Source: Dyella sp. M7H15-1 (GTDB lineage: Bacteria; Pseudomonadota; Gammaproteobacteria; Xanthomonadales; Rhodanobacteraceae). From it: DNA of 64,000 bases. Below the pieces are notes generated by a model. The model was not told the DNA's origin, did not search any database, and saw only the letters and a list, made by a program, of their open reading frames with translations. The translations under genes and the position numbers were made by a program. The stretch is from NCBI RefSeq assembly GCF_004114615.1, contig NZ_CP035300.1:930001-994000 (forward strand). The letters run 5' to 3'. Position 1 is the first letter of the stretch. Every line of letters starts with the position of its first letter. Positions 1 to 64,000 of this stretch are shown piece by piece.

Positions 1-375
1 GTGATCCTGAATCTCGTAGCCATGGCGGGCGGCGATCTCACGCTGCAGGCGCTCGATCTCTTCGCTGACGAACTCGATCACCTTTCCACTGTCCACATCG
101 ATCATGTGGTCATGGTGCTGGCCGCGATCCAATTCATAAACCGCCTGCCCGCCCTCGAAATTATGCTTGCTGAGGATACCGGCGGCCTCGAATTGGGTAA
201 GCACCCGATACACCGTAGCCAGGCCGATGTCTTCCTGATGGGCCAGCAGCTTCTTGTAGACGTCTTCGGCCGTCATATGCCGAGCCCCGTCCTCCTCGAA
301 GATCTGGAGAATGCGCATCCGGGGATGGGTGACCTTCAGGCCGGCCTTACGAAGTTCCTGAGTTTCCTGCTCCAT
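1..375 (-). CDS. fur: Ferric uptake regulator Fur (C-terminus beyond the window edge)
   Basis: Fur is a dimeric Fe(II)-dependent repressor of iron-uptake genes. The minus strand from an ATG at 373-375 gives 125 residues with no stop before the window edge. The visible part starts MEQETQELRKAGLKVT and holds the winged-helix region (LATVYRVLTQFEAAGIL, about residues 53-69). The His-rich metal and dimerisation start HHDHMIDVDSG lies at about 87-97. Usual length is about 135-150 residues, so only the short C-terminal tail is missing. It is divergent from bamE across a 79-bp gap. The same fur-bamE(omlA) arrangement is known in Xanthomonas, with overlapping promoters. Identification rests on strong motif recall. 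Confidence 0.95.
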   Translation of the reverse strand, partial: MEQETQELRKAGLKVTHPRMRILQIFEEDGARHMTAEDVYKKLLAHQEDIGLATVYRVLTQFEAAGILSKHNFEGGQAVYELDRGQHHDHMIDVDSGKVIEFVSEEIERLQREIAARHGYEIQDH

Positions 376-454
376 GACAAGCTCCCGGGGGTACACTGCT
401 AAATCAAGTCACTAGTGTATCATCCAAGACCTTCACGATCCGGATTCATTACGA
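376..454. promoter_or_regulatory. Divergent fur / bamE promoter region
   Basis: This 79-bp gap separates the two divergent start codons and must carry both promoters. It contains an AT-richer core (ctaaatcaagtcactagtg) in otherwise GC-rich DNA. I could not define -35/-10 pairs or a Fur box with confidence. Confidence 0.5.
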
Positions 455-940
455 ATGCAAAAGCTGATTCGAGCACTGGGCTTCGCTACGCTGGTGGTTT
501 CACTGGCCGGCTGCCATATCGTGTACACCCCCGACGTGGCCCAGGGCAATCTGTTTGACAAGACCATCGACAAGAACCTTGCCGATCAGCTCAAGCCGGG
601 TCTGACCAAGCGCCAAGTGCTGGTGCTGCTAGGTACGCCCTCCGTCGCCACACCGTTCGACCAGAACCGCTGGGATTACATTTCCACCTATTCGCACCGC
701 GGCGAGAAAATGAAGTTGCAGTCAATGAGTCTGTTCTTCAACAACGATGTGCTGGTGCGCACCGAAGGCAACCTGTACTTCCAGGATGCGCAAAAGCTGG
801 TCAACGAAAGCAACAAATACAAGACCCACTACGACGTCAACGACACTTCCGGCGACAAGACGGGCGGCAGCGGCAGCGGCAGCGGAGGTGACAACGGTGG
901 TGGTGACAGCAGCGGTGACCATGGCGGTAGCGGCAACTGA
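455..940 (+). CDS. bamE: Outer-membrane assembly lipoprotein BamE (SmpA/OmlA)
   Basis: BamE is the small lipoprotein of the BAM complex that inserts beta-barrel proteins into the outer membrane. The N-terminus is a lipoprotein signal with lipobox L-A-G-C (Cys20). It is followed by the BamE core, including DQLKPGLTKRQVLVLLGTPS at about 45-64 and the region around WDYISTY. The core ends near residue 125. The last ~30 residues are a low-complexity Gly/Ser/Asp tail that I do not know from the E. coli protein. Total length is 161 residues against roughly 110-115 in E. coli. It is transcribed away from fur. Confidence 0.93.
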   Translation: MQKLIRALGFATLVVSLAGCHIVYTPDVAQGNLFDKTIDKNLADQLKPGLTKRQVLVLLGTPSVATPFDQNRWDYISTYSHRGEKMKLQSMSLFFNNDVLVRTEGNLYFQDAQKLVNESNKYKTHYDVNDTSGDKTGGSGSGSGGDNGGGDSSGDHGGSGN

Positions 941-977
941 TCGCCTAGGTCATACCTCAACACGTGCATGACAGGCC

Positions 978-1253
978 TTAACGCATGCGACGACGGCGGG
1001 CATCCTTCGGATCAAGAGTGAGCGGCCGGTAGATTTCCACCCGGTCGCCATCCTGCAACACATGCTCTGGTGCGGTGCGACGGGAGAAAATCCCCAGTCG
1101 CGACGGATCAAGCTCGACCTCCGACAACTCCTGCAAAATGCCCGACTGCTCCACGGCCTGGATCACCGTGCTGCCGGCAGGCAAGCTGAGCCGACGCAGT
1201 ATCTGACGTTCCGCCGTGGCCCAAACCACCTCCACCGCAACCGGCTTATCCAT
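978..1253 (-). CDS. rnfH: RnfH-family ubiquitin-like protein
   Basis: This is a small beta-grasp protein of the RnfH (UPF0125, RatB/YfjF) family, about 91 residues. The core starts KPVAVEVVWATAERQ, has the loop AVEQSGI and ends VEIYRPLTLDPKDARRRR, the family's typical acidic/basic tail. Its molecular role is not settled. The ATG at 1251-1253 was chosen; a GTG two codons upstream is also possible. It overlaps the end of ratA by 8 nt, so the two are probably translationally coupled. The ratA-rnfH pair, divergent from smpB, is a conserved gammaproteobacterial arrangement. Confidence 0.88.
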   Translation of the reverse strand: MDKPVAVEVVWATAERQILRRLSLPAGSTVIQAVEQSGILQELSEVELDPSRLGIFSRRTAPEHVLQDGDRVEIYRPLTLDPKDARRRRMR

Positions 1254-1677
1254 AAACACGGTCCGCCTCGCGGCAGAAATCGTCGACCATGCGATGGGCC
1301 AAACCCTGAAAGCCGAGTTTCAACGCCGCGCCGCCCAAACGGCCGGCATAGTCGAAATCCAACTCCAGGGCCACCTTGCAACCGTCCGTGCCTAGCGGGA
1401 TGAAGTCCCAGAACCCGTCAAGGCTGCGGAAAGGCCCGTTCACCAGGCTCACCTGCAAGCGGCGCGGACGGTCAATGGTATTGCGGGTAGTAAAGCTGTG
1501 ATGGAAGCCGGCAAACTTGAGATCCAGCCGCGCCACCAGTATGTTCTCCCCGCGCTCGATCACTTCGGCGTTGGCACACCAATTGAAGCGCTTTGGGTAT
1601 GCTTCAACCTCGTTGACCAGGTCGAACATTTGCGCCGGCGAATATTTCACTAGTGCGCTGCGGCGGATTTCGATCAC
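1246..1677 (-). CDS. ratA: RatA-family START-domain protein (COQ10-like)
   Basis: This 143-residue protein belongs to the polyketide-cyclase/START family that includes E. coli RatA and mitochondrial Coq10. RatA has been reported to block 70S ribosome assembly, whereas Coq10 binds ubiquinone; either role could apply. Family landmarks are IEIRRSALVKYSPAQMFDLV at the N-terminus, VEAYPKRFNWC, and the C-terminal amphipathic helix with LAHRMVDDFCREAD. A GTG at 1675-1677 was chosen because it aligns with the family start; the longer reading adds 29 residues without family character. It is divergent from smpB and overlaps rnfH. Confidence 0.88.
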   Translation of the reverse strand: MIEIRRSALVKYSPAQMFDLVNEVEAYPKRFNWCANAEVIERGENILVARLDLKFAGFHHSFTTRNTIDRPRRLQVSLVNGPFRSLDGFWDFIPLGTDGCKVALELDFDYAGRLGGAALKLGFQGLAHRMVDDFCREADRVYG

Positions 1678-1757
1678 AGTAGCCTCTTTACAAGAATCCA
1701 GCCCAAGCCCGCATGCAGGAAACCTGCACAAGGCGACAAGCCCAAAGTTTAACGGAC

Positions 1758-2252
1758 ATGGCAAAAGCGAAGGACAAGGACAAAAAAAATACCGGCGGCA
1801 CGATCGCGCTCAACAAGCGCGTCCGGCATGAATACCACATCGACCAGCGCTATGAAGCAGGCATCGCGCTGCAAGGCTGGGAGTTGAAGGCATTGCGCGC
1901 CGGCCGGATCAATTTCGGCGACGGCTATGCCGTGGTGCTCAAAGGCGAGATCTTCTTGGTCGGCACCTCCATCCCGCCGCTGATCAGTGCCTCCACCCAC
2001 GTGGTGGCGGTAGATCGCCGCACCCGCAAGCTGCTGCTGCACCGGCAGGAAATCGACCAGCTCATCGGCGCCGTGGAGCGCAAAGGCTATACCCTAGTGC
2101 CCATCGCCATGTACTGGAAAGGCAACAAGGTGAAAGTGGAAATCGGCTTGGCACGCGGCAAGCATGAACATGACAAGCGCAACGCCGACAAAGAACGCGA
2201 CTGGCAACGCGAAAAACAGCGCACCATGCGTGCGCATAATCGCAGCGCCTGA
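1758..2252 (+). CDS. smpB: SsrA-binding protein SmpB
   Basis: SmpB binds tmRNA and delivers it to stalled ribosomes for trans-translation. The protein is 164 residues, starting MAKAKDKDKKNTGGTIALNK at the ATG 1758-1760. It contains the OB-fold signature (AGIALQGWELKALRAGRINF) and the basic C-terminal tail (KERDWQREKQRTMRAHNR) that mimics codon-anticodon pairing in the decoding centre. The tmRNA gene lies about 290 bp downstream on the same strand, so both partners are adjacent. Length and motifs are typical. Confidence 0.97.
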   Translation: MAKAKDKDKKNTGGTIALNKRVRHEYHIDQRYEAGIALQGWELKALRAGRINFGDGYAVVLKGEIFLVGTSIPPLISASTHVVAVDRRTRKLLLHRQEIDQLIGAVERKGYTLVPIAMYWKGNKVKVEIGLARGKHEHDKRNADKERDWQREKQRTMRAHNRSA

Positions 2253-2544
2253 ACACCTCCCGCGCACGCTCAACCGTCGTCCAGGCGAACCCACAAAAGG
2301 GGGGCATGACTGGACATTGCGCCTTTAACCAGCAAAGCAAGACACCCAAACATCTTGCCCAGTCACGCCCAATCATCGTCACCTCAACGGTCATGCCACG
2401 CGGCGGCACCCGCCACGATGAAACCCGCCTCACTCATCGTCGTCCCGGCGACGAATCCGGAGGTACGGTGTGTTTCATGGCAACCATCCAAACAGCCCAA
2501 GCGTGTATAATCCATCACGCTTCAGCCATCTTTAAGATTTCCCC
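2253..2544. other. smpB-ssrA intergenic region
   Basis: These 292 bp hold no supportable gene. The short ORF on the plus strand and those on the minus strand have no recognisable protein. The only clear element is a consensus TATAAT at 2506-2511, described separately. Confidence 0.6.
2506..2511 (+). promoter_or_regulatory. -10 element of the ssrA promoter
   Basis: A perfect TATAAT lies about 33 nt upstream of the mature tmRNA 5' end, leaving a short leader that RNase processing would remove. No good -35 box is visible at 16-18 bp spacing, so this is a -10-only call. Confidence 0.6.
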
Positions 2545-2896
<352 letters not shown>

Positions 2897-2900
2897 ATAC

Positions 2901-2940
2901 AGCCATCTAAGTAATTGATTTACTTAGATGGCTTTATTTA
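2901..2940 (+). terminator. tmRNA terminator
   Basis: A perfect 14-bp inverted repeat (2901-2914 and 2919-2932, loop ttga) is followed by an AT-rich tract (ttatttatt). It starts 4 nt after the CCA end of ssrA. Confidence 0.8.
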
Positions 2941-3242
2941 TTGGCATGATGTTCCTCGACAACCAACATGGCCTGATTGCGTTCGAGGTGCTCTTTCATG
3001 GCACGATCAATCAATCGGCCGTGTATCCGCGTGAAGTCATCAGGACAGCCCTGAAGCACAACGCCGCCGACGTGACCCTGAGCCACAACCATCCAAGCGG
3101 CAACACCACCCCATCAGCGGACGATCGGAAGATGACGGATGTCCTCAAGCAGGCCTTTACGCTAATTGACGTCCGCGTCCTGGATCACATCGTTATCGGC
3201 GGTGGCCGCACCACCAGCTTTGCAGATCGAGGCCTCTTATGA
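2928..3242 (+). pseudogene. Truncated RadC-like JAB-domain protein
   Basis: This is the C-terminal MPN/JAB metalloprotease-like domain of RadC/YeeS-type proteins, 104 residues. It reads FLDNQHGLIAFEVLFHGTIN, then YPREVIRTALKHNAADV, then the metal-site motif HNHPSG with a downstream Asp, then DVRVLDHIVIGG. A full RadC domain needs residues upstream of FLDN. Here the frame is closed by a TAG at 2925-2927 and the ATG lies inside the tmRNA terminator. The gene is therefore cut exactly at the ssrA 3' junction. Such radC-like genes are common on mobile islands, so this is probably island debris. Expression as a stub is possible but unlikely to be functional. Confidence 0.75.
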
Positions 3243-3388
3243 GGCCGATGGAGATCAATGGGCAAACGAGGGCAGGTTCAGTGTGTCATGAACGTGGGTG
3301 AAAACCTGCGATGCTGTATCAAAGATGGGAGTAGGTCCCGGAGTCGGCTTGCAGGAGCAGGCTTCAAACCGCCCAGTGTTGCGATGCT

Positions 3389-3541
3389 CAAAAATTGGCC
3401 GAAGCCGCCTATCGATTCAATCGCCGTTTTCGCTTGCGCGACATGCTGCCTCGGCTGGTACGCGCTGTGGTGCTCTGCGCGCCTTGCCCTGAGCCGATTT
3501 TGCGCGAAGCTACCAATTTTATAGCTGAGGTTCGACACTAA
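3389..3541 (+). mobile_element. C-terminal remnant of an IS1595 (ISXO2-like) transposase
   Basis: In frame from 3389 the DNA reads QKLAEAAYRFNRRFRLRDML, then PRLVRAVVLCAPCPEPILREA, and stops at TAA 3539-3541. The pattern EAxYRFNRRF...MLPRL..A....P.P....EA matches my recollection of the C-terminus of ISXO2-type transposases. The upstream DNA in this frame does not look like transposase, so only the last ~50 codons survive. No terminal inverted repeat or target duplication was recognised. Confidence 0.6.
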
Positions 3542-3761
3542 TCAGGTACCCCGTAGTCGCATTAGCACCTTTCGAATCCTCGGCTCTTCGCCCCACTTCA
3601 TATCCGCACCCGGTAGACCCGCTTCTGAGGCGCCGCGAACTCCGCGTAGTGCTCCAGCTCCGTCAGCACATCCGCGCTATGGGACAATTTTTCTAGACAA
3701 TCAGTAGACGCAGGCGGCGTGTTGCACTCCTCCCTTCCACCCATCCCTTTCCCTGCTATAT

Positions 3762-3777
3762 TCAAACAATCGTTTGA
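3762..3777. promoter_or_regulatory. PsrA/FadR-like operator palindrome
   Basis: The palindrome TCAAAC-AATC-GTTTGA fits the published PsrA-type consensus (G/C)AAAC(N2-4)GTTT(G/C), used by TetR-family fatty-acid regulators. It lies 9 bp upstream of the lipoprotein start codon and upstream of an acyl-CoA dehydrogenase gene. Repression relieved by long-chain acyl ligands is the inferred function. Confidence 0.55.
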
Positions 3778-3786
3778 GGTGAATCC

Positions 3787-4284
3787 ATGAAACGACTGCT
3801 CCACGGATTGGCATTGATTCTGTTGGTTGGCGTGCTGGCTGCCTGCGGGCCACAGCGCCAGAGTGTGTTCCCGCCCACCCTCACCATCCAGCAGATGCGA
3901 GTGCAGTCTGATGGCACTTGGGAACTCACCCTGCGCTTGCAAAACAATAGCTATACCGGCATGAATTACCAGTCGATCGAGGGCGAACTGCAGGTCGCGC
4001 AGGGCATCCCGGCCCGACTGCATGCGAAGTTCGACCTGGATGTGCCGTCCTTTGCCGGCGACGTCGTCTCGATCACCGTGCTGCCCACCATCGACATGAG
4101 CAAGGCGCTACAGGCCGTGGCCGCCAAGGGCAGCGCCGGTTCGCTAGCCTACGCCATCAAGGGCGTCGTGCATTGCACGCCCCATCTGGAAGATCACCCG
4201 GACAACAAGAATCCGCGCGACTTCCCGTTCAACCACAACGACTACCTGTCGCCAGTCCCCGGCATCGCCAATACGTACCGCTGA
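3787..4284 (+). CDS. Uncharacterised outer-membrane lipoprotein (LEA14/WHy-like)
   Basis: This is a 165-residue lipoprotein. The signal peptide ends in a lipobox at L-A-A-C (Cys20). The mature part looks like one beta-sandwich domain: TLTIQQMRVQSDGTWELTLR, then LQNNSY and later VVSITVLPTIDMSKAL. This resembles the immunoglobulin-like LEA14/WHy fold of envelope lipoproteins, but the function is unknown to me. It is 36 bp upstream of the acyl-CoA dehydrogenase gene and behind the PsrA-like palindrome, so the two probably form one lipid-responsive operon. The alternative is an unrelated stress lipoprotein. Confidence 0.8.
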   Translation: MKRLLHGLALILLVGVLAACGPQRQSVFPPTLTIQQMRVQSDGTWELTLRLQNNSYTGMNYQSIEGELQVAQGIPARLHAKFDLDVPSFAGDVVSITVLPTIDMSKALQAVAAKGSAGSLAYAIKGVVHCTPHLEDHPDNKNPRDFPFNHNDYLSPVPGIANTYR

Positions 4285-4320
4285 CCGCCTACCGCCATCG
4301 TCACACCAAGGATTTACGCT

Positions 4321-6096
4321 ATGACGCTCTACAAGGCCCCGCTCGACGACCAGCGCTTTGCACTCTTCGACCTGCTCGGCGCGGAAGCCATCCTTACCCA
4401 GTTGCAAGGTGGCGAGGGCCATACCCGCGATCTGCTCGACGCGGTGCTGGAAGAAGCCGGCAAGCTGAGCGAGCAGGTGTTGGCGCCGACCAATGCCACG
4501 GGCGATGAAGAAGGCTGTCATTTCGACAAGGCCAACCGCGCGGTCACCACACCCAAGGGCTTCAAGGAAGCCTTCCGCGCGTTCTCCAACGGCGGCTGGG
4601 CCGGCCTCACCATGGCCGAGGAATTCGGCGGCCAGGCGCTGCCATCGGTGATGGGCATCGCCACGTCTGAAATGTTCCAGTCGGGCAATCTGTCATGGAG
4701 CCTGTATCCACTGCTTTCCGAAGGCGCCTGCCACGCGCTGGAACTGCACGGCACCGAGGATCAGAAACATACCTACCTCAAGCCGATCGTGGCCGGTCAA
4801 TGGACCGGCACCATGTGCCTGACCGAACCGCAGGCCGGCTCGGATTTGGGCTTGCTCAAGACGCGCGCCGAACCCAGTGCGAATGGCAGCTACAAGATCA
4901 GCGGCACCAAGATCTTCATCAGCGCCGGCGATCACGACCTGGCCGACAACATCATCCACCTGGTGCTGGCACGCCTGCCCGATGCGCCGGCTGGCAGCCG
5001 AGGCATCTCGATGTTCATCGTGTCCAAGTTCAAAGTGAAGGCGGATGGCTCCCTGGGCGAGCGCAACAACGCCTACCCAGGCGCGATCGAGCACAAGATG
5101 GGCATCCGTGGTTCGGCCACCTGCGTGATGAACTTCGATGAAGCGGAAGGCTATCTGATCGGCCCATCGCACAAGGGCCTGGCAGCGATGTTCACCATGA
5201 TGAATGCCGCGCGCCTCTCGGTGGGCTTGCAAGGTTTGGCATTGTCTGAACGCGCGCTGCAAAACAGCCTGAACTACGCCCGCGAGCGCTTGCAGTCACG
5301 TGCGCTGTCTGGCCCGAAATTCCCCGACAAGCCCGCCGACAACCTGCTGGTGCAGCCGGACGTGCGCCGCATGTTGCTCACGCAGCGCGCCTTCGTCGAA
5401 GGTTCGCGTGCATTGATTATGTACGCCGCGCTGCAAACCGATATCGAAGCGCGCGGCGTGGATGAAGCGACACGCCGGCAAGCCAGCGAACTGCTCGCCT
5501 TCCTGATTCCGATCGCCAAGGGCGTGGTCACCGAACTCGCGCAGGAATGCACCAAGGAAGCCTTGCAGGTGTACGGTGGCCACGGCTTTATCGTGGAGAA
5601 TGGGGTGGAGCAATTCGTGCGCGACGCACGCATCATCACGCTGTACGAAGGCACCACCGGCATCCAGGCAGCGGACCTGCTCGGCCGCAAGATCCTCCAA
5701 TTCAAGAGCGTGGGTCTGCAGCATTTCCTCGCCGAGATCGGCGCGTTCTGCAAGCGGCATGCAACGGATGAAGCGTTGCATCCGTATATCGCTCAACTTA
5801 GCGCTTTGGCCAAGGAATGGAGCGAACTGACACAGAGGCTAGCCCAACGCATCCAGGGCAACCCGGAAGAACTGGGTGCGGCCGCCAATGACTACCTCTA
5901 CTACAGCGGCTACATCACCCTCGCCTACTTCTGGGCGAAGGCCGTGGCCGCGGCGGAAAAGAGCGCACAACAACCGACGTTCAAGCAAGCCAAGCACGAT
6001 ACGGCAGCGTTCTACTTTGCGCGCCTTCTGCCGCGCACGCATATGCACAAAGCGGTGATTGAGGCGGGTGTGGGGACGTTGCCGGCGATTGTGTAA
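4321..6096 (+). CDS. Acyl-CoA dehydrogenase with C-terminal extension domain
   Basis: This FAD enzyme carries out the first step of fatty-acid beta-oxidation (alpha,beta-dehydrogenation of acyl-CoA). At 591 residues it belongs to the long class with an extra C-terminal domain. Seen in order: the N-terminal helical domain, the substrate/FAD middle domain with TGTMCLTEPQAGSDLGLLKT (about 163-182) and GTKIFISAGDHD, then the C-terminal helical domain with YGGHGF and YEGTTGIQAADLLGRK. Glu443 in YEGT is the expected catalytic base. The real chain-length preference cannot be read from sequence. A strong terminator follows. Confidence 0.93.
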   Translation: MTLYKAPLDDQRFALFDLLGAEAILTQLQGGEGHTRDLLDAVLEEAGKLSEQVLAPTNATGDEEGCHFDKANRAVTTPKGFKEAFRAFSNGGWAGLTMAEEFGGQALPSVMGIATSEMFQSGNLSWSLYPLLSEGACHALELHGTEDQKHTYLKPIVAGQWTGTMCLTEPQAGSDLGLLKTRAEPSANGSYKISGTKIFISAGDHDLADNIIHLVLARLPDAPAGSRGISMFIVSKFKVKADGSLGERNNAYPGAIEHKMGIRGSATCVMNFDEAEGYLIGPSHKGLAAMFTMMNAARLSVGLQGLALSERALQNSLNYARERLQSRALSGPKFPDKPADNLLVQPDVRRMLLTQRAFVEGSRALIMYAALQTDIEARGVDEATRRQASELLAFLIPIAKGVVTELAQECTKEALQVYGGHGFIVENGVEQFVRDARIITLYEGTTGIQAADLLGRKILQFKSVGLQHFLAEIGAFCKRHATDEALHPYIAQLSALAKEWSELTQRLAQRIQGNPEELGAAANDYLYYSGYITLAYFWAKAVAAAEKSAQQPTFKQAKHDTAAFYFARLLPRTHMHKAVIEAGVGTLPAIV

Positions 6097-6117
6097 CATT
6101 GGCATGCCGTTATGAAG

Positions 6118-6147
6118 AAAACGCCCGGAGCATTCCGGGCGTTTTTT
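6118..6147 (+). terminator. Intrinsic terminator after the acyl-CoA dehydrogenase gene
   Basis: The stem acgcccgg / ccgggcgt (6121-6128 and 6135-6142) has a 6-nt loop and runs into six T residues; flanking A/T pairs extend it. Confidence 0.9.
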
Positions 6148-6220
6148 GATCACACGCGCAAGAAAGGCCAAGTAATACGCAGTGGCTCATCGCGTTAGTA
6201 CGTTATGGGATGACGGTGAA

Positions 6221-6691
6221 TCACTTCCATGAAGGCGGCCAGAAATGATTTTGCGTGTCTTCGACCTTCATGATCTTCCATGTATTGCCGTGCTTACGCA
6301 GAAAGATGACCAAATTCGACTTGGTTCCGGCGACGCCGAAGGTAGCGAGGATGACCGCAACATCGTCGAGCATCACGGTGGGCCGTGTGACGGTGTGGCT
6401 ATTCCAATCCGAAGGATCAACATCCTGTCCCTTTATGAAGTAATCGACGTCATAGGGCAATGCGCCACGCTTGGCGTCTGCGCGTAGCGCATCTACGGTC
6501 GTCTTCTCGACATAGGCGTAGATGTGATCGTCATTTAACGGGTCTTTGAGCTGATCCACCTGACGGACATACCAAGAATAGAACGCCTTGACATCGCCTT
6601 CGGCCGTTGCGTAATCCTGCGCTCTTGCTGCCTGCGACATGGCTGCCACCAGCATCAACACGAACGCCATCAAAAAACCTGTCTTCGCCAT
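6221..6691 (-). CDS. Secreted DUF3828 protein, probable immunity protein of the upstream amidase
   Basis: This is a 156-residue periplasmic protein with a clear Sec signal (MAKTGFLMAFVLMLVAAMSQ, cleavage near ARA-QD). The mature part matches the DUF3828 pattern: FYSWYVRQ, YFIKGQDVDPSDW, VAVILATFGV and a C-terminal WKIMKVED. The ATG at 6689-6691 was chosen because gaggtg sits 7 nt upstream. The preceding ORF ends at 6700, only 8 bp before, so the two are co-transcribed. DUF3828 proteins often sit behind cell-wall toxins, and the periplasmic signal fits neutralising a peptidoglycan amidase. The immunity role is inference. Confidence 0.75.
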   Translation of the reverse strand: MAKTGFLMAFVLMLVAAMSQAARAQDYATAEGDVKAFYSWYVRQVDQLKDPLNDDHIYAYVEKTTVDALRADAKRGALPYDVDYFIKGQDVDPSDWNSHTVTRPTVMLDDVAVILATFGVAGTKSNLVIFLRKHGNTWKIMKVEDTQNHFWPPSWK

Positions 6692-6699
6692 GAAACACC

Positions 6700-7068
6700 T
6701 CAAGGGTGACGGTAAATCTTATAAGCCGGCTGGGCCTTCCTGTAATCCGGTCCTGGGTACACATCGGGGCCAGGGCGTTGCTTGAAATCGGATATCCAGC
6801 GTGTCCCGTCGTAAATCGCCATGTGGCCGTCATCATGGCCAGCGAAACCCTCAATCACCACAACATCACCTTTTTGTGGCGCTCCGGTTACTTCATAAAA
6901 CCCTGACGCGCTGAGACTTGCGCCGTAGTTCGCCGCGCTGAGAGTTGGGGCAACATGGACCCCGCCCCATTCAAGCGCACGACGCACGTAGGCGGCACAG
7001 CGGCCTTTGCTACTTGTTTCAGCGTGGCTGTCTGCGAAATTGACGGCGCCGGATTTGTTATAAGGCAT
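6700..7068 (-). CDS. CHAP/NlpC-P60-like peptidoglycan amidase, effector-like
   Basis: This small, stand-alone 122-residue cysteine amidase has no signal peptide, as expected of a type VI secretion cargo. The nucleophile motif is SSKGRCAAYVRRALEWGG (Cys about residue 24). The His motif is GHDDGHMAIYDG (about 78-89), followed by WISDFKQR. The order Cys...His...polar matches CHAP/NlpC-P60 hydrolases that cut peptide stems. It is immediately followed by a signal-bearing DUF3828 gene. No T6SS structural gene, VgrG or PAAR is in the window, so the delivery route is unknown. A housekeeping or phage-derived hydrolase is the alternative. Confidence 0.72.
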   Translation of the reverse strand: MPYNKSGAVNFADSHAETSSKGRCAAYVRRALEWGGVHVAPTLSAANYGASLSASGFYEVTGAPQKGDVVVIEGFAGHDDGHMAIYDGTRWISDFKQRPGPDVYPGPDYRKAQPAYKIYRHP

Positions 7069-7341
7069 TGCGACCGATCCTTGACTAGACTGAACTCGGA
7101 AACTAACTCAGCCGCTCAACCTAACGCTATCAGGCAAACCTGACTTGATAGGCTCCCGTAGGTCACATGCAGTCCCATTTGGCCTGTGGCCCGTACTGTC
7201 GTTCCGCCCCTCGCCGAGGCGCTTTACGAAAGAGAAGCTGATCAATGACGACGAGGCGTTTACAGGCATTTCGGCACTGCCACCTGCCCGTCTCCATGGA
7301 TTAAAGCTACGCTAGCCGCGCACACCCAACGGGGAGTCACC
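7069..7341. other. Divergent intergenic region
   Basis: These 273 bp separate the amidase gene (leftward) from the hydrolase gene (rightward). They must hold both promoters. I see no gene, and no clear repeat or terminator. Confidence 0.5.
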
Positions 7342-9319
7342 ATGAAGTCGAGTCGTACCGCGATTGCGTTACGTAGGCTCAAGCCTGCGATGTTCACCCT
7401 GCTGCTGACAATAAGCACTGCCACCCTGGCCGACAAACCGCCCAGCCAGCCGCAATACCCCAACTATCCCAGCGAAACGCCCGCGCAGTTCCAACCGGCT
7501 ACCAGCAGCTACGACTACGTCGAGCGCGACGTGATGATCCCGATGCGCGACGGCGTGAAGCTGCATACGGTGATACTGATTCCCAAGGGCGTCACGCATG
7601 CCGGCATGATCCTCACCCGCACGCCCTATGATGCTACCGATCTTACCCATCACGTGATGAGCGACCATCTCGGTCCGATGCTGGAAGGCTACGACAACGC
7701 CACCGACGTGATCGTGGAGGATCATTACATCCGCGTGGTCCAGTATATCCGCGGCAAATACGGCTCCGAGGGTGATTACGTGATGAACCGGCCGATCCAC
7801 GGCCCGCTCAATCCTACGCCGGTCGATGACGCAACCGACACCTACGACACCATCGACTGGCTGGTGAAGAACGTACCGGAATCGAACGGCAAGGTCGGCA
7901 CCATCGGCATTTCCTACGACGGCTTCGAGCCGCTGATGTCACTGATCAACCCGCATCCGGCGCTGAAAGTCGCGGTACCGATGAATCCGATGGTGGACGG
8001 CTGGATGGGCGACGACTGGTTCCATCACGGCGCATTCCGTCAGCAGAACATGTCCTACATCTACGAGCAGGAGGCCAGCCGGGACAACTATTACAAGTGG
8101 TGGACCGATTACCACGACGAATACGATCTTTTCATGCACTACGTTTCCGCCGGCAAACTCGGCCACGCGTACGGCATGGAGCAGCTTGGTTTCTGGAACA
8201 AGGATGCTTGCGCATCCGGCCTATGACTCCTTCTGGAGCGAACAGGCGGTCGACAAGGTATTGGCTGCGCAGCCATTGAAAGTACCGACCATGCTGGTGC
8301 ACAGCCTATGGGATCAGGAAGACATCTACGGCGCACTAGTCGTGTATCGCGCGATCAAGCCCAAAGACGTCACCGGCGACATGGTGAAGCTGGTAATGGG
8401 CCCCTGGCATCACGGCCAGGAGATCGAGGAAGGCAGCTCGCTCGGCGCGATTCAGTTCGGCAGCGACACGGCCAAGTATTTCCGTGAGCACGTCCTGCGC
8501 CCGTACCTCGCGCAGTATCTGAAAGATGGCGCACCGAAAGCCAATATCGCACCCGTCACCACGTATCAGACGGGCACTAATCAATGGCAGCGACTCAGCC
8601 ATTGGCCGCTTGCCTGCGAAGAAGGCTGCGCGAAGAAAAGTCGTCCCATCTATCTGCAAGCAGGAAACAAACTAGGCTTCAGCGCACCAGGCTCCAGCGC
8701 AGGCTATGACGAGTACATCTCCGATCCTGCCCATCCCGTCCCCTTCCGCGCCCGCCCGATCCAGCCCGTGGGCTACGACAATGGCCTAACCTGGCCGCAA
8801 TGGCTGGTGGACGACCAACGCGAAGCATCCGGCCGCACCGATGTGCTGACCTATGTTTCCGATGTACTCACCCAGCCACTGACCATCGCCGGTGCGCCTG
8901 TCGTGCACCTAGTCGCATCGACCAGCGGTACCGACAGCGATTGGGTGGTGAAGTTGATCGATGTCTACCCCGACCAGGTGGCCGAGCAACCGGAGATGGG
9001 CGGTTATCAACTTGCGGTCGCGATGGATATTTTCCGTGGACGGTATCGCGAAAGTTTCGATCATCCCAAGCCGCTCGTCGCCAACCAACCGCTGACCTAT
9101 CGCTTCGACCTGCCCAACGCCAATCACGTGTTCCTGCCGGGCCATCGCGTGATGGTGCAGGTGCAATCGAGCTGGTTCCCGTTGTACGACCGCAATCCGC
9201 AGACGTTCGTGCCAAACATCTTCTGGGCCAAGCCGGGGGATTATCGGAAGGCGGCGCAACGCATTTATCACTCGGCGGATCAGGCCAGCTATATCGCGCT
9301 GCCCGTCATCGGCGACTGA
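7342..9319 (+). pseudogene. CocE/NonD-family hydrolase broken by a single-base frameshift
   Basis: This is an alpha/beta-hydrolase of the CocE/NonD (X-Pro dipeptidyl-peptidase S15-like) family with an N-terminal signal peptide. The first frame covers 7342-8226 and the second resumes at about 8204. The nucleophile is Ser191 in GTIGISYDG. The acid and His lie in the second frame, in LVHSLWDQEDIYGA and GPWHHGQ, followed by the C-terminal jelly-roll domain. At 8197-8206 the DNA reads aac aag g atg; removing one G at 8202-8203 restores FWNKMLAHPAYD and one protein of about 658 residues. It could be a real mutation or a sequencing error. Without correction the protein loses two triad residues. Confidence 0.85.
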
Positions 9320-9421
9320 CTCACCACTCCCGCACCAGCTAGCCCTGGGGGCTTCCTCTCACCGACCTCTTGGGTGTAGAACCAAACCCGCCCGTTCCTG
9401 TTCGCACCGACCGGTCAACGC

Positions 9422-9895
9422 ATGAGTGACAGCCCATTTCACATCCGTCTTGCCGAGGATGACGATGATTTCATCCTCGGTCTGGTTCCCCGCTTCGTCG
9501 ACTTCTCCTTGCCAGTCTGGCGCAAGCGGCATGAATGTATCGAAGGCATTCGCAAGGACCTCAGCCGCCAGTTGGACGAACAGCCTTCCAACAGTTACGT
9601 GTTCGTCGCCGAAAACGACCACGGCGAACGCGTCGGCTTTATTCATCTGCAAAAAAACCAGGATTACTTCACCGGCCGCGCCAACTGCCACATCTCCGAT
9701 CTTGCGGTAGCGCCGCGTCATGAAGGCCAGGGTGTCGGCAAGGCATTGATCGAACACGCCGAGGAATGGGCGCGCAAGCACCAGTGCCAGCTTGTAACGC
9801 TGGCAGTGTTTCCCGGAAATGAACGTGCGCGGGCATTATATGAAGCGGCAGGTTACAACGTTGATCTGCTGCGGCTGGCGAAGCCCATGCACTAA
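9422..9895 (+). CDS. GNAT-family N-acetyltransferase
   Basis: This 157-residue protein is one GNAT domain. The acetyl-CoA pyrophosphate loop is seen as VAPRHEGQGVGKALIEHAEE (about 100-119), preceded by beta-strand 4 (CHISDLAV). After the loop comes LVTLAVFPGNERARALYEAAGY, the usual beta5/alpha4 segment. The substrate cannot be predicted. The ATG at 9422 is the first in frame and gives a normal domain start. It stands about 100 bp after the broken hydrolase. Confidence 0.88.
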   Translation: MSDSPFHIRLAEDDDDFILGLVPRFVDFSLPVWRKRHECIEGIRKDLSRQLDEQPSNSYVFVAENDHGERVGFIHLQKNQDYFTGRANCHISDLAVAPRHEGQGVGKALIEHAEEWARKHQCQLVTLAVFPGNERARALYEAAGYNVDLLRLAKPMH

Positions 9896-10056
9896 AGACA
9901 ACATCGCCTCATACTTGCAGGGGGCATGCGGAGAGAGGGGAAAGCGAACGTGCCTTATGTCACTGTTACCCAGCCTCGGAAGATGTGTGCTGCGATGAGC
10001 TGATTGTGAAAATCGAAGTCACCACCATGCGGCCGTGAGCCCACCTGAATGGCGTA

Positions 10057-10087
10057 CGAAAAAGCCGCCCGATGGGCGGCTTTTTCG
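10057..10087. terminator. Bidirectional terminator
   Basis: A perfect 14-bp stem (10057-10070 and 10074-10087, loop gat) has A residues on its left arm and T residues on its right, so it can stop transcription from both the GNAT gene and the leftward SapC-family gene. Confidence 0.9.
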
Positions 10088-10105
10088 CCATCATCACCAA
10101 GGCGA

Positions 10106-10867
10106 TCAGTTCTTGGTCACGTTGGCAGCTTCGACTTCTTCACGCTGGGCCAAACGCTGGCCGACGCGGTCGATGTTCGACAACGACAGCAAGTGCGCGT
10201 AGATCCAACCCATGGTGCCGTCGGCAAGGAACTGGTGCGCGATGGCCGCGTCGATCTTGCGCAGTTTTTCTTCATTGACCACGAACAAACCATTGAGGTT
10301 GAGCACGTTGCCGTTGCGCTCCAGGCGAACGTTGCGCGGTTCGAGCAGGTCGTGCTTTTTAAGGTCGTCCATGAACTGCTTGGTGCGCGCCACGTGCTGC
10401 TGGAATTCGCCGAGGAAGCTTACGGCGTTTTTCAGCATATCGGTTTCGCTGCCGTCTTCTTGGAACAGGCGCTCGCCTTCCTCGTCGTTGAAGCCTTCGT
10501 AGGCTTCATCGAGGAACACGGTGAAATCGTCGCCCTCGGCGCCCGGTGGCTTTTCGGCCAGCACGAACGGATAGCGGCGCACGAAAGCCGGAATGTAGAC
10601 GCCCTGCACCCACTGGCCGTCGGTGTCCAGGAACAGGTTTTCGTTCTGGCGCAGGCCGAGCAGGGCCATCGGGCCGGCGTTGGCCATGTCGGGGCCGGCG
10701 AACAGGATCGGAATGTCGCGGGCAGTGACGGGAAACTCAGTACAGGTCAGCGGTACGGAATGCACCCCGTGCGCAAACTTGAGGTTCTGCAATCCCTTGA
10801 TGCGCAGATCCTTGTGAGCGGTGCGATTGAGCGGTACAGGACGCTCGTAGAAAAGTACTTCAGCCAC
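10106..10867 (-). CDS. SapC-family protein
   Basis: This 253-residue protein belongs to the SapC family (pfam type), named after a Campylobacter S-layer locus and distinct from the antimicrobial-peptide permease SapC. Recognised stretches are LFYERPVPLNRTAHKDLRI, FAHGVHSVPLTCTEFPVTAR, and the end WIYAHLLSLSNIDRVGQRLA. The GTG at 10865-10867 was chosen because gagaggtag lies just upstream and the family start aligns there. Function is unknown. It is transcribed leftward into a strong terminator. Confidence 0.8.
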   Translation of the reverse strand: MAEVLFYERPVPLNRTAHKDLRIKGLQNLKFAHGVHSVPLTCTEFPVTARDIPILFAGPDMANAGPMALLGLRQNENLFLDTDGQWVQGVYIPAFVRRYPFVLAEKPPGAEGDDFTVFLDEAYEGFNDEEGERLFQEDGSETDMLKNAVSFLGEFQQHVARTKQFMDDLKKHDLLEPRNVRLERNGNVLNLNGLFVVNEEKLRKIDAAIAHQFLADGTMGWIYAHLLSLSNIDRVGQRLAQREEVEAANVTKN

Positions 10868-11125
10868 GTTGCCTACCTCTCTGCCCAGCCGTGCCGGGGC
10901 CGCCACCCAGGCTTCCCCTCCCAAACCCGGCGTCGGGTCTATAGATGAATGATTACTATATCAGCGCGAGGTTACCAGGGTGAATCAGTTTGAGCCTTTG
11001 TTTCTTGAGGCTTTCCGCTAGCGATTTTGCATGCGTTTTGCAATCGATTTGTTTTATGCTGAGGAAAGACTGAGCACCGTTGCATGGATGGGCGCTCTTT
11101 CGCTATTGGGTGAAGGACGAAACGC

Positions 11126-11725
11126 ATGCTGATGGAAGTGCCAAAGCTGGCCGATCTCAACGCGACCCGCGTGTTATCGCTGGACGCTGCCGGCCGAATC
11201 CTCGACTGGATCAGTTGGCAGGACGCGGTTTGCCTCTACGTCCGGGAAGCGGTGGCCTGGACACTTGGCGACCCCTGCCTGACCGTCCATGGCGGCCATA
11301 ACCGCCACCTCGGTAGGCAAAGCCAGATCGAGCTTCACCCCATCGTGGCCAGTACCGGCCACTGCCGCGACCACGCGGTCGACCCCGCCCCAGTCCTTAC
11401 CAACAGCGCCCTTTTTGGGCGCGATCGTTATTTGTGCATGTATTGCGGCGAGCGCTTCAGCCGCGGTGAGCTGACCCGCGACCACGTGCTGCCGATCTCC
11501 AAACGTGGCCGCGATGACTGGGAAAACGTGGTCAGCGCCTGCCTGGCCTGCAACCTGAGGAAGGCCAATCGCACCCCGCAAGAGGCCAACATGCCGCTGC
11601 TTGCCGTACCTTACCGGCCAAGCTGGGTGGAACACCTGATCCTGTCCAATCGCAATATTCTGGCCGACCAGATGGAGTTTTTGGTGAGCCACCTTCCCCG
11701 TCACCGCCGCGAAGCCCTGGTGTAA
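11126..11725 (+). CDS. HNH endonuclease family protein
   Basis: This is a 199-residue protein with a C-terminal HNH nuclease fold. The zinc cysteines and catalytic pattern read CMYCGERFSRGELTRDHVLP, then DDWENVVSACLACNLRKANR (about residues 110-155). This gives two CxxC knuckles with the DH...N...N core. The N-terminal ~100 residues are the conserved extension of the McrA-like HNH proteins found in most proteobacteria. The biological role is not known. ATG 11126 was taken; an ATG two codons later is equally plausible. Confidence 0.87.
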   Translation: MLMEVPKLADLNATRVLSLDAAGRILDWISWQDAVCLYVREAVAWTLGDPCLTVHGGHNRHLGRQSQIELHPIVASTGHCRDHAVDPAPVLTNSALFGRDRYLCMYCGERFSRGELTRDHVLPISKRGRDDWENVVSACLACNLRKANRTPQEANMPLLAVPYRPSWVEHLILSNRNILADQMEFLVSHLPRHRREALV

Positions 11726-11819
11726 GGTCACCCGCCAAACTGAGTGCAGCTTGACCTGGGCCTTGGCGATGTCCCGGCTTTTCCTTGCCCAGTCCTAACA
11801 CAGGGCTAACAATACGCTG

Positions 11820-13592
11820 ATGATCGACCTTTCCCGCTACCCGCATTTGTCCGCGATCGAGTCGCCGGCGGATCTCCGCCGCATTCCCGACGACCAACTT
11901 GGCGTGGTTGCCGATGAATTGCGCGGTTACCTGATCGAAGCGGTCGCAAGTTCTGGTGGTCATTTCGGGTCGGGCTTGGGCGTGGTGGAGCTGACCGTGG
12001 CGCTGCATGCGGTGTTCGATACTCCGCACGACCGCCTGATCTGGGACGTGGGTCATCAGTGTTATCCGCACAAAATCCTCACCGGTCGCCGCGACCGCAT
12101 CACCACCATCAAGAAAAAAGGTGGCCTGGCTCCGTTCCCGCGCCGCGAGGAAAGCGAGTACGACACCTTTGGCGTCGGCCACTCTTCCACGTCGATCTCT
12201 GCCGCGCTGGGCATGGCAATTGCGCTGAGGCGCAAGGGCGATACGCGCAAGCTCGTCACCGTGGTGGGCGATGGCGCAATGACCGCCGGCATGGCATTCG
12301 AGGCGCTCAACCACGCCGCCGATATCAACGCCGACATGCTGGTGGTGCTCAACGACAACGGCATGTCGATCAGCGAGAACGTCGGCGGCCTGCCCAAGTC
12401 GATGGCGCGCCTGCCTGGCACGCTGTTCGAAGAAATGGGCTTTCATTACAACGGCCCCATCGATGGGCACAATGTGCCGCAACTATTGCATGCCTTGCGC
12501 GCCGTGAAAGACCTGTCCGGCCCGCAATTGCTGCACGTGATCACCACCAAGGGCAAAGGTTACGCACTGGCGGAACTGGAGCAGATCGAATATCACGCGG
12601 TTAGCCCGTTTGATCCCAGCGCCGGTGTGGCGAAGAAAGCCGGCCCTTCGAAGCCCACTTACTCTGATGTCTTCAGCGATTGGCTATGCGATATGGCCGC
12701 CGCGGACGAGCGCCTGCTCGGCATCACACCGGCGATGCGCGAAGGCTCGGGCCTAGTGCGTTTTTCCCAGGCATATCCGCAACGCTATTTCGATGTCGCC
12801 ATTGCCGAACAACATGCGATGACGCTCGCGGCAGGCATGGCCTGCGAAGGCGCAAAGCCGGTGGTGGCGATTTATTCCACTTTTCTGCAGCGCGCTTACG
12901 ATCAGGCGATCCATGATGTCGCACTGCAAAACCTAGATGTCACCTTGGCGATCGATCGCGCTGGCGTGGTGGGTCCAGATGGCGCCACGCATGCGGGCAG
13001 CTTCGACCTGAGCTTCCTGCGCTGTCTGCCGAACATGGTGATCATGGTGCCGGCCGACGAGAACGAATGCCGCAGCATGCTCACTACTGGTTTTCGTCAT
13101 AGCGGTCCGGCGGCGATCCGTTATCCACGCGGTACCGGCCCCGGTGTCGCTGTTCGTTTGGAACTGGACGAGCTGCCCATCGGCCGCGCGGAACTGCGTC
13201 GTCGCGGTCACGGGCTGGCGATCCTGAGCTTTGGCGCGATGCTGGCGCCGGCTGCGGAAATCGCCGCGGAATTCGACGCCACGCTGGTGAACATGCGTTT
13301 CGTGAAGCCGCTGGATGAAACCTTGTTGCTCGAACTGGCGAAGGATCATCGTGCTTTTGTCACCCTCGAGGACAACGCTGTGGCCGGCGGTGCTGGCGCG
13401 GGCGTATCCGAATGTCTGGCGGCACATGGTGTAACCTTGCCGACCCTGCATCTGGGCCTGCCGGATGTTTTTCTGGAACACGGTAGTCGAGAGGAAGTGC
13501 TGAGCGAGGCTGGACTGGATTTGCCAAGCATTCGTAAAGCCATTTTTGCCCGTTTTCCCAAGCTTGGTTCGTTGAACCAGGCGAGTGCTTGA
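11820..13592 (+). CDS. dxs: 1-deoxy-D-xylulose-5-phosphate synthase
   Basis: Dxs makes DXP from pyruvate and glyceraldehyde-3-phosphate using thiamine diphosphate, the entry to the MEP isoprenoid pathway. The 590-residue protein shows [19 protein letters not shown], the ThDP motif [19 protein letters not shown] (about 149-167), the pyrimidine-domain Glu in [13 protein letters not shown], and the transketolase C-terminal domain. Odd: SMAR runs straight into [11 protein letters not shown] at about residues 196-207. In most Dxs proteins about 35-40 residues stand between these two motifs, so the flexible loop near the active-site mouth is missing. Catalytic residues look intact. An HpnN-like exporter follows. 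Confidence 0.95.
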
Positions 13593-13700
13593 GTCTGAAC
13601 TTTTCCCTCTTTCTTCCGGGAGAGAGCAGAGTGAGGAGCCAATCTTGCGCAAGTGATGATTCAAAGCACGCTTCGATGCAGGTCATTCGCAAGATATGCC

Positions 13701-13737
13701 CCTCACCTCAATCCTCTCCCCGGAGGGGAGAGGAAGC
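13701..13737. repeat. Palindromic intergenic repeat, copy A
   Basis: Cctctcccc / ggggagagg arms at 13713-13721 and 13725-13733, preceded by cctcacctcaat. It shares its core with the element at 52067-52087 and resembles those at 36767 and 47611. Confidence 0.7.
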
Positions 13738-13789
13738 AAAACCCCGAATGTTTGCGACGTACATTTACAAATAAGGGAGCGTTAGGCCC

Positions 13790-16390
13790 GTGACTGAGCT
13801 TATCGTCCGTCTGGTTCAATTCTGCCGGCGTTTTGCCGTGTATGTGGTGCTCTTCTACGTCATCCTGGCGGGGGCTTGCATCTGGCTGGCTGCACATCGC
13901 CTGAGCGTGGACACCAATACCGACAATCTGTTCGCCAAGACCCTGCCATGGCGTCAACATGCCATGGCCTTCGATCGTGAATTCCCACAGTTCAACAACC
14001 TGTTGGTGGTGGTGGTGCGCGGTGCGACGCCAGAAGAATCCAGCGAGACCGCCGCGCAATTGGCCAAGGCGATGGCGTCGGACAAGAAGCACTTCATCGA
14101 CGTCAGCCGACCGGATGCCGATCCCTTCTTCCGCATTGAAGGTTTGCTGCTGCCTGATCCGAACGATCTGGCCAAGCTGCTCAATTCACTGATGAGCGCG
14201 CAGCCTTTGCTGGGTCCGCTCGCCGCCGACCCTTCGGCACGCGGACTGTTGAACGGCGTGTCGCTGATGGCGGCAGGCGTGCGCATCCAGCATGCGGACC
14301 TGAGCCCCTACAAATTGGCACTGGATCAGTTGCGCCAAGTGCTCGACAACGCCGCTGACGGTCATCCCACGCCGCTGTCATGGCAAAGCCTACTTGGCTC
14401 GGATGTCACCCAGCAGCCCGACAACGTGAACATGGTGCTGGCCCATCCGGTGCTGGAAGAAGGTTCTCTGCAACCGGGACAGGCCTCGACCCGGGCCATG
14501 GGACGCATTCGCGACAGCCTGCCCGATGTGAAGAGCGGACGCGTGCGCGTGGATTACACCGGCTCGGTGGCGCTGGCCGACGTACAATTCGGCGCACTCA
14601 CCAAGGGCATTGTGTGGAGCACCTTCGGTAGTTTGCTGCTGCTGGCGCTGTGGCTGTATCTGGCCATGCATTCGTTCCGTCGTATCATCCCGATTCTAAT
14701 CACCTTGCTGATCGGCTTTGCGCTGACCATTGGTTTTGCAGCGCTGGCGATTGGCACCTTGAATGTGATCTCGGTGGCGTTTGCCGTGCTGTTCGTCGGC
14801 CTCGCCGTGGACTTCGGCATTCAATTCGCCGTACGCATGCGTGAAATGCGCATGCTGCACGCCGAGATCAACGTGGCCATTGCCGAATGCGCGCGTGTTT
14901 CAGGCAGCCAGATTGCGGTCGCCGCTGCCGCCACGGCCTGTGGCTTTCTCGCATTCTCGCCCACCAGCTTCGTCGGGGTGGCCGAACTTGGCACCATCGC
15001 CGGCGTCGGCATGGGCATCGCGCTGGTGTGCACGCTGAGCTTGCTGCCTGCGCTCTTCAGCATCTTCAAGCCGCAACGCCAAACGGCGGAACTGTCGCTA
15101 CCGTTTGGCCCAAAGCTGGATGTGTTCCTGCATCATCGCTACAAGCCGGTGCTGATCGCCTTCACTCTGCTTGGCGTCATCGGGCTGTACGCCGCCATAC
15201 GCATGCCGTTCGATGCCAATCCGCTCAACACGCAGGACCCGCATTCCGAGCCCATGCGCACGTTGCGCAGCCTGGCGGACAATCCGATCACCAACCCCTT
15301 CAACATCAACATCATGGTGCCCGACCTGGCCACGGCGCGCATGCTCAGCGCCAAGCTGGAGAAGTTGCCGGAAGTATCCAGCGTGATCTCCGCGGCGACC
15401 TTCGTGCCGGCACACCAGCAAGAATCGCTCGACCAGCTCAGCCAGGCACAGGTGCTGATGCTGCCCTCGCTGGATGTCGATCCTTCGGTACCGCCCATCA
15501 CCCCCGCAGCGCTGCGCTCCTCCATCGAGGATGCGCACGAAGCCATTGTCGATGCCCATGCGGAAATGCCAACCGATTCGCCACTGCGCGGTATCGATGC
15601 CGCCTTGCAGAAACTGCTCAAGGTACCGGATGACCGGCTGATGGCGATGAACGAAGCGGTAAGCCGCTTCCTTCCCGCGCAATTGGACAGTTTGCGCGAT
15701 GCACTGGATGCCAAACCGATAACGCTGGAAACGCTGCCCGAATCGATCAAACGCGACTGGGTCAGCCCTTCTGGTCAGGTTCGTATCCAGGTGTCGCCTA
15801 CCGTCAATGACCAGGACACGCAGGAACTGCGCCGCTTCGTGGAGGCCGTGCAGCGCATTGCTCCCGACGCAGGCGGTCCTGCAGTGACGACCATTGCCTC
15901 CGCTGACACGATCATGCGTGCGTTCCAGCAAGCAGCGGTGCTGGCCATCATCGCCATTGCGGTCGTGCTGCTGCTAGTGATCCGCCGCCTGAAAGACGCT
16001 GGCATCGTGCTGCTGACACTCGGCATGTCGGCGCTGCTCACCGCCCTGCTCGCCCGCATGCTGGGCATGGCGATCAACTATGCAAACATCATTGCGTTGC
16101 CGCTGCTGCTAGGCGTGGGGGTGTCGTTCAACGTCTACTTTGTGATGAACTGGCGCGCAGGCATGCGCCGCTTCGCGAGTTCAGCGTCGGCACGTGCAGT
16201 GCTGTTCTCGGCGCTCACCACCGGCACGGCATTCGGCTCACTGGCGCTGTCGCATGACCTGGGCATGGCGAGCATGGGCGGCATGCTGCTGGTGAGCCTG
16301 GTGGCAGTGTTGCTGGCGACGTTTGTGTTTTTGCCCGCGTTGCTTTATGCGATCAAGCCACCGGCGCGGGTAAGTGGCACAGGGCATTGA
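13790..16390 (+). CDS. hpnN: MMPL/RND-family lipid exporter, HpnN-like
   Basis: This 866-residue inner-membrane protein has the RND/MMPL plan: TM1 near residues 15-35, a periplasmic domain, a TM cluster (about 275-425), a second periplasmic domain, and a final TM cluster (about 715-860). It lacks the extra length of drug-efflux RND pumps. The N-terminal SVDTNTDNLFAKTLPWRQH and overall size match the hopanoid-associated HpnN transporters that move hopanoids to the outer membrane. GTG at 13790 has agggag upstream. It follows dxs, which supplies isoprenoid precursors, but no squalene-hopene cyclase is in the window. Naming it hpnN is therefore by family resemblance. Confidence 0.78.
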   Translation: MTELIVRLVQFCRRFAVYVVLFYVILAGACIWLAAHRLSVDTNTDNLFAKTLPWRQHAMAFDREFPQFNNLLVVVVRGATPEESSETAAQLAKAMASDKKHFIDVSRPDADPFFRIEGLLLPDPNDLAKLLNSLMSAQPLLGPLAADPSARGLLNGVSLMAAGVRIQHADLSPYKLALDQLRQVLDNAADGHPTPLSWQSLLGSDVTQQPDNVNMVLAHPVLEEGSLQPGQASTRAMGRIRDSLPDVKSGRVRVDYTGSVALADVQFGALTKGIVWSTFGSLLLLALWLYLAMHSFRRIIPILITLLIGFALTIGFAALAIGTLNVISVAFAVLFVGLAVDFGIQFAVRMREMRMLHAEINVAIAECARVSGSQIAVAAAATACGFLAFSPTSFVGVAELGTIAGVGMGIALVCTLSLLPALFSIFKPQRQTAELSLPFGPKLDVFLHHRYKPVLIAFTLLGVIGLYAAIRMPFDANPLNTQDPHSEPMRTLRSLADNPITNPFNINIMVPDLATARMLSAKLEKLPEVSSVISAATFVPAHQQESLDQLSQAQVLMLPSLDVDPSVPPITPAALRSSIEDAHEAIVDAHAEMPTDSPLRGIDAALQKLLKVPDDRLMAMNEAVSRFLPAQLDSLRDALDAKPITLETLPESIKRDWVSPSGQVRIQVSPTVNDQDTQELRRFVEAVQRIAPDAGGPAVTTIASADTIMRAFQQAAVLAIIAIAVVLLLVIRRLKDAGIVLLTLGMSALLTALLARMLGMAINYANIIALPLLLGVGVSFNVYFVMNWRAGMRRFASSASARAVLFSALTTGTAFGSLALSHDLGMASMGGMLLVSLVAVLLATFVFLPALLYAIKPPARVSGTGH

Positions 16391-16418
16391 TCGCCCTGCG
16401 CATTGCCGATTGCGCGTT

Positions 16419-18749
16419 CTAGAATGGCACGTTGAACGACACCCCCACTGTCCGTGGCGTTGATATCTGTACCAGCATCGGCCCACCCACCGACGCCAGG
16501 AAGTTCACCGCCTCATCGTTCAAGGTGCCAATCGGTACCTGCCGGTTGAGCACGTTGCGTACATAGAAATCGATATTCGCGCCGCTGCGCAGATTGATGC
16601 CCGTGTTGACATCCAAAAACATGAATCCCGGCAGATAGAAATTCGGATCACTGCTATCACCCGAGAAGCCCGCGTTGCGGTGCGAGGAAGCACGCAAGTT
16701 CGCACCGACATAAGCATCGGTGCCAGCCAGTATGAACTTGTACTTGCCACTCAGCGTGCCGGCCCACTTCGCCGAATACGGCAAGGGTGAATTGGGCTGG
16801 ATACCGAGTTCCGAGCTACCGTTCTTGGTGTAAGCATCGGTGTAAGCGGAAGAGGCTGCGAATTGCCAAGGCCCCTGCGAATAATTGGCCTGCATCTCCA
16901 CGCCTTCCACGCGCGCATCGCCCGCGTTCTGGATGATGGTGTTGCCCAGCGTGAAGGTATAAAGCTGCAGGTGGTGCCATTCGATGTCGTACCCATCGAT
17001 GCCGAGATTCAAATGACCATCCAGATGGCTGCTCTTGTAACCCAGCTCGTAGCTTTGCAGATTATCGGAACCGAAACTGTCCCCGGCATTCGGATTGGGC
17101 CCCAGCAGGGTGCTCTCGATCGGCGCCTGCAAACCGCCCGGACGATAGCCGGTGGAGGCGCGCATGTAGTAGTTGTCCTTGTCGGTGGGTCGCCAGCTCA
17201 GGGTGATCATCTTAGTAACGTCATCGCTGACCATGTGCTCGTAAAACCCTCCCGGGCTTCCTGCCACCGGCCCTTGCTCAAAGTTGGACAAGTGCTGCGA
17301 ATTGCCACTCACTCGCGCACCGATGGTCAGGTCCAGCGTGGGGTTGGCATGCCAGGTAATGTCCCCGTAGCCTGCGTACTCCTTGAAGCCCGCGTTAACG
17401 TTCTGCTGGAGCAAGCTGGTCTGACCGGGCAAGAGCTTGTTTTCGCCTTCCAACACATACTGCTCCCACACGTTTTCGCGGTTGAACCAGAAGCCACCAA
17501 GCCAATCGAAGTTCTCGTTCTTGCGTGAAGTCAGACGAATTTCCTGCGAGGTTTTGTGCACGCTGTACTGCGAATCGACATACAGCGAGTTCAAGGGCTG
17601 ATCCACGCCCAGCGCAGGCCCCAGGGCATTCAACAAGGCCAGGAAGGAATCCGGATAATCCTGCACGCTGTGATTGACGAAATTCTGGTAGGACGTGATC
17701 CAGTCCAGCGAGGCCCCATCGAAGTCATAACCGGCATGGAAAGAGTAAAGCTCCAGCGTCTGGGTAAACGGCTCGCGGTGATTGAGCCGGCGATTGTAAG
17801 GCCCACCGGAAATAGGCTGTCCTTGCAAGTTGTAATCGGCCATCGACAGGCCATCGGCGGCAATTTTCTGTGCCATGGCGGTGACATTGAGCGTGAGCTT
17901 ATCGACAGGATCGACCTCCAACTGCACGCGCGCACCCTTGGTATGGGTGCGGTCATCGCCACCCGCCGGCGTTTCCCCCACTGCCTGGTACACACCCGTG
18001 ACGTGTTGATCCACCACCGCTACCCGCAAGGCGGCTTTATCTTTCACCAGCGGGATGTTCAACATGGCGTGTTCGGTATAACTCATGCCGCCACGATTGG
18101 TATTGGAGATATCGCCACCGACACTACCGTAGACACCACTGGTATCCGGCTTTACCGTGACATATTTCATCAGTCCGCCCATCGAACCGGCGCCATACAA
18201 GGTGCCTTGAGGTCCGTACAGGAATTCGATGTGATCCAGATCCAGCAAGGCCGGATCGAACACGAAGGTTGCCGCCGCCGCATAAACCGTGCTGCCACCT
18301 ACCGGCACATCGTCGATGTAGACCGATACCGTCGGGCTGGTCTGGTTGCCGGTGGAGACGCCGCGCATGATCAGCTCGCCCTGCCCGGTGCCGCCCGCAC
18401 TGGCGAAGAATACGCCCGGCTGGTAGGAAACGTAGTCATTGAGGTTCTTCGCGCCCAGTTGCTGCAACGATGTCGCCGATACCGTATCAACGTGCATCGG
18501 CACTTCACGCTCCGGTTCGCGACGGCGGTTCGCCGTCACCATCACTTCGCTGAGCGTGACCGCAGGCTTGCTGGCGGAGGGAGGCGATGGCGGCGTAGCG
18601 GCTGACGTTGCGGGAGCCGGCACAGTCTGCGCCATGACAGCAGGTGCAACGACAGGAAGAACCAGCGGAATCAGCAACAAACCCATCAGGTGCGACAGAT
18701 AACGCTGCACGGGATGCTGACGAGCAACGACACGACGGCTATGACTCAT
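16419..18749 (-). CDS. TonB-dependent outer-membrane receptor
   Basis: This is a 776-residue receptor with a long signal peptide ending near VMAQ. The plug domain follows: a TonB-box-like TLSEVMVTANRRRE, then LNDYVSYQPGVFFA and LIMRGVSTGNQTSPTVSVYI. The 22-strand barrel ends in the C-terminal motif VGVSFNVPF, with the terminal Phe needed for BAM insertion. The sequence resembles the many sugar- or aromatic-substrate receptors of this order; the ligand cannot be predicted. It is transcribed leftward, convergent with hpnN (28-bp gap), and about 100 bp downstream of prmC. Confidence 0.9.
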   Translation of the reverse strand: MSHSRRVVARQHPVQRYLSHLMGLLLIPLVLPVVAPAVMAQTVPAPATSAATPPSPPSASKPAVTLSEVMVTANRRREPEREVPMHVDTVSATSLQQLGAKNLNDYVSYQPGVFFASAGGTGQGELIMRGVSTGNQTSPTVSVYIDDVPVGGSTVYAAAATFVFDPALLDLDHIEFLYGPQGTLYGAGSMGGLMKYVTVKPDTSGVYGSVGGDISNTNRGGMSYTEHAMLNIPLVKDKAALRVAVVDQHVTGVYQAVGETPAGGDDRTHTKGARVQLEVDPVDKLTLNVTAMAQKIAADGLSMADYNLQGQPISGGPYNRRLNHREPFTQTLELYSFHAGYDFDGASLDWITSYQNFVNHSVQDYPDSFLALLNALGPALGVDQPLNSLYVDSQYSVHKTSQEIRLTSRKNENFDWLGGFWFNRENVWEQYVLEGENKLLPGQTSLLQQNVNAGFKEYAGYGDITWHANPTLDLTIGARVSGNSQHLSNFEQGPVAGSPGGFYEHMVSDDVTKMITLSWRPTDKDNYYMRASTGYRPGGLQAPIESTLLGPNPNAGDSFGSDNLQSYELGYKSSHLDGHLNLGIDGYDIEWHHLQLYTFTLGNTIIQNAGDARVEGVEMQANYSQGPWQFAASSAYTDAYTKNGSSELGIQPNSPLPYSAKWAGTLSGKYKFILAGTDAYVGANLRASSHRNAGFSGDSSDPNFYLPGFMFLDVNTGINLRSGANIDFYVRNVLNRQVPIGTLNDEAVNFLASVGGPMLVQISTPRTVGVSFNVPF

Positions 18750-18848
18750 GGCGAAATGTCCGGGGCAGACTTTAGTCTTTGTAGTAATGCCCGGATGCGC
18801 CGATATAACCCGGGCTCCATCAGTTGCGATTGCAGTCTACGCCGATGT

Positions 18849-19697
18849 CTATCGCAAATCACAATCGTTGCTGACTGACCAACAGCCACCGCTGACACGA
18901 TCGCGCTCTTCCAGATCGCGCATGGTTAAAACATTCGCGAAAGACGCGTTGCTAAGCAGCATGCGCACGGCATCGCCCTGATTCCAACCGTGCTCAAACA
19001 ACAGCCAACCCTGTTGCACAAGATGTCGCCCCGCATCACGAATGATGCGGCGGATATCGTTAAGTCCATCTTGCCCGGAAGCGAGCGCACTCATCGGCTC
19101 GAAGCGCAGATCACCCTGATTCAAGTGCGGATCGTGACTTTCGATATAGGGCGGATTGGAAACGATCAGATCAAAGCACCGCTCGCCCAATGGTGTAAAC
19201 CAGTCACCATGCACGAAGCTGACGTTTTTGATGCCATGGCGTTCGGCATTGCGCTGCGCCACTGCCAGCGCCTCGGTGCTGGTATCGGTGGCCATCACTT
19301 GGGTGCGTGGCCGTTCGCGCGCCAGCGCAAGCGCAACCGCACCTGTACCGGTGCCCAGATCGAGCACCTTGGCATCCGCATCGTGAGGCAAGCGGTCCAG
19401 CGCAAGCTCCACCAAGAGCTCGGTTTCAGGCCGCGGTATCAACGTCGCTGGCGTAACCTCGAGATCGAACGTCCAAAATCCACGCCGGCCGGTGATATAG
19501 GCCACCGGCTCGCCAGCCTCGCGTTGCTCGACGAGCACGGTATAGGCCACTGCATGCTCCGCGGAAAGCATGTCGTCCGCATGCGCAATCAACCAACTAC
19601 GCGGCTTGCTGAGTGCATAGGCCAGCAGGATTTCCGCATCAACGCAATCGCCAAGCCGTTGTATAGCAGCCGACAAGGCTTCCCGTACCTTAGGCAT
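18849..19697 (-). CDS. prmC: Release-factor glutamine methyltransferase PrmC
   Basis: PrmC methylates the GGQ glutamine of RF1/RF2, which is needed for efficient translation termination. The 282-residue protein has the N-terminal helical domain, the SAM site VLDLGTGTGAVALALARERP (about 112-131) and the catalytic motif NPPY within DLIVSNPPYIESHDPHL (about 180). The ATG at 19695-19697 was chosen because it gives the standard family N-terminus MPKVREALSAAIQ. This ATG overlaps the TGA of a 46-codon ORF (TGATG), suggesting translational coupling. Confidence 0.93.
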   Translation of the reverse strand: MPKVREALSAAIQRLGDCVDAEILLAYALSKPRSWLIAHADDMLSAEHAVAYTVLVEQREAGEPVAYITGRRGFWTFDLEVTPATLIPRPETELLVELALDRLPHDADAKVLDLGTGTGAVALALARERPRTQVMATDTSTEALAVAQRNAERHGIKNVSFVHGDWFTPLGERCFDLIVSNPPYIESHDPHLNQGDLRFEPMSALASGQDGLNDIRRIIRDAGRHLVQQGWLLFEHGWNQGDAVRMLLSNASFANVLTMRDLEERDRVSGGCWSVSNDCDLR

Positions 19698-19837
19698 CAC
19701 GCAATGTCCGCTCCCGCCTGGATCACGTTGCCGTGCAGGCCCCCATCCTGCCAGTCGCGTAACGCAGGTGGCACGTCCTGTGCGAATAACGGTGCAGCCA
19801 TACACAACCAACCCACTATCCCTATCCATCGGCGCAT
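19697..19837 (-). CDS. Short secreted ORF overlapping prmC; possible remnant of a larger gene
   Basis: This 46-residue ORF has a good ribosome-binding site (ggaggag) and a signal peptide (MRRWIGIVGWLCMAAPLFAQ). It then reads DVPPALRDWQDGGLHGN and stops. The start looks like that of the large secreted or membrane proteins in this order that begin ALRDWQxWVLxG, which I recall only loosely. If so, the rest of the gene has been lost and the stub now acts as a leader. Its TGA overlaps the prmC ATG. It may be translated only to feed ribosomes to prmC. Confidence 0.5.
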   Translation of the reverse strand: MRRWIGIVGWLCMAAPLFAQDVPPALRDWQDGGLHGNVIQAGADIA

Positions 19838-19977
19838 GCGGCTCTCCTCCCGGGGTATTCGGCGCAGTTTAGACCGAATCCGGTGCTGAAAAGACCGCCA
19901 GCCGCTTACCCGTAAACCAAACGAAAACACCAGGCAGTTCGCACTGCCCGGCGTTTGTCGATGCATGCGCTGAGCCG

Positions 19978-22656
19978 TCAGATTTTGTCGGGGTCCTGCT
20001 TAGCCTTAAGCGCCGCGCAAAGCAGGGTCTGCTCACGGGTCTGTGCCAGGCCGCGGTTGGCTCCCGGGATATCCTTCAGGCGCGGAGCGAAATAATCCTG
20101 CAAACGCTCGGCCTCCGCCGACGAACAGCTACCACCACCAACCAGCCCAGGCAGCATGCCGCTGGCAAAACTGCCTGTGCGTGCCAACACTGGCTGGTAG
20201 TGCCTGGTGAACCATTGCCACAAACCATCACGTGCAAGCATGGTGTCCTGGTTGCCGCGCAGAAGCATGGCCATTTCGCCGACTTTCACATCCTTGGTCA
20301 ACGCGAAATCCCGCACCTGGTTGGCCAGAGTGGCATCCGTGGTCTTGCTCAGGCCGGCAAGCATGGCATTGCGCAGATCGGGACTGATGGTTTGCGGAAG
20401 CTCCGCCATCAATGCGTCCACGGCGGGTTTGCCACGCTCCTGTACCGCAACGCCCAACGCAACGCTCAGAAGATCAGGGTTGGCCGCCTCCAGATTCAAG
20501 TGACCGTCGGCCTTCCTGGCGAGCGCCGCATCACCTTGGATGAGCATCGCCGCACGGACTTCAGGTGCCTTGAAAACAAGCGCAAGCGCACCGACAAGCT
20601 GACTACGCAAAAGCGTGTCAGAACCGGCTTCGCCAGGCTTGCGCTGGTAGCCAAGCTGCTGCAAGCGTGGCAGATAGGCATCCTTCACCCACGTGACAAT
20701 TTTTGCGCGCTGGGCATCGGTGACGGCTTCATTGCGATAGATCCATTCGAGCATCGATAGCGGCGCCACGGCAACTTCCGCGGTAGCCACGCTGGCTAGT
20801 GGTTTCAGGGCAGCCATGGCTTCACCCGCATTCCACTCGCCTTGGCGGAAGCCGGCATCGATGCTGTCGGCATAGGCCAACTGCTCGGCATTACTCAACG
20901 CAACCACATGTTGCGTGAGATCCGACCACCCCGCCTTGTCAAGGCTGAAGCGGTAATAACCACGCGCATCCGCATTGGGCATAACCCAGGTCGAGGGGAT
21001 AGCATCGGCCAGAACCATGCTGCCCGTCTGTTTGTCGAGCAAGCTGCAAGTCACTTTGGTCCCCGCGTGGATGGCATAGCGCACGCAAACCGGGATGCCC
21101 CACAGACGATGGGCGTCGCCGCTGCTGCCAAGTGGCAGGTAGCGGCTTTGACTCAGTTGCAGCAAGGTCTTGCCGTCCTGCTGCTCAAGCTTGGCCTGTA
21201 CATAAGGCACGCCGTTCTGGTCAAGAAAACTGTTGAACGCGCGCTTGAATGTGTCCTCCTGATGGGCAGCATGGGCGATCGCAGCGACCAAATCATCCGC
21301 CGTGGCATTGCCAAACTTGTGTGCCTGAATATAGGCGCGCATGCCTTTCTGGAAGACATCTTCGTCCACATAGCCTTCAAACATGCCGAGAACTGCGGCA
21401 CCCTTGCGATAGGTAATGCCATCGAACGCCATCGCGATATCACCGCTGCCAGTGATCGGCTGACGAATCTGGCGTGCGGTAGTCAAGCTGTCATTGTGCA
21501 TGGCCGTTTCCGCACCCATGACGCGATCAAGGTCGGCGTGGTATTCCGGATGCACCTTCATGGTGACCTTTTGCTGCATCCAAGTGGCAAAGGCTTCGTT
21601 GAGCCAGAGATCATCCCACCATGCCAGCGTGACCGTATCACCGGTCCACTGGTGTGCAAGCTCGTGCGCCGTAACATTGAACGAACCACGCACGTATTGC
21701 TCCGGCGAATCGGGATCTAGCAACAACAGCCAGTCGCGAAAGGTCACCAAGCCCGGATTTTCCATGGCGCCAGCAGAGAAATCCGGTGCGGCAAGCAGAT
21801 CAAGTTTGCCGAAGGGATAACCAAAGCCGTAGTAGTTTTCGAGCGTGTGAATAATGCTTGGCGTTTCACTCAGCACATGCTGCAGACGATGGGCTTCGCC
21901 CTTTGCCGCGATGCCGCGCAGGGGCAACACATCGATACGGTAGTCGTCCGGCGCAATATCCGGCCCCCGAGAGATATCCCAGGGGCCAACCGCAAACGCC
22001 ACCAGATAGGTGGGCAGTGGGCGCGTCTGCTCGAAGGTCAGGGTTTTCCAACCTACGTCCGCAGGCGCTTCATCGATCTGCCGAGTATTGGCAACACCCG
22101 TCAGGTCTGAAGGAATCGTCAGCTTGATGTCGTAGGGTGTCTTGAAGCCCGGCTCATCGAAACTGGGAAACGCAAAGCGTGCACTGATCGGCTCCATTTG
22201 TGTCATCGCGTAGGGCGTACCCGCACGGCTGACTTTGTACAAACCCTGAAGCTGCTGGTTCAACGGTGCGGTATAAGCCATCGTCAAGGTCAATTGCTGT
22301 GGCTGCAGCGTTGTACTGAAATCAATCCGCGACACGCCTTCCTTCGGTGATACGGCCACGTATTTGCTGTCGTGAACCGTTCCGTTTGCCTCGGTCACTG
22401 TGGCCTTGCTGACGTCCAGATCGCGACCATCCAACCATAGGTGGTCGGCAGCCTGCTTCAGGTCGACCTTGATGGTTGTCGTGCCTGAAAAGCGGGGCTG
22501 GCCCGGATCGACCCGGAATGCCAACTCATAAGACTGCGGCACCGCCCAAGCCGGCAAGCGGCCGTGTGGCAACTGATCGTCGGGCGTAGCGGCCAAGGCA
22601 GTCGCGCAGCAACTAGCCAAAGCGGTCATGATGATAGGAAGGATAAGACGATGCAT
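19978..22656 (-). CDS. M1-family zinc aminopeptidase, secreted
   Basis: This 892-residue metallopeptidase trims N-terminal residues from peptides. An N-terminal signal (MHRLILPIIMTALASCCATA, then LAATPDD) points to the periplasm or outside; a lipoprotein is possible through the CC. The exopeptidase motif GAMENPG lies near residue 295. The zinc site HELAHQW starts at His331, with the third ligand Glu in NEAFATW about 20 residues on. An ERAP1-like C-terminal domain completes it. ATG 22654-22656 was chosen over an upstream in-frame ATG because it starts the signal peptide. It is divergent from the response-regulator gene. Confidence 0.92.
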   Translation of the reverse strand: MHRLILPIIMTALASCCATALAATPDDQLPHGRLPAWAVPQSYELAFRVDPGQPRFSGTTTIKVDLKQAADHLWLDGRDLDVSKATVTEANGTVHDSKYVAVSPKEGVSRIDFSTTLQPQQLTLTMAYTAPLNQQLQGLYKVSRAGTPYAMTQMEPISARFAFPSFDEPGFKTPYDIKLTIPSDLTGVANTRQIDEAPADVGWKTLTFEQTRPLPTYLVAFAVGPWDISRGPDIAPDDYRIDVLPLRGIAAKGEAHRLQHVLSETPSIIHTLENYYGFGYPFGKLDLLAAPDFSAGAMENPGLVTFRDWLLLLDPDSPEQYVRGSFNVTAHELAHQWTGDTVTLAWWDDLWLNEAFATWMQQKVTMKVHPEYHADLDRVMGAETAMHNDSLTTARQIRQPITGSGDIAMAFDGITYRKGAAVLGMFEGYVDEDVFQKGMRAYIQAHKFGNATADDLVAAIAHAAHQEDTFKRAFNSFLDQNGVPYVQAKLEQQDGKTLLQLSQSRYLPLGSSGDAHRLWGIPVCVRYAIHAGTKVTCSLLDKQTGSMVLADAIPSTWVMPNADARGYYRFSLDKAGWSDLTQHVVALSNAEQLAYADSIDAGFRQGEWNAGEAMAALKPLASVATAEVAVAPLSMLEWIYRNEAVTDAQRAKIVTWVKDAYLPRLQQLGYQRKPGEAGSDTLLRSQLVGALALVFKAPEVRAAMLIQGDAALARKADGHLNLEAANPDLLSVALGVAVQERGKPAVDALMAELPQTISPDLRNAMLAGLSKTTDATLANQVRDFALTKDVKVGEMAMLLRGNQDTMLARDGLWQWFTRHYQPVLARTGSFASGMLPGLVGGGSCSSAEAERLQDYFAPRLKDIPGANRGLAQTREQTLLCAALKAKQDPDKI

Positions 22657-22798
22657 TACGAGCCTCGCTGACGGCATCAAAAGGACTAACGGTAACTGAC
22701 GCGGGCACTTTGCCACAAAGCCGTAAGACATAACCCTCTGATCGGACTATTTCGACCCACCTAAGATAAATTCCTACCCACGGCATGAGTTCGCGTTG

Positions 22799-23569
22799 AT
22801 GACGGATAATCACCCTCCCTCTGCCCATTCCATCACACCGCCCCCTCACGTCTTCGTGCTCGAAGACAACACCGAACTGCGCCAGGACATACTGCTTCCT
22901 GCCCTGCGCGAGCACGGCTTTCAAGTGCAAGGTGCCGCCACGGCGACGGAGCTTTACCGGACCATGCTTACCCAACACGTCGACATGATCGTGCTAGATG
23001 TGGGATTGCCTGATGAAGATGGCTTTTCCGTGGCACGCCATTTGCGCACCATCTCGGATATCGGCATTGTGGTACTGACCGGACACACGGACCGCCAGCA
23101 CCAGCTTGATGCGCTGAAGAGCGGCGCCGATTTCTACCTCCCCAAGCCGGTCGACCTCGACGTGCTGGCTATCACGCTGAAGAACCTTGCTCGGCGCATT
23201 CCATCCAAACAGCACGCGCACAAGCCCCAGCCCCAGCACAAACCCAGCACCGCTACCCACTGGCGACTGGAGGCCGGCGGTTGGCGACTGGTGTCGCCGC
23301 GCGGCAAGAGCGTAGTGCTGACCGCGTCGGAACAATGTGTGACGACAACCCTGGCTACCGAGCGTGGATCGCCAGTATCGCGCGATCTTCTGATTCGTGC
23401 CTTGAGCCGCAATGTCTACGATTTCGATCCGCACCGCCTCGAAATGATGATTCACCGCCTGCGCCGCAAAGTGCTCGCCAACACCGGAGAAACGCTACCG
23501 CTCATCACCGTGCGCGGTAGCGGTTATCTGTTTACCTGCGACGGTGATTCCTCTGTGTTGTCGTCATAA
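22799..23569 (+). CDS. Orphan OmpR-family response regulator
   Basis: This 256-residue regulator has an N-terminal receiver domain (VFVLEDNTELRQD, phospho-acceptor Asp67 in IVLDVGLPDEDGF, conserved Thr in VVLTGH and Lys in LPKPVD). A basic linker (about 130-160) leads to a C-terminal winged helix ending in MIHRLRRKVLANTGETLPLI, then TVRGSGYLF. No histidine kinase is next to it. It lies just upstream of the giant adhesin gene, and the 419-bp gap between them holds a 10-bp phased repeat array of the kind OmpR-type dimers bind. Control of the adhesin is therefore a good guess. The ATG was chosen over the TTG one codon earlier. Confidence 0.9.
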   Translation: MTDNHPPSAHSITPPPHVFVLEDNTELRQDILLPALREHGFQVQGAATATELYRTMLTQHVDMIVLDVGLPDEDGFSVARHLRTISDIGIVVLTGHTDRQHQLDALKSGADFYLPKPVDLDVLAITLKNLARRIPSKQHAHKPQPQHKPSTATHWRLEAGGWRLVSPRGKSVVLTASEQCVTTTLATERGSPVSRDLLIRALSRNVYDFDPHRLEMMIHRLRRKVLANTGETLPLITVRGSGYLFTCDGDSSVLSS

Positions 23570-23988
23570 TCCTGTAAATCCTACGTCATCGCCGACTTCC
23601 ATTAGAGCGAATTACGTGAGGATTACGTAGGAAAAACCTCTTCACACCGATCTTTTTGTCAGGCCACGGCATGCCTGAAGCCACACACGCACCTATTCCA
23701 ACCGTGCAACACGATAGTGGTGTCAGGTAATTCATCGTGTCCGCACCATCACCGCTATATGACATAACGCACACGTATGTGAGAAAGCGTGATGTTTTGT
23801 GAGTTTTCGTGAGTGACGTCCCTCCTTGCATGCATTGATGCTCCATGTAACGCGACCACTCAGCCACACCGTAACCGGCAGTGTCGCGCAGGGAGAGCAC
23901 GCGTAGTGAATCTGATCCGGACACCGCATCGCACCCACGCAAGCACACACCCGTGCGCTTGCGGCATATCCATACGGAAAGGACAGGC
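23570..23988. promoter_or_regulatory. Regulatory region upstream of the giant adhesin
   Basis: This 419-bp gap has lower GC than its surroundings and no supportable gene. It carries a direct repeat of ATTACGT at 23611 and 23622 (11-bp spacing). It also holds four GTGA(G/T) cores with exact 10-bp period at 23779-23813. A ribosome-binding site (ggaaaggac) precedes the adhesin ATG at 23989. Promoter hexamers could not be fixed. Confidence 0.6.
23779..23813 (+). repeat. Four direct repeats GTGA(G/T) with 10-bp period
   Basis: GTGAG at 23779, GTGAT at 23789, GTGAG at 23799 and GTGAG at 23809 are each separated by five variable bases. The spacing is about one helical turn, so all cores face the same side of the DNA. 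This is the usual geometry of tandem OmpR/PhoB-type half-sites. It lies 176 bp upstream of the adhesin start. Confidence 0.65.
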
Positions 23989-26900
23989 ATGAACAAGATC
24001 TACAGCAAAATCTGGAGCACCTCGCTCGGCGCCGTCGTCGTTGCATCCGAGCTGGCTAGCAACAAAACCGTCGTCTGCAAAGGCACCGATCCACGCGGCG
24101 CGCACACGCTGCTGCGCTGCGCATTGGCCGCGCTGGTTAGCATGGCTTTGCTTCCTGCCGCTGCGCAGGCAGCTGTATGCAGCGGTTCGTTCGTCATTGG
24201 CACGGAACCCGTTGCCGCCGATACGGCCTTTGCTTGCGGCGCAAATGCCGACGCGACTGGAAAATACTCAACCGCATTGGGCAATGACGCCATCGCATTG
24301 GGCAAATACGCCACTGCAGTGGGTTATTCCGCACAAGCACGCGGCACCGACAGCGTGGCGTTGGGTCACGATGCGATGGCTCGCGGCAAGGCTAGCATGG
24401 CATTGGGGCAAGACAGCTCCGCAACGGCCAACAACAGCGTCGCGCTGGGCGCCGGCTCCACAGCCAACCAAGTCAATACAGTGTCGGTAGGCAGTACCGA
24501 TATCAAGCGCCGAATCACCAACGTCGACGATGCCGTCGATGCTTACGACGCGGTCAACAAGCGCCAGCTCGACGCGCTTGCCGACAGCACCAGCGATGCA
24601 CAGCATTACTTCAAAGCCAATGGCAACGAAGACGGCAGCGACGACGCCAAGGCCGTAGGAACAACGGCCACCGCAGCTGGCGCAAACAGCTTGGCCCAAG
24701 GCAACAACAGCACTGCCATGGGCGTGTACGCGAATGCTGCAGCGGAAGAAAGCACCGCCGTCGGTTCCAACAGCAGCGCCAGAGGCAACTCCAGCGTTGC
24801 GGTGGGTAGCAACGCCCAGGCTTTGGGCAAATTCGCCACCGCCACCGGTACGCTGAGCAAAGCACGTGGCAACGGTAGCGTAGCGACGGGCCTTGCCGCT
24901 CAAGCCGATGGCGCCGACTCGCTGGCACAGGGTTCCTATGCTTCGGCATCAGGCAGTGGCAGCATCGCCGTGGGCGCCGAAAGCCGGGCCAGGGCTATCG
25001 GCTCCATAGCGGTAGGCGCTGATGCCTGGGCTTACGGTGTGAATAGCGTGGCCTTGGGAAGCATCTCCTTCGCGAATGCGGAAGAAGCCACGGCGTTGGG
25101 TACAAATGCCTGGGCATTGGCTGCACAGTCAACAGCCGTAGGCGCCAATTCGCTGGCCCAAGGCATCAACAGTGTCGCGCTCGGATCGGGTGCGATGGCC
25201 GATCGAGACAACACCGTTTCCGTCGGCAGCGCCGGCAACGAACGCCAGATCACCAACGTGGCAGCGGGCACACAAGGGACCGATGCGGTAAACCTGAAGC
25301 AACTCAACGCCGCGGTTGGTGACGGCAGCACCAACCGCTACTTCAAAGCCAATGGCGACGGCAATGACGACGCCATTGTCGGCGGCAAGTATGCCACCGC
25401 AGCAGGCTCTGACAGCTTTGCTCAAGGCGAGGGTTCATCTGCCTTTGGCAGCGGCGCCAACGCCATCGACGATTACGGCACAGCAGTTGGCTACGGCAGC
25501 ACCAGCATGGGCAACCAGTCCACTGCGCTGGGCAGCTTCAGTCAGGCCGTCGCCGATGGAGCCACCGCGATCGGGGCAAATGCCACGGCGAATGGTGAGC
25601 AATCATTAGCGCTCGGTGATCGAGCCAACGCCTCTTACTACAACGCAATGGCTATCGGGACAAATGCGTCGTCCACGAGTTGGGCCTCCATCGCCATGGG
25701 CTTGAACAGCCAGGCCGATGGTGTGCGCAGCATCGCCATCGGCGAAAGCGCTCAAGCCAGCAATGGTCTTGGCAACGTTGCCATCGGTTGGGCCAGCAAG
25801 GCGACCAATTTTGAAGCCACTGCGATCGGTAGCGCCGCATGGGCCACCGGGTACAACACGCTCGCCGCCGGTTCAGGAGCCTGGGCACTCGGCAACAACG
25901 CTACGGCAGTTGGTGCTGGTGCGGGCAGCGCCGACACCGTCGATGAAATCACTGCAGTAGGTTCCAATGCGCGTGCGAATGGCTATCGCAATACGGTCGT
26001 GGGCGCAGGTAGCTACGCGGCCAGTTGGGCACCGCAGAGCACGGTGATCGGCGCCAACGCTTTCAGTTTTGCCTCCCATGGCACAGCCATCGGTGAAAGC
26101 AGCGAAGTAGCCTACGGTGCAGATCGATCAGTCGCCTTGGGTTCGGGCTCGTATGCGGACCGCCCCAATTCGGTTTCGGTAGGCGCAGCTTCTTCGTGGG
26201 TCGATGGCTATGGGGTTACTCACAATGCCATCACACGCCAGATCACCAACGTCGCCGCCGGCACCCAAGCCACCGATGCCGTGAACAAATCGCAGCTCGA
26301 TGAAGTGGCTGGCCAGGTCAGCGGCATCAACAAATACTTCAAGGCCAGCGGCGACGATGGGCTGTTCGATGAGGCGCTGCTGGATGGGGCGCATACCACC
26401 GCCGCCGGTTCGGGCAGCATCGCGGGGGCAAACGAAGCTTCTGCCTTTGGTTATCGAGCGGCGGCTGTCGGCCTGGCTTCCACCGCTGCGGGCAACAACT
26501 CGACCGCTAGCGGAGATCACAGTGTTTCCGTCGGCAGCGACAGCATCGCAAAAGGCTTCTACAGCAGCGCCTTCGGAAGCAATAGTCAGGCAAGCGGCGT
26601 CTGGAGCAGTGCTTTGGGCGCTAATGCGCTGGCACAAGGTGGCAATGCGACGGCCATCGGCGCACAGACCCAGGCTATCGGCGAAGAATCGACGGCCTTG
26701 GGTGCCCAAAGTTTCGCCACCAACCGAGGGGCCGTCGCTATCGGTGAGTACGCAGGCGCCATGGGGGATCTGTCAACGGCGATTGGTGCACAAGCGCGCG
26801 CGTATGGCGATGGTTCGATAGCGTTCGGCAGTTTCTACGCATGTCCCGATGGTCAAATCTGCAGCTTTGATGATGGTGCTCAATCCTACGGACGCAATTC

Positions 26901-29900
26901 GATTGCCATCGGTACGGTAGCTATGACTGACGGTGACGACAGTGTCGCTCTGGGTACCTATGCATACGCAGGTACTAACGGAAGCCTGGCACTGGGGGCT
27001 TACTCTGCGGCGTTTGGCAACAACACGGTGGCTTTGGGCGCGAACTCGATCGCCGATCGTGACAACACGGTATCGGTCGGTTCGCTTGGTAACGAGCGTC
27101 AGATCACCAACGTGGCCGCCGGTACAGAAGGCACCGATGCCGTGAACAAATCCCAGCTGGATGCGCTGGGCGAAAGCATCGGTGCAGCCAGTCATTACTT
27201 TGCCGCGACGGGCCAAGGCAATGACGACGCCATCGTCAGTGGCCAATTCGCGACGGCCGCTGGCGCAGGCAGCTATGCCACAGGCGTCGGCGCATCGGCT
27301 TTTGGCAGCGGCACCAATGCCATCGGCGATCAGTCCACCGCCATCGGCTACGGCACCGCGGTGGTGGGTACGCAAAGCATGGCAGTGGGTAGCAATAACA
27401 ACGTCACTGGCAATTACTCCACCGCTGTCGGCAATGCTCAACAGGTGTCGGGTAACTATGTCACTGCCATCGGGCAACAGGCCAATATCAACAGCGACTT
27501 CGCCAGTACGCTGGGCGGATGGAACTACGTAGGCACAAATTCATCCGACGCCGTCGCTTTGGGTTCATTGGCCAGTGTGGGCAACAACTCCTTCAACAGC
27601 ATCGCTGTCGGAACATACGCCGCTGTTGGCAACAATGCCCAGAATTCGATCGCAATGGGTACGTTGAGCTACGCCGGCTCGAACTACGCCACCGCGATCG
27701 GCGGCACGGCCGTCGATTTCCAACACGGGCTCATTCGCAGCACGATGGTCACCGGTGCGCAAGGCGTAGCGCTGGGCAGTGGTGCTTGGGCCACGGGCGA
27801 TTTTGGCGTGGCCCTTGGCAACTTCAGCACGGTAGCGGCGAACAATGCCGTGGCTCTGGGCGCTTTCTCGCTGGCAGATCGAGACAACAGCGTGTCGGTA
27901 GGCAGCGCGGGCAACGAACGCCAGATCACCAACGTCGCTGCCGGTACATTGGGCACCGACGCCGTGAACAAGAACCAATTAGACGAAGTGGCTGCGCAGG
28001 CGGGTACGACCCATAAGTACTTCAAGGCCAATGGCAGCGATTTCCTGTTCGACGACGCACTGCTCGATGGTGCGTATACGACGGCGGCAGGTGCTAGCAG
28101 TTCGGCAAGCGGTACAGGTGCCTCGGCATTCGGTCACTATGCCTTGGCCGATGGTGCCGGTGCCTCAGCCATGGGCGAAAACTCGACTGCGCAAGGCGAG
28201 GCCAGTGTAGCGGTTGGCAAAGACAGCAACGCCCATGGCGATAACACCATTGCAGTCGGTGGTGAGGCCCGCGCCTTGGCGAATGCCACGACGGCGGTAG
28301 GTGCACAAAGCATAGCCGCAGGTATCGGTGCCAGTGCTTATGGCCAAGGCAGCATTGCGGCCGGCGATGCCAGCGTGGCGTTAGGCCAGGGCTCGCAGAG
28401 CTTTGGTTTCGGTAATACGGCTGTCGGTTCGCACGCCAGGGCCGACGCCGATCAGGCAGCGACCGCGCTGGGTGCACTCAGCACGGCATCCGGTGACGGC
28501 TCCACAGCCATCGGCGGCTTGGCCAGCAGCATCGGAGCGGGCAGTCTAGCGGCAGGTTTTGATGCCGTCAGCTGGGGTGAGGCGTCAGTGGCGTTGGGTG
28601 CTCGCAGCGCTGCCGTGGGCCAGTTCAGCCTGGCGCTCGGCAATGGCGCTATTGCCAACTACAACAACAGCATCGCGCTGGGCCACAACAGCTACACCAA
28701 TGGCTCGGACGCCATTGCCGTCGGTGTCGATACTGGCGCACGCGCGCAATATTCGGTAGCGATCGGCACCGGCAATGACGAACCCGTCTACGCGGACATC
28801 CAAGCCGGCGTTTCCGAAACAGGCTACGGTTCGATTGCCCTGGGCAGGGGCGCAGCAGTTGGCAACAATGCTGTCGCATCCGTCGCCATGGGTCTCGGCG
28901 CAACTGTAAATCATGGTGCCGAGCAGGGTATCGCCATCGGTACGGCTTCCTATGCCGGCGCGATGCAATCCATCGCCATTGGCGGCATCACTGCGACAGA
29001 TACCGAGCTGCTTCGGACCAATGCCGCCACGGGGTATGGCTCAATTGCCTTAGGTGCAGGCGCCCAGGCATTAGAAAAAGACAGCGTTACTTTGGGTAGA
29101 GCTAGTGGTGCCGTTGCCGCGAACGCCGTGGCCCTCGGCGCTTTCTCCATCGCAGATCGCGCTAACACCGTATCGGTCGGTTCGGTAGGCAATGAGCGTC
29201 AGATCACCAACGTCGCTGCCGGTACGCAGGGCACCGACGCGGTGAACGTGGACCAGCTCAACACAGCTATCGGCGATAGCGCCACCAACAAGTATTTCAA
29301 GGCCACGGGAGTCACCGATACGGTTGATCCGTTCGACGGTGCCATCGCCAAGGGCGATCAAGCTGTAGCAGCCGGTAGCTACAGCTATGCCGAGGGAAAT
29401 AAGTCAGTGGCCGTTGGCCTGAACAGCCACGCCGCCGCTATCGATTCGATGGCCCTGGGTGCCGACAGCATCGCCAAGGGCGCGGGTGGCGTTGCCGTGG
29501 GTGCGCATGCAGTCGCAGATGCTTACGCCGCGGCAGTAGGCTCCAATGCGCAAGCACGCAATGTCGGCACACTGGCTTTGGGTGCGGAATCCCTGGCTAC
29601 CGGCAATCGCTCGACGGCCGTAGGCATGAACAGCCAGGCCTCGGGTGAGCAAAGTATCGCCAGTGGCTATGGCAGCACAGCGACCGGCTTGCAGACTAGT
29701 GCTTTGGGTGCCAATAGTCTGGCCAGTGGTTTCTTCGCTTCAGCGTTTGGCGCACATGCGGTCGCTTCGGGTGATTTCAGCAGCGCAATGGGTGTTGGCA
29801 GCGAGGCGTCGGCTGATGGAACCACCGCGATGGGCTCGCTATCTTCCGCATCAGGCGACTTCAGCACAGCTGTTGGCTCACTGGCGTATAGCAGTGGCCT

Positions 29901-32900
29901 CAGATCGGTCGCAGTGGGCAACCATGTTTTTGCGGAAGGTGATGGAAGCATCGCGATAGGTGGGCAATATGTGCCGCCACCGGATGGCAGCGGGATTCTC
30001 GTGTCTACGCAGGCACTGGGGCGAAATGGAATCGCTATCGGTGGTAGTGCCGTGGCCAATGTCGACGATGGCGTCGCCTTGGGTGCACTGGCGCAGGCTT
30101 CCGCAACCAATTCGGTAGCGTTGGGTACCGGCTCGCAGGCCGTTCGGGAAAACACCGTTTCAGTGGGCTATGAAGGCGCTGAACGCCAAATCACCAACGT
30201 CGCTGCCGGTACATTGGGCACCGACGCCGTGAACAAGAACCAGTTGGACGAAGTGGCTGCGCAGGCGGGTACTACGAATAAGTACTTCAAGGCCAACGGC
30301 AGCGATCTCCTGTTCGACGACGCACTACTCGATGGCGCGTTTACAACGGCCGCCGGCTCCGCTAGTTCGGCTTCTGGCACAGGTGCCACGGCCGTTGGTC
30401 ATTACGCCTTGGCCGATGGTGCCGGCGCAGCCGCCTTCGGTGAAAACACCACGGCACAAGGCAATGCTGCCGTTGCCGTCGGCAGGGACAGCCAAGCCCG
30501 TGGCAACAACAGTGTGGCGATAGGTGCACAAGCAGCCAGCGGGGAAAGTGCAACTGCCATAGGCAATAATGCGCAAGCGTTACCGCAGTCCAGCATCGCC
30601 TTCGGTACTAACGCGTTCGCGGGAGACGTGAATGCCATTGCCCTCGGGAAAGGCGCCAATGCAGGCAACCTCAATGCGATGGCGCTTGGTTCGCGCAGCC
30701 AGGCGTGGGGCAACGGCTCCACAGCGATTGGCTATACAGCCACGGCATACGGCAATTCGGCCACCGCCCTGGGTTATTACAGCGGCGCACAGGGTGACTT
30801 CAGCTTGGCATTGGGCCGCGCGGTCTCGGATCGCTCGGGAGGTATTGCTGCTGGTAATTTCGCGTACTCTTATGGTGCGAATGCAACGGCGATCGGTACG
30901 AACGCTTCCTCGGGTGGAAACGACTCGGTAGCTCTGGGGTCAGACGCAGCGACTCATGCTTTGGCGACGGGTTCGGTTGCCATTGGCAACAGCGCCTGGG
31001 CCACAGACAGGGCTGCCGACGGCATTTCGATTGGAACGTACGCCACGGCAGACGGCTATGCTGCCCTATCCCTTGGGTATGCAAGCTACGCAAACTCCGA
31101 CTATTCCATCGCCATGGGCTACCAGGCGCACGCTTTGGCGGATAACGCTGTAGCACTTGGCACCCACTCTGTTGCCGACCGATCCAATACGATTTCCGTT
31201 GGCTCGCAAGGCAACGAACGCCAGATCACCAACGTCGCTGCCGGTACGCAAAGCACCGACGCAGTGAACAAGTCGCAGCTCGATGACGTGGCTAGCCAGA
31301 TCGGTACTTCCAACAAGTACTTCAAGGCCAACGGCGACGGCAACGACGATGCCATTGCCCAAGGCGACTACGCCACTGCTGCGGGTTCGGGTAGCTATGC
31401 CAAGGGCACCGGTGCATCGGCCTTCGGTAGTGGTGCCTCCGCCATCGGTGATTTCAGCGTTGCAAGTGGCTATGGCAGCACGGCGTTCGGAGACTTCGGC
31501 GTTGCGATCGGCAATTCGGCGGTCAGCGAATATGGCGCAGGTATTGCTATAGGACACCAGTCCTATGTGGGCGGAAACGGTGTGGCCATCGGCGTTCAGA
31601 GTCTGGCTGCGGGGATGCAGGCGACAGCTGTCGGCGAACGGGCTCAAGCTTCGAGCCAGGGAACCACGGCTGTAGGTATGGGGGCTAGTGCCTCTGATCT
31701 GGCAGCTTCCGCGTTCGGTGCTGGTAGCGAAGCCAGCGGTGGCTACAGTACTGCGGCAGGTTTCGCTTCGACTGCTTCCGGCACCAGTGCGACAGCGTTC
31801 GGTACGGGCTCTAACGCCTCAGGCCATTTAAGCACCGCCATCGGCAGGTCTTCGCGGTCGATCGGTTTCTACGCGACCGCAGTCGGCTACAACACCCAAG
31901 CCAATGAGTCAGGCAGTGCATTCGGTTCCGAGAGTTGGGCGCAAGGCAACCAAAGCACTGCATTGGGTTTCAATTCCTGGGGTGTTAACGACAATTCCAC
32001 TGCCGTCGGTGCAAACGCCTGGGCTAAGGCTGATAACAGTGTGGCCTTGGGTCAAGGCTCCTTGGCGGATCGTGCGAACTCCGTATCCGTCGGTGCTGCA
32101 CACGACTGGACGGGGCTGGATGGCACCGTGTACAAAGCCACCAATCGCCAGATCACCAACGTCGCTGCCGGTACGCAAGGCACAGATGCGGTGAATGTGA
32201 ATCAGCTCAATGCCGCCGTCGGTGATGGCAGCACTAATCGCTACTTCAAAGCCGATGGCGCCAACAATGGCACCGATGATGCTCACACTAGCGGCGTGCA
32301 GGCTGTCGCTAGCGGTGCCAACGCCAAAGCACAATCCGACGGTGCGGTGGCGTTGGGCGGGTCAAGCACGGCAGCTACCGCGAATAGTGTGGCCATTGGC
32401 TTCAACTCAGGGGCCAGAGGCAATGCAAGCGTAGCGTTGGGCGCCTACAGCGAGGCCAATGCATTCAATAGCGTTGCATTGGGTGCTGGCAGTATCGCCG
32501 ACCGCAACAGCACTGTGTCGGTGGGTAAGGTGGGTGCCGAACGGCAGATCACCAACGTTGCCGCAGGTACGGCCGATACCGATGCCGTCAACGTCGCCCA
32601 GCTGAAATCTGCTGGACTGCTCGATAGCTCGGGTAATGCGATGGATGGAGTGAGCTATGACACGGGAAGCGACAGGCGCACTGTCACGTTGGGCGGTGGA
32701 CAGCAAGGCACCACATTGAGCAATGTGTCCGCGGGTCTTGGCGCCATGGATGCCGTCAACGTCGGCCAGATGGAGTCCGTGGCGGATGCCATCGGCGGCG
32801 GCATGAAGATGGGTGCCAACGGCATGTTCTCCCAAGCTAACTTCACCATCCTCGGCGCTACGTATCACAACGCGGGCGATGCATTCAATGCGTTGAATGG

Positions 32901-33606
32901 CGCCGTGGACAATGCATTGGGTCAGATCGGCAGCCTGGATCAGCGCGTCAGCTCAATCGAAACTGGCAGCTCTAGTCCTAGCGGTGGCAATAGCAGCGGG
33001 AGCGGTAGTTCGAACCCTGGTACCGGCGGCAACCTTGTGATGGGTGGCGATAGCAACTCGGTAGCCATCGGCGATGGCTCCTCGACGGATCGTCCCAATA
33101 CGGTGTCTGTGGGTAATCCAGGCAACGAACGTCAGATCGCCAACGTTGCAGCAGGCGTCAACGCGACCGATGCGGTGAATGTTGGCCAGATGACGGAAGC
33201 CACGCAACAAGCCATCACTGCCGCCCAGTCCTACGCCGACCAGGCCGGTGCGAATGCCTTGAGCTCCGCCAACGCCTATACCGACCAGAAGGTCGCGAAT
33301 CTTGTCACCAAAGACAACTTCGACGCCTTCAAGCAATCGGTGGATGACCAGTTCCACCGGGTCAACACGCGCATTAATCGCGTCGGTGCGATGGGTGCGG
33401 CGATGGCCGGCATGGCAGGCGCCATTGCCGCAGCGCCAGGTACAGACAACCGTGTCAGTGCAGCGGCTGGCACTTATGGTGGCGAGGGAGCATTGGCTGT
33501 CGGCCTGTCACGTCGCATCGGTGGCAACGGTGCTGTGCTGGTTGGTGGCTCGGTGGCTGGCGGCGGTGAAGCCAGCGGCACCATCGGCGTCAGCTTCGGC
33601 TGGTAA
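23989..33606 (+). CDS. Giant trimeric autotransporter adhesin (YadA/XadA type)
   Basis: This is a 3205-residue surface adhesin. It starts with an extended signal peptide (MNKIYSKIWSTSLGAVVVAS), with a hydrophobic core at about 43-57 and cleavage near residue 61. Almost the whole length is left-handed beta-roll head repeats of the pattern (S/T)(T/V)A(L/I/V)G..(A/S).A, broken by twelve neck (HIM) motifs of the type VSVG..GNERQITNVAAGT.GTDAVN. Necks lie near nt 24515, 25250, 26241, 27101, 27921, 29200, 30187, 31221, 32145, 32545, 32715 and 33135. A short coiled-coil stalk (about nt 33190-33370) leads to the YadA anchor, ending GTIGVSFGW. ATG 23989 has ggaaaggac upstream. Close internal copies suggest growth by recombination. 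Attachment to surfaces or hosts is the family role. Confidence 0.95.
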   Translation: MNKIYSKIWSTSLGAVVVASELASNKTVVCKGTDPRGAHTLLRCALAALVSMALLPAAAQAAVCSGSFVIGTEPVAADTAFACGANADATGKYSTALGNDAIALGKYATAVGYSAQARGTDSVALGHDAMARGKASMALGQDSSATANNSVALGAGSTANQVNTVSVGSTDIKRRITNVDDAVDAYDAVNKRQLDALADSTSDAQHYFKANGNEDGSDDAKAVGTTATAAGANSLAQGNNSTAMGVYANAAAEESTAVGSNSSARGNSSVAVGSNAQALGKFATATGTLSKARGNGSVATGLAAQADGADSLAQGSYASASGSGSIAVGAESRARAIGSIAVGADAWAYGVNSVALGSISFANAEEATALGTNAWALAAQSTAVGANSLAQGINSVALGSGAMADRDNTVSVGSAGNERQITNVAAGTQGTDAVNLKQLNAAVGDGSTNRYFKANGDGNDDAIVGGKYATAAGSDSFAQGEGSSAFGSGANAIDDYGTAVGYGSTSMGNQSTALGSFSQAVADGATAIGANATANGEQSLALGDRANASYYNAMAIGTNASSTSWASIAMGLNSQADGVRSIAIGESAQASNGLGNVAIGWASKATNFEATAIGSAAWATGYNTLAAGSGAWALGNNATAVGAGAGSADTVDEITAVGSNARANGYRNTVVGAGSYAASWAPQSTVIGANAFSFASHGTAIGESSEVAYGADRSVALGSGSYADRPNSVSVGAASSWVDGYGVTHNAITRQITNVAAGTQATDAVNKSQLDEVAGQVSGINKYFKASGDDGLFDEALLDGAHTTAAGSGSIAGANEASAFGYRAAAVGLASTAAGNNSTASGDHSVSVGSDSIAKGFYSSAFGSNSQASGVWSSALGANALAQGGNATAIGAQTQAIGEESTALGAQSFATNRGAVAIGEYAGAMGDLSTAIGAQARAYGDGSIAFGSFYACPDGQICSFDDGAQSYGRNSIAIGTVAMTDGDDSVALGTYAYAGTNGSLALGAYSAAFGNNTVALGANSIADRDNTVSVGSLGNERQITNVAAGTEGTDAVNKSQLDALGESIGAASHYFAATGQGNDDAIVSGQFATAAGAGSYATGVGASAFGSGTNAIGDQSTAIGYGTAVVGTQSMAVGSNNNVTGNYSTAVGNAQQVSGNYVTAIGQQANINSDFASTLGGWNYVGTNSSDAVALGSLASVGNNSFNSIAVGTYAAVGNNAQNSIAMGTLSYAGSNYATAIGGTAVDFQHGLIRSTMVTGAQGVALGSGAWATGDFGVALGNFSTVAANNAVALGAFSLADRDNSVSVGSAGNERQITNVAAGTLGTDAVNKNQLDEVAAQAGTTHKYFKANGSDFLFDDALLDGAYTTAAGASSSASGTGASAFGHYALADGAGASAMGENSTAQGEASVAVGKDSNAHGDNTIAVGGEARALANATTAVGAQSIAAGIGASAYGQGSIAAGDASVALGQGSQSFGFGNTAVGSHARADADQAATALGALSTASGDGSTAIGGLASSIGAGSLAAGFDAVSWGEASVALGARSAAVGQFSLALGNGAIANYNNSIALGHNSYTNGSDAIAVGVDTGARAQYSVAIGTGNDEPVYADIQAGVSETGYGSIALGRGAAVGNNAVASVAMGLGATVNHGAEQGIAIGTASYAGAMQSIAIGGITATDTELLRTNAATGYGSIALGAGAQALEKDSVTLGRASGAVAANAVALGAFSIADRANTVSVGSVGNERQITNVAAGTQGTDAVNVDQLNTAIGDSATNKYFKATGVTDTVDPFDGAIAKGDQAVAAGSYSYAEGNKSVAVGLNSHAAAIDSMALGADSIAKGAGGVAVGAHAVADAYAAAVGSNAQARNVGTLALGAESLATGNRSTAVGMNSQASGEQSIASGYGSTATGLQTSALGANSLASGFFASAFGAHAVASGDFSSAMGVGSEASADGTTAMGSLSSASGDFSTAVGSLAYSSGLRSVAVGNHVFAEGDGSIAIGGQYVPPPDGSGILVSTQALGRNGIAIGGSAVANVDDGVALGALAQASATNSVALGTGSQAVRENTVSVGYEGAERQITNVAAGTLGTDAVNKNQLDEVAAQAGTTNKYFKANGSDLLFDDALLDGAFTTAAGSASSASGTGATAVGHYALADGAGAAAFGENTTAQGNAAVAVGRDSQARGNNSVAIGAQAASGESATAIGNNAQALPQSSIAFGTNAFAGDVNAIALGKGANAGNLNAMALGSRSQAWGNGSTAIGYTATAYGNSATALGYYSGAQGDFSLALGRAVSDRSGGIAAGNFAYSYGANATAIGTNASSGGNDSVALGSDAATHALATGSVAIGNSAWATDRAADGISIGTYATADGYAALSLGYASYANSDYSIAMGYQAHALADNAVALGTHSVADRSNTISVGSQGNERQITNVAAGTQSTDAVNKSQLDDVASQIGTSNKYFKANGDGNDDAIAQGDYATAAGSGSYAKGTGASAFGSGASAIGDFSVASGYGSTAFGDFGVAIGNSAVSEYGAGIAIGHQSYVGGNGVAIGVQSLAAGMQATAVGERAQASSQGTTAVGMGASASDLAASAFGAGSEASGGYSTAAGFASTASGTSATAFGTGSNASGHLSTAIGRSSRSIGFYATAVGYNTQANESGSAFGSESWAQGNQSTALGFNSWGVNDNSTAVGANAWAKADNSVALGQGSLADRANSVSVGAAHDWTGLDGTVYKATNRQITNVAAGTQGTDAVNVNQLNAAVGDGSTNRYFKADGANNGTDDAHTSGVQAVASGANAKAQSDGAVALGGSSTAATANSVAIGFNSGARGNASVALGAYSEANAFNSVALGAGSIADRNSTVSVGKVGAERQITNVAAGTADTDAVNVAQLKSAGLLDSSGNAMDGVSYDTGSDRRTVTLGGGQQGTTLSNVSAGLGAMDAVNVGQMESVADAIGGGMKMGANGMFSQANFTILGATYHNAGDAFNALNGAVDNALGQIGSLDQRVSSIETGSSSPSGGNSSGSGSSNPGTGGNLVMGGDSNSVAIGDGSSTDRPNTVSVGNPGNERQIANVAAGVNATDAVNVGQMTEATQQAITAAQSYADQAGANALSSANAYTDQKVANLVTKDNFDAFKQSVDDQFHRVNTRINRVGAMGAAMAGMAGAIAAAPGTDNRVSAAAGTYGGEGALAVGLSRRIGGNGAVLVGGSVAGGGEASGTIGVSFGW
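27921..28200 (+). repeat. Long internal repeat of the adhesin gene, copy 1
   Basis: The DNA from the neck through GTDAVNKNQLDEVAAQAG and FDDALLDGA to ALADGAGA is almost identical to 30185-30464, about 2265 bp downstream. Differences are mostly single bases, including silent third positions. Confidence 0.8.
30185..30464 (+). repeat. Long internal repeat of the adhesin gene, copy 2
   Basis: This is the partner of 27921-28200. The high nucleotide identity, compared with the looser similarity of other neck-head units, points to a recent duplication or gene conversion. Confidence 0.8.
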
Positions 33607-33611
33607 CGGGA

Positions 33612-33646
33612 AAGCGCCCTTTCCTCAGGGGAAGGGCGCTTCTTCC
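33612..33646 (+). terminator. Terminator after the adhesin gene
   Basis: A 10-bp stem (aagcgccctt at 33612-33621, aagggcgctt at 33632-33641) is followed by a short T/C run (cttcc), just after the adhesin stop codon. Confidence 0.7.
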
Positions 33647-33740
33647 GACGTCATGCGACTGGCGAGAACCAATGGTTTGCGTCATTCGTCACTTCAACTC
33701 GGGGTGCGGGATGCCCCGGCTCTACTTCAAGGAACTATGC

Positions 33741-35669
33741 ATGAAGTCATTTGCTCCTCTTCGCCTTAGCGTCATGACGGCCGTACTGATTGTGGCTGTC
33801 CCGGCGCTTCATGCCTCAAACGCACCTTCGTTGTCTGCTCATTACATTGGCGCAAGCCAAGCTGACCAGACGTATGACCGCTTCATCGTCACGTATAAAG
33901 CGGGCTCGACTCAGCGCAACGACAGTGCGGCGGCCGTGCAGACCGTGAATACAGCTATTGCGCGTGCTGGTCTGAATGCTGCAACCAAGTCCTCAAACAA
34001 CACGTCGACATTGGCTATTTCGGTGACCCATCAGCGCAAGCTTGCCGTGGGCTCCGATCTCATCCGCACCTCGCGCAAGCTAAGTCAGAGCGAGGCCAAT
34101 GCCCTGATGGTACAACTGACATCCGATCCAGCCGTTGCCCACGTTCAACCCGATCGCAAGATGTATGCCGTCCGGGATATTGCGGCTCCAAACACAATGT
34201 CAAAGCCCAGTGACACGCCAACGCCAGTCACGCCGAACGACCCGTATTACGCACAGTATCAGTGGAACTTCTCCAACGCGACCGGTGGCGCTAACGTCAA
34301 CAATGCGTGGAACATCGCCGATGGCACGGGCGTGACGGTGGCGGTGATCGACACCGGTATTACCGAACACCCCGACCTGGATACGTCGTTGGGTAATGCG
34401 GGTTATGACTTTATTTACGACCATGAGGTCTCAGGTCGTACCACTGATGGCCGAGTAGCAGGTGGCTGGGACGAGGGCGACTGGACCGAAGCAAACCAGT
34501 GCGGCATAGGCTCACCCGCTGAAGGCAGCAGTTGGCATGGCACCAACGTGGCAGGCGTGATCGGTGAACTCACCGATAATGGCGTCGGCATGGCTGGCAT
34601 CGCTTACAACGCCAAGGTCTTGCCGATTCGTGTGCTTGGCCACTGCGGCGGCTACGCTTCCGACATTTCCGACGCCATCGAATGGGCATCGGGCGGTCAC
34701 GTGGATGGCGTGCCTGATAACACCCATGTTGCACAAGTCATCAATATGAGCTTGGGTGGAAGTGGCGTGTGTACCGCGAGTGATCCGGAATACCAAGCCA
34801 TCCAGGATGCCCTTAGCCGCGGCACCACAGTGGTGGTTGCTGCGGGGAATAGTTCCGCCGACGTTTCCACCGCTACCCCCGCAAGTTGTCCCGGCGTCAT
34901 TGCGGTAGCATCGAACGGCGTCACCGGCAAGCGTGCGTTCTACTCCAACTATGGCAGGGGCATCACGATCTCGGCGCCGGGTGGTGGCGTGTATGCCAAC
35001 GATGCTTCTTCGGGTGAGCAAGTGACAGACGGCTTCATCTGGCAGGCCATCAATTTGGGCAAGACCACGCCGGACTATCCAGCCGATTCCGTACAGGCCT
35101 ACGGCGGTATGGCGGGTACCTCTCAGGCTACCCCACAAGTGACGGGTACCGTGGCCATGGTTGTCGGCGCCGTGAACGCTTCGGGCTTGCCAGCACTGAC
35201 CCCGGCTCAAATCACCGACGTGCTCGTGAACTCCGCGCGCCCGTTCCCGGTGACAGAAGATCATCCGATCGGTGCGGGCATCGTCGACGCCTATGCTGCC
35301 GTCAACCTGGCGGTCCACGATGATAACGGTGGTGGTGAACAAGCCATTCCGCTGACCAAAGGCACGTTGCTATCTGGTCAGGGCGCTACGAGCGGTAGCA
35401 TCCTGTACTCAATTGCAGTGCCGGCAGGCGCTACCACCTTGAATCTCCGTACGCTTGGTGGTTCGGGTAATGTTGCCTTGTACGTGAAAGCCGGCAGTGC
35501 TCCAGCGATGGACGGCAGCGATGCCGACTTCAGCTCGGTGAAACCGGGCACCAGCGAAGCCGTGGTCATCCCATCACCGCAGGCCAGCACGTACTATCTT
35601 CGCGTGGCTCCGCAGCAGGGCAGTGTCTTCAGCAATATTTCGGTGCTAGCCGATTACAACAGCCCTTAA
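33741..35669 (+). CDS. Secreted S8-family serine protease (subtilisin-like)
   Basis: This is a 642-residue extracellular protease. It has a Sec signal (cleavage near LHA-SN), an inhibitor-like propeptide up to about residue 150, and the S8 catalytic domain. The triad is visible: Asp204 in VAVIDTGITEHPDL, His266 in WHGTNVAGVI, Ser461 in GMAGTSQATPQVTGT. The oxyanion Asn lies in VVAAGNSS. The serine motif reads SQATPQ, where most homologues have SMATPH. A C-terminal PPC-type beta domain (about 540-640) is usually removed on secretion. The ATG at 33741 has aagga upstream. It directly follows the giant adhesin, so a role in shedding or trimming it is possible. Confidence 0.93.
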   Translation: MKSFAPLRLSVMTAVLIVAVPALHASNAPSLSAHYIGASQADQTYDRFIVTYKAGSTQRNDSAAAVQTVNTAIARAGLNAATKSSNNTSTLAISVTHQRKLAVGSDLIRTSRKLSQSEANALMVQLTSDPAVAHVQPDRKMYAVRDIAAPNTMSKPSDTPTPVTPNDPYYAQYQWNFSNATGGANVNNAWNIADGTGVTVAVIDTGITEHPDLDTSLGNAGYDFIYDHEVSGRTTDGRVAGGWDEGDWTEANQCGIGSPAEGSSWHGTNVAGVIGELTDNGVGMAGIAYNAKVLPIRVLGHCGGYASDISDAIEWASGGHVDGVPDNTHVAQVINMSLGGSGVCTASDPEYQAIQDALSRGTTVVVAAGNSSADVSTATPASCPGVIAVASNGVTGKRAFYSNYGRGITISAPGGGVYANDASSGEQVTDGFIWQAINLGKTTPDYPADSVQAYGGMAGTSQATPQVTGTVAMVVGAVNASGLPALTPAQITDVLVNSARPFPVTEDHPIGAGIVDAYAAVNLAVHDDNGGGEQAIPLTKGTLLSGQGATSGSILYSIAVPAGATTLNLRTLGGSGNVALYVKAGSAPAMDGSDADFSSVKPGTSEAVVIPSPQASTYYLRVAPQQGSVFSNISVLADYNSP

Positions 35670-35688
35670 TCCGAGTCGATGCTGCAAG

Positions 35689-35719
35689 AAAACCCCGGTA
35701 TTTTGCTGGGGTTTTTTTT
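35689..35719 (+). terminator. Terminator after the subtilisin gene
   Basis: The stem aaaacccc / ggggtttt (35689-35696, 35708-35715) has an 11-nt loop and runs into eight T residues. Confidence 0.9.
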
Positions 35720-35812
35720 GGGGGCGGACCACACAGCAGCCACCTATCACTTGCATTGCCAAAATCAATCCATACCATGTCAATTCATAGATACCCCCTA
35801 TTTGGCTGGTAA

Positions 35813-36760
35813 ATGAACCTGCGCGACCTGCACTACCTGGTTTCCCTGGCCGAGCACCGCCATTTCGGCCGCGCAGCGGAAGCCTGTTTCGTCAGCCAGC
35901 CCACGCTCTCCACCCAAATCAAGAAACTGGAGAATGAACTGGGCGTGGTACTGGTAGAGCGCACGCCGCGCAAAGTGCTGCTGACCGATGTGGGTCGCGA
36001 GATCGCCCATCGCGCCCGCGAGGTACTCCATGACATCGAGCAGATCAAGGGGATTGCCCGTCGCACGCTAGACCCGGAATCGGGCACGGTGCGCCTGGGC
36101 ATATTCCCGACGCTCGGGCCGTATCTCCTACCCCATGTCGTACCCATGGTGAGCCATCGCTTCCCGCGCCTGGAATTGCTGCTGGTCGAGGAAAAAACCG
36201 AGGTGCTATTGCACCGTCTGCGCGAGGGCAAGCTGGACGCCGGCATCCTGGCGCTACCGATCCACGAAGAAAGCCTGCATACGGAATTCCTGTTCGAGGA
36301 ACCATTCCTGCTGGCCGTGCCGCAATCGCACCCCTTGGCCAAACGTCCGCAATTGAAGCTCAACGATCTTTCCGACCAGAATTTGTTGTTGCTCGAAGAT
36401 GGGCATTGCCTGCGCGACCAAGCGCTTGAGGTTTGCCACATGTCCGGCGCGGGCGAAAAGAGCGGTTTTCGCGCGACCAGCCTGGAAACGCTGCGTCAGA
36501 TGGTTGCCGCCAACGTGGGCATTACCTTGCTGCCGACACTCGCGGTAAAACCGCCGGTGGCGCAAGCACCGAATCTGCAACTGGTCGAGTTCAGTGGCCA
36601 TCCGCCCAGCCGCAAGATCGCCGTGGTGTGGCGCAAGAGCTCGGCGATGGGGGGCTTCCTCAAACAACTGGCGGAAGTATTCAAAAGCCTGCCGCGGGAT
36701 CTGCTTGATCCACACAGCTCGGCGGCTGCCAGTACCCGCAAGCGCCGACGCCTCGCCTGA
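35813..36760 (+). CDS. oxyR: Hydrogen-peroxide sensor and regulator OxyR
   Basis: OxyR is a LysR-type activator that turns on catalase, peroxiredoxin and related genes when oxidised. The 315-residue protein has the N-terminal winged helix (MNLRDLHYLVSLAEHRHFGRAA) and a ligand-type domain. The redox cysteines are in place: Cys199 and Cys208 in DGHCLRDQALEVC, the same numbering as E. coli. A basic C-terminal tail (STRKRRRLA) is extra. msrA, a methionine sulfoxide repair gene, is convergent with it. Confidence 0.96.
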   Translation: MNLRDLHYLVSLAEHRHFGRAAEACFVSQPTLSTQIKKLENELGVVLVERTPRKVLLTDVGREIAHRAREVLHDIEQIKGIARRTLDPESGTVRLGIFPTLGPYLLPHVVPMVSHRFPRLELLLVEEKTEVLLHRLREGKLDAGILALPIHEESLHTEFLFEEPFLLAVPQSHPLAKRPQLKLNDLSDQNLLLLEDGHCLRDQALEVCHMSGAGEKSGFRATSLETLRQMVAANVGITLLPTLAVKPPVAQAPNLQLVEFSGHPPSRKIAVVWRKSSAMGGFLKQLAEVFKSLPRDLLDPHSSAAASTRKRRRLA

Positions 36761-36766
36761 CACACG

Positions 36767-36803
36767 CTTTGCTCCTTCTCCCCGAAGGGGGAAGGGAGCA
36801 AAG
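36767..36803. terminator. Palindromic element between oxyR and msrA, copy B
   Basis: An imperfect 17-bp inverted repeat (ctttgctccttctcccc against gggggaagggagcaaag) lies between the two convergent genes and probably terminates both. Its ctccttctcccc core resembles the intergenic palindromes at 13701, 47611 and 52054. Confidence 0.65.
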
Positions 36804-36813
36804 CACACACGTT

Positions 36814-37470
36814 TCAGGACGCCACAACAAGCCCGATCGGGCAAGCCACACCCGTGCCTCCCAGTCCGCAGTAGCCATCCGGATGCTTCGACAGATACTG
36901 CTGATGTTCGTTCTCGGCAAAGTAGAATGGCCCGGCCATGGCGATCTCTGTGGTGATGGTGCCGTAGCCTGCATGCCCCAGTTCCGCCTGGAAGCGCTTC
37001 GCCGATGCCTGCGCGATATCAAGTTGCGCAATATGGGACGTATAGATGGCCGAACGGTATTGCGTGCCTGTATCGTTGCCCTGGCGCATCCCCTGGGTGG
37101 GATCATGGCTTTCCCAGAACGTTTTCAGCAAGGTGTCGAACGCGATCTTCGCAGGGTCATAGACCACCTGCACTACTTCAGCGTGACCGGTCATGCCCGA
37201 GCACACTTCGCGATAGGTCGGATTAGGCGTATAGCCACCCGCATACCCCACTGCCGTCGTCAGCACGCCGGACAAGTTCCAGAACTTGCGCTCGGCGCCC
37301 CAGAAACAGCCCATGCCGAACAACACACTCTCGCTGCCCGGAAAAGCTTCCTGCTGCAACGCGCGACCGTGGACGTGGTGGTGATCAGCGTGCGCCAGCG
37401 ACTGCTCGCGTCCGGGTAAGGCATCTTCCGGATGAGGCATGCGTTGTTTCCAGGCGCCGATGCCAAGCAT
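36814..37470 (-). CDS. msrA: Peptide methionine sulfoxide reductase A
   Basis: MsrA reduces the S-epimer of methionine sulfoxide in proteins. The 218-residue protein has the active-site motif GMGCFWGAE (Cys near residue 53), then [12 protein letters not shown] and [13 protein letters not shown] resolving Cys lies near the C-terminus (GVACPIGL). The ATG at 37468-37470 was chosen, with aggagg upstream; a GTG two codons earlier is possible. It is convergent with oxyR and follows apt, which is transcribed in the same direction. Confidence 0.95.
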
Positions 37471-37498
37471 GACCACATCTCCTCCAACTGGCTGGGTA

Positions 37499-38017
37499 TC
37501 AGTAATGCAACACAGTATGTAACGGAATGTTGTCCGGCCAAAGCGTTCTGCCCTGCAGCGCCAGCAGCTCGATCACCACAGCAGCGCCGACCAACTTCGC
37601 CCCAAGCTGCCCGAGCAGGTTGCGCGCCGCACCCAGGGTTCCCCCTGTGGCCAGTACGTCGTCCACTAGCAGCACACGCTCGCCCTGGCGCACGGTACCT
37701 TCACGGGCTTCAAGGCGATCGGTGCCGTATTCAAGCTGATATTCCGCATGCATCACCGGCGGCGGCAGTTTGCCCGGCTTGCGTAGCGGAATGAATCCGG
37801 CGCTCAGCTTCTGTGCCATCGCGGCGGCGAAGATGAAGCCGCGCGATTCCACGCCGCATACAGCCTGCACGTTGCCGCCCTGCCAAGGCTCGACCATGGC
37901 GTCGATGCAGCGCGCGAAGGCAGTCCCGTCGGCCAGCAAGGGCGTGATATCACGGAAGACCACGCCCGGCTTGGGGAAATCCGGTACCGCGCGGATCAGG
38001 CTTTCAAACGATGTCAT
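37499..38017 (-). CDS. apt: Adenine phosphoribosyltransferase
   Basis: Apt salvages adenine to AMP using PRPP. The 172-residue protein has the standard N-terminal start ([20 protein letters not shown]), the substrate loop [14 protein letters not shown], and the PRPP-binding signature [17 protein letters not shown] (about 113-129). Length and motifs are normal. The gene is in a leftward series from lgt to msrA. Confidence 0.96.
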
Positions 38018-38103
38018 GCATGCACTCCCATCAATGCTTCGACTGCGCGCCGTCGTGGCCGCAGCGCCCCCGACAGAATACCTGTCAGCGCAAATAACCG
38101 CCC

Positions 38104-38382
38104 TTAACCCGGCACGGGCATCAAGGTGTCGGTGTCGTCGTCCTGCTCTTGCAGCACTTCCCTGGCCTCGGCCAGGGCGCGATCGATCTCGCGCACGATC
38201 GGCTCGGCAGCAGCGACACTCGATTCGGGCACCAGCACGGCAATGTAATCCATTGCCGGCAACTGCCCGACACCACCAGTGAGGTATTCGCCGGAGATGA
38301 AAGCAGGTATCTCTGCGCTCTCCAGCGCATCCTTCACCAGATGGGCGTCGATCAGGTTCTGGGCTCGATAGATGATGCGCAT
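38104..38382 (-). CDS. DUF2007-family small protein
   Basis: This 92-residue protein has the DUF2007 fold, a putative signal-transducing domain. It reads MRIIYRAQNLIDAHLVKDAL, then ESAEIPAFISGEYLTGGVG and DYIAVLVPE. It has an acidic C-terminal tail (QEQDDDTD). The family has a ferredoxin-like beta-alpha-beta pattern, and its role is not known. It lies between the Nudix-ThiE gene and apt, in the same direction. Confidence 0.85.
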   Translation of the reverse strand: MRIIYRAQNLIDAHLVKDALESAEIPAFISGEYLTGGVGQLPAMDYIAVLVPESSVAAAEPIVREIDRALAEAREVLQEQDDDTDTLMPVPG

Positions 38383-38422
38383 GGAGTCACGCTACTGCTG
38401 CTTGTGTCAACGGGCAAGCGCG

Positions 38423-39394
38423 TCACCAGAAAGCACCGATTCCAGCCACGCCTTGACCCGCACACTCGCGCGCCAGACCCACCTGTTCGGGTGTGGTACC
38501 GCCCAGCGCGTAGACCGGTAGTGCGGCGGCTTCAGCCAAAAGCTGGAAGGCTGACCAACCCAATGCAGGTACATCCGGATGGCTGCGGGTCGGAACCACC
38601 GGCGAGAGCGTGGCGAAATCCGCGCTGATGTGCCCCGCCTGGCGCAACGCATCGGCACCATGGCAACTACAGCCGACAAGCTGCGTCCATGGCAATGGCC
38701 GCTCGTCCAGCAAAACAAGCTGCGACGATTTCAGGTGCACACCTATGCCTGCGCCCAGTTCGCGCGCCCCATCGATATCTTCATTGAGCAGCAAAGAAAC
38801 GCCGCAACGCATGGCTTGTGGTTGCAACCGAACAGCCAGATCACGCACCTGCCCCGCCGTCCACAGCGGAAACCGCAACTGGATCAAACCCGCGCCTTGC
38901 TCCATAGCCGCGCTTATGCGCGTGTACCAAAGCTCAGCCTGATCCGGCGTGACATCTGCGGGTGTGATGACATAGATCGAAGGCAGCCGCAACGCCTGCA
39001 AAATGGGACGATCGGCAGGTGCCAGCAAGTTCGGAGTGATGTCCGAGGGCCGCATCCATTGCAACACCTGTCCTTCCAGCGAGACCGGCGTGCCTTGCCA
39101 ACGCGTAAACTGCCAGGCATCGAGCAACAAGCCACGCTCGCCGTAACGCCATGGCACGCGGATCAGTGGCGCACCATCGGCAGGATCGATATGAATGCCC
39201 AACTCTTCGTGCAATTCGCGCGCCAGCGCATGTTGCGGTGACTCGCCTGGTTCAAGCTTGCCGCCGGGAAATTCCCATAATCCAGCGAGATGCTTGCCTT
39301 CAGGACGTTGTGCCAAAAGCACCCTCCCCTGCGCATGCGCACCGCGCAGCACGCCAGCCATGACGTGTATCGGTGCGCCAGCGCGATCGTTCAC
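38423..39394 (-). CDS. Nudix hydrolase fused to a ThiE/TenI-like domain
   Basis: This 323-residue two-domain protein is often annotated as MutT with a thiamine-phosphate-synthase-like half. The N-terminal domain carries the Nudix box: GGKLEPGESPQHALARELHEE, extended by LGI (about 38-61). It should remove 8-oxo-dGTP or related damaged nucleotides. The C-terminal domain (about 135-323) is a TIM-barrel of the ThiE/TenI type: IYVITPADVTPDQ, LIQLRFP, LLLNEDIDGARELGAGIGVH. I recall this fusion as frequent in gammaproteobacteria. Whether the C-terminal half is catalytic is unclear. It lies 9 bp downstream of folA. Confidence 0.88.
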   Translation of the reverse strand: MNDRAGAPIHVMAGVLRGAHAQGRVLLAQRPEGKHLAGLWEFPGGKLEPGESPQHALARELHEELGIHIDPADGAPLIRVPWRYGERGLLLDAWQFTRWQGTPVSLEGQVLQWMRPSDITPNLLAPADRPILQALRLPSIYVITPADVTPDQAELWYTRISAAMEQGAGLIQLRFPLWTAGQVRDLAVRLQPQAMRCGVSLLLNEDIDGARELGAGIGVHLKSSQLVLLDERPLPWTQLVGCSCHGADALRQAGHISADFATLSPVVPTRSHPDVPALGWSAFQLLAEAAALPVYALGGTTPEQVGLARECAGQGVAGIGAFW

Positions 39395-39403
39395 AGGAAA
39401 CGA

Positions 39404-39892
39404 TCAGTGATTACGGATGTACTCGACCATGTCGAAGTCGTAGCTGTGATCGCTGTCCTTCTTGTGGTGCGTGCGCTTCACTTCGGTCCAATCGCTGAAA
39501 TGGATGCCGGGGAAGAACGCATCGGCGCCCTCCACGGCAGCGCTCACCCAGGTGAGATACAGACGCTGCGCCATCGGCAGCGCATCGTGGAACACCTTGC
39601 CGCCGCCGATCACCATCAAGCCGGTACCGTTGGAACGGGCCTGGGCTTCTTCAATGGAACGCACGGTAACTTGGCCTGGGAACGGTGCCTCGTGGCGCTT
39701 GGACAGCACCAGATTTGCGCGATCTGGCAACGCACGACCGATCGAAATAGCTGTGTTGTAACCCATAAGCACGTACTTGCCGACTGTCAACTGCTTGAAC
39801 CAGCGCAAATCATCCGGCAGATGCCAGGGGAGCTGGCCTTTGCGACCGATTGCAAAATTCTCGTCGAGGGCGGCAATCAACGAAATGGCCAT
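39404..39892 (-). CDS. folA: Dihydrofolate reductase
   Basis: FolA reduces dihydrofolate with NADPH to sustain thymidylate and purine synthesis. The 162-residue protein starts MAISLIAALDENFAIGRKG at ATG 39890-39892. It shows the substrate Asp in LPWHLPDDLRWFK (Asp27 region), the NADPH motif around VLMGYNTA, and MVIGGGKVF. The usual GR(K/R)T segment reads GYNTAISIGRALP, slightly different from E. coli. thyA, its metabolic partner, lies just upstream in the same direction. Confidence 0.94.
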   Translation of the reverse strand: MAISLIAALDENFAIGRKGQLPWHLPDDLRWFKQLTVGKYVLMGYNTAISIGRALPDRANLVLSKRHEAPFPGQVTVRSIEEAQARSNGTGLMVIGGGKVFHDALPMAQRLYLTWVSAAVEGADAFFPGIHFSDWTEVKRTHHKKDSDHSYDFDMVEYIRNH

Positions 39893-40067
39893 GGAAGCTC
39901 CGGGAAGGGTGGCAGTGATCGAATGGCATATGCAGCCGTAGAGGTACCCGGCCACGATGGCTAGCCATTATATCGTTTCGATAGGGAGGCTGGCATGGTG
40001 AATGTGGGTTGGATCTTGGCCTGTACTGGTTCGACCGTCACACAGCACAGCGATTGCATCGGGTTCG

Positions 40068-40862
40068 TTATACGGCCACCGGTGCCTTGATCGCCGCATG
40101 CGGGTGATAATCCTCGATCATCACGTCTTCAAAACGGAATTCGAAAATCGACGTGACATGCGGATTGAGCTTCAATCGCGGCAAAGGCCGCGGTTCGCGC
40201 GTCAGTTGCAGGCGCGCCTGCTCCAGATGATTGTTGTACAGATGCGCATCGCCCAGCGTGTACACGAAATCGCCGACCCCCCATCCGCACACCTGCGCGA
40301 TCATGTGCGTAAGCAGCGCATAGCTGGCGATATTGAACGGCACACCAAGGAAGATATCGCCCGAGCGCTGATAGAGCTGGCAGCTCAACTTCCCGTCTGC
40401 CACGTAGAACTGGAACAGTGCATGGCACGGCATCAGCGCCATCTTCGACAGCTCACCGACATTCCATGCGCTGACAATCAAGCGGCGCGAATCGGGATTG
40501 CGCTTGATTTCTTCGACCACCCAGCTGATCTGGTCCACAATGCGGCCATCGGAGGTCGGCCAAGCGCGCCATTGCTTGCCGTAGACCGGACCGAGGTCAC
40601 CGTGTTCATCGGCCCACTCGTCCCAGATGCTGACACCGTTTTCCTGCAGGTAACCGATATTGGTATCGCCCTGCAGGAACCAGATCAGCTCATGCACGAT
40701 CGATTTCAAATGCAGCTTCTTGGTGGTAACCAGCGGGAATCCTTCGTTGAGATCGAAACGCATCTGCCAGCCGAACACGCTACTCGTGCCGGTGCCGGTG
40801 CGATCGTTTTTTTGCGTGCCGTGCTCCAGCACGTGGCGAAGCAGGTCGAGATAGGCGTGCAT
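40068..40862 (-). CDS. thyA: Thymidylate synthase
   Basis: ThyA methylates dUMP to dTMP and produces dihydrofolate, which FolA recycles. The 264-residue protein is the E. coli length. The catalytic cysteine is Cys146 in [12 protein letters not shown]. Also visible are the dUMP-binding [16 protein letters not shown] and [11 protein letters not shown]. The gene starts only 10 bp after lgt, so lgt-thyA are co-transcribed, a known conserved pair. Confidence 0.97.
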
Positions 40863-40872
40863 GGACGGAAGT

Positions 40873-41769
40873 TTACGCGCTCTGGCTGGAGTCTGCCCTG
40901 GCCAATGCCAGAGTCGGCGCGCGGCGTGACATCCCGATCAGCAGCAAGCCGACGATGATCAAGGGTAACGATTGAAGCTGCCCCATCGTCACCCAGCCGA
41001 ACGCCAGGTAGCCAAGTTGTGCATCGGGCACGCGCACGAATTCCACCGCAAAGCGGAAACAACCGTACATCAGCGCGAACAAGCCCGAGATCAAGTAGCG
41101 CGGGCGTGGCTTCATCGAGGCCAGCCACAGCACAGCGAACATCACCACGCCTTCCAGCACCATTTCATAGAGCTGCGAGGGATGACGCGGCAGACCGCCG
41201 TATTGCTGCATGAGTTGAGTCAGACCCGGGTTGCTGGCAGCCAGTGCGGCATCTTCATCATGCGCGTTGGGAAAGATCATGGCCCACGGCATCAACCCAG
41301 GCTTGCCCCACAGCTCGCCGTTGATGAAATTGCCGAACCGCCCCAGCCCCAGGCCAACCGGCACCACCGGCGCGAGAAAATCCACCGTATCGAAGAAATG
41401 CAGTGCGTGTCGGCGCGACCACCACAACCCCGCCACCAGCACGCCCAACAGACCACCGTGAAAGCTCATGCCGCCATCCCATACGCGGAACAAAGCCAAC
41501 GGCTCGGTCCAGATCCAGCGGATGCCACCAGCGTAATAGAACAACATGTACCAGATACGCCCGCCCAGGATCACCCCCATCATGGCGTAGAACGCCAGGT
41601 CGCCAAAGGCTTCCCGGCTTACCGGCAAGCGGCCGTGCTTGCGGCGGTATTCACCCAGCATCCATGCACCTAGGAAGCTAAGCAGGTACATCAGCCCGTA
41701 CCAATGGATCTGGACCGGCCCCAGATGCAGGGCGACCGGGTTGAATTGCACGACGAAGGGTTGCGACAT
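40873..41769 (-). CDS. lgt: Prolipoprotein diacylglyceryl transferase
   Basis: Lgt attaches diacylglycerol to the lipobox cysteine of prolipoproteins in the inner membrane. The 298-residue protein has seven or so TM segments. The family signature [16 protein letters not shown] is at about 140-155, with LSFHGG-type motif [11 protein letters not shown] before it. The ATG at 41767-41769 was chosen because [20 protein letters not shown] is the family start; the longer reading adds 48 poorly conserved residues. It serves substrates such as BamE. Confidence 0.95.
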
Positions 41770-41880
41770 AGCGTAGCCGACAGCGATCAAAGCTGGGAGT
41801 TTACCGGTCTGGCTGCTGAACGTCAGGGCCACGGCCCTGATTAAAGGAGCGGCGCGCCATGATTTGCATGGGCCAGATGA

Positions 41881-41908
41881 CAAAGCCCGCGTCAGCACGG
41901 GCTTTTTT
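41881..41908. terminator. Weak hairpin between TfpZ-like gene and lgt
   Basis: An agcccg / cgggct hairpin lies downstream of the TfpZ-like gene. The T tract is on the plus strand, so termination of the leftward gene would be weak. Confidence 0.45.
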
Positions 41909-41922
41909 CCCATACCCGCCTA

Positions 41923-42669
41923 TTATTTCCAAGGATCGATGGACAGTACGGCGATCGGGCGTTTGCTCGAGGGCGAAATAATCGCCGAATAATCATTGTC
42001 GCCGTGCTGGAGCGGCAGCACTTCCAGTGGCTGCGAAGGTAACGCCGCTTGTAGACGATCGAGGTACGCCCGCTGCGAATCGGTTGCGCGCTTGAGTGAC
42101 GCCAATGGCTTGGCGCGCTTCATGACGGCGCCTATCGCCTGATCATAAGGCACATAATATTGGGGCAGCCGATCAATATCTTTGCCCGTCGCCATCACCT
42201 GCAGCACGAAATCTCCCGATGAATCCCCCTTGGGCGGAAGTGCGCCTACCAGTACCGGCCCCGTCAATGAACGTTTGCGAAATTCAGGGCGGTCGCCCTT
42301 GGCCAAATCAGCATCGCTGAGTTCCTGCGCCGACACCATCACCAATCGATCGACTTCGGCAACGATAAACACTGGCCGCGCATCGGTTATGACGTATACG
42401 CCATAACCGAAGGCGATGGTCTGCAACACAGCGATGATGGTCAGATCCAACCGCAGCCATTTGCGCGGCTTATGGCGATTGACCACCACCAGCGTCAGCA
42501 GCGGACCTATGCAGACATCGATCCCCATCAACAGCAGGATCAGACGGTTGGCTCCGGCGGCGCGGAAATAGGGTGAGGGAAACCAGAGAAAATAGATCAA
42601 CGCCCCCATCAGCACGACCAGCACGGCACTGATCGACAAATGGATGCCGGCAGCTTTCCAACGGTTCAT
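41923..42669 (-). CDS. TfpX/TfpZ-family type IV pilin accessory protein
   Basis: This 248-residue membrane protein has three or four N-terminal TM segments (about 8-30, 40-62, 75-95) and a periplasmic domain. It starts MNRWKAAGIHLSISAVLVVL, followed by YFLWFPSPYF and GIDVCIGPLLTLVV, which match TfpX/TfpZ accessory proteins. These are normally encoded beside a type IV pilin gene and help pilin surface display. No pilin gene is adjacent; instead a phage-derived fragment overlaps its ATG (ATGA). The pilin may have been lost with the insertion, or be elsewhere. Confidence 0.82.
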   Translation of the reverse strand: MNRWKAAGIHLSISAVLVVLMGALIYFLWFPSPYFRAAGANRLILLLMGIDVCIGPLLTLVVVNRHKPRKWLRLDLTIIAVLQTIAFGYGVYVITDARPVFIVAEVDRLVMVSAQELSDADLAKGDRPEFRKRSLTGPVLVGALPPKGDSSGDFVLQVMATGKDIDRLPQYYVPYDQAIGAVMKRAKPLASLKRATDSQRAYLDRLQAALPSQPLEVLPLQHGDNDYSAIISPSSKRPIAVLSIDPWK

Positions 42670-42830
42670 GGTGCGAAAAGGACGTTCGCTATGTGAGGTG
42701 GTGCGAAATATACCGAACCTCTACCCGAGATGTATTGCTCGCGAATTGTCTCGTAATCCAGCCCCTCCACCACATCCGGCGGCGGCAGCCTGTAGATATC
42801 GATCGCCGATGTGGTCGATACGTAATCCAT
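42666..42830 (-). pseudogene. N-terminal fragment of a phage baseplate J-like protein
   Basis: This 54-residue ORF reads MDYVSTTSAIDIYRLPPP, then DVVEGLDYETIREQY. The pattern IDxxxLPxPxVVExLDxETI is typical of the N-terminus of phage baseplate assembly protein J (P2 gpJ type), which is about 300 residues long. The J-like part ends after ETIREQ, and the rest is unrelated. Its TGA overlaps the ATG of the TfpZ-like gene. Probably prophage debris near tRNA-Asn. Confidence 0.55.
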
Positions 42831-42885
42831 CACGCCACCTGCAAGCCATCTAGGCGCACGCCTGGCCCATGGCCTGGCCGGCGAC

Positions 42886-43077
42886 GTGAAGACAGTAGGC
42901 GAAGGCGTCAGCGAACTACGCATCGACTACGGCGCGGGTTACCGCGTTTATTTCAAGCACTGCGGCAACACGCTGATCATCTTGCTATGTGGCGGCGACA
43001 AGCGCACGCAAGATGCCGATATCATGCAGTGCCGTCATCTGACCCCAGCGTCGCTGCCCAGTGGCAGCGCATCGTAG
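42886..43077 (+). pseudogene. RelE/HigB-type toxin remnant
   Basis: The residues VKTVGEGVSELRIDYGAGYR, then VYFKHCGNTLIILLCGGDKRTQDADI, match the C-terminal two thirds of HigB/RelE-superfamily 'addiction module killer' toxins. Upstream in frame (RLAHGLAGD) the N-terminus is only a weak match with no start codon. After DADI the reading ends in an unrelated tail. No antitoxin gene follows. The toxin is therefore probably dead. It runs opposite to the neighbouring baseplate-J fragment. Confidence 0.6.
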
Positions 43078-43094
43078 TTCCGTGCAAGTTTTGG

Positions 43095-43275
43095 GCTTTG
43101 GCCTTTTGGACTGCCCCACCCCGCTACGCCGCCTCTATCCGTTTCCTGTTCGTCGGACCCGCATGTTGCCTGCAGCTTCCTTCAGGCGCCCCCTCGCGGA
43201 GGATTCCCTTGCTGTTCGGCTAGACCCTTCCTCTTGCCGGGCAGGTTCCGGACTTTCACCGGTTAATCGCTCCTC
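43095..43275 (-). mobile_element. Group II intron RNA fragment (domain I)
   Basis: On the minus strand the DNA reads accggtgaaagtccggaacc, then ggtctagccgaacagcaagg. Next come cctgaaggaagctgcaggca and gggtccgacgaacaggaaac, and finally a run resembling agtccaaaaggccaaag. These blocks, in this order, match my memory of domain I of bacterial group II introns whose maturase is LtrA-like. No maturase ORF, no domain V and no intact 5' GUGYG end are present, so only a piece remains. Identification is by recall and needs a covariance search. Confidence 0.55.
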
Positions 43276-43342
43276 TCGCCACCACAGCGAGACAAACAGG
43301 CCAGGCACGGCACTACGCGCCATGCCTGGCGCACCAAAAGCA

Positions 43343-43368
43343 AAGGGCTGCGATCACTCGCAGCCCTT
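43343..43368 (-). terminator. Terminator of tRNA-Asn
   Basis: An 11-bp perfect stem (aagggctgcga / tcgcagccctt) with a tcac loop lies 8 bp beyond the CCA end, followed on the minus strand by tgctttt. Confidence 0.8.
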
Positions 43369-43376
43369 GCAGTATC

Positions 43377-43453
43377 TGGCGCCCGAAGTTGGACTCGAAC
43401 CAACGACCCCCTGATTAACAGTCAAGTGCTCTAACCGGCTGAGCTATTCGGGC
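43377..43453 (-). tRNA. tRNA-Asn (anticodon GTT)
   Basis: This is a 77-nt tRNA with encoded CCA. The acceptor arms are gcccgaa / ttcgggc, the D-arm is agctcagccggttagagc, the anticodon loop ctGTTaa reads Asn codons, and the T-arm is ggttcgagtcc. Mobile-element debris lies directly beyond its 3' end, as expected for an integrase target. Confidence 0.96.
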
Positions 43454-43523
43454 GGGGAGCTACATAGTTTGGGCAATGGAGCTCGTGGCTGTCAAGCCAT
43501 GGGCCTGATTCTCAATGAATCTT

Positions 43524-44924
43524 TCAGGCGGTCAGCACGCGGTAGCACGGGACGTACACGGTGCCGCCAGGCAGCTTCATGCGGTGTTGCTGCACGAAAG
43601 CCTGCAGGAGGTGATCCAGCGCTTGCATGATTTCAGTTTCGCCGTTGATCTCGAACGGGCCCTGCTTTTCGATGGCGCGTACGCCCTCGTCCTTGACGTT
43701 GCCGGCCACGATGCCCGAGAAGGCACGGCGCAGATCCGCAGCCAGTTCGTGCCGCGGACGATTGCGGTGAATGGCCAGGGCGCGCATGGTTTCATGCGTG
43801 GGTGCGAAGGGTTGCTGGAAGGTCAGCGGGATGTTCAGGGACCAGTTGAAGAAGAATGCGTCCTTGTTGTCCAGCCGATGGTGGCGAACTTTCTCAATGC
43901 CGCGCACCATCGCGTGGGACACGGCGATCGGATCGTCGACGATAATTTTATAGTACTGCGCGACATCGTCGCCCAGCGCCAACCGCAGAAACGTATCGAT
44001 CTGCTTGAAGTACGCTGCCGATTGCTTTGGCCCGGTAAAAATCAGCGGGAATGGAATACCAGCATTGTCCGGGTGCAGCAGGATACCAAGCAGATAAAGA
44101 ATTTCTTCGGCCGTGCCGACGCCGCCCGGGAACACGATGATGCCGTGCCCCATGCGCACGAAGGCTTCCAGGCGCTTTTCGATATCCGGCATGATCACAA
44201 GCTGGTTCACGATAGGATTGGGCGACTCGGCCGCGATGATGCCCGGCTCGGTGATGCCGATGTAGCGGTTCTTGTGGCGACGCTGCTTGGCATGCGCGAT
44301 GGTGGCGCCCTTCATCGGACCTTTCATGGCGCCTGGACCGCAGCCAGTGCAGATATCCAGGTCGCGCAAACCAAGCTGGTAGCCGACTAGCTTGGTGTAT
44401 TCGTATTCGTCACGCGAGATCGAATGGCCGCCCCAGCACACGGCTAGGTTGGGATCAATTTGAGGTTTGAGGATGCGCGCGTTGCGCAGGATCTCGAACA
44501 CGGCATGCGTGATGCCAGACGCATCGTCCAGATCGAAATTGCCCTGCTCAAGCTGGGTAGACACATAGGTGATGTCGCGCACCACGGCGACCAGCAATTC
44601 GTTGATACCGCGGATGATATGGCCATCCACGAATGCCTTGGCCGGCGCATGCGAGAGTTCGATCTTGATGCCGCGATCCTGTTGCAGCACCTGGATGTCG
44701 AAATTCGGATACTGCTCGAACATGCCGCGCGGGTCGTCGCTGATATCGCCCGAAGTCAGCGTTGCCAATGCGCAGCGCCGCAGCAGGCTATGCAAGCCCG
44801 AGCCACTGGCATCGCGCAGACGTGCCACCTCGTTGCGGGAAAGGATGTCCAGGCCGCCAGCGGGCGAAATGCGCGCACTTACCGTGGCGGGTTTACCGGA
44901 CTTGTCGATCTGCGTGTCATTCAT
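43524..44924 (-). CDS. ppnN: Pyrimidine/purine nucleotide 5'-monophosphate nucleosidase
   Basis: PpnN (YgdH) cleaves nucleoside monophosphates to base and ribose-5-phosphate, and is a known (p)ppGpp target in E. coli. The 466-residue protein has the LOG-family core: the nucleotide motif CTGCGPGAMKGPMKGA and the catalytic signature PGGVGTAEEILYLLG (about 268-282). N-terminal and C-terminal extensions are those of YgdH rather than short LOG proteins. It starts at ATG 44922-44924, just after the stop-distal end of the TonB receptor gene (14-bp gap, same direction). Confidence 0.93.
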   Translation of the reverse strand: MNDTQIDKSGKPATVSARISPAGGLDILSRNEVARLRDASGSGLHSLLRRCALATLTSGDISDDPRGMFEQYPNFDIQVLQQDRGIKIELSHAPAKAFVDGHIIRGINELLVAVVRDITYVSTQLEQGNFDLDDASGITHAVFEILRNARILKPQIDPNLAVCWGGHSISRDEYEYTKLVGYQLGLRDLDICTGCGPGAMKGPMKGATIAHAKQRRHKNRYIGITEPGIIAAESPNPIVNQLVIMPDIEKRLEAFVRMGHGIIVFPGGVGTAEEILYLLGILLHPDNAGIPFPLIFTGPKQSAAYFKQIDTFLRLALGDDVAQYYKIIVDDPIAVSHAMVRGIEKVRHHRLDNKDAFFFNWSLNIPLTFQQPFAPTHETMRALAIHRNRPRHELAADLRRAFSGIVAGNVKDEGVRAIEKQGPFEINGETEIMQALDHLLQAFVQQHRMKLPGGTVYVPCYRVLTA

Positions 44925-44938
44925 TCAAAACTCCTAAA

Positions 44939-47404
44939 TTACTGGAACGTCGTACCGAAGGTAACCACGTAGGCACGCGGCTGCAGCAGGCCGTAGGTCG
45001 GTGCCGAAGCGTATAGGTACTGGGACAGTGCTGCCGCTGTCGGCGACTTGGACAGCAGCGTGGCCGAATACACGTACGAGAACGCTTCGCGGTTGGTCAG
45101 ATTGGTGACGTTGAGCTTGATGTACGGCTTCTTCAACCAGCCCCAGTCGCCAAAGCGGTAACCGGCGCTGAAGTTGAAAGTGGTGAAGCCGCCTACGCTT
45201 TCGGTGTTCGCATAGTCGCCGTAGAGCGAGCTGGTAACGCGGCCGTTCAATGTCGCCCAGATGCGCGAGTCGTCGTAACCCAGGCTGATGTTGCCGATGT
45301 TGCGCGGCGTATCAGGCATGTTCCTGCCGTCAGTCGGATACACGCCATTGCCGCCATCGTAGGCGTCCCCCAGGCCGCCGTCGAGGTTGCCGCGAATCTT
45401 CGCCTGCGTGTAAGTGTAGGAGCTGTACACGGTCCAGTTCGGCAAGAACATCCAACTCAGTTCGCCGTTGAAACCACGCATGTCCATATGTGGGATGGTG
45501 GTGTAGTACTCGTTACCCTGCGCGGTGAAGCCCACTTCCTGCTTGTTGAAGTAGTTGCTGTGGTAGACGTCGGCGCTGGCCGAAATTGTATCGCCATAGA
45601 AACGGTAGCCCAGATCGGTGTTCCAGGACATTTCCGGCTGACCGTTGTTCACGCCAGCCAGTGCGTCAAGCAGGATCGCGGTGTTGCTTGGCACACGGAA
45701 GGTCTTGCCGCTCCCGATGTAGAACTGGTTCTTCTCGTCCAACTGGAACTTCACGCCAACTGTCGGCAGGAGGCGATGCCAATTGTTGTTGAAGTGGGTG
45801 GCTGTCGCCGTGGTCGAACCAGGATAGTCATAAGCGAGGCCCGTGCGCGTCGCGTACAGGTAAGCCAGGCCCGCCGTGAAGGTCCAGAAATCGTTCGGCG
45901 TCCAGTTGTCGGTGATGAACGCCTTCTTGAGTTCCGTGATGGTGTATTCGTCGTAGTACTGCTGCGGCAGACCGCTGGGATACAGTAGCCACGAGGAATT
46001 GCTCCACACGTCGTCAACCGATCCAGTGAGCGGATCCACCCGGCCATAGGTATCGGTCTGGCTCTTGCGCGAACGCTCGTACCAGAAGCCGTATTCCAGG
46101 CTGTTGTCCATGCCAAGGTCGGTGTTCGCCTTGATGATCACGCCCGGGCGATAGTTCAATGCGGAGGAATACGAGTAGACGGTACCGCCCGAGAAATTCT
46201 TCTTCGTACTGTTGGTGACCAGACCGTCACCGTTGAGGTCGATGTTCGAGTACAGGTACTGACTGATCGACGAGGTGCTTTCCTGTGCAAGAGCGCCACC
46301 GCCACCGCCGCCGTTGCCGTACCAAAAGTACGGAATCACCGACAAATGCGTGCTGTCGGCCAGCTTGAACTCGCCGTCCATACTGAACATGTAGCTCTTG
46401 TAGGGATTGGTGTGTAGCGCCCCATAGTTTTCGTCGGCGGTCGCGGCGGTCTTCAGTGCCGGACCCCTGAGGTTGTTCAGTGGAATCCAGGCGTTGTTGT
46501 AGTTGTAGAAGTAGCCGAGCTGCTGCTCTTGCGCCTTGGAAAGCGCGGCATATTCAAGATTGCTCTGACGACTGTATTGCAGCGACGCACTGATGGAATT
46601 GTTGTCGTCGATGGTCCACACCGACTTGCCGTCCACCTTGGTCACGCGCAGGTCGCCCTGGCCGCGCCACATATCGGCGGTGTTGTCGGAGAACGAAATC
46701 CACGAACGCACCGGACCTAGGTCGCCGGTGTTCAAGCGCACGAAGGTGCGGCGATAGTCGTTGCTGCCGAAGCTCTGGGTTATATCCACGCCACCCTGGT
46801 GCGACGGATCGATGGTCGCCCAGCCAATGTGGCCGCCGCTGGCGCCCGAGTCAGGCATGTCGATATCCGGAATGCCCTGCAGCACGGTGATGTCGCCCAT
46901 GTTCTCGGAGTCACCGTATTCGGTGGCATACACCGAGTAACTACCGGTGTCGGTGATCGGCGCGCCGTTCACCGTCATGCCGATGTCCGACGAGTCGTAG
47001 CCACGCATGCTGTAGTGGCCGTTGGCCAGGCCGGTGACGTCGTCCGTAGCGGCGTTCACGCCCGGGATGGAGCCGATCATCTGGGTGAAGTTGCTGCCGG
47101 GGCTGGCCTTTTCGATCGCGTCACGCGTGATGGTCGACACGGCCTTCGGGGCCGTCTGCACCGACATCAATCCGCCGCCGAGCGACAGCGATTGCGCCTG
47201 CACGGTCACTTCCGACATCTGTTTCACATCACGCTGGGTGGCATTGGACGTGGTGGTGTTGGATGTGCTGGACGCGTTGACGCGCTGCTGGGTACTGGCA
47301 ATGCCCTGGTTAGTTTGGTCGTTGCTGGTGGTCTGCGCCATCGCAACACCCACTGACATACAACAAGCCGCGGCAATCGCCGCGGAAAGATGCGTTCGTT
47401 TCAT
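44939..47404 (-). CDS. TonB-dependent receptor
   Basis: This 821-residue outer-membrane receptor has a clear signal peptide (MKRTHLSAAIAAACCMSVGV, then AMAQ). A Ser/Thr/Asn/Gln-rich linker (about 25-60) leads to a TonB box-like SEVTVQAQSL. The plug includes GSIPGVNAATDDVTG, YSMRGYDSSDIGMTVNGAPI and GDITVLQGIPDIDMP. The barrel ends AYVVTFGTTFQ, an unusual C-terminal Gln after the aromatic Phe. The ATG 47402-47404 has an aagg motif upstream. The substrate is unknown. Confidence 0.9.
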   Translation of the reverse strand: MKRTHLSAAIAAACCMSVGVAMAQTTSNDQTNQGIASTQQRVNASSTSNTTTSNATQRDVKQMSEVTVQAQSLSLGGGLMSVQTAPKAVSTITRDAIEKASPGSNFTQMIGSIPGVNAATDDVTGLANGHYSMRGYDSSDIGMTVNGAPITDTGSYSVYATEYGDSENMGDITVLQGIPDIDMPDSGASGGHIGWATIDPSHQGGVDITQSFGSNDYRRTFVRLNTGDLGPVRSWISFSDNTADMWRGQGDLRVTKVDGKSVWTIDDNNSISASLQYSRQSNLEYAALSKAQEQQLGYFYNYNNAWIPLNNLRGPALKTAATADENYGALHTNPYKSYMFSMDGEFKLADSTHLSVIPYFWYGNGGGGGGALAQESTSSISQYLYSNIDLNGDGLVTNSTKKNFSGGTVYSYSSALNYRPGVIIKANTDLGMDNSLEYGFWYERSRKSQTDTYGRVDPLTGSVDDVWSNSSWLLYPSGLPQQYYDEYTITELKKAFITDNWTPNDFWTFTAGLAYLYATRTGLAYDYPGSTTATATHFNNNWHRLLPTVGVKFQLDEKNQFYIGSGKTFRVPSNTAILLDALAGVNNGQPEMSWNTDLGYRFYGDTISASADVYHSNYFNKQEVGFTAQGNEYYTTIPHMDMRGFNGELSWMFLPNWTVYSSYTYTQAKIRGNLDGGLGDAYDGGNGVYPTDGRNMPDTPRNIGNISLGYDDSRIWATLNGRVTSSLYGDYANTESVGGFTTFNFSAGYRFGDWGWLKKPYIKLNVTNLTNREAFSYVYSATLLSKSPTAAALSQYLYASAPTYGLLQPRAYVVTFGTTFQ

Positions 47405-47610
47405 GTCGAGCCCCTTAGTCCGAATTGTTAGTTTCAATATTTCTCTGGTACCGCTTTTTGTACCACTCGAACAGCATTGACGACTCACGACATCAGCCGG
47501 CCCTTGTGGGCTGCTGCACGTGATGACTCATCGACGCAAAAAGATCTCGGGCTCGTACTCCACACGAAAACAAAAACTTATGCGAGAACTGAATCGCTCG
47601 CTTCGTCCGA

Positions 47611-47660
47611 ACCCTCACCCGCCTGCCAGCACCCTCCCCCCGAGGGAGAAGGTTCACCCA
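47611..47660. repeat. Palindromic intergenic repeat, copy C
   Basis: Ccctcacccgcctgccagcaccctccccc followed by cgagggagaaggttcaccc: the same type of element as copies A, B and D. Confidence 0.55.
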
Positions 47661-47744
47661 TCCGATGTTTCGCGAGTCTCCGCATCTACTGATGCTATGA
47701 AACCTTTGGTATAGGCAGTCTTTATGCGAATACAGCGGCGGGAC

Positions 47745-49457
47745 TTAAGCACTCTTGCCCAGATAGCGGGTACGCTTGGCCGGCTTGAGATGAGAAAGGT
47801 CCAGCATCACTAGGCCGTCAACGCAGCCAGAGAACCCTGGATCCTCACCAAAATCAAGGAATTGCACGCCATCCGGCTCGACCAGATCGACGTACTGGCG
47901 ATACAGCACCGGTAGGCTGACGCCCAGCGCATCCAGATGGTTCCGGAGCCATCCCAGGCCACTGGCAGGATCCAAACCTTCTAATTCGCGACGCACGCCT
48001 TCGAGTACATCCGACGACACCTTGAAAGGCTGACGCGCCGAAGCCAGTCCCGGCACACCGAAATAATGCTGATGCGCCGCGGCAATCCACTCGCGGGCCT
48101 GAAGTGGCAGGCTCACCGACATACTGACCGGGCCGAACAGGTAACGCAGGTCCGGATGGCGCTGCAGGTACAGACCAATGCCTTGCCACAGGTGATCAAG
48201 CGCGCGCGAGCGCCAGTAAGCCGGAGCGATAAAGCTGCGACCTAGCTCAAGCCCCTGCGCCAGTCGCGATTCCAGGGCTGGCGAATAATTGAACAGGCTG
48301 GCAGTGTAGAGACCGCCCATGCCACGCTCGTTGATCAGTCGACCGCCGTGCCCCAGGCGATACGAGCCAACGATGCGCAGGGCTTTCGGATCCCACAACA
48401 CCAAGTGCTCGTAGTGCGCGTCGTAGGCATCCAGGTCGCGGCGAGTATTGGTGCCCTCGCCAACCTTGCGAAAGGTAAGTTCGCGCAGGCGGCCGATTTC
48501 GCGCAACGCGGCACCATCGGTCGATCCATGCAGCACCAGCAGTTGTTTGCCATCGGGCAAATCGGTGAGCTTTTCGCACTGGGCCAGTTCCATCGCCACG
48601 CGTTCGACCGGCTCCGGATGCGCCAGCGGCACTTGGCCACCGAAGATCAGGCCGCGACGGCGTCCAAGGCGGTACACATGACGACGCATCAGGTTCGCCG
48701 CACGCTGGGACGAACCCGCGCTGAGCTTTTCCAGTTCCTCGGCACTGACCAGCGCACCCACGCTGAAACCAATCCGGCTTACGTTGGTCGCCACGGCTTC
48801 ACGAGGCAACATAGCGGTGCTGAGCGGTTTGGCCAGCATCGACAAACCATAGAACATCGCCGAATTGCGGGCGGCAACGTGGATAGGCAGCACTGGCACC
48901 TTGCTACGCATGGCCAGACGGGCGAAACCATCCGTCCAACGCCCATCGCGCACACCCGACGGGCCCATGCGTGACACTTCGCCCGCAGGGAAAACAATCA
49001 GCGCTTCGCCACGTTCCAGTGCACGATAAACATTACGCAGGCGCGACGCCGCACCACCACCAAAAACATCCACCGGTAACAGCAACGGCCCCAGTTGCGG
49101 GACGGCAGCCAACCAATCGTTGCCCATAATGCGTACATCCTGGCGCACCGAGCCAACCAATTGCAGCAATGCCATCGCATCGAGCATGCCGAGTGGATGG
49201 TTAGCGACAATCAGTACGCCGCCTTCGACGGGAATATTTTCCCGCTCGCGCTGCAGCACGTGATAGCTGCACCCTAGTAAATCGAGCACCTTCTCGACGA
49301 AGTCGAAGCCCAACGTGTCAGCAAGCCGATCAAGAACGCGATTGAAACCCGCTTCGTCGGCAAGCCGACCGAGCATGCCGGCAACAGGCCGACGGATCAT
49401 CGGATGCTGCGCAAGCCACGGCAGACGTTCGGTAAGGGTCTGTTCAATGCGAAGCAT
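47745..49457 (-). CDS. Bifunctional acyltransferase, OlsF-like (ornithine-lipid synthase)
   Basis: This is a 570-residue fusion. The N-terminal half is a PlsC/OlsA-type O-acyltransferase, with the HX4D motif in VANHPLGMLDAMA (about 85-97) and FPAGEVSR as the glycerophosphate-like site. The C-terminal half (about 300-500) is an OlsB-like GNAT N-acyltransferase: LRELTFRKVGEGT, YDAHYEHLVLWD, IVGSYRLGHG, LELGRSFIAPAYWRS. OlsF enzymes with this order make ornithine lipids from ornithine, a phosphate-free membrane lipid. A related aminolipid is the alternative product. It is transcribed leftward and alone. Confidence 0.82.
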   Translation of the reverse strand: MLRIEQTLTERLPWLAQHPMIRRPVAGMLGRLADEAGFNRVLDRLADTLGFDFVEKVLDLLGCSYHVLQRERENIPVEGGVLIVANHPLGMLDAMALLQLVGSVRQDVRIMGNDWLAAVPQLGPLLLPVDVFGGGAASRLRNVYRALERGEALIVFPAGEVSRMGPSGVRDGRWTDGFARLAMRSKVPVLPIHVAARNSAMFYGLSMLAKPLSTAMLPREAVATNVSRIGFSVGALVSAEELEKLSAGSSQRAANLMRRHVYRLGRRRGLIFGGQVPLAHPEPVERVAMELAQCEKLTDLPDGKQLLVLHGSTDGAALREIGRLRELTFRKVGEGTNTRRDLDAYDAHYEHLVLWDPKALRIVGSYRLGHGGRLINERGMGGLYTASLFNYSPALESRLAQGLELGRSFIAPAYWRSRALDHLWQGIGLYLQRHPDLRYLFGPVSMSVSLPLQAREWIAAAHQHYFGVPGLASARQPFKVSSDVLEGVRRELEGLDPASGLGWLRNHLDALGVSLPVLYRQYVDLVEPDGVQFLDFGEDPGFSGCVDGLVMLDLSHLKPAKRTRYLGKSA

Positions 49458-49613
49458 GACCGCCTCCCTTGGTTTTGATGCATGTTGCCGATCAAGTGTG
49501 ACAACTGCGCGAAATTACGCAGGCAAACTTGTCCCTATCGCGAGAATACACGATGGGATACGGGCGATTTCTTAAGCGCTTGTTCAAGCCAGTGGGCGCA
49601 CAAAATGTTGGCT

Positions 49614-50225
49614 TCAAACCGTCAGATGCAAATACGCCGCGATACCGCCCAGGAACATTTGCACCGACAATGCAATCAACAGCATACCCATCACCCGCTC
49701 CAGTGCTGTGAGCACACTTTCACCGAGCCAACGGAACAGGTAGGTGGAGCTAAGCAGGATCACCACCGTCGCCAGCCACGCGCACAGCAAGGCGATGGCC
49801 CAGTCCGCGGTGCGACCCGGCTGGGTATTGGTCAGCAACAATAGGGCCGCCATCGCGGAAGGACCGGCCACACCGGGAATCGCCATTGGCACGATAAAAG
49901 GCTCGCCCTCGCCGGAACCGCCAAAAATGCCACCGCCATCGGCCGGCGGAAATACCATGCGAATGCCGATGAGAAACAGCACGATGCCGCCCGCGATGCT
50001 AATCGATTCCTGTCGCAACTGCAGCAGCCTGAGGATTAACTGACCGCCCATCAGAAATACCAGCAGTACAGCTAATGCAATCAGCAGCTCACGCACCATC
50101 ACCGCGCGGCGACGCTTGGGCGCCACACTCTTGAGCAGACTCAGGAAGATCGGAATATTGCCGAGCGGATCCATGATCAGGAACAGTAGGATCGCTGCCG
50201 ACAACGTCGTCATCTGCGTTTCCAT
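49614..50225 (-). CDS. MarC-family integral membrane protein (YhgN-like)
   Basis: This 203-residue protein has about six TM segments. The start METQMTTLSAAILLFLIMDP, then LGNIPIFLSLL, and the repeated GPSAMAALLLL segment identify the MarC/UPF0056 family. YhgN is its closest E. coli relative by motif. Despite annotations as transporter, the function is not established. The ATG 50223-50225 was chosen because the signature begins there. Confidence 0.88.
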   Translation of the reverse strand: METQMTTLSAAILLFLIMDPLGNIPIFLSLLKSVAPKRRRAVMVRELLIALAVLLVFLMGGQLILRLLQLRQESISIAGGIVLFLIGIRMVFPPADGGGIFGGSGEGEPFIVPMAIPGVAGPSAMAALLLLTNTQPGRTADWAIALLCAWLATVVILLSSTYLFRWLGESVLTALERVMGMLLIALSVQMFLGGIAAYLHLTV

Positions 50226-50268
50226 GGTTCCTCTCCCCGCACCCGATTCACGATTCCCACTGCCATCA

Positions 50269-51036
50269 TCATGCCACGCGCAAATCGAGCACTGCACCGC
50301 GCGCAACGGCAGCCTGCTCGCTCAAGAGATAAATCACCGCTTCGGCCGTGGCGTCTGGCAGCGGATGCTGCAGGGTGTCCTCACCGAAATACGCCGCGCG
50401 GCGCAAGATGGTACGCATCGGTGCCGGCAGCACGGCATGCACGCGCAACGCACCCGTGTCGTGCTCTTCGTGCAGAATAGCAACGAAGCGCTCCAAGGCA
50501 GCCTTTGACACGCCATAAGCACCCCAATGCGCACGCTGCACCAGTTCGGGATTGTCGAGTACGAACACGGCCGCGCTATCCGGCGCACTCGTCAGCAGCG
50601 GTAAGCAAGCCTGCGTGAGTGCAAATGGCGCCGAAACATTGACGTGCAAGGCGCGCAGCCAGGCATCGGGCTTGTACATCGATATCGGCGTTAGGCCCGC
50701 GAAGCTTGCCGCGGCATGCACGATGCCATCCAATCGACAAAGATCGCGCTGCAAACCCTCGGTCAATGCTTCGTAATCGCGCGGTGTGGCCGACTCCATA
50801 TCCAGCGGATGAATCACCGGCTCTGGCAAACCTTCATTGACCATCGCATCGTAAAGCTGCTCAAGCCGACGCTTGCGCTTGCCAGTGATCACCACCGTCG
50901 CACCCGCTCGTGCGGCGGCGCGCGCCACTGCGCTACCCAGGCCACCGTAGGCACCGGTGACCAGTACCACACGTTCCTCCAGCACCTTGCTGGAAGGTGT
51001 CCAGGTTTCAGGCAGACGCTGTAGCGGAAGGCTCAT
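50269..51036 (-). CDS. Short-chain dehydrogenase/reductase, YciK-like
   Basis: This 255-residue Rossmann enzyme has the cofactor motif VLVTGAYGGLGSAVARAAAR (about 23-42), the HAAAS segment that replaces NNAG, and the active-site YGVSKAALERF with Tyr and Lys. The N-terminal LPETWTPSSKVLEERVVLVT resembles E. coli YciK. The substrate is unknown. The start ATG overlaps the grxD stop (ATGA), so the two are coupled. Confidence 0.88.
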   Translation of the reverse strand: MSLPLQRLPETWTPSSKVLEERVVLVTGAYGGLGSAVARAAARAGATVVITGKRKRRLEQLYDAMVNEGLPEPVIHPLDMESATPRDYEALTEGLQRDLCRLDGIVHAAASFAGLTPISMYKPDAWLRALHVNVSAPFALTQACLPLLTSAPDSAAVFVLDNPELVQRAHWGAYGVSKAALERFVAILHEEHDTGALRVHAVLPAPMRTILRRAAYFGEDTLQHPLPDATAEAVIYLLSEQAAVARGAVLDLRVA

Positions 51037-51359
51037 GCGTGACTTTCTCCCGCAACATCATGGGCCATGCGCGCCAATTCACCGGAGGCCTTCAAATCTT
51101 CCACGATATCGCAACCACCGATCAACTCACCCTGGATGAAAAGCTGCGGAAAAGTCGGCCAATTGGCGTAGTGTGGCAATGCGGCACGGATTTCCGGATC
51201 AGCCAGCACGTTCACGACATGGAACATGGCATGGGCATCCTTCAGCGCCTGTGCGGCGCGCTTGGAGAAGCCGCACATCGGAAACTCTGGCGTGCCCTTC
51301 ATGAAGAGCACGATCGGGTACTCGGCGAGCACCACCTTGATTCGCTCGTTGATGTCCAT
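51033..51359 (-). CDS. grxD: Monothiol glutaredoxin Grx4
   Basis: GrxD is a CGFS-type glutaredoxin that carries [2Fe-2S] clusters and partners with BolA proteins. The 108-residue protein has GTPEFPMCGFSKRAAQ (active Cys near 30), WPTFPQLFIQGELIGGCDIV and a C-terminal helix. The ATG at 51357-51359 was chosen over one ten codons upstream because MDINERIK is the family start. It is divergent from sodB, an iron enzyme, across a 111-bp gap. Confidence 0.95.
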   Translation of the reverse strand: MDINERIKVVLAEYPIVLFMKGTPEFPMCGFSKRAAQALKDAHAMFHVVNVLADPEIRAALPHYANWPTFPQLFIQGELIGGCDIVEDLKASGELARMAHDVAGESHA

Positions 51360-51470
51360 AACTTCCGATTCATCACTACAATGCAACAAGATAAATAGTG
51401 TACCAGCCGCCCCGGCGTCCCATCCGGGGCTCTGAAACCACTTTCCTCAGCCAACGCCCAGGAGTGACCC

Positions 51471-52052
51471 ATGGCGATCGAACTTCCTCCACTGCCCTAT
51501 GAAAAGAACGCACTGGAGCCGGACATTTCAGCCGAGACGCTGGAGTTCCACTACGGCAAGCACCACCAGTCCTATGTGACCAACCTGAATAACCTTATCA
51601 AGGGCACCGAGTTCGAAAGCGCCGCGCTGGAAGACATTATCAAGAAGTCATCCGGCGGCGTGTTCAACAATGCGGCGCAGATCTGGAACCACACCTTCTA
51701 TTGGCACTCGATGCGCAAACCGCTCGAGAGCAACGCCCCCACCGGCAAGCTGGCCGACGAGATCAACAAAGCCTTTGGTTCTTTCGACAAGTTCAAGGAA
51801 GAGTTCACCAAGTCCGCTGTCGGCAACTTCGGTTCTGGCTGGACTTGGCTGGTACAGCGTCCGGATGGTTTGCTAGGCATCGTGAACACCTCCAACGCCG
51901 CCACGCCGATCACCGGCAGCGACAAGCCACTGTTCACCATCGACGTGTGGGAACATGCTTATTACATCGACTACCGCAATGCGCGTCCGAAGTACGTGGA
52001 GTCGTTCTGGAACCTGGTGAACTGGGACTTCGCGGCGAAGAATTTCGCCTGA
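51471..52052 (+). CDS. sodB: Iron superoxide dismutase
   Basis: SodB converts superoxide to peroxide and oxygen in the cytoplasm. The 193-residue protein has the metal ligands in [10 protein letters not shown] (His about 27), NHTFYWHSM (His about 74), and [11 protein letters not shown] (Asp and His about 157-161). [14 protein letters not shown] is typical of the Fe form, though metal choice cannot be proved from sequence. A ribosome-binding site (caggagtg) precedes ATG 51471. Two palindromic elements follow. Confidence 0.95.
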
Positions 52053-52053
52053 T

Positions 52054-52090
52054 CCCCACTTTTCCTCCTCTCCCCGCTGGGGAGAGGATT
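52054..52090. repeat. Palindromic intergenic repeat, copy D
   Basis: Cctctcccc / ggggagagg arms (52067-52075, 52079-52087) with the loop gct: the same 9-bp arms as copy A. Confidence 0.7.
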
Positions 52091-52164
52091 GCGTTGAGAG
52101 GACAACTTCGCGAGAAACTCTATTCGAAGTTCGCTCCGATATAAATAAGCGCAAGGCAAGATTG

Positions 52165-52202
52165 TCCCCTCATCCCAGCCCTTTCCCTAAAGGGAACAGG
52201 GC
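52165..52202. terminator. Hairpin between sodB and purK, copy E
   Basis: A gccctttccct / agggaacagggc imperfect stem lies at the end of the convergent sodB and purK genes. It begins cccctcatccc, like the other intergenic elements. Confidence 0.6.
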
Positions 52203-52203
52203 A

Positions 52204-53361
52204 TCATTTCACAAGTACACGCATCGCAGGTGCCACTTGCTCTTCGCGCTTCAACACACGTGCGATGTCATCGATACGCATAGCGAGCATCCCAGCATCT
52301 TTCGCACACACCGTGGCATGGCCCACCTTGCGCCCGGGCCGCGGCTGTTTGCCGTAATCGTGCCAGTGCCCATCGATGGCACGCAGGACCGACGTTGCAT
52401 CGGGCAACTCGCCAATCCAGTTGAACATCGCCGAGAAGCCGTGGGCCGAGGTATCGCCCAATGGCAAACCCAGCACCGCGCGCACGTGATTCTCGAACTG
52501 GCTGGCAACAGCTCCTTCGATGGTCCAGTGGCCGGAGTTGTGCACACGCGGCGCCATCTCATTGCCTAGCAGCTCGCCATCTTTAACGAACAGTTCCAGC
52601 GCAAATACACCGACATAACCCAAGCGCTCGGCAAGAATGCGCGCCAATTCGGCGGCGCGCTCCTGCAAGGTATCGACATCCGGTGCCGGCGCAAGACTGA
52701 GACTGAGCACGCCGTCGGTATGCCAGTTCTGCGTCAGCGGCCAAATACGGAAATCACCAGCGCGCGTGCGCACCGCCAATACGGACAGCTCGCGCTCGAA
52801 CGGCACAAACGCTTCCAGAATCAAACCATGCACAGCGGCCTGCGCACCCAGCGCAGCCCACGCCACATCGGCATTCGACAACTGCTTGATACGGAACTGC
52901 CCCTTGCCGTCGTAACCAAGGCGACGGGTTTTGAGAATGGCCGGCGCACCGATCGCGGCCAAGGCCCGATCCAGATCTTCGCGGGTATCGACCGCCTGGA
53001 AGGCGGGTGTTTGCAAACCACATTCGCGGAACAGGGTTTTCTCGGCCAGACGATCCTGCGCCACCGCCAAGGCACGCGGATCGGGGAACACCGCCACGCG
53101 CTCGACCAACCAATGCGCGGTTTCAGCCGGCACATTTTCGAAATCGAAGGTGATCACATCGACCGCGGCGGCAAATTTTTCCAGCGCGGCGTAATCAGTC
53201 CAATCGGCCAGACACAAGGGAGCCACCTGACCGGCACAGGCGTCGGCCGCGCTGTCCACCACCAGGGTTTTCACACCTAGCGGCGCCGCAGCGAGCGCTA
53301 GCATGCGGGCCAGTTGGCCACCACCGAGGATGCCCAGAACAGGTTGCTTACGTACGATCAC
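52204..53361 (-). CDS. purK: 5-(carboxyamino)imidazole ribonucleotide synthase
   Basis: PurK uses ATP and bicarbonate to carboxylate AIR, the step before PurE in purine synthesis. The 385-residue protein starts [20 protein letters not shown] at GTG 53359-53361, which overlaps the purE TGA (GTGA). The ATP-grasp core is visible: [50 protein letters not shown]. The open frame continues upstream through purE in another phase but lacks coding sense there, so the GTG start is preferred. Confidence 0.95.
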
Positions 53362-53861
53362 GCGCGGGGATCCGAGTTGTCCAGAACGGCCTGAGTCTGA
53401 CGGGAACGATAGATATCCACGGCCTTTGCCAGCACCGGATCGTGCAACGCAAGCACTGCGGCCGCGAGCAGGCCCGCATTGACTGCACCCGCGCGACCGA
53501 TCGCCAGGGTGCCCACCGGAATGCCGGCCGGCATCTGCGCGATGGAAAGCAGGGAGTCCATGCCCTGAAGGGCCTTGGACTGCACCGGAACGCCAAGCAC
53601 TGGCAAGCGGGTCTTGGCAGCCAGCATGCCCGGCAGATGGGCTGCGCCACCGGCGCCAGCAATGATGACCTGGATACCGCGACCAACGGCCTCTTCGGCG
53701 TACTGGAACAGCAAGTCCGGCGTGCGGTGTGCGGAAACCACCCGTACCTCGTGGGGCACGCCCAGTTCCTGTAGCACTTCGGCCGCATGCGTCATGGTTT
53801 CCCAATCCGAACGCGATCCCATCACCACACCAACTTTCGGTGCTGCCGTTGTTACCGTCAT
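53358..53861 (-). CDS. purE: N5-carboxyaminoimidazole ribonucleotide mutase
   Basis: PurE moves the carboxyl group on N5-CAIR to give CAIR. The 167-residue protein has the family motifs [50 protein letters not shown] and [19 protein letters not shown]. The ATG at 53859-53861 was chosen because the conserved region begins 11 residues later. purE-purK overlap by 4 bp and form one operon. Confidence 0.96.
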
Positions 53862-53929
53862 GGCTTCGGTCGTCCAAAAGGGTATATTGTACGTGCTTCC
53901 CCACATGGCAACGATACCTGCCCTACCCC

Positions 53930-54202
53930 ATGGACAAGCGCCTGCTCGACATTCTCTGTTGCCCGGTGAGCAAAACCCCGGTGCGTCTGCTCAACAGCAG
54001 CGAACTCCATGCCTTGAACAAGGCGATCGATGCCGGCCAGGTGGTCACTGTGGCAGATGTTGCAGTGCAGGGTCGGCTGAGCGAAGGATTGATCACCATG
54101 GACCGCAAGGTGGTCTACCGGGTCGAGGATGGCATCCCTGTGATGTTACCCGAAGAGGGCATTGGCACCACCCAGCTCAACGATTTCCCGGCCGCAGTCT
54201 GA
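53930..54202 (+). CDS. Trm112-family protein
   Basis: This is a small 90-residue Trm112/YcaR-type protein. It starts [20 protein letters not shown], with the zinc-ribbon-like CCP, and ends [19 protein letters not shown], the family signature. Only one cysteine pair is seen at the N-terminus and none at the C-terminus, as in other proteobacterial members, so zinc binding is doubtful. In other organisms Trm112 activates methyltransferases; here the partner is unknown. It is divergent from purE. Confidence 0.9.
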
Positions 54203-54365
54203 AAGCAGCCCGACTCCAGAACCTGTTAGGTTTCTATCGATCCTAACGGCAAAATGAAAATTCATGACGGTCTGCATGGCGGGAAATCCCGTTTTCACTT
54301 ATGTTCGACAAACCAGCCAGAAGACCGTCGCGACTAGCCATTTGGCCAACCACAGGGGTGTGGTG

Positions 54366-56654
54366 ATGAATCCAGCTAACGAGCCATCGAACATCATTAA
54401 TCTGAGCGACCGACTGGATCCCTCCAGCGGCCGTGGAGGAGACCTGTTGAATGCCGTCCGCCATATCGCCACGCGCCGCCTGCAGCAATATGTCGGCAAC
54501 ATGTTCGAGCATGTGGACGACACCCTGTTCGATCTGGCTGAAAAAGCCGAGAACAATGCCGCGCAGATGCATTACTTCGACGGCATGCGCGAGGTGCGCA
54601 AGCGCCGCCCAGTCATTGAACGCCATTTTCTGGCCCAGGTATCGCACGAGCTGAGCGATTTCGTCAGCGGGCACCGCTACCCCCCAAGCAGCACGCCCGC
54701 CCCGTTGGCCGGTTCGATCGAATTGTCATTGGTCGCCGACAACGAGCTGGAAGAATCGCTGGCCATCACCAGCATGATTGGCAAAAACGAAACCCGTCTC
54801 ACCCGCGATCTGTTCGCGGTAAACCAGCGACTGTCGGTGATCTGCGGTGGCGCGAAGATCGAGGATGCCACCAACCCGATCGGCCCCGCCCTGCTGGCCC
54901 AGGCATTCCGCCAGTCGATGCGCGAACTCAGCGCCGACATGCGTGTCAAGTTGATCATCTACAAGTTGTTCGATCGCTATGTCATGGCCGCGCTGGACGA
55001 GCTGTACCAGGAGACCAGCGGCGAACTGATGCGTGCTGGCGTATTGCCGCAATTGCGTCACGAAGTGGTGCGCCCAGGCGGTTCCGCGAGTGGTGCCGGC
55101 GCAGCAGCCGGAGCCGCTGACGACAACGGAGCTCCGATCGCTGCGGATGACAGTGAGGCATCTGCCGAACTGCTACAGACACTGCGTACCCTGTTCGGTG
55201 CGCGGCGCGCACATCCGAATGTGCCGCTGTCGGCCATCACCCAGGGACCGTTGCCGACCGCTAACGAGTTGATCGGCGCACTCAGCGTGCTGCAAAGCCA
55301 GGCCGCCACCGTGCCGCTGGCCCCGTTGTCCATGGGCACCAGCATGCTGGATCTCACCCAGCAGGTGCTGCAGCTCAAGGAGCAGCTCCTGTCGCAACTT
55401 AGCTCCCTACGAGGCCAACGCCCCGGCCAGGTCGCGACGATGGACGAAGACACCATCGACCTGGTTGGCATGCTGTTCGAGTTCATTCTCGAAGACCGCA
55501 ACCTGCCGCCGCAGATGCAGGTGATGCTGGCGCGTCTGCAGATTCCTTATCTCAAAGCCGCCATCCTCGACCGCAAGCTGTTTGCGCATCGCCAGCATCC
55601 GGCGCGTCGCCTACTGGATGGCCTGGCCGAAGCGGCCAAGAGCTGGTCGGAAGAATCCGACCGCGATGGCCGGCTGCACGACACCATCAAGGCCATCGTC
55701 GAACGCCTGCTACAGGAGTTCGACGATGACATGACCATCTTCGATCGCTTGTACGCCGAGCTACAGCAATTCCAGGAAGCCAATCGTCGCCGCGCCGAAC
55801 TGACCGAGCAACGCGTGGCCGAATCCACCCGCGGTCGCGAAAAGCTCGAGCAGGCGCGTCGTCGCGCCGCACGCGAAATTCTCAGCCGTGTCGGCGATCA
55901 CGTGTTGCCACCGCTGATCCATGGGGTGCTGTCGCGCGCCTGGGCGAATTACATGGTGCTCACCATCTTGCGCAGGGGTGAAGAATCTTCCGAACTCCGC
56001 GAAGCACTGCGTTTTGTCGATGCCTTTATCGCCAGCACCAAGTCGGTGCGCACGCCCGAAGCCAAGCGCGACCTGCGCCAGTTGCTGCCGGGCATAGAGC
56101 AAGCGCTGCGCAAAGGCTTGGCCAACGTGGCTTTCCAGGACGCCGATATCGAGCGTCTGCTTAGCCAGTTGCACACCTACTATCGCCAGCAGTTGGGCGA
56201 AGTGGCGCCAGTTACCAAACAGCCGCAGACAGCCGAAGCCACGCTGTCGCCGCTGCCGATTCCGGAAAGCATCCAGCCGCTGGCCGAAAGCATGGCCGAC
56301 CTGGAAGACGATCCAGCCAATGCCGAACCCGAAGCTGCGGCGATCGCGCCGGAAGTGCGTGAAGAACTCGAACGCATCAACGCGCTCAAACCCGGCAGCT
56401 GGCTGGAATTCAATAGCGAAGGCGACCACTTCGAACGCGCCAAGCTGTCGTGGATCAGCCCGATGAGCGGCCGCTACCTGTTTGTCAATCGGCGCGGCCT
56501 CAAGGTGGCGGATTATTCGCCGTACGAACTCGCCACAGTGATGGTCGATGGTCACGCCCGCATCCTTGCATCGAACGCGCTGTTCGATCGTGCGATGGAT
56601 GCTATCGTTGATCGACTGAGCCATGAAGACGCTCGCCCCAACGATACCGAATGA
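54366..56654 (+). CDS. DUF1631 protein with C-terminal PilZ-like domain
   Basis: This 762-residue cytoplasmic protein matches DUF1631, sometimes wrongly called thymidine phosphorylase. It is mostly helical: RLDPSSGRGGDLLNAVRHIA, RRLQQYVGNMFEHVDDTLFD, LKLIIYKLFDRYVMAALDEL-like segments and a charged coiled coil near 480-520 (RRRAELTEQRVAESTRGREK). The last ~80 residues (GSWLEFNSEGDHFERAKLSW, YLFVNRRGLKVADYS) resemble the beta-barrel of PilZ domains. The RxxxR/DxSxxG c-di-GMP motif is not evident. A link to c-di-GMP signalling is therefore only a hint. The nadC start overlaps its stop (ATGA). Confidence 0.82.
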   Translation: MNPANEPSNIINLSDRLDPSSGRGGDLLNAVRHIATRRLQQYVGNMFEHVDDTLFDLAEKAENNAAQMHYFDGMREVRKRRPVIERHFLAQVSHELSDFVSGHRYPPSSTPAPLAGSIELSLVADNELEESLAITSMIGKNETRLTRDLFAVNQRLSVICGGAKIEDATNPIGPALLAQAFRQSMRELSADMRVKLIIYKLFDRYVMAALDELYQETSGELMRAGVLPQLRHEVVRPGGSASGAGAAAGAADDNGAPIAADDSEASAELLQTLRTLFGARRAHPNVPLSAITQGPLPTANELIGALSVLQSQAATVPLAPLSMGTSMLDLTQQVLQLKEQLLSQLSSLRGQRPGQVATMDEDTIDLVGMLFEFILEDRNLPPQMQVMLARLQIPYLKAAILDRKLFAHRQHPARRLLDGLAEAAKSWSEESDRDGRLHDTIKAIVERLLQEFDDDMTIFDRLYAELQQFQEANRRRAELTEQRVAESTRGREKLEQARRRAAREILSRVGDHVLPPLIHGVLSRAWANYMVLTILRRGEESSELREALRFVDAFIASTKSVRTPEAKRDLRQLLPGIEQALRKGLANVAFQDADIERLLSQLHTYYRQQLGEVAPVTKQPQTAEATLSPLPIPESIQPLAESMADLEDDPANAEPEAAAIAPEVREELERINALKPGSWLEFNSEGDHFERAKLSWISPMSGRYLFVNRRGLKVADYSPYELATVMVDGHARILASNALFDRAMDAIVDRLSHEDARPNDTE

Positions 56655-57508
56655 GTACTGCGCTTCGCTTCACTCCGCCAGACCAAGCCGTTATCCATGC
56701 CGATGTGGAACGTGCCTTTGCCGAGGATCTTGGCAAAGGCGACGCCACTGCTAGCCTGTTGTCCGCCGATGCCAAGGCCACTGCGCAACTCATCTGTCGC
56801 GAAGACGCGGTGATCGCAGGCATTCCGTGGTTCAACGCTGCCGTTCGCAAGCTCGATCCAGAAGCGCGGATCGACTGGAACGTCAGCGACGGCGACCGCG
56901 CTACACCGGGCACGGTGATCTGCGAAGTACACGGCAACGCACGCGCACTGCTGAGCGCCGAACGCACTTCGCTCAACTTCCTGCAATTGCTATCTGGCAC
57001 CGCCACCCACACCGCCGCCCACGTGGCTGCCGTGGCCGGCACCAAGGTATGCGTGCTCGACACCCGCAAAACCATACCCGGCCTGCGTCTGGCGCAGAAA
57101 TATGCGGTGCTTTGCGGTGGCGGTCATAACCATCGCATCGGTCTGTACGACGCGATCCTGGTAAAAGAAAACCACATCATTGCTGCCGGCAGCATTGCCG
57201 CCGCCGTTAAGGCAGCCCGCAAACTTCACCCCTCTCTGTTGTTGGAAGTGGAAGTGGAAAACCTCAACGAGCTGCAGCAGGCACTGGATGCCGGCGTGGA
57301 CCGCATCATGCTGGACAACTTCACCTTGCCACTGATTCGCGAAGCCGTAACACAGACAGCAGGACGCGTACCGCTGGAGATTTCCGGCAACGTCGATCTC
57401 AACACCATTGGCGACTACGCCCGTACTGGTGTCGATTACATCTCGGTCGGGGCATTGACCAAGCACGTGCGGGCCATCGATCTTTCGTTGCGATTGAAAG
57501 TTCACTGA
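56651..57508 (+). CDS. nadC: Nicotinate-nucleotide pyrophosphorylase
   Basis: NadC converts quinolinate and PRPP to nicotinate mononucleotide in NAD synthesis. The 285-residue protein shows TSLNFLQLLSGTATHTAAHV, the signature VLDTRKTIPGLRLAQKYAV, then KENHI and the end GVDYISVGALTKHV. The ATG overlaps the DUF1631 stop. All catalytic-site motifs look normal. Confidence 0.96.
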   Translation: MSTALRFTPPDQAVIHADVERAFAEDLGKGDATASLLSADAKATAQLICREDAVIAGIPWFNAAVRKLDPEARIDWNVSDGDRATPGTVICEVHGNARALLSAERTSLNFLQLLSGTATHTAAHVAAVAGTKVCVLDTRKTIPGLRLAQKYAVLCGGGHNHRIGLYDAILVKENHIIAAGSIAAAVKAARKLHPSLLLEVEVENLNELQQALDAGVDRIMLDNFTLPLIREAVTQTAGRVPLEISGNVDLNTIGDYARTGVDYISVGALTKHVRAIDLSLRLKVH

Positions 57509-57545
57509 TCTTGCAGCCACGCCGAGTCGCCCACACACTCCATGT

Positions 57546-57962
57546 ATGGGCGACTTCGCTACCCTCTTCCTATTGTTCGTTCTTGTCACCATTATTGGGA
57601 CATGGCTGCGGCTTAGCCGTGCCCGGGACCAGGCGATCCATGAAGCACGCTCACGCTGCCAGCAGCACGGCTTGCAATTGCTGGACGAAACCGTAGGGCT
57701 AAGCGGATGGCGTTGGCGTCGCTTTGGTGACCAGCACGTGGTGGAGCGGCGCTACAGTTTCGAGGTAAGCATCGATGGTGACGACCGGAAAGCCGGTCAT
57801 CTGTGGATGATGGGCAATACGCTTACAGCGCTGATTTTGCCCACCCTCGAGTTGTATACACCCGAACCAACCGAACACACCGCTGAACAGAAACAGGCTG
57901 CCACCGGCGGAAACGTGCTGCCGTTTCGACCTCGAAGCTGCGATCGCGATATACGTCACTGA
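57546..57962 (+). CDS. DUF3301 membrane protein with an altered C-terminus
   Basis: This 138-residue protein has one N-terminal TM segment (about 4-20) and a DUF3301 core: QAIHEARSRCQQHGLQLLDE, GLSGWRWRRFGDQHVVERRY, and a C-terminal NVLPFRPR. Homologues usually end within a few residues of PFRP. Here the frame runs on as SCDRDIRH into DNA that belongs to a broken IS5-type transposase, so an insertion has replaced the original stop. Function is unknown. It closes the DUF1631-nadC cluster and marks the left edge of the accessory island. Confidence 0.8.
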   Translation: MGDFATLFLLFVLVTIIGTWLRLSRARDQAIHEARSRCQQHGLQLLDETVGLSGWRWRRFGDQHVVERRYSFEVSIDGDDRKAGHLWMMGNTLTALILPTLELYTPEPTEHTAEQKQAATGGNVLPFRPRSCDRDIRH

Positions 57963-58150
57963 CCACGCATTTTCGGTCGCCCGTGGCGCTTCCCGATGGT
58001 AGTTTTGGCGCAGCCTCAGGCCCGTGTCGGTCGGCCGCTTTCACCAGATGTTCCCGGCACCGCTCCAGAAGACGCGAGTCCGCCGGGTGCGCCACGGCCT
58101 TCTCCATCATCGTGGTATCCACGATCACTCCCAAAGCAAGCGTGCATGCG
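57962..58150 (-). mobile_element. IS5-type transposase, internal fragment
   Basis: On the minus strand the DNA encodes VIVDTTMMEKAVAHPADSRL, then LERCREHLVKAADRHG. A frameshift leads to LRLRQNYHREAPRATEN. This is the catalytic-domain core of IS5-family transposases (VDTTVQ.KA..HPTDS.L, then LRQ.Y.R.AP). Both ends are missing. It runs opposite to the N-terminal fragment at 58351. Confidence 0.75.
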
Positions 58151-58350
58151 GGTTACGAGTCGGGAGCTCACGGAATCAGGTTGACATTACACCGCTAGGC
58201 GGCGTAGTGTTTCTTTACATAAATTTTCGACAAGTCGTCCGGGAAGCGACCTTGTGATCCTAAAGCTAAGACTGCTCTGATTTATTCACCACCCTTTTTT
58301 TCTGGCGTCTTAATGCCGTCACCCAAATCTACCTCGTTACGAAGCAAACC
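58151..58350. other. Gap between IS5 fragments
   Basis: AT-richer DNA with no recognisable gene or terminal inverted repeat. Confidence 0.4.
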
Positions 58351-58525
58351 ATGTTCGCCTCACTGGTCTACAGCACCAAGAAGCGGCAGACGCGCCGCGA
58401 GAAGTTTCTAGAGCAGGTGGTGCCCTAAAAGTGTTAGAGAAGCTGATCGAGCTGAACTACCCGAGAGAAGGACGCCGAGGTTGCTACCGATGCCGCTAGA
58501 CACCATGGTGCGCTTTCACTTCCTT
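58351..58525 (+). mobile_element. IS5-type transposase, N-terminal fragment
   Basis: From 58351 the plus strand reads MFASLVYSTKKRQTRREKFL, then EQVVP and a TAA. After a shift it continues KLIELNYPREGRRG, then MPLDTMVRFHF after another shift. These match the start of IS5-family transposases (TRREKFL.EM..VVPW..L..LI.PHYP...GRPP.PL.TMLRIHFLQ). At least two frameshifts and a stop make it dead. Confidence 0.75.
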
Positions 58526-58570
58526 TAGCAGCACACTTCCAGGCCACTTTATTATTTCCGATAGATTGTC

Positions 58571-59362
58571 GTGGGCGAATACATAGATATCTACCGGCGT
58601 GCCCTTTACTACGACATCGTGTTCCAACGCGATGTCAGCGGCGAAGTGCAGTTCCTCACTGATCTCTATTCCTGCCAAAACGGTCGGCCGTTGCGCAGCA
58701 TGGTCGATATCGCTTGCGGGCCCGGCTACCACGCCAAGGCGTTCGCGGCGCGCGGTATTCAGGCCTATGCACTCGATCTGCAGCCGGAGATGATCGAATT
58801 CGCCCGAGGGCTCGAGCCGCAAACGAACGGGCTTATCGATTATTTCGCGTGCGATATGCGTGACTTCACGTTGCCTGCGCCGGTCGATCTCGCGCTCAAC
58901 AGCTTCGACAGCATTGACTGCCTGGAGACGCAAGAGCAGATCATCAATCACTTCCGCACGGTAGCAACCAACCTGACGCCGGGCGGCCTCTACGTCATCG
59001 AGCTCACCCATCCGCGTGATTGCTCGATGTGGGATTACGGCAATTTCCAATACAAGGGTGAACGTGACGGCGTCCGCGTGGTGATCGATTGGGCGGTCAA
59101 CAAGCCAAGCGCCGATCCATTGACTCAAGTTGTCGAATGCGAGGTAGTGATGACGGTCAATGAGTATGGCGAGCGCAAGGTTTTTCGCGAGCAGGCCCGC
59201 GAGCGCTTTACCACGTTCCAGGAGTTTTCCGCACTCGCCAAGCTGTCGGGAGCCATGAGCTTGCTCGACTGCTATGGTGATTACCGGCTCGACCAGCCTT
59301 TCGACAATAGTCACGACGCGCGGCGCATGGTCATCGTGCTGCAAGCAAACAAGACGTCATAG
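58571..59362 (+). CDS. Class I SAM-dependent methyltransferase
   Basis: This 263-residue Rossmann methyltransferase has motif I as MVDIACGPGYHAKAFAARGI (about 44-63), motif II acidic residue in YALDLQPEMIEFA, and motif IV in LALNSFDSIDC. It reads as a small-molecule or protein methyltransferase; the target is unknown. GTG 58571 is the only possible start, since a TAG lies two codons upstream, and no strong ribosome site precedes it. The SET-domain gene starts 2 bp after its stop. Broken IS5 copies lie immediately upstream. Confidence 0.82.
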   Translation: MGEYIDIYRRALYYDIVFQRDVSGEVQFLTDLYSCQNGRPLRSMVDIACGPGYHAKAFAARGIQAYALDLQPEMIEFARGLEPQTNGLIDYFACDMRDFTLPAPVDLALNSFDSIDCLETQEQIINHFRTVATNLTPGGLYVIELTHPRDCSMWDYGNFQYKGERDGVRVVIDWAVNKPSADPLTQVVECEVVMTVNEYGERKVFREQARERFTTFQEFSALAKLSGAMSLLDCYGDYRLDQPFDNSHDARRMVIVLQANKTS

Positions 59363-59364
59363 CC

Positions 59365-59937
59365 GTGCACTACCTCGCTGACGGCCTCGTAGTGAGAGAA
59401 CTCCTCGGCAAAGGCGGCAAAGGCGTATTCGCAGCGCGGCGGCTCGAGCTTCACGAGCTGCTGTGCATTTGGGGCGGCGTTATCATGACGAGTGATGAGT
59501 TACGGCGCCTGACGCGCGAGGAGCAGTTCTACGCAATGCAGATCGAGGACTACCTACACCTCGTAACTCCGCGCGATAGCGTCGCTGGCGCCGACTTCAT
59601 CAATCACTCGTGCCAGCCCAATGCCGGCCTCTCCGGCGCCAGCAGTCTTGTGACGCTTCGGCGTATCGAGCCGGGCGAGGAGATCTGCTTCGACTATGCA
59701 ATGTGCGACTCGCACGATTTGTTGAGCTTCGCATGCGAATGTGGCGCGCCAAACTGTCGCAAATTCGTCCGCCCGGACGACTGGCGGCGACCTGATTTGC
59801 AACGCCGCTACCCCAACTCGTTCTCGCCCTATCTGAGCCGGCGCATCGTCGCGGAGGCGTCAAGTCACCGTCTTGCGCAGCCGACGCACCAGCGCGGCGC
59901 AGAGCTGCATCAGGACGGCAGGGCGCTGCTCGATTAA
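59365..59937 (+). CDS. SET-domain lysine methyltransferase, eukaryotic type
   Basis: This 190-residue protein has a compact SET domain: GKGGKGVFAARRLELHELLC, the cofactor/pseudoknot motif DFINHSCQPNAG (NHSC at 80-83), and GEEICFDYAMC. A post-SET zinc cluster CECGAPNC (Cys124, 126, 131) follows. These are the features of histone-lysine methyltransferases, rare in bacteria and known mainly from Chlamydiae, Legionella and scattered others. The start is GTG 59365. The last ~25 codons overlap the 3' end of the convergent translocase-like gene and lack SET character. A bacterial substrate (ribosomal or DNA-binding protein) or a host protein could be the target. Confidence 0.83.
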   Translation: MHYLADGLVVRELLGKGGKGVFAARRLELHELLCIWGGVIMTSDELRRLTREEQFYAMQIEDYLHLVTPRDSVAGADFINHSCQPNAGLSGASSLVTLRRIEPGEEICFDYAMCDSHDLLSFACECGAPNCRKFVRPDDWRRPDLQRRYPNSFSPYLSRRIVAEASSHRLAQPTHQRGAELHQDGRALLD

Positions 59938-62900
59938 GTTGTGGAAACGGTCGCGTGTGATCACCAGCATCTCGACGTCATCGAGCGCCGAAACCGTCGC
60001 CAAGCGCGGCTCGTTGTCAAACAACGACATCTCGCCGAAAAATTCACCTATACCGAGCCGAGCGAGTTCCCGGTTGCCGTCCGGCGTCTGCTTGCGCACG
60101 ACGACTTCGCCCCGATAGACGATGTACATGCGGTCGCCGGCCTCACCCTCGGTGACGATGTTCTCGCCCTGTAGATAAGTTTCGCAGGTAAGCGTGCGGT
60201 CGAGCACGATAAGGTCGTCGAACGTGGTATCGGAAAACAGCGGCACGGAGTGAAGGAACGCAATACGACTCATCGTGGCTTCCTGTCGGTATGGGCGATC
60301 TTCGGTGCCTCCCTGTATCAGGCTGCGGACGGCATCGGCGACCAGTTGCGAAGAGTCCGCCCATGCGCTTGGCGGAATGTCACCGGTCTCGGCGTGCCAG
60401 GCAATTACCGCCGCGGCTCGCAGGCGCTCATCGTCGATAGCCTGGGCGTCACGGAGAATGAGCAGTGTCTGATCGCGATCGAGCTTGCCGGATCCAGCCA
60501 CACGCTCTTCCAACAGCGGCGCCAACGGCACCACGAACTGCCGGTGTGGCAGCGTCGCCAAACTCTCGATCGCGTTGGCGCGAGTGCGTTCGTCGGAGGC
60601 CCTCAGTGCGGTACGCGCGAGATTGAGGGTGCGGTGATGGCCGAGCGCTTCGAGGGCTTGCAGCACCAGACGAAGCACGCGGCGCGTGCTGTCGTCGATC
60701 ACGAACGACATCGACTGCCAGCCGGGGCGCTTGGCGTCGCAATGCTGTGCGAACCGCCGGTAGAGCGCAATCAAGGGAAACTTCGTGGTCTCCAGCATCT
60801 CTAACAGGTTTTGCTCGGCGTCGGCGCCCTGGATGCGGCCGAGCGCCTCAATAGCGGCAAGCTGCGCCTCCTCGCGCCCGTTCCACAATTGCGCATTCAA
60901 GGACGGTAGCGCGTCCTTACCGCGGATACTGAGCGTTTCGACAACAGCTTGGCGGACACGGGAGGAGGGATCTGTCCAAGCGACGTCAAGTACCTCGTTT
61001 AGTTCGTCAGTCGGAACCATCTGCGCCAGAACGCGCAGTGCCGATTCACGTACTCCTGGCGAGTCGTCGGATGCCGCGCGTCGCGCCCAGTTCAGGGTGT
61101 TGGCGGTGTGGGCTTTGAACGATCCCACTGCGTTCAATGCGGTGGCACGCACTTGGCCGTCGCCGTGAGCACCAAACAACGACAGTATCTCACCAGCGCT
61201 TTCGCTGTCGCAGAATCGCAGCACCCCGATGGCGCCGAGCGCGGATTCCGGCTTCAGTGGCCGGCCCAGCACGGCGAGAGCCGTTGCATTGCTCGGCTCG
61301 GCGCAAAGAAGCGTCGCGGCGGCTACACTGCGAATGCCTTCATCAGGATCGTCCATTAGTGCGTCGAGGTCGCCGGGATGCAGCCTAGTGCACCTCGCCA
61401 ACACCTCGAGCGCGAGCTGACGCACCGCAGGGATCGGCGAGCGTGCCAGCTCCTCGAAGGTCTTATGCCGCGCGGGCGTCACCGAAACCGTTAGGCGCTC
61501 CATGATGGCTCGGCCCTGACCAATCGGGATCGCTGCCAGCGCTGGAGCGATCTCGTCGGTGCCGAACTCGTGGTTGCACCACAGCGCCATCTGTAGCGCG
61601 GCATAGGCGGTACGCGAATCGCTGCGTAGCATGGTGCGGATCTCGGCGATGGTTTCCGGCGGCAGGCGGATGGCGCGGTCGACATTCTCGAAGTCGACGA
61701 CGCCGTCACGGAGCATGTCGAGTAAGCCGCGGACGTAGTGGATCCCAATATACCAGTGAATGACGAACAGCAGCAGGCTTTCGACAAAGCCAATCTGCGC
61801 GATGGTGCGCAGACTTAGACCGCGCTGGAAGGCCTCCAGCGACACGCCGGCGAAAGCCAGCCCGAGTGGATAAACGAAGCCGTCGATGAAGACGCGCACG
61901 CGTCCGACCAGTCGGTAACGGATTGCGTTGTAGTTCATGATCCCGACCGGCACGTCGATCCCATAAACGAACGGGTCGTAGGCAATGTTGGCCAGGACTC
62001 CGGCCGGCAGCGAGGTGGAGACCGACAGCACGCCGAAAGACAGCGTGTTTAATGCGGGATAGACGCGATTCATGACAACAACGCCAAGCCTTGTCATCTG
62101 CCGATCGGTAAAGGCGACGATGATGACGAAGCCGAGCAGATTGAGACCTCCCTGAATGAACCCCAGGAAGGTCGCCAGCCGGTCAATGCTGGGAAAGTGC
62201 AGGGTGTAGATCGAGAATGCCAGATATTCTGATACGCATTGCAGGAACACGTTGAGAAACATCGCCGCGGCCAGGAGGGAAACCAGCGGGTAGCGCCGCA
62301 GGAGCCGAGGCATCAGGCGTAGGCTCTCCTCAGCAGTCGGCTCGACGTCTTCGAGTGGTTGATGCCGCCGCGACAACCAGGCGAAATATGCAATCACCAC
62401 AAGCACCAGCGCAGGCGTCAACAACAAGGCGATGCGGGGGCCTGCGAACGCGTTGACGGAACCAACGCCGGCGCCGCCAATCAGCCCGCCCAAGGCCATG
62501 CCAACGGCGACACGCCCGATAGCGCGCTTGGCGTCGGTGACGCTGAAATAGTCGGCGAACAGCACGTAATAGATGCTGTACAGTAGCTGCTCGCACACCG
62601 AGATGCCCAGATAGACGACGTAGTACCAGCTGTCGCCGAGTCTGAGCACGGCCGACATCGTTAGGCTTACGAGCACGAATACGCCGAGCATAAACTTGAG
62701 GATCACGCGGCGGGGGAAGCGATCGATAATTCCCGACAGCATGATCGAACACGGAATCGAGATCGCGGCAAACAAGACGTAGTAAATGGGGATCGCCGAG
62801 ACGCCGAACCGCGACAGGAACAACGACGCTGCCAGCGTCGACGCGTAGGTGTTCTGCGTCGCCAGCAGGAACGCCATTATCATGAAATGCCCGGCACGTC

Positions 62901-62955
62901 CGCCGAAATGTGCGGCTGTCGCTGCCACGGCGTTTCGCGCCAACGCCTTCGTCAT
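59860..62955 (-). CDS. ATP/ADP-translocase-like membrane protein with HEAT repeats and cNMP-binding domain
   Basis: This is a 1031-residue three-part protein. Residues about 20-435 form a 10-12-TM domain resembling the nucleotide transporter (NTT/TlcA) superfamily, with YASTLAASLFLSRFGVSAIP and YYVLFADYFSVTDAKRAIGR. Residues about 455-870 are HEAT-type alpha repeats (for example IPAVRQLALEVLAR, SPGVRESALRVLAQM, SSRVRQAVVETLSI). Residues about 895-1031 form a cyclic-nucleotide-binding domain with the phosphate cassette FFGEMSLFDNEPRLATV. Fusions of this kind exist in some free-living bacteria; nucleotide exchange by them is not proven. It is convergent with the SET gene, overlapping by 78 bp. 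IS481 debris lies upstream. Confidence 0.85.
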   Translation of the reverse strand: MTKALARNAVAATAAHFGGRAGHFMIMAFLLATQNTYASTLAASLFLSRFGVSAIPIYYVLFAAISIPCSIMLSGIIDRFPRRVILKFMLGVFVLVSLTMSAVLRLGDSWYYVVYLGISVCEQLLYSIYYVLFADYFSVTDAKRAIGRVAVGMALGGLIGGAGVGSVNAFAGPRIALLLTPALVLVVIAYFAWLSRRHQPLEDVEPTAEESLRLMPRLLRRYPLVSLLAAAMFLNVFLQCVSEYLAFSIYTLHFPSIDRLATFLGFIQGGLNLLGFVIIVAFTDRQMTRLGVVVMNRVYPALNTLSFGVLSVSTSLPAGVLANIAYDPFVYGIDVPVGIMNYNAIRYRLVGRVRVFIDGFVYPLGLAFAGVSLEAFQRGLSLRTIAQIGFVESLLLFVIHWYIGIHYVRGLLDMLRDGVVDFENVDRAIRLPPETIAEIRTMLRSDSRTAYAALQMALWCNHEFGTDEIAPALAAIPIGQGRAIMERLTVSVTPARHKTFEELARSPIPAVRQLALEVLARCTRLHPGDLDALMDDPDEGIRSVAAATLLCAEPSNATALAVLGRPLKPESALGAIGVLRFCDSESAGEILSLFGAHGDGQVRATALNAVGSFKAHTANTLNWARRAASDDSPGVRESALRVLAQMVPTDELNEVLDVAWTDPSSRVRQAVVETLSIRGKDALPSLNAQLWNGREEAQLAAIEALGRIQGADAEQNLLEMLETTKFPLIALYRRFAQHCDAKRPGWQSMSFVIDDSTRRVLRLVLQALEALGHHRTLNLARTALRASDERTRANAIESLATLPHRQFVVPLAPLLEERVAGSGKLDRDQTLLILRDAQAIDDERLRAAAVIAWHAETGDIPPSAWADSSQLVADAVRSLIQGGTEDRPYRQEATMSRIAFLHSVPLFSDTTFDDLIVLDRTLTCETYLQGENIVTEGEAGDRMYIVYRGEVVVRKQTPDGNRELARLGIGEFFGEMSLFDNEPRLATVSALDDVEMLVITRDRFHNLIEQRPAVLMQLCAALVRRLRKTVT

Positions 62956-63020
62956 TGCCGGAGTCCGATCGCAGGATTCGCCCTGCGGAGTGGCGGAACT
63001 GCCGAGACTGATACTATCAT

Positions 63021-63070
63021 CCTAGTGCCGAATGGAGAATCTATTCCTAGTGCCGAATGGAGAATCTATT
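63021..63070. repeat. Perfect 25-bp tandem repeat
   Basis: Two exact head-to-tail copies at 63021-63045 and 63046-63070, starting cctagtgccgaatggag and ending aatctatt, followed by a third partial ctag. It lies 66 bp upstream of the translocase-like start codon. Confidence 0.95.
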
Positions 63071-63102
63071 CTAGTTCTGAGGCGTTCTGGCTTTAAGTGT
63101 AG

Positions 63103-63609
63103 AAGTATGGCCGGGTACGTGTTAGCAACGAATAACGCCAGCGCGGCACGTTTGTCAGCCCGTCCGGTGTGCGCTCCATCTGGTTAAGGCATCAGCTGGC
63201 TAACTTCAAGCAACGGCTCCGTGCCCTGGAAAAACACGTTGCCTAAAGTGACGCGGTGCTCACGGAGGCCCAGGTGGTAGCGCTGGAAAGGAAGTCTGAC
63301 GATGATGTGGCATGTGGCGAAATCGAAACCGCGCATCCTGGTTATCTTGGCTCACAGGACACGTTTTATGTTGGCACCCTGAAAGGTGTTGGTCGTATTT
63401 ATCAACAGACCTATGTCGACACCTACAGCAAGGTAGCCTTTGCCAAACTACATCCCACCAAGACGCCAATTACCGCTGCCGACTTGTTGAACGACAAGGT
63501 GTTGCCATTCTTTGCAGCGAGTGATGTTCCCGTGCTTCGTGTCCTGACTGACTGTGGCAAGGAATTCTGCGGCAAGCTGGAGCAGCATGATTACCCGTTG
63601 TATCTGGCG
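63103..63609 (+). mobile_element. IS481-type transposase pseudogene
   Basis: In one frame from 63103 the DNA reads KYGRVRVSNE*RQRGTFVSP, then SGVRSIWLRHQLANFKQRLR and ALEKHVA*SDAVLTEAQ. After that comes GYLGSQDTFYVGTLKGVGRI, YQQTYVDTYSKVAFAKLHPT and VLTDCGKEFCGKLEQHDY. This is the helix-turn-helix and most of the DDE domain of IS481-family transposases. Stops at 63133 and 63244 disable it, and similarity ends at 63609 before the last catalytic Glu. The N-terminus is missing too. Confidence 0.85.
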
Positions 63610-63741
63610 ACGTTTGTTCGACGACAACATCCTACCAACACGAATCAGCCTTTTTCTTTTATTTTCAATGCTGTGCGTCAGCCCCGAAATTCGCTGGGCC
63701 TTAAGTTTAGTGCCATTAGCCTTAACGCCCCTCAACACGCC
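63610..63741. other. Unassigned DNA after the IS481 remnant
   Basis: The transposase frame stays open to 63948 but the translation after 63609 has no family character. I see nothing else here. Confidence 0.4.
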
Positions 63742-64000
63742 TTAGTAATCAGCGAGCTTATGTGGCTTGGGCCGATGCCGGTCCCGCGACTTGGACTTAT
63801 CGGGTCGATGCACAAAAGTTCGTCGTGCAATAAGGCCGAGCACGTCATGGAGTCGGTTGCAAATGTCATACCCCAACAGGAGCACCGACAGCACCGGCCG
63901 GAAAGCCGTCATCGCGTAGGTGCGATTGATCCTATGTTTTTCCGGTAAGCTGGCTTCTTTATAAGCCTTGGCGGCGACCAGCACGTGCAGATTGTCGCAC
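63742..64000 (-). CDS. Hypothetical protein, N-terminus beyond the window
   Basis: An open minus-strand frame runs from the window edge to 63742 (about 85 codons). It includes VAAKAYKEASLPEKHRINRT, then AMTAFRPVLSVLLLGYDICN, and a basic tail ending KPHKLADY. I do not recognise it. A single hydrophobic stretch (PVLSVLLLGY) is the only feature. Given the neighbouring IS481 debris it may be part of another mobile element or a pseudogene. Confidence 0.35.
   Translation of the reverse strand, partial: CDNLHVLVAAKAYKEASLPEKHRINRTYAMTAFRPVLSVLLLGYDICNRLHDVLGLIARRTFVHRPDKSKSRDRHRPKPHKLADY

Follow-up and report, generated by a model that had tools for sequence, protein, structure and literature searches.

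Three genes lying side by side in a 64,000-nucleotide stretch of DNA (henceforth the window) raise the question of whether they were assembled to work together or merely came to rest in the same place. They encode a class I SAM-dependent methyltransferase (MT), a SET methyltransferase (SET) and a large membrane protein (MEM), all belonging to known, widespread families. The original prediction viewed them as a possible joint acquisition from bacteria that live in amoebae, with a host- or nucleotide-linked function. We consider it likely (a probability of roughly 0.7) that they are instead unrelated cargo at the end of an old island that also carries a VirB/D4 operon, and do not constitute a conserved system.

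Three intact genes at the end of an island

MT (58571-59362, + strand; 263 aa, GTG start; Methyltransf_25, 2.9e-11) is followed after 2 bp by SET (59365-59937, + strand; 190 aa, GTG start; PF00856, 2.9e-13), and both face MEM (59860-62955, − strand; 1031 aa, ATG start; Pfam cNMP_binding 1.1e-23, HEAT_2 2.2e-19, MFS_1 4.2e-13), an arrangement that agrees with the one first described. The SET and MEM frames share 78 bp at their 3' ends, with SET codons 166-190 antisense to the end of MEM. Open reading frames, Pfam domains and DNA matches to insertion sequences (IS) likewise bear out that all three genes are intact between an IS5-family remnant (57982-58128; 82.3% identical over 147 bp to plasmid DNA annotated as IS5 family transposase, matches H52 and H53) and an IS481-family remnant (63114-63609; 496 bp matching an IS481 transposase at 72%). 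An ORF at 63256-63948 has a weak, partial rve match (2.3e-5) under the Pfam cut-off. That the three frames remain intact beside decayed IS elements suggests that selection may hold them.

The three genes form the left end of an insertion of about 21.65 kb (~21,650 bp), located between a DUF3301 gene and an sspB-like gene. Its left part occupies 57963..64000 of the window, and the whole runs from about C1:987963 to C1:1009612 of the genome. The conserved left flank (56651..57962, + strand), comprising nadC (56651-57508; Pfam QRPTase) and the DUF3301 gene (57546-57962; Pfam DUF3301), is syntenic in all eight congeners examined, and in all eight the insertion is missing at the same site. DNA homology to these congeners ends at 57865-57971 and restarts at window-equivalent positions 79606-79613; two of them have additional gaps in homology to the right of the island, and at one locus (L171) ~1.9 kb of other DNA is found at the insertion site.

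A secretion operon (VirB1-6/8-11/VirD4) takes up most of the remaining island; the original prediction lacked it because it lies outside the window. Among the matches listed, VirB4 relatives were 44.9-48.7% identical on plasmids and 37-68% in genomes of the family. The most similar type IV secretion system (T4SS) found (G021; VirB4 68%) had no MT, SET or MEM within the 19.9 kb fetched, a segment that ends just past VirD4. No relaxase was detected among 14 island ORFs scanned, so that the island can only be presumed to be mobile and to have arrived by transfer.

Composition gave no mark of recent arrival: the GC content of MT (0.576), SET (0.621) and MEM (0.617), set against 0.558-0.632 in 12 reference genes chosen from the window, is host-like, as is their codon use. 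We also looked for carriage on plasmids and viruses. PLSDB contained no close DNA match to 57950-64000; a sensitive search with the two flanks returned, among the matches listed, IS-type matches only, and MEM was matched by its cNMP domain only, in 4 records. IMG/VR held no relative of MT or MEM, and none of its 6 SET loci had an MT or a nucleotide transporter (NTT) gene.

Ancestry of the three proteins

MT matched methyltransferases in the PDB (down to 5.8e-16). At E<=1e-8, a search of 144 genomes gave it three weak, partial matches (32-35% identity) outside its own genome, none of them in the 10 listed congeners.

MEM combines an NTT/MFS-type membrane domain (residues ~25-410), HEAT repeats (best at 596-675) and a cNMP-binding domain (926-1010) in one chain. 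Of the fusion originally proposed, the HEAT and cNMP parts were recognised directly by Pfam, and the NTT part was recovered through a profile of MEM's relatives. MEM itself had no reported match to TLC (PF03219), either as a whole protein (E<=0.1) or as residues 1-430, for which MFS_1 scored 8e-14 and no TLC was reported at E<=5 (filters drop most matches above 0.1). Two of five aligned members of the MEM family do match TLC (best 3.9e-10), and a five-row profile of the MEM membrane domain and four relatives had a single PDB match at E<=1, the ADP,ATP carrier 9j3n (1e-12); with MEM alone, no solved NTT carrier was matched. The label 'NTT-like' thus appears to hold for MEM through its relatives only. 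According to a passage of PMC4256464, NTT transporters have four charged residues (K155, E245, E385, K527).

Homologues of similar length align with MEM over nearly its full length at 22-27% identity, and in an 85-row tree that has no outgroup of single-domain NTTs, MEM stands alone as the longest branch (2.61). By its domain make-up, MEM would be a highly divergent representative of the known NTT-HEAT-cNBD fusions, whose function is given as unknown (PMC5381601). We searched for relatives in samples of 147 genomes of the family, 369 of the class and 398 of the phylum, and further in 20 of the 58 genomes of SET loci (see below), 251 Chloroflexota and 376 genomes of the phylum Myxococcota; 48 genomes of the class of G515 were searched with the G515 protein. 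Among the matches listed for the 147 family genomes there was no full-length orthologue. The MEM membrane-domain profile matched 207 of the 376 Myxococcota genomes, and free-living bacteria broadly carry NTT and NTT-HEAT genes (PMC5381601), which argues against reading such genes as a sign of amoeba symbionts. At 80 Myxococcota NTT loci, BLAST with MEM's own cNMP domain located such a domain within the fusion in 63 cases and in a neighbouring ORF in four more.

SET retains the catalytic Tyr, the NHSC motif and the post-SET cysteines, and its sequence places it among SET methyltransferases. It is 40-52% identical to relatives at no fewer than 58 loci (i.e., at least 58, mostly Anaerolineae/Chloroflexota and Actinomycetota), found by scanning genome contigs with six exact peptide patterns, so that further loci were missed. 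The best non-self SET in family genomes is 35% identical. In a tree, the window SET groups with Chloroflexota SETs (support 100/98), apart from the family's own; among the 58 relatives the tree omits one that was too short (L136), and among the 29 family loci two (L021 and L028) that were overlong or could not be found, and several of its rows, the window SET included, have long branches. We additionally considered a clean mosaic joint at the overlap with MEM: half of the 58 matches (29) extend no further than SET residue 164, but the sign is weak, since the other 29 reach 167-189 and run into the overlap, which starts at codon 166.

The searches above speak against vertical descent of the three genes in this family, and all three lie within one insertion; to this extent the original interpretation is supported. 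A chlamydial or amoeba-symbiont source is not. Chlamydiae do have NTT-HEAT fusions (PMC5381601), which favours the idea that SET and NTT were passed on together by a symbiont of amoebae related to chlamydiae, but none of the 58 SET loci bears a chlamydial title, the tree puts SET with Chloroflexota, and the nearest kin of SET differ from those of MEM, a lone long branch. We thus reject a chlamydial origin of SET and regard such a joint transfer as exceedingly improbable.

Linkage of the three genes in other genomes

If the three genes formed a system, they might be expected to recur together. An MT or NTT-HEAT protein was found near none of the 58 SET relatives, and at five of these loci an ORF ~5.6-5.8 kb away matched only the cNMP domain of MEM. 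Conversely, no SET was found near the 80 Myxococcota NTT genes, which were taken from a larger number of matches (flanks of 1,027 kb altogether, reaching 3 kb or more on each side in 55 of 80), and one locus had a weak, generic MT match (1.4e-4). As a positive control, the SET profile recovered the SETs of L071, L073, L074, L076 and L077 and all 16 of L004-L019, of which four had been used to build the profile (those of L071, L074 and L076, and that of the window itself, in L077) and 17 had not.

A partial exception was G515, in which an NTT-HEAT-cNBD gene is followed in a row by a SET resembling BurB and by a PLP decarboxylase; there is no MT. The neighbourhood evidence therefore speaks mostly against the functional link first suggested, and on the loci examined we reject a conserved three-gene system: being so rarely neighbours elsewhere, the genes look like chance passengers.

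Several observations favour the reading as unrelated cargo, i.e., the sharp ends of the insertion relative to all eight congeners, the T4SS content, the absent linkage and the differing kin of SET and MEM. Counting against it are the intact frames beside decayed IS elements, the host-like GC and codon use, the lack of a relaxase among the island ORFs scanned, the G515 row, and G891, the one genome among 251 Chloroflexota with a MEM match at 1e-30, which also has a 52% identical SET (L080) on a contig other than that of the MEM match.

Possible functions of the three proteins

MEM would probably carry a charged solute, nucleotide-like or other; a cyclic nucleotide on its C-terminal domain would set transport, the signal passing through the HEAT solenoid. 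SET and MT, lying 2 bp apart, are probably co-translated and would act as SAM-dependent methylases inside the cell on separate substrates, either protein lysine or a small molecule. We infer these substrates, and the substrate and regulation of MEM, from domain content.

The similarity of SET to KMT2-type histone methyltransferases, together with a VirB/D4 operon on the same island, could alternatively point to a host-directed role, in which the T4SS would deliver SET and perhaps MT to methylate eukaryotic host proteins, and MEM would import host nucleotides. We consider this very unlikely, given that SET relatives occur mostly in Anaerolineae and Actinomycetota genomes and that MEM is not a canonical NTT.

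Another alternative is a newly assembled methyl/sulfonium module, in which a BurB-like SET turns methionine into S-methylmethionine, a related metabolite is methylated by MT, and MEM, controlled by a cyclic nucleotide, transports the charged product. BurB itself is such a SET enzyme (PMC12542666) and also a PDB match of the SET family (8.1e-16), and the G515 row pairs an NTT-HEAT-cNBD gene and a LysA/Orn-type decarboxylase with a SET whose best PDB match is BurB (7.8e-13). Yet the family profile of the window SET is nearer KMT2A (2.9e-20), the G515-like decarboxylase is absent (E<=1e-5) from the 58 SET loci and from L071-L074, L077 and L078, and the Asn of NHSC in the window SET takes the place of a Leu in BurB, a residue that cannot tell the window and G515 SETs apart, as the latter also has Asn. 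We deem such a module unlikely. Very improbable, too, is a further proposal, that in some Pseudomonadota SETs and NTT-HEAT-cNBD carriers truly work together (two of three such loci seen, those of the window and G515), the SET producing a charged metabolite by methylation, for instance S-methylmethionine, for a cyclic-nucleotide-gated carrier to move; if true, this would provide the first substrate for a widespread, uncharacterised carrier family.

Comparison with known systems

Taken as unrelated cargo, the locus provides a strain-specific island in which genes that seem to differ in ancestry are joined to a type IV secretion operon; for the proposed three-gene system, the loci examined gave a clear negative result. 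The island operon resembles VirB/D4 T4SS operons in having VirB1-6, 8-11 and VirD4 in the usual order, and differs from them in the relaxase, missing from the ORFs scanned. With BurB (PDB 9l4t; PMC12542666), SET shares the SET family, the post-SET cysteines and the Tyr of the DY motif (in the G515 SET alignment), but BurB, with LHSC in place of NHSC, is not its nearest solved relative by profile. With the Anaerolineae and Actinomycetota SETs it shares the NHSC, CFDYAMCD, CxCG...C and DW...SPYL motifs, whereas its neighbours differ and its tail is antisense to the MEM gene; it adds a Chloroflexota-type SET enzyme to the Lysobacterales (the order as named in the original prediction). Finally, MEM follows the NTT-HEAT-cNBD fusions described by Major, Embley and Williams in 2017 (PMC5381601) in domain order and near full-length alignability, and departs from them in its low identity, its branch length and its scoring of MFS_1 rather than TLC; it adds a very divergent protein to the described family.

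Insertion carrying the three genes and a type IV secretion operon

Three genes that had been predicted to be intact were recovered as open reading frames (ORFs) with Pfam domains exactly where they had been placed: a class I SAM methyltransferase (MT; 58571-59362, forward strand; Methyltransf_25, 2.9e-11), a SET-domain protein (SET; 59365-59937, forward strand; SET, 2.9e-13) and a 1031-aa NTT/MFS-HEAT-cNMP membrane protein (MEM; 59860-62955, reverse strand; cNMP_binding 1.1e-23, HEAT_2 2.2e-19, MFS_1 4.2e-13). By its matches, MT resembles small-molecule and peptide methyltransferases.

To place these genes in their genus, we searched 16 congeneric genomes for nadC and compared eight of the regions found. 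All eight carry nadC and DUF3301 followed by other genes, which we take to be sspB, sspA and cytochrome bc1 genes. In the best-resolved comparisons homology ends at 57962 and restarts at window-equivalent position 79613, i.e., an insertion of ~21,650 bp; one congener (L171) has ~1.9 kb of other DNA at this site. The left part of the insertion consists of an IS5 remnant, the trio and an IS481 remnant, both remnants being confirmed by DNA matches. Most of the remainder is a VirB/D4 type IV secretion operon (T4SS) just past the window (contig positions 994968-1007794; 5968-18794 of the fetched locus L077), in which Pfam and NCBIfam identified VirB1, B2, B3, B4, B5, B6, B8, B9, B10, B11 and VirD4; no relaxase was detected among the 14 island ORFs scanned. 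The proposed cargo island is thus a real insertion whose extent was underestimated at three genes: it spans ~21.65 kb and is tied to a T4SS. Among 59 sampled family genomes, the closest VirB4 (68%) came from another genus (G021), and MT, SET and MEM were not found in the 19.9 kb fetched around that T4SS, which ends just past VirD4. Elsewhere, the window holds a very long ORF (23881-33606; 3241 aa).

The suggested comparison with the flanks did not set the trio apart: like the T4SS genes, it is host-like in GC content and codon usage, so either the island is an old one or its donor had a composition close to the host's. SET, which is also short, had the lowest codon correlation (0.57 vs. 0.70-0.97 for 12 reference genes). 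The three genes do not look vertically inherited, judging by their matches within the family: 115 of 147 genomes (own included) had some SET match, the best non-self one at 35% identity; the MEM matches listed were limited to the cNMP domain or to a weakly matching part of the MFS region; and for MT, 3 others among 144 genomes had weak partial matches. A second, ordinary SET copy lies at position 726679 of the same contig.

Relatives of the SET and membrane proteins

One scan of genome contigs with SET as query yielded 58 loci at 40-52% identity, in Anaerolineae and other Chloroflexota, Actinomycetota and one genome titled Deltaproteobacteria (placed in Myxococcota). We built a tree of 89 rows (57 of these 58 relatives, 27 of 29 family loci, 4 others and the window SET), some of which have doubtful organism names in their records (MAGs titled Bifidobacterium breve or Mycobacterium). 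The window SET fell within a 40-row clade (100/98) of Chloroflexota, the Myxococcota row and a very long Leptospira row, apart from 26 family SETs (100/99); because its own branch is long (1.64), its exact position is unsure. The catalytic residues are conserved and, among solved structures, the family profile is nearer the histone methyltransferase KMT2A (2.9e-20) than the SET-type methionine S-methyltransferase BurB (8.1e-16), so the substrate may be a protein or a small molecule. On a Paraburkholderia phenoliruptrix plasmid (L071, 5854-7416), a SET domain fused to a HAD hydrolase adjoins an aminotransferase and a DMT transporter, which may be another sign of bacterial SETs acting on small molecules.

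The label "nucleotide-transporter-like" held for MEM through its relatives and failed for MEM alone, which matched neither the Pfam NTT model (TLC, PF03219) nor any carrier in PDB. When this membrane domain was combined with those of four relatives into a profile, one PDB sequence matched at E<=1, the ADP,ATP carrier 9j3n (1e-12), and two of these five members matched TLC; by descent, MEM therefore seems to sit with the NTT members of the MFS fold, yet far from the canonical family. Its hydrophobic stretches fall within residues 44-412, and in the cNMP domain (FGEMSLFDNEPRLATV) we take the Glu/Arg pattern to mark a putative intact cyclic-nucleotide pocket. There was one other match past 1e-30 in 369 class genomes (G464) and eight past 1e-20 in 398 phylum genomes; seven of the eight were confined to the cNMP region, and the remaining one, in G515, spanned the membrane-HEAT part. 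Near full-length homologues (22-27% identity) occur in G515, two Chloroflexota (G891 and G890) and many Myxococcota, where the membrane-domain profile matched 207 of 376 genomes at 1e-12. In a quick tree built from 85 membrane domains, MEM forms the longest branch and is only loosely placed. Immediately upstream of a Chloroflexota NTT-HEAT-cNBD gene (cNBD, cyclic-nucleotide-binding domain) lies a DUF2652/Polyketide_cyc2 gene (L153, 10584-11693), whose start, by eye, may be cyclase-like.

Linkage of the three genes

The proposed three-gene system was not borne out at the loci examined. Neither BLAST (1e-3) nor a profile search revealed an MT or NTT-HEAT gene near any of the 58 SET relatives, within at most 10 kb per side (many neighbourhoods being shortened by contig ends); five loci had an ORF matching the cNMP domain alone, about 5.6-5.8 kb off. 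Other genes recur there, e.g., two in Anaerolineae that we read as protein-kinase-like and HflX-like. Around 80 Myxococcota NTT loci (taken from a longer list; 68 ORFs matching MEM at 1e-10), 1,027 kb of flank held no SET and one weak, generic MT match, and no such neighbours were present in G464 (19 kb), G891 or G890 (12 kb each).

The SET and MEM frames share 78 bp tail to tail (59860-59937), the SET frame running into the MEM gene at codon 166. Of the 58 tblastn matches, 29 stop no later than residue 164 and the other 29 extend to 167-189. The last 25 SET residues may be an extension acquired when, after the two genes were joined, the frame ran on into the MEM end; this is only a hint, because the relatives' tails vary as well.

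None of our analyses supported a joint function, and we consider the trio to be unrelated cargo genes on an old, T4SS-bearing island (probability roughly 70%). Two observations count against this, the first of which would also fit a methyl/sulfonium module, in which a BurB-like SET and an MT acting on a related metabolite are served by MEM as carrier. G515, from another class of the phylum, encodes, consecutively and on the same strand, an NTT-HEAT-cNBD protein, a LysA/Orn-type PLP decarboxylase and a BurB-like SET (L076, 7116-12263). The top PDB match of this SET is BurB, whose product is S-methylmethionine according to PMC12542666 and PMC7496086, and the arrangement hints at a sulfonium pathway that has a dedicated carrier; in our tree this SET lies outside the window SET clade. 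G891, the sole MEM match at 1e-30 among 251 Chloroflexota genomes, also holds a 52% SET (L080), though on another contig. SET lies beside NTT-HEAT in two of the three Pseudomonadota loci seen vs. none of 82 others. We regard such a module as improbable for the trio, and retain the reading as unrelated cargo.

Among the papers listed by searches on the single families, no title or abstract opening describes the trio. NTT-HEAT and NTT-HEAT-cNBD fusions are known from many bacteria, Chlamydiae and oomycetes through Major et al. (2017, PMC5381601), who give their function as unknown and suggest that cAMP may tune ATP uptake. Our best guess for MEM is a predicted transporter under cyclic-nucleotide gating.
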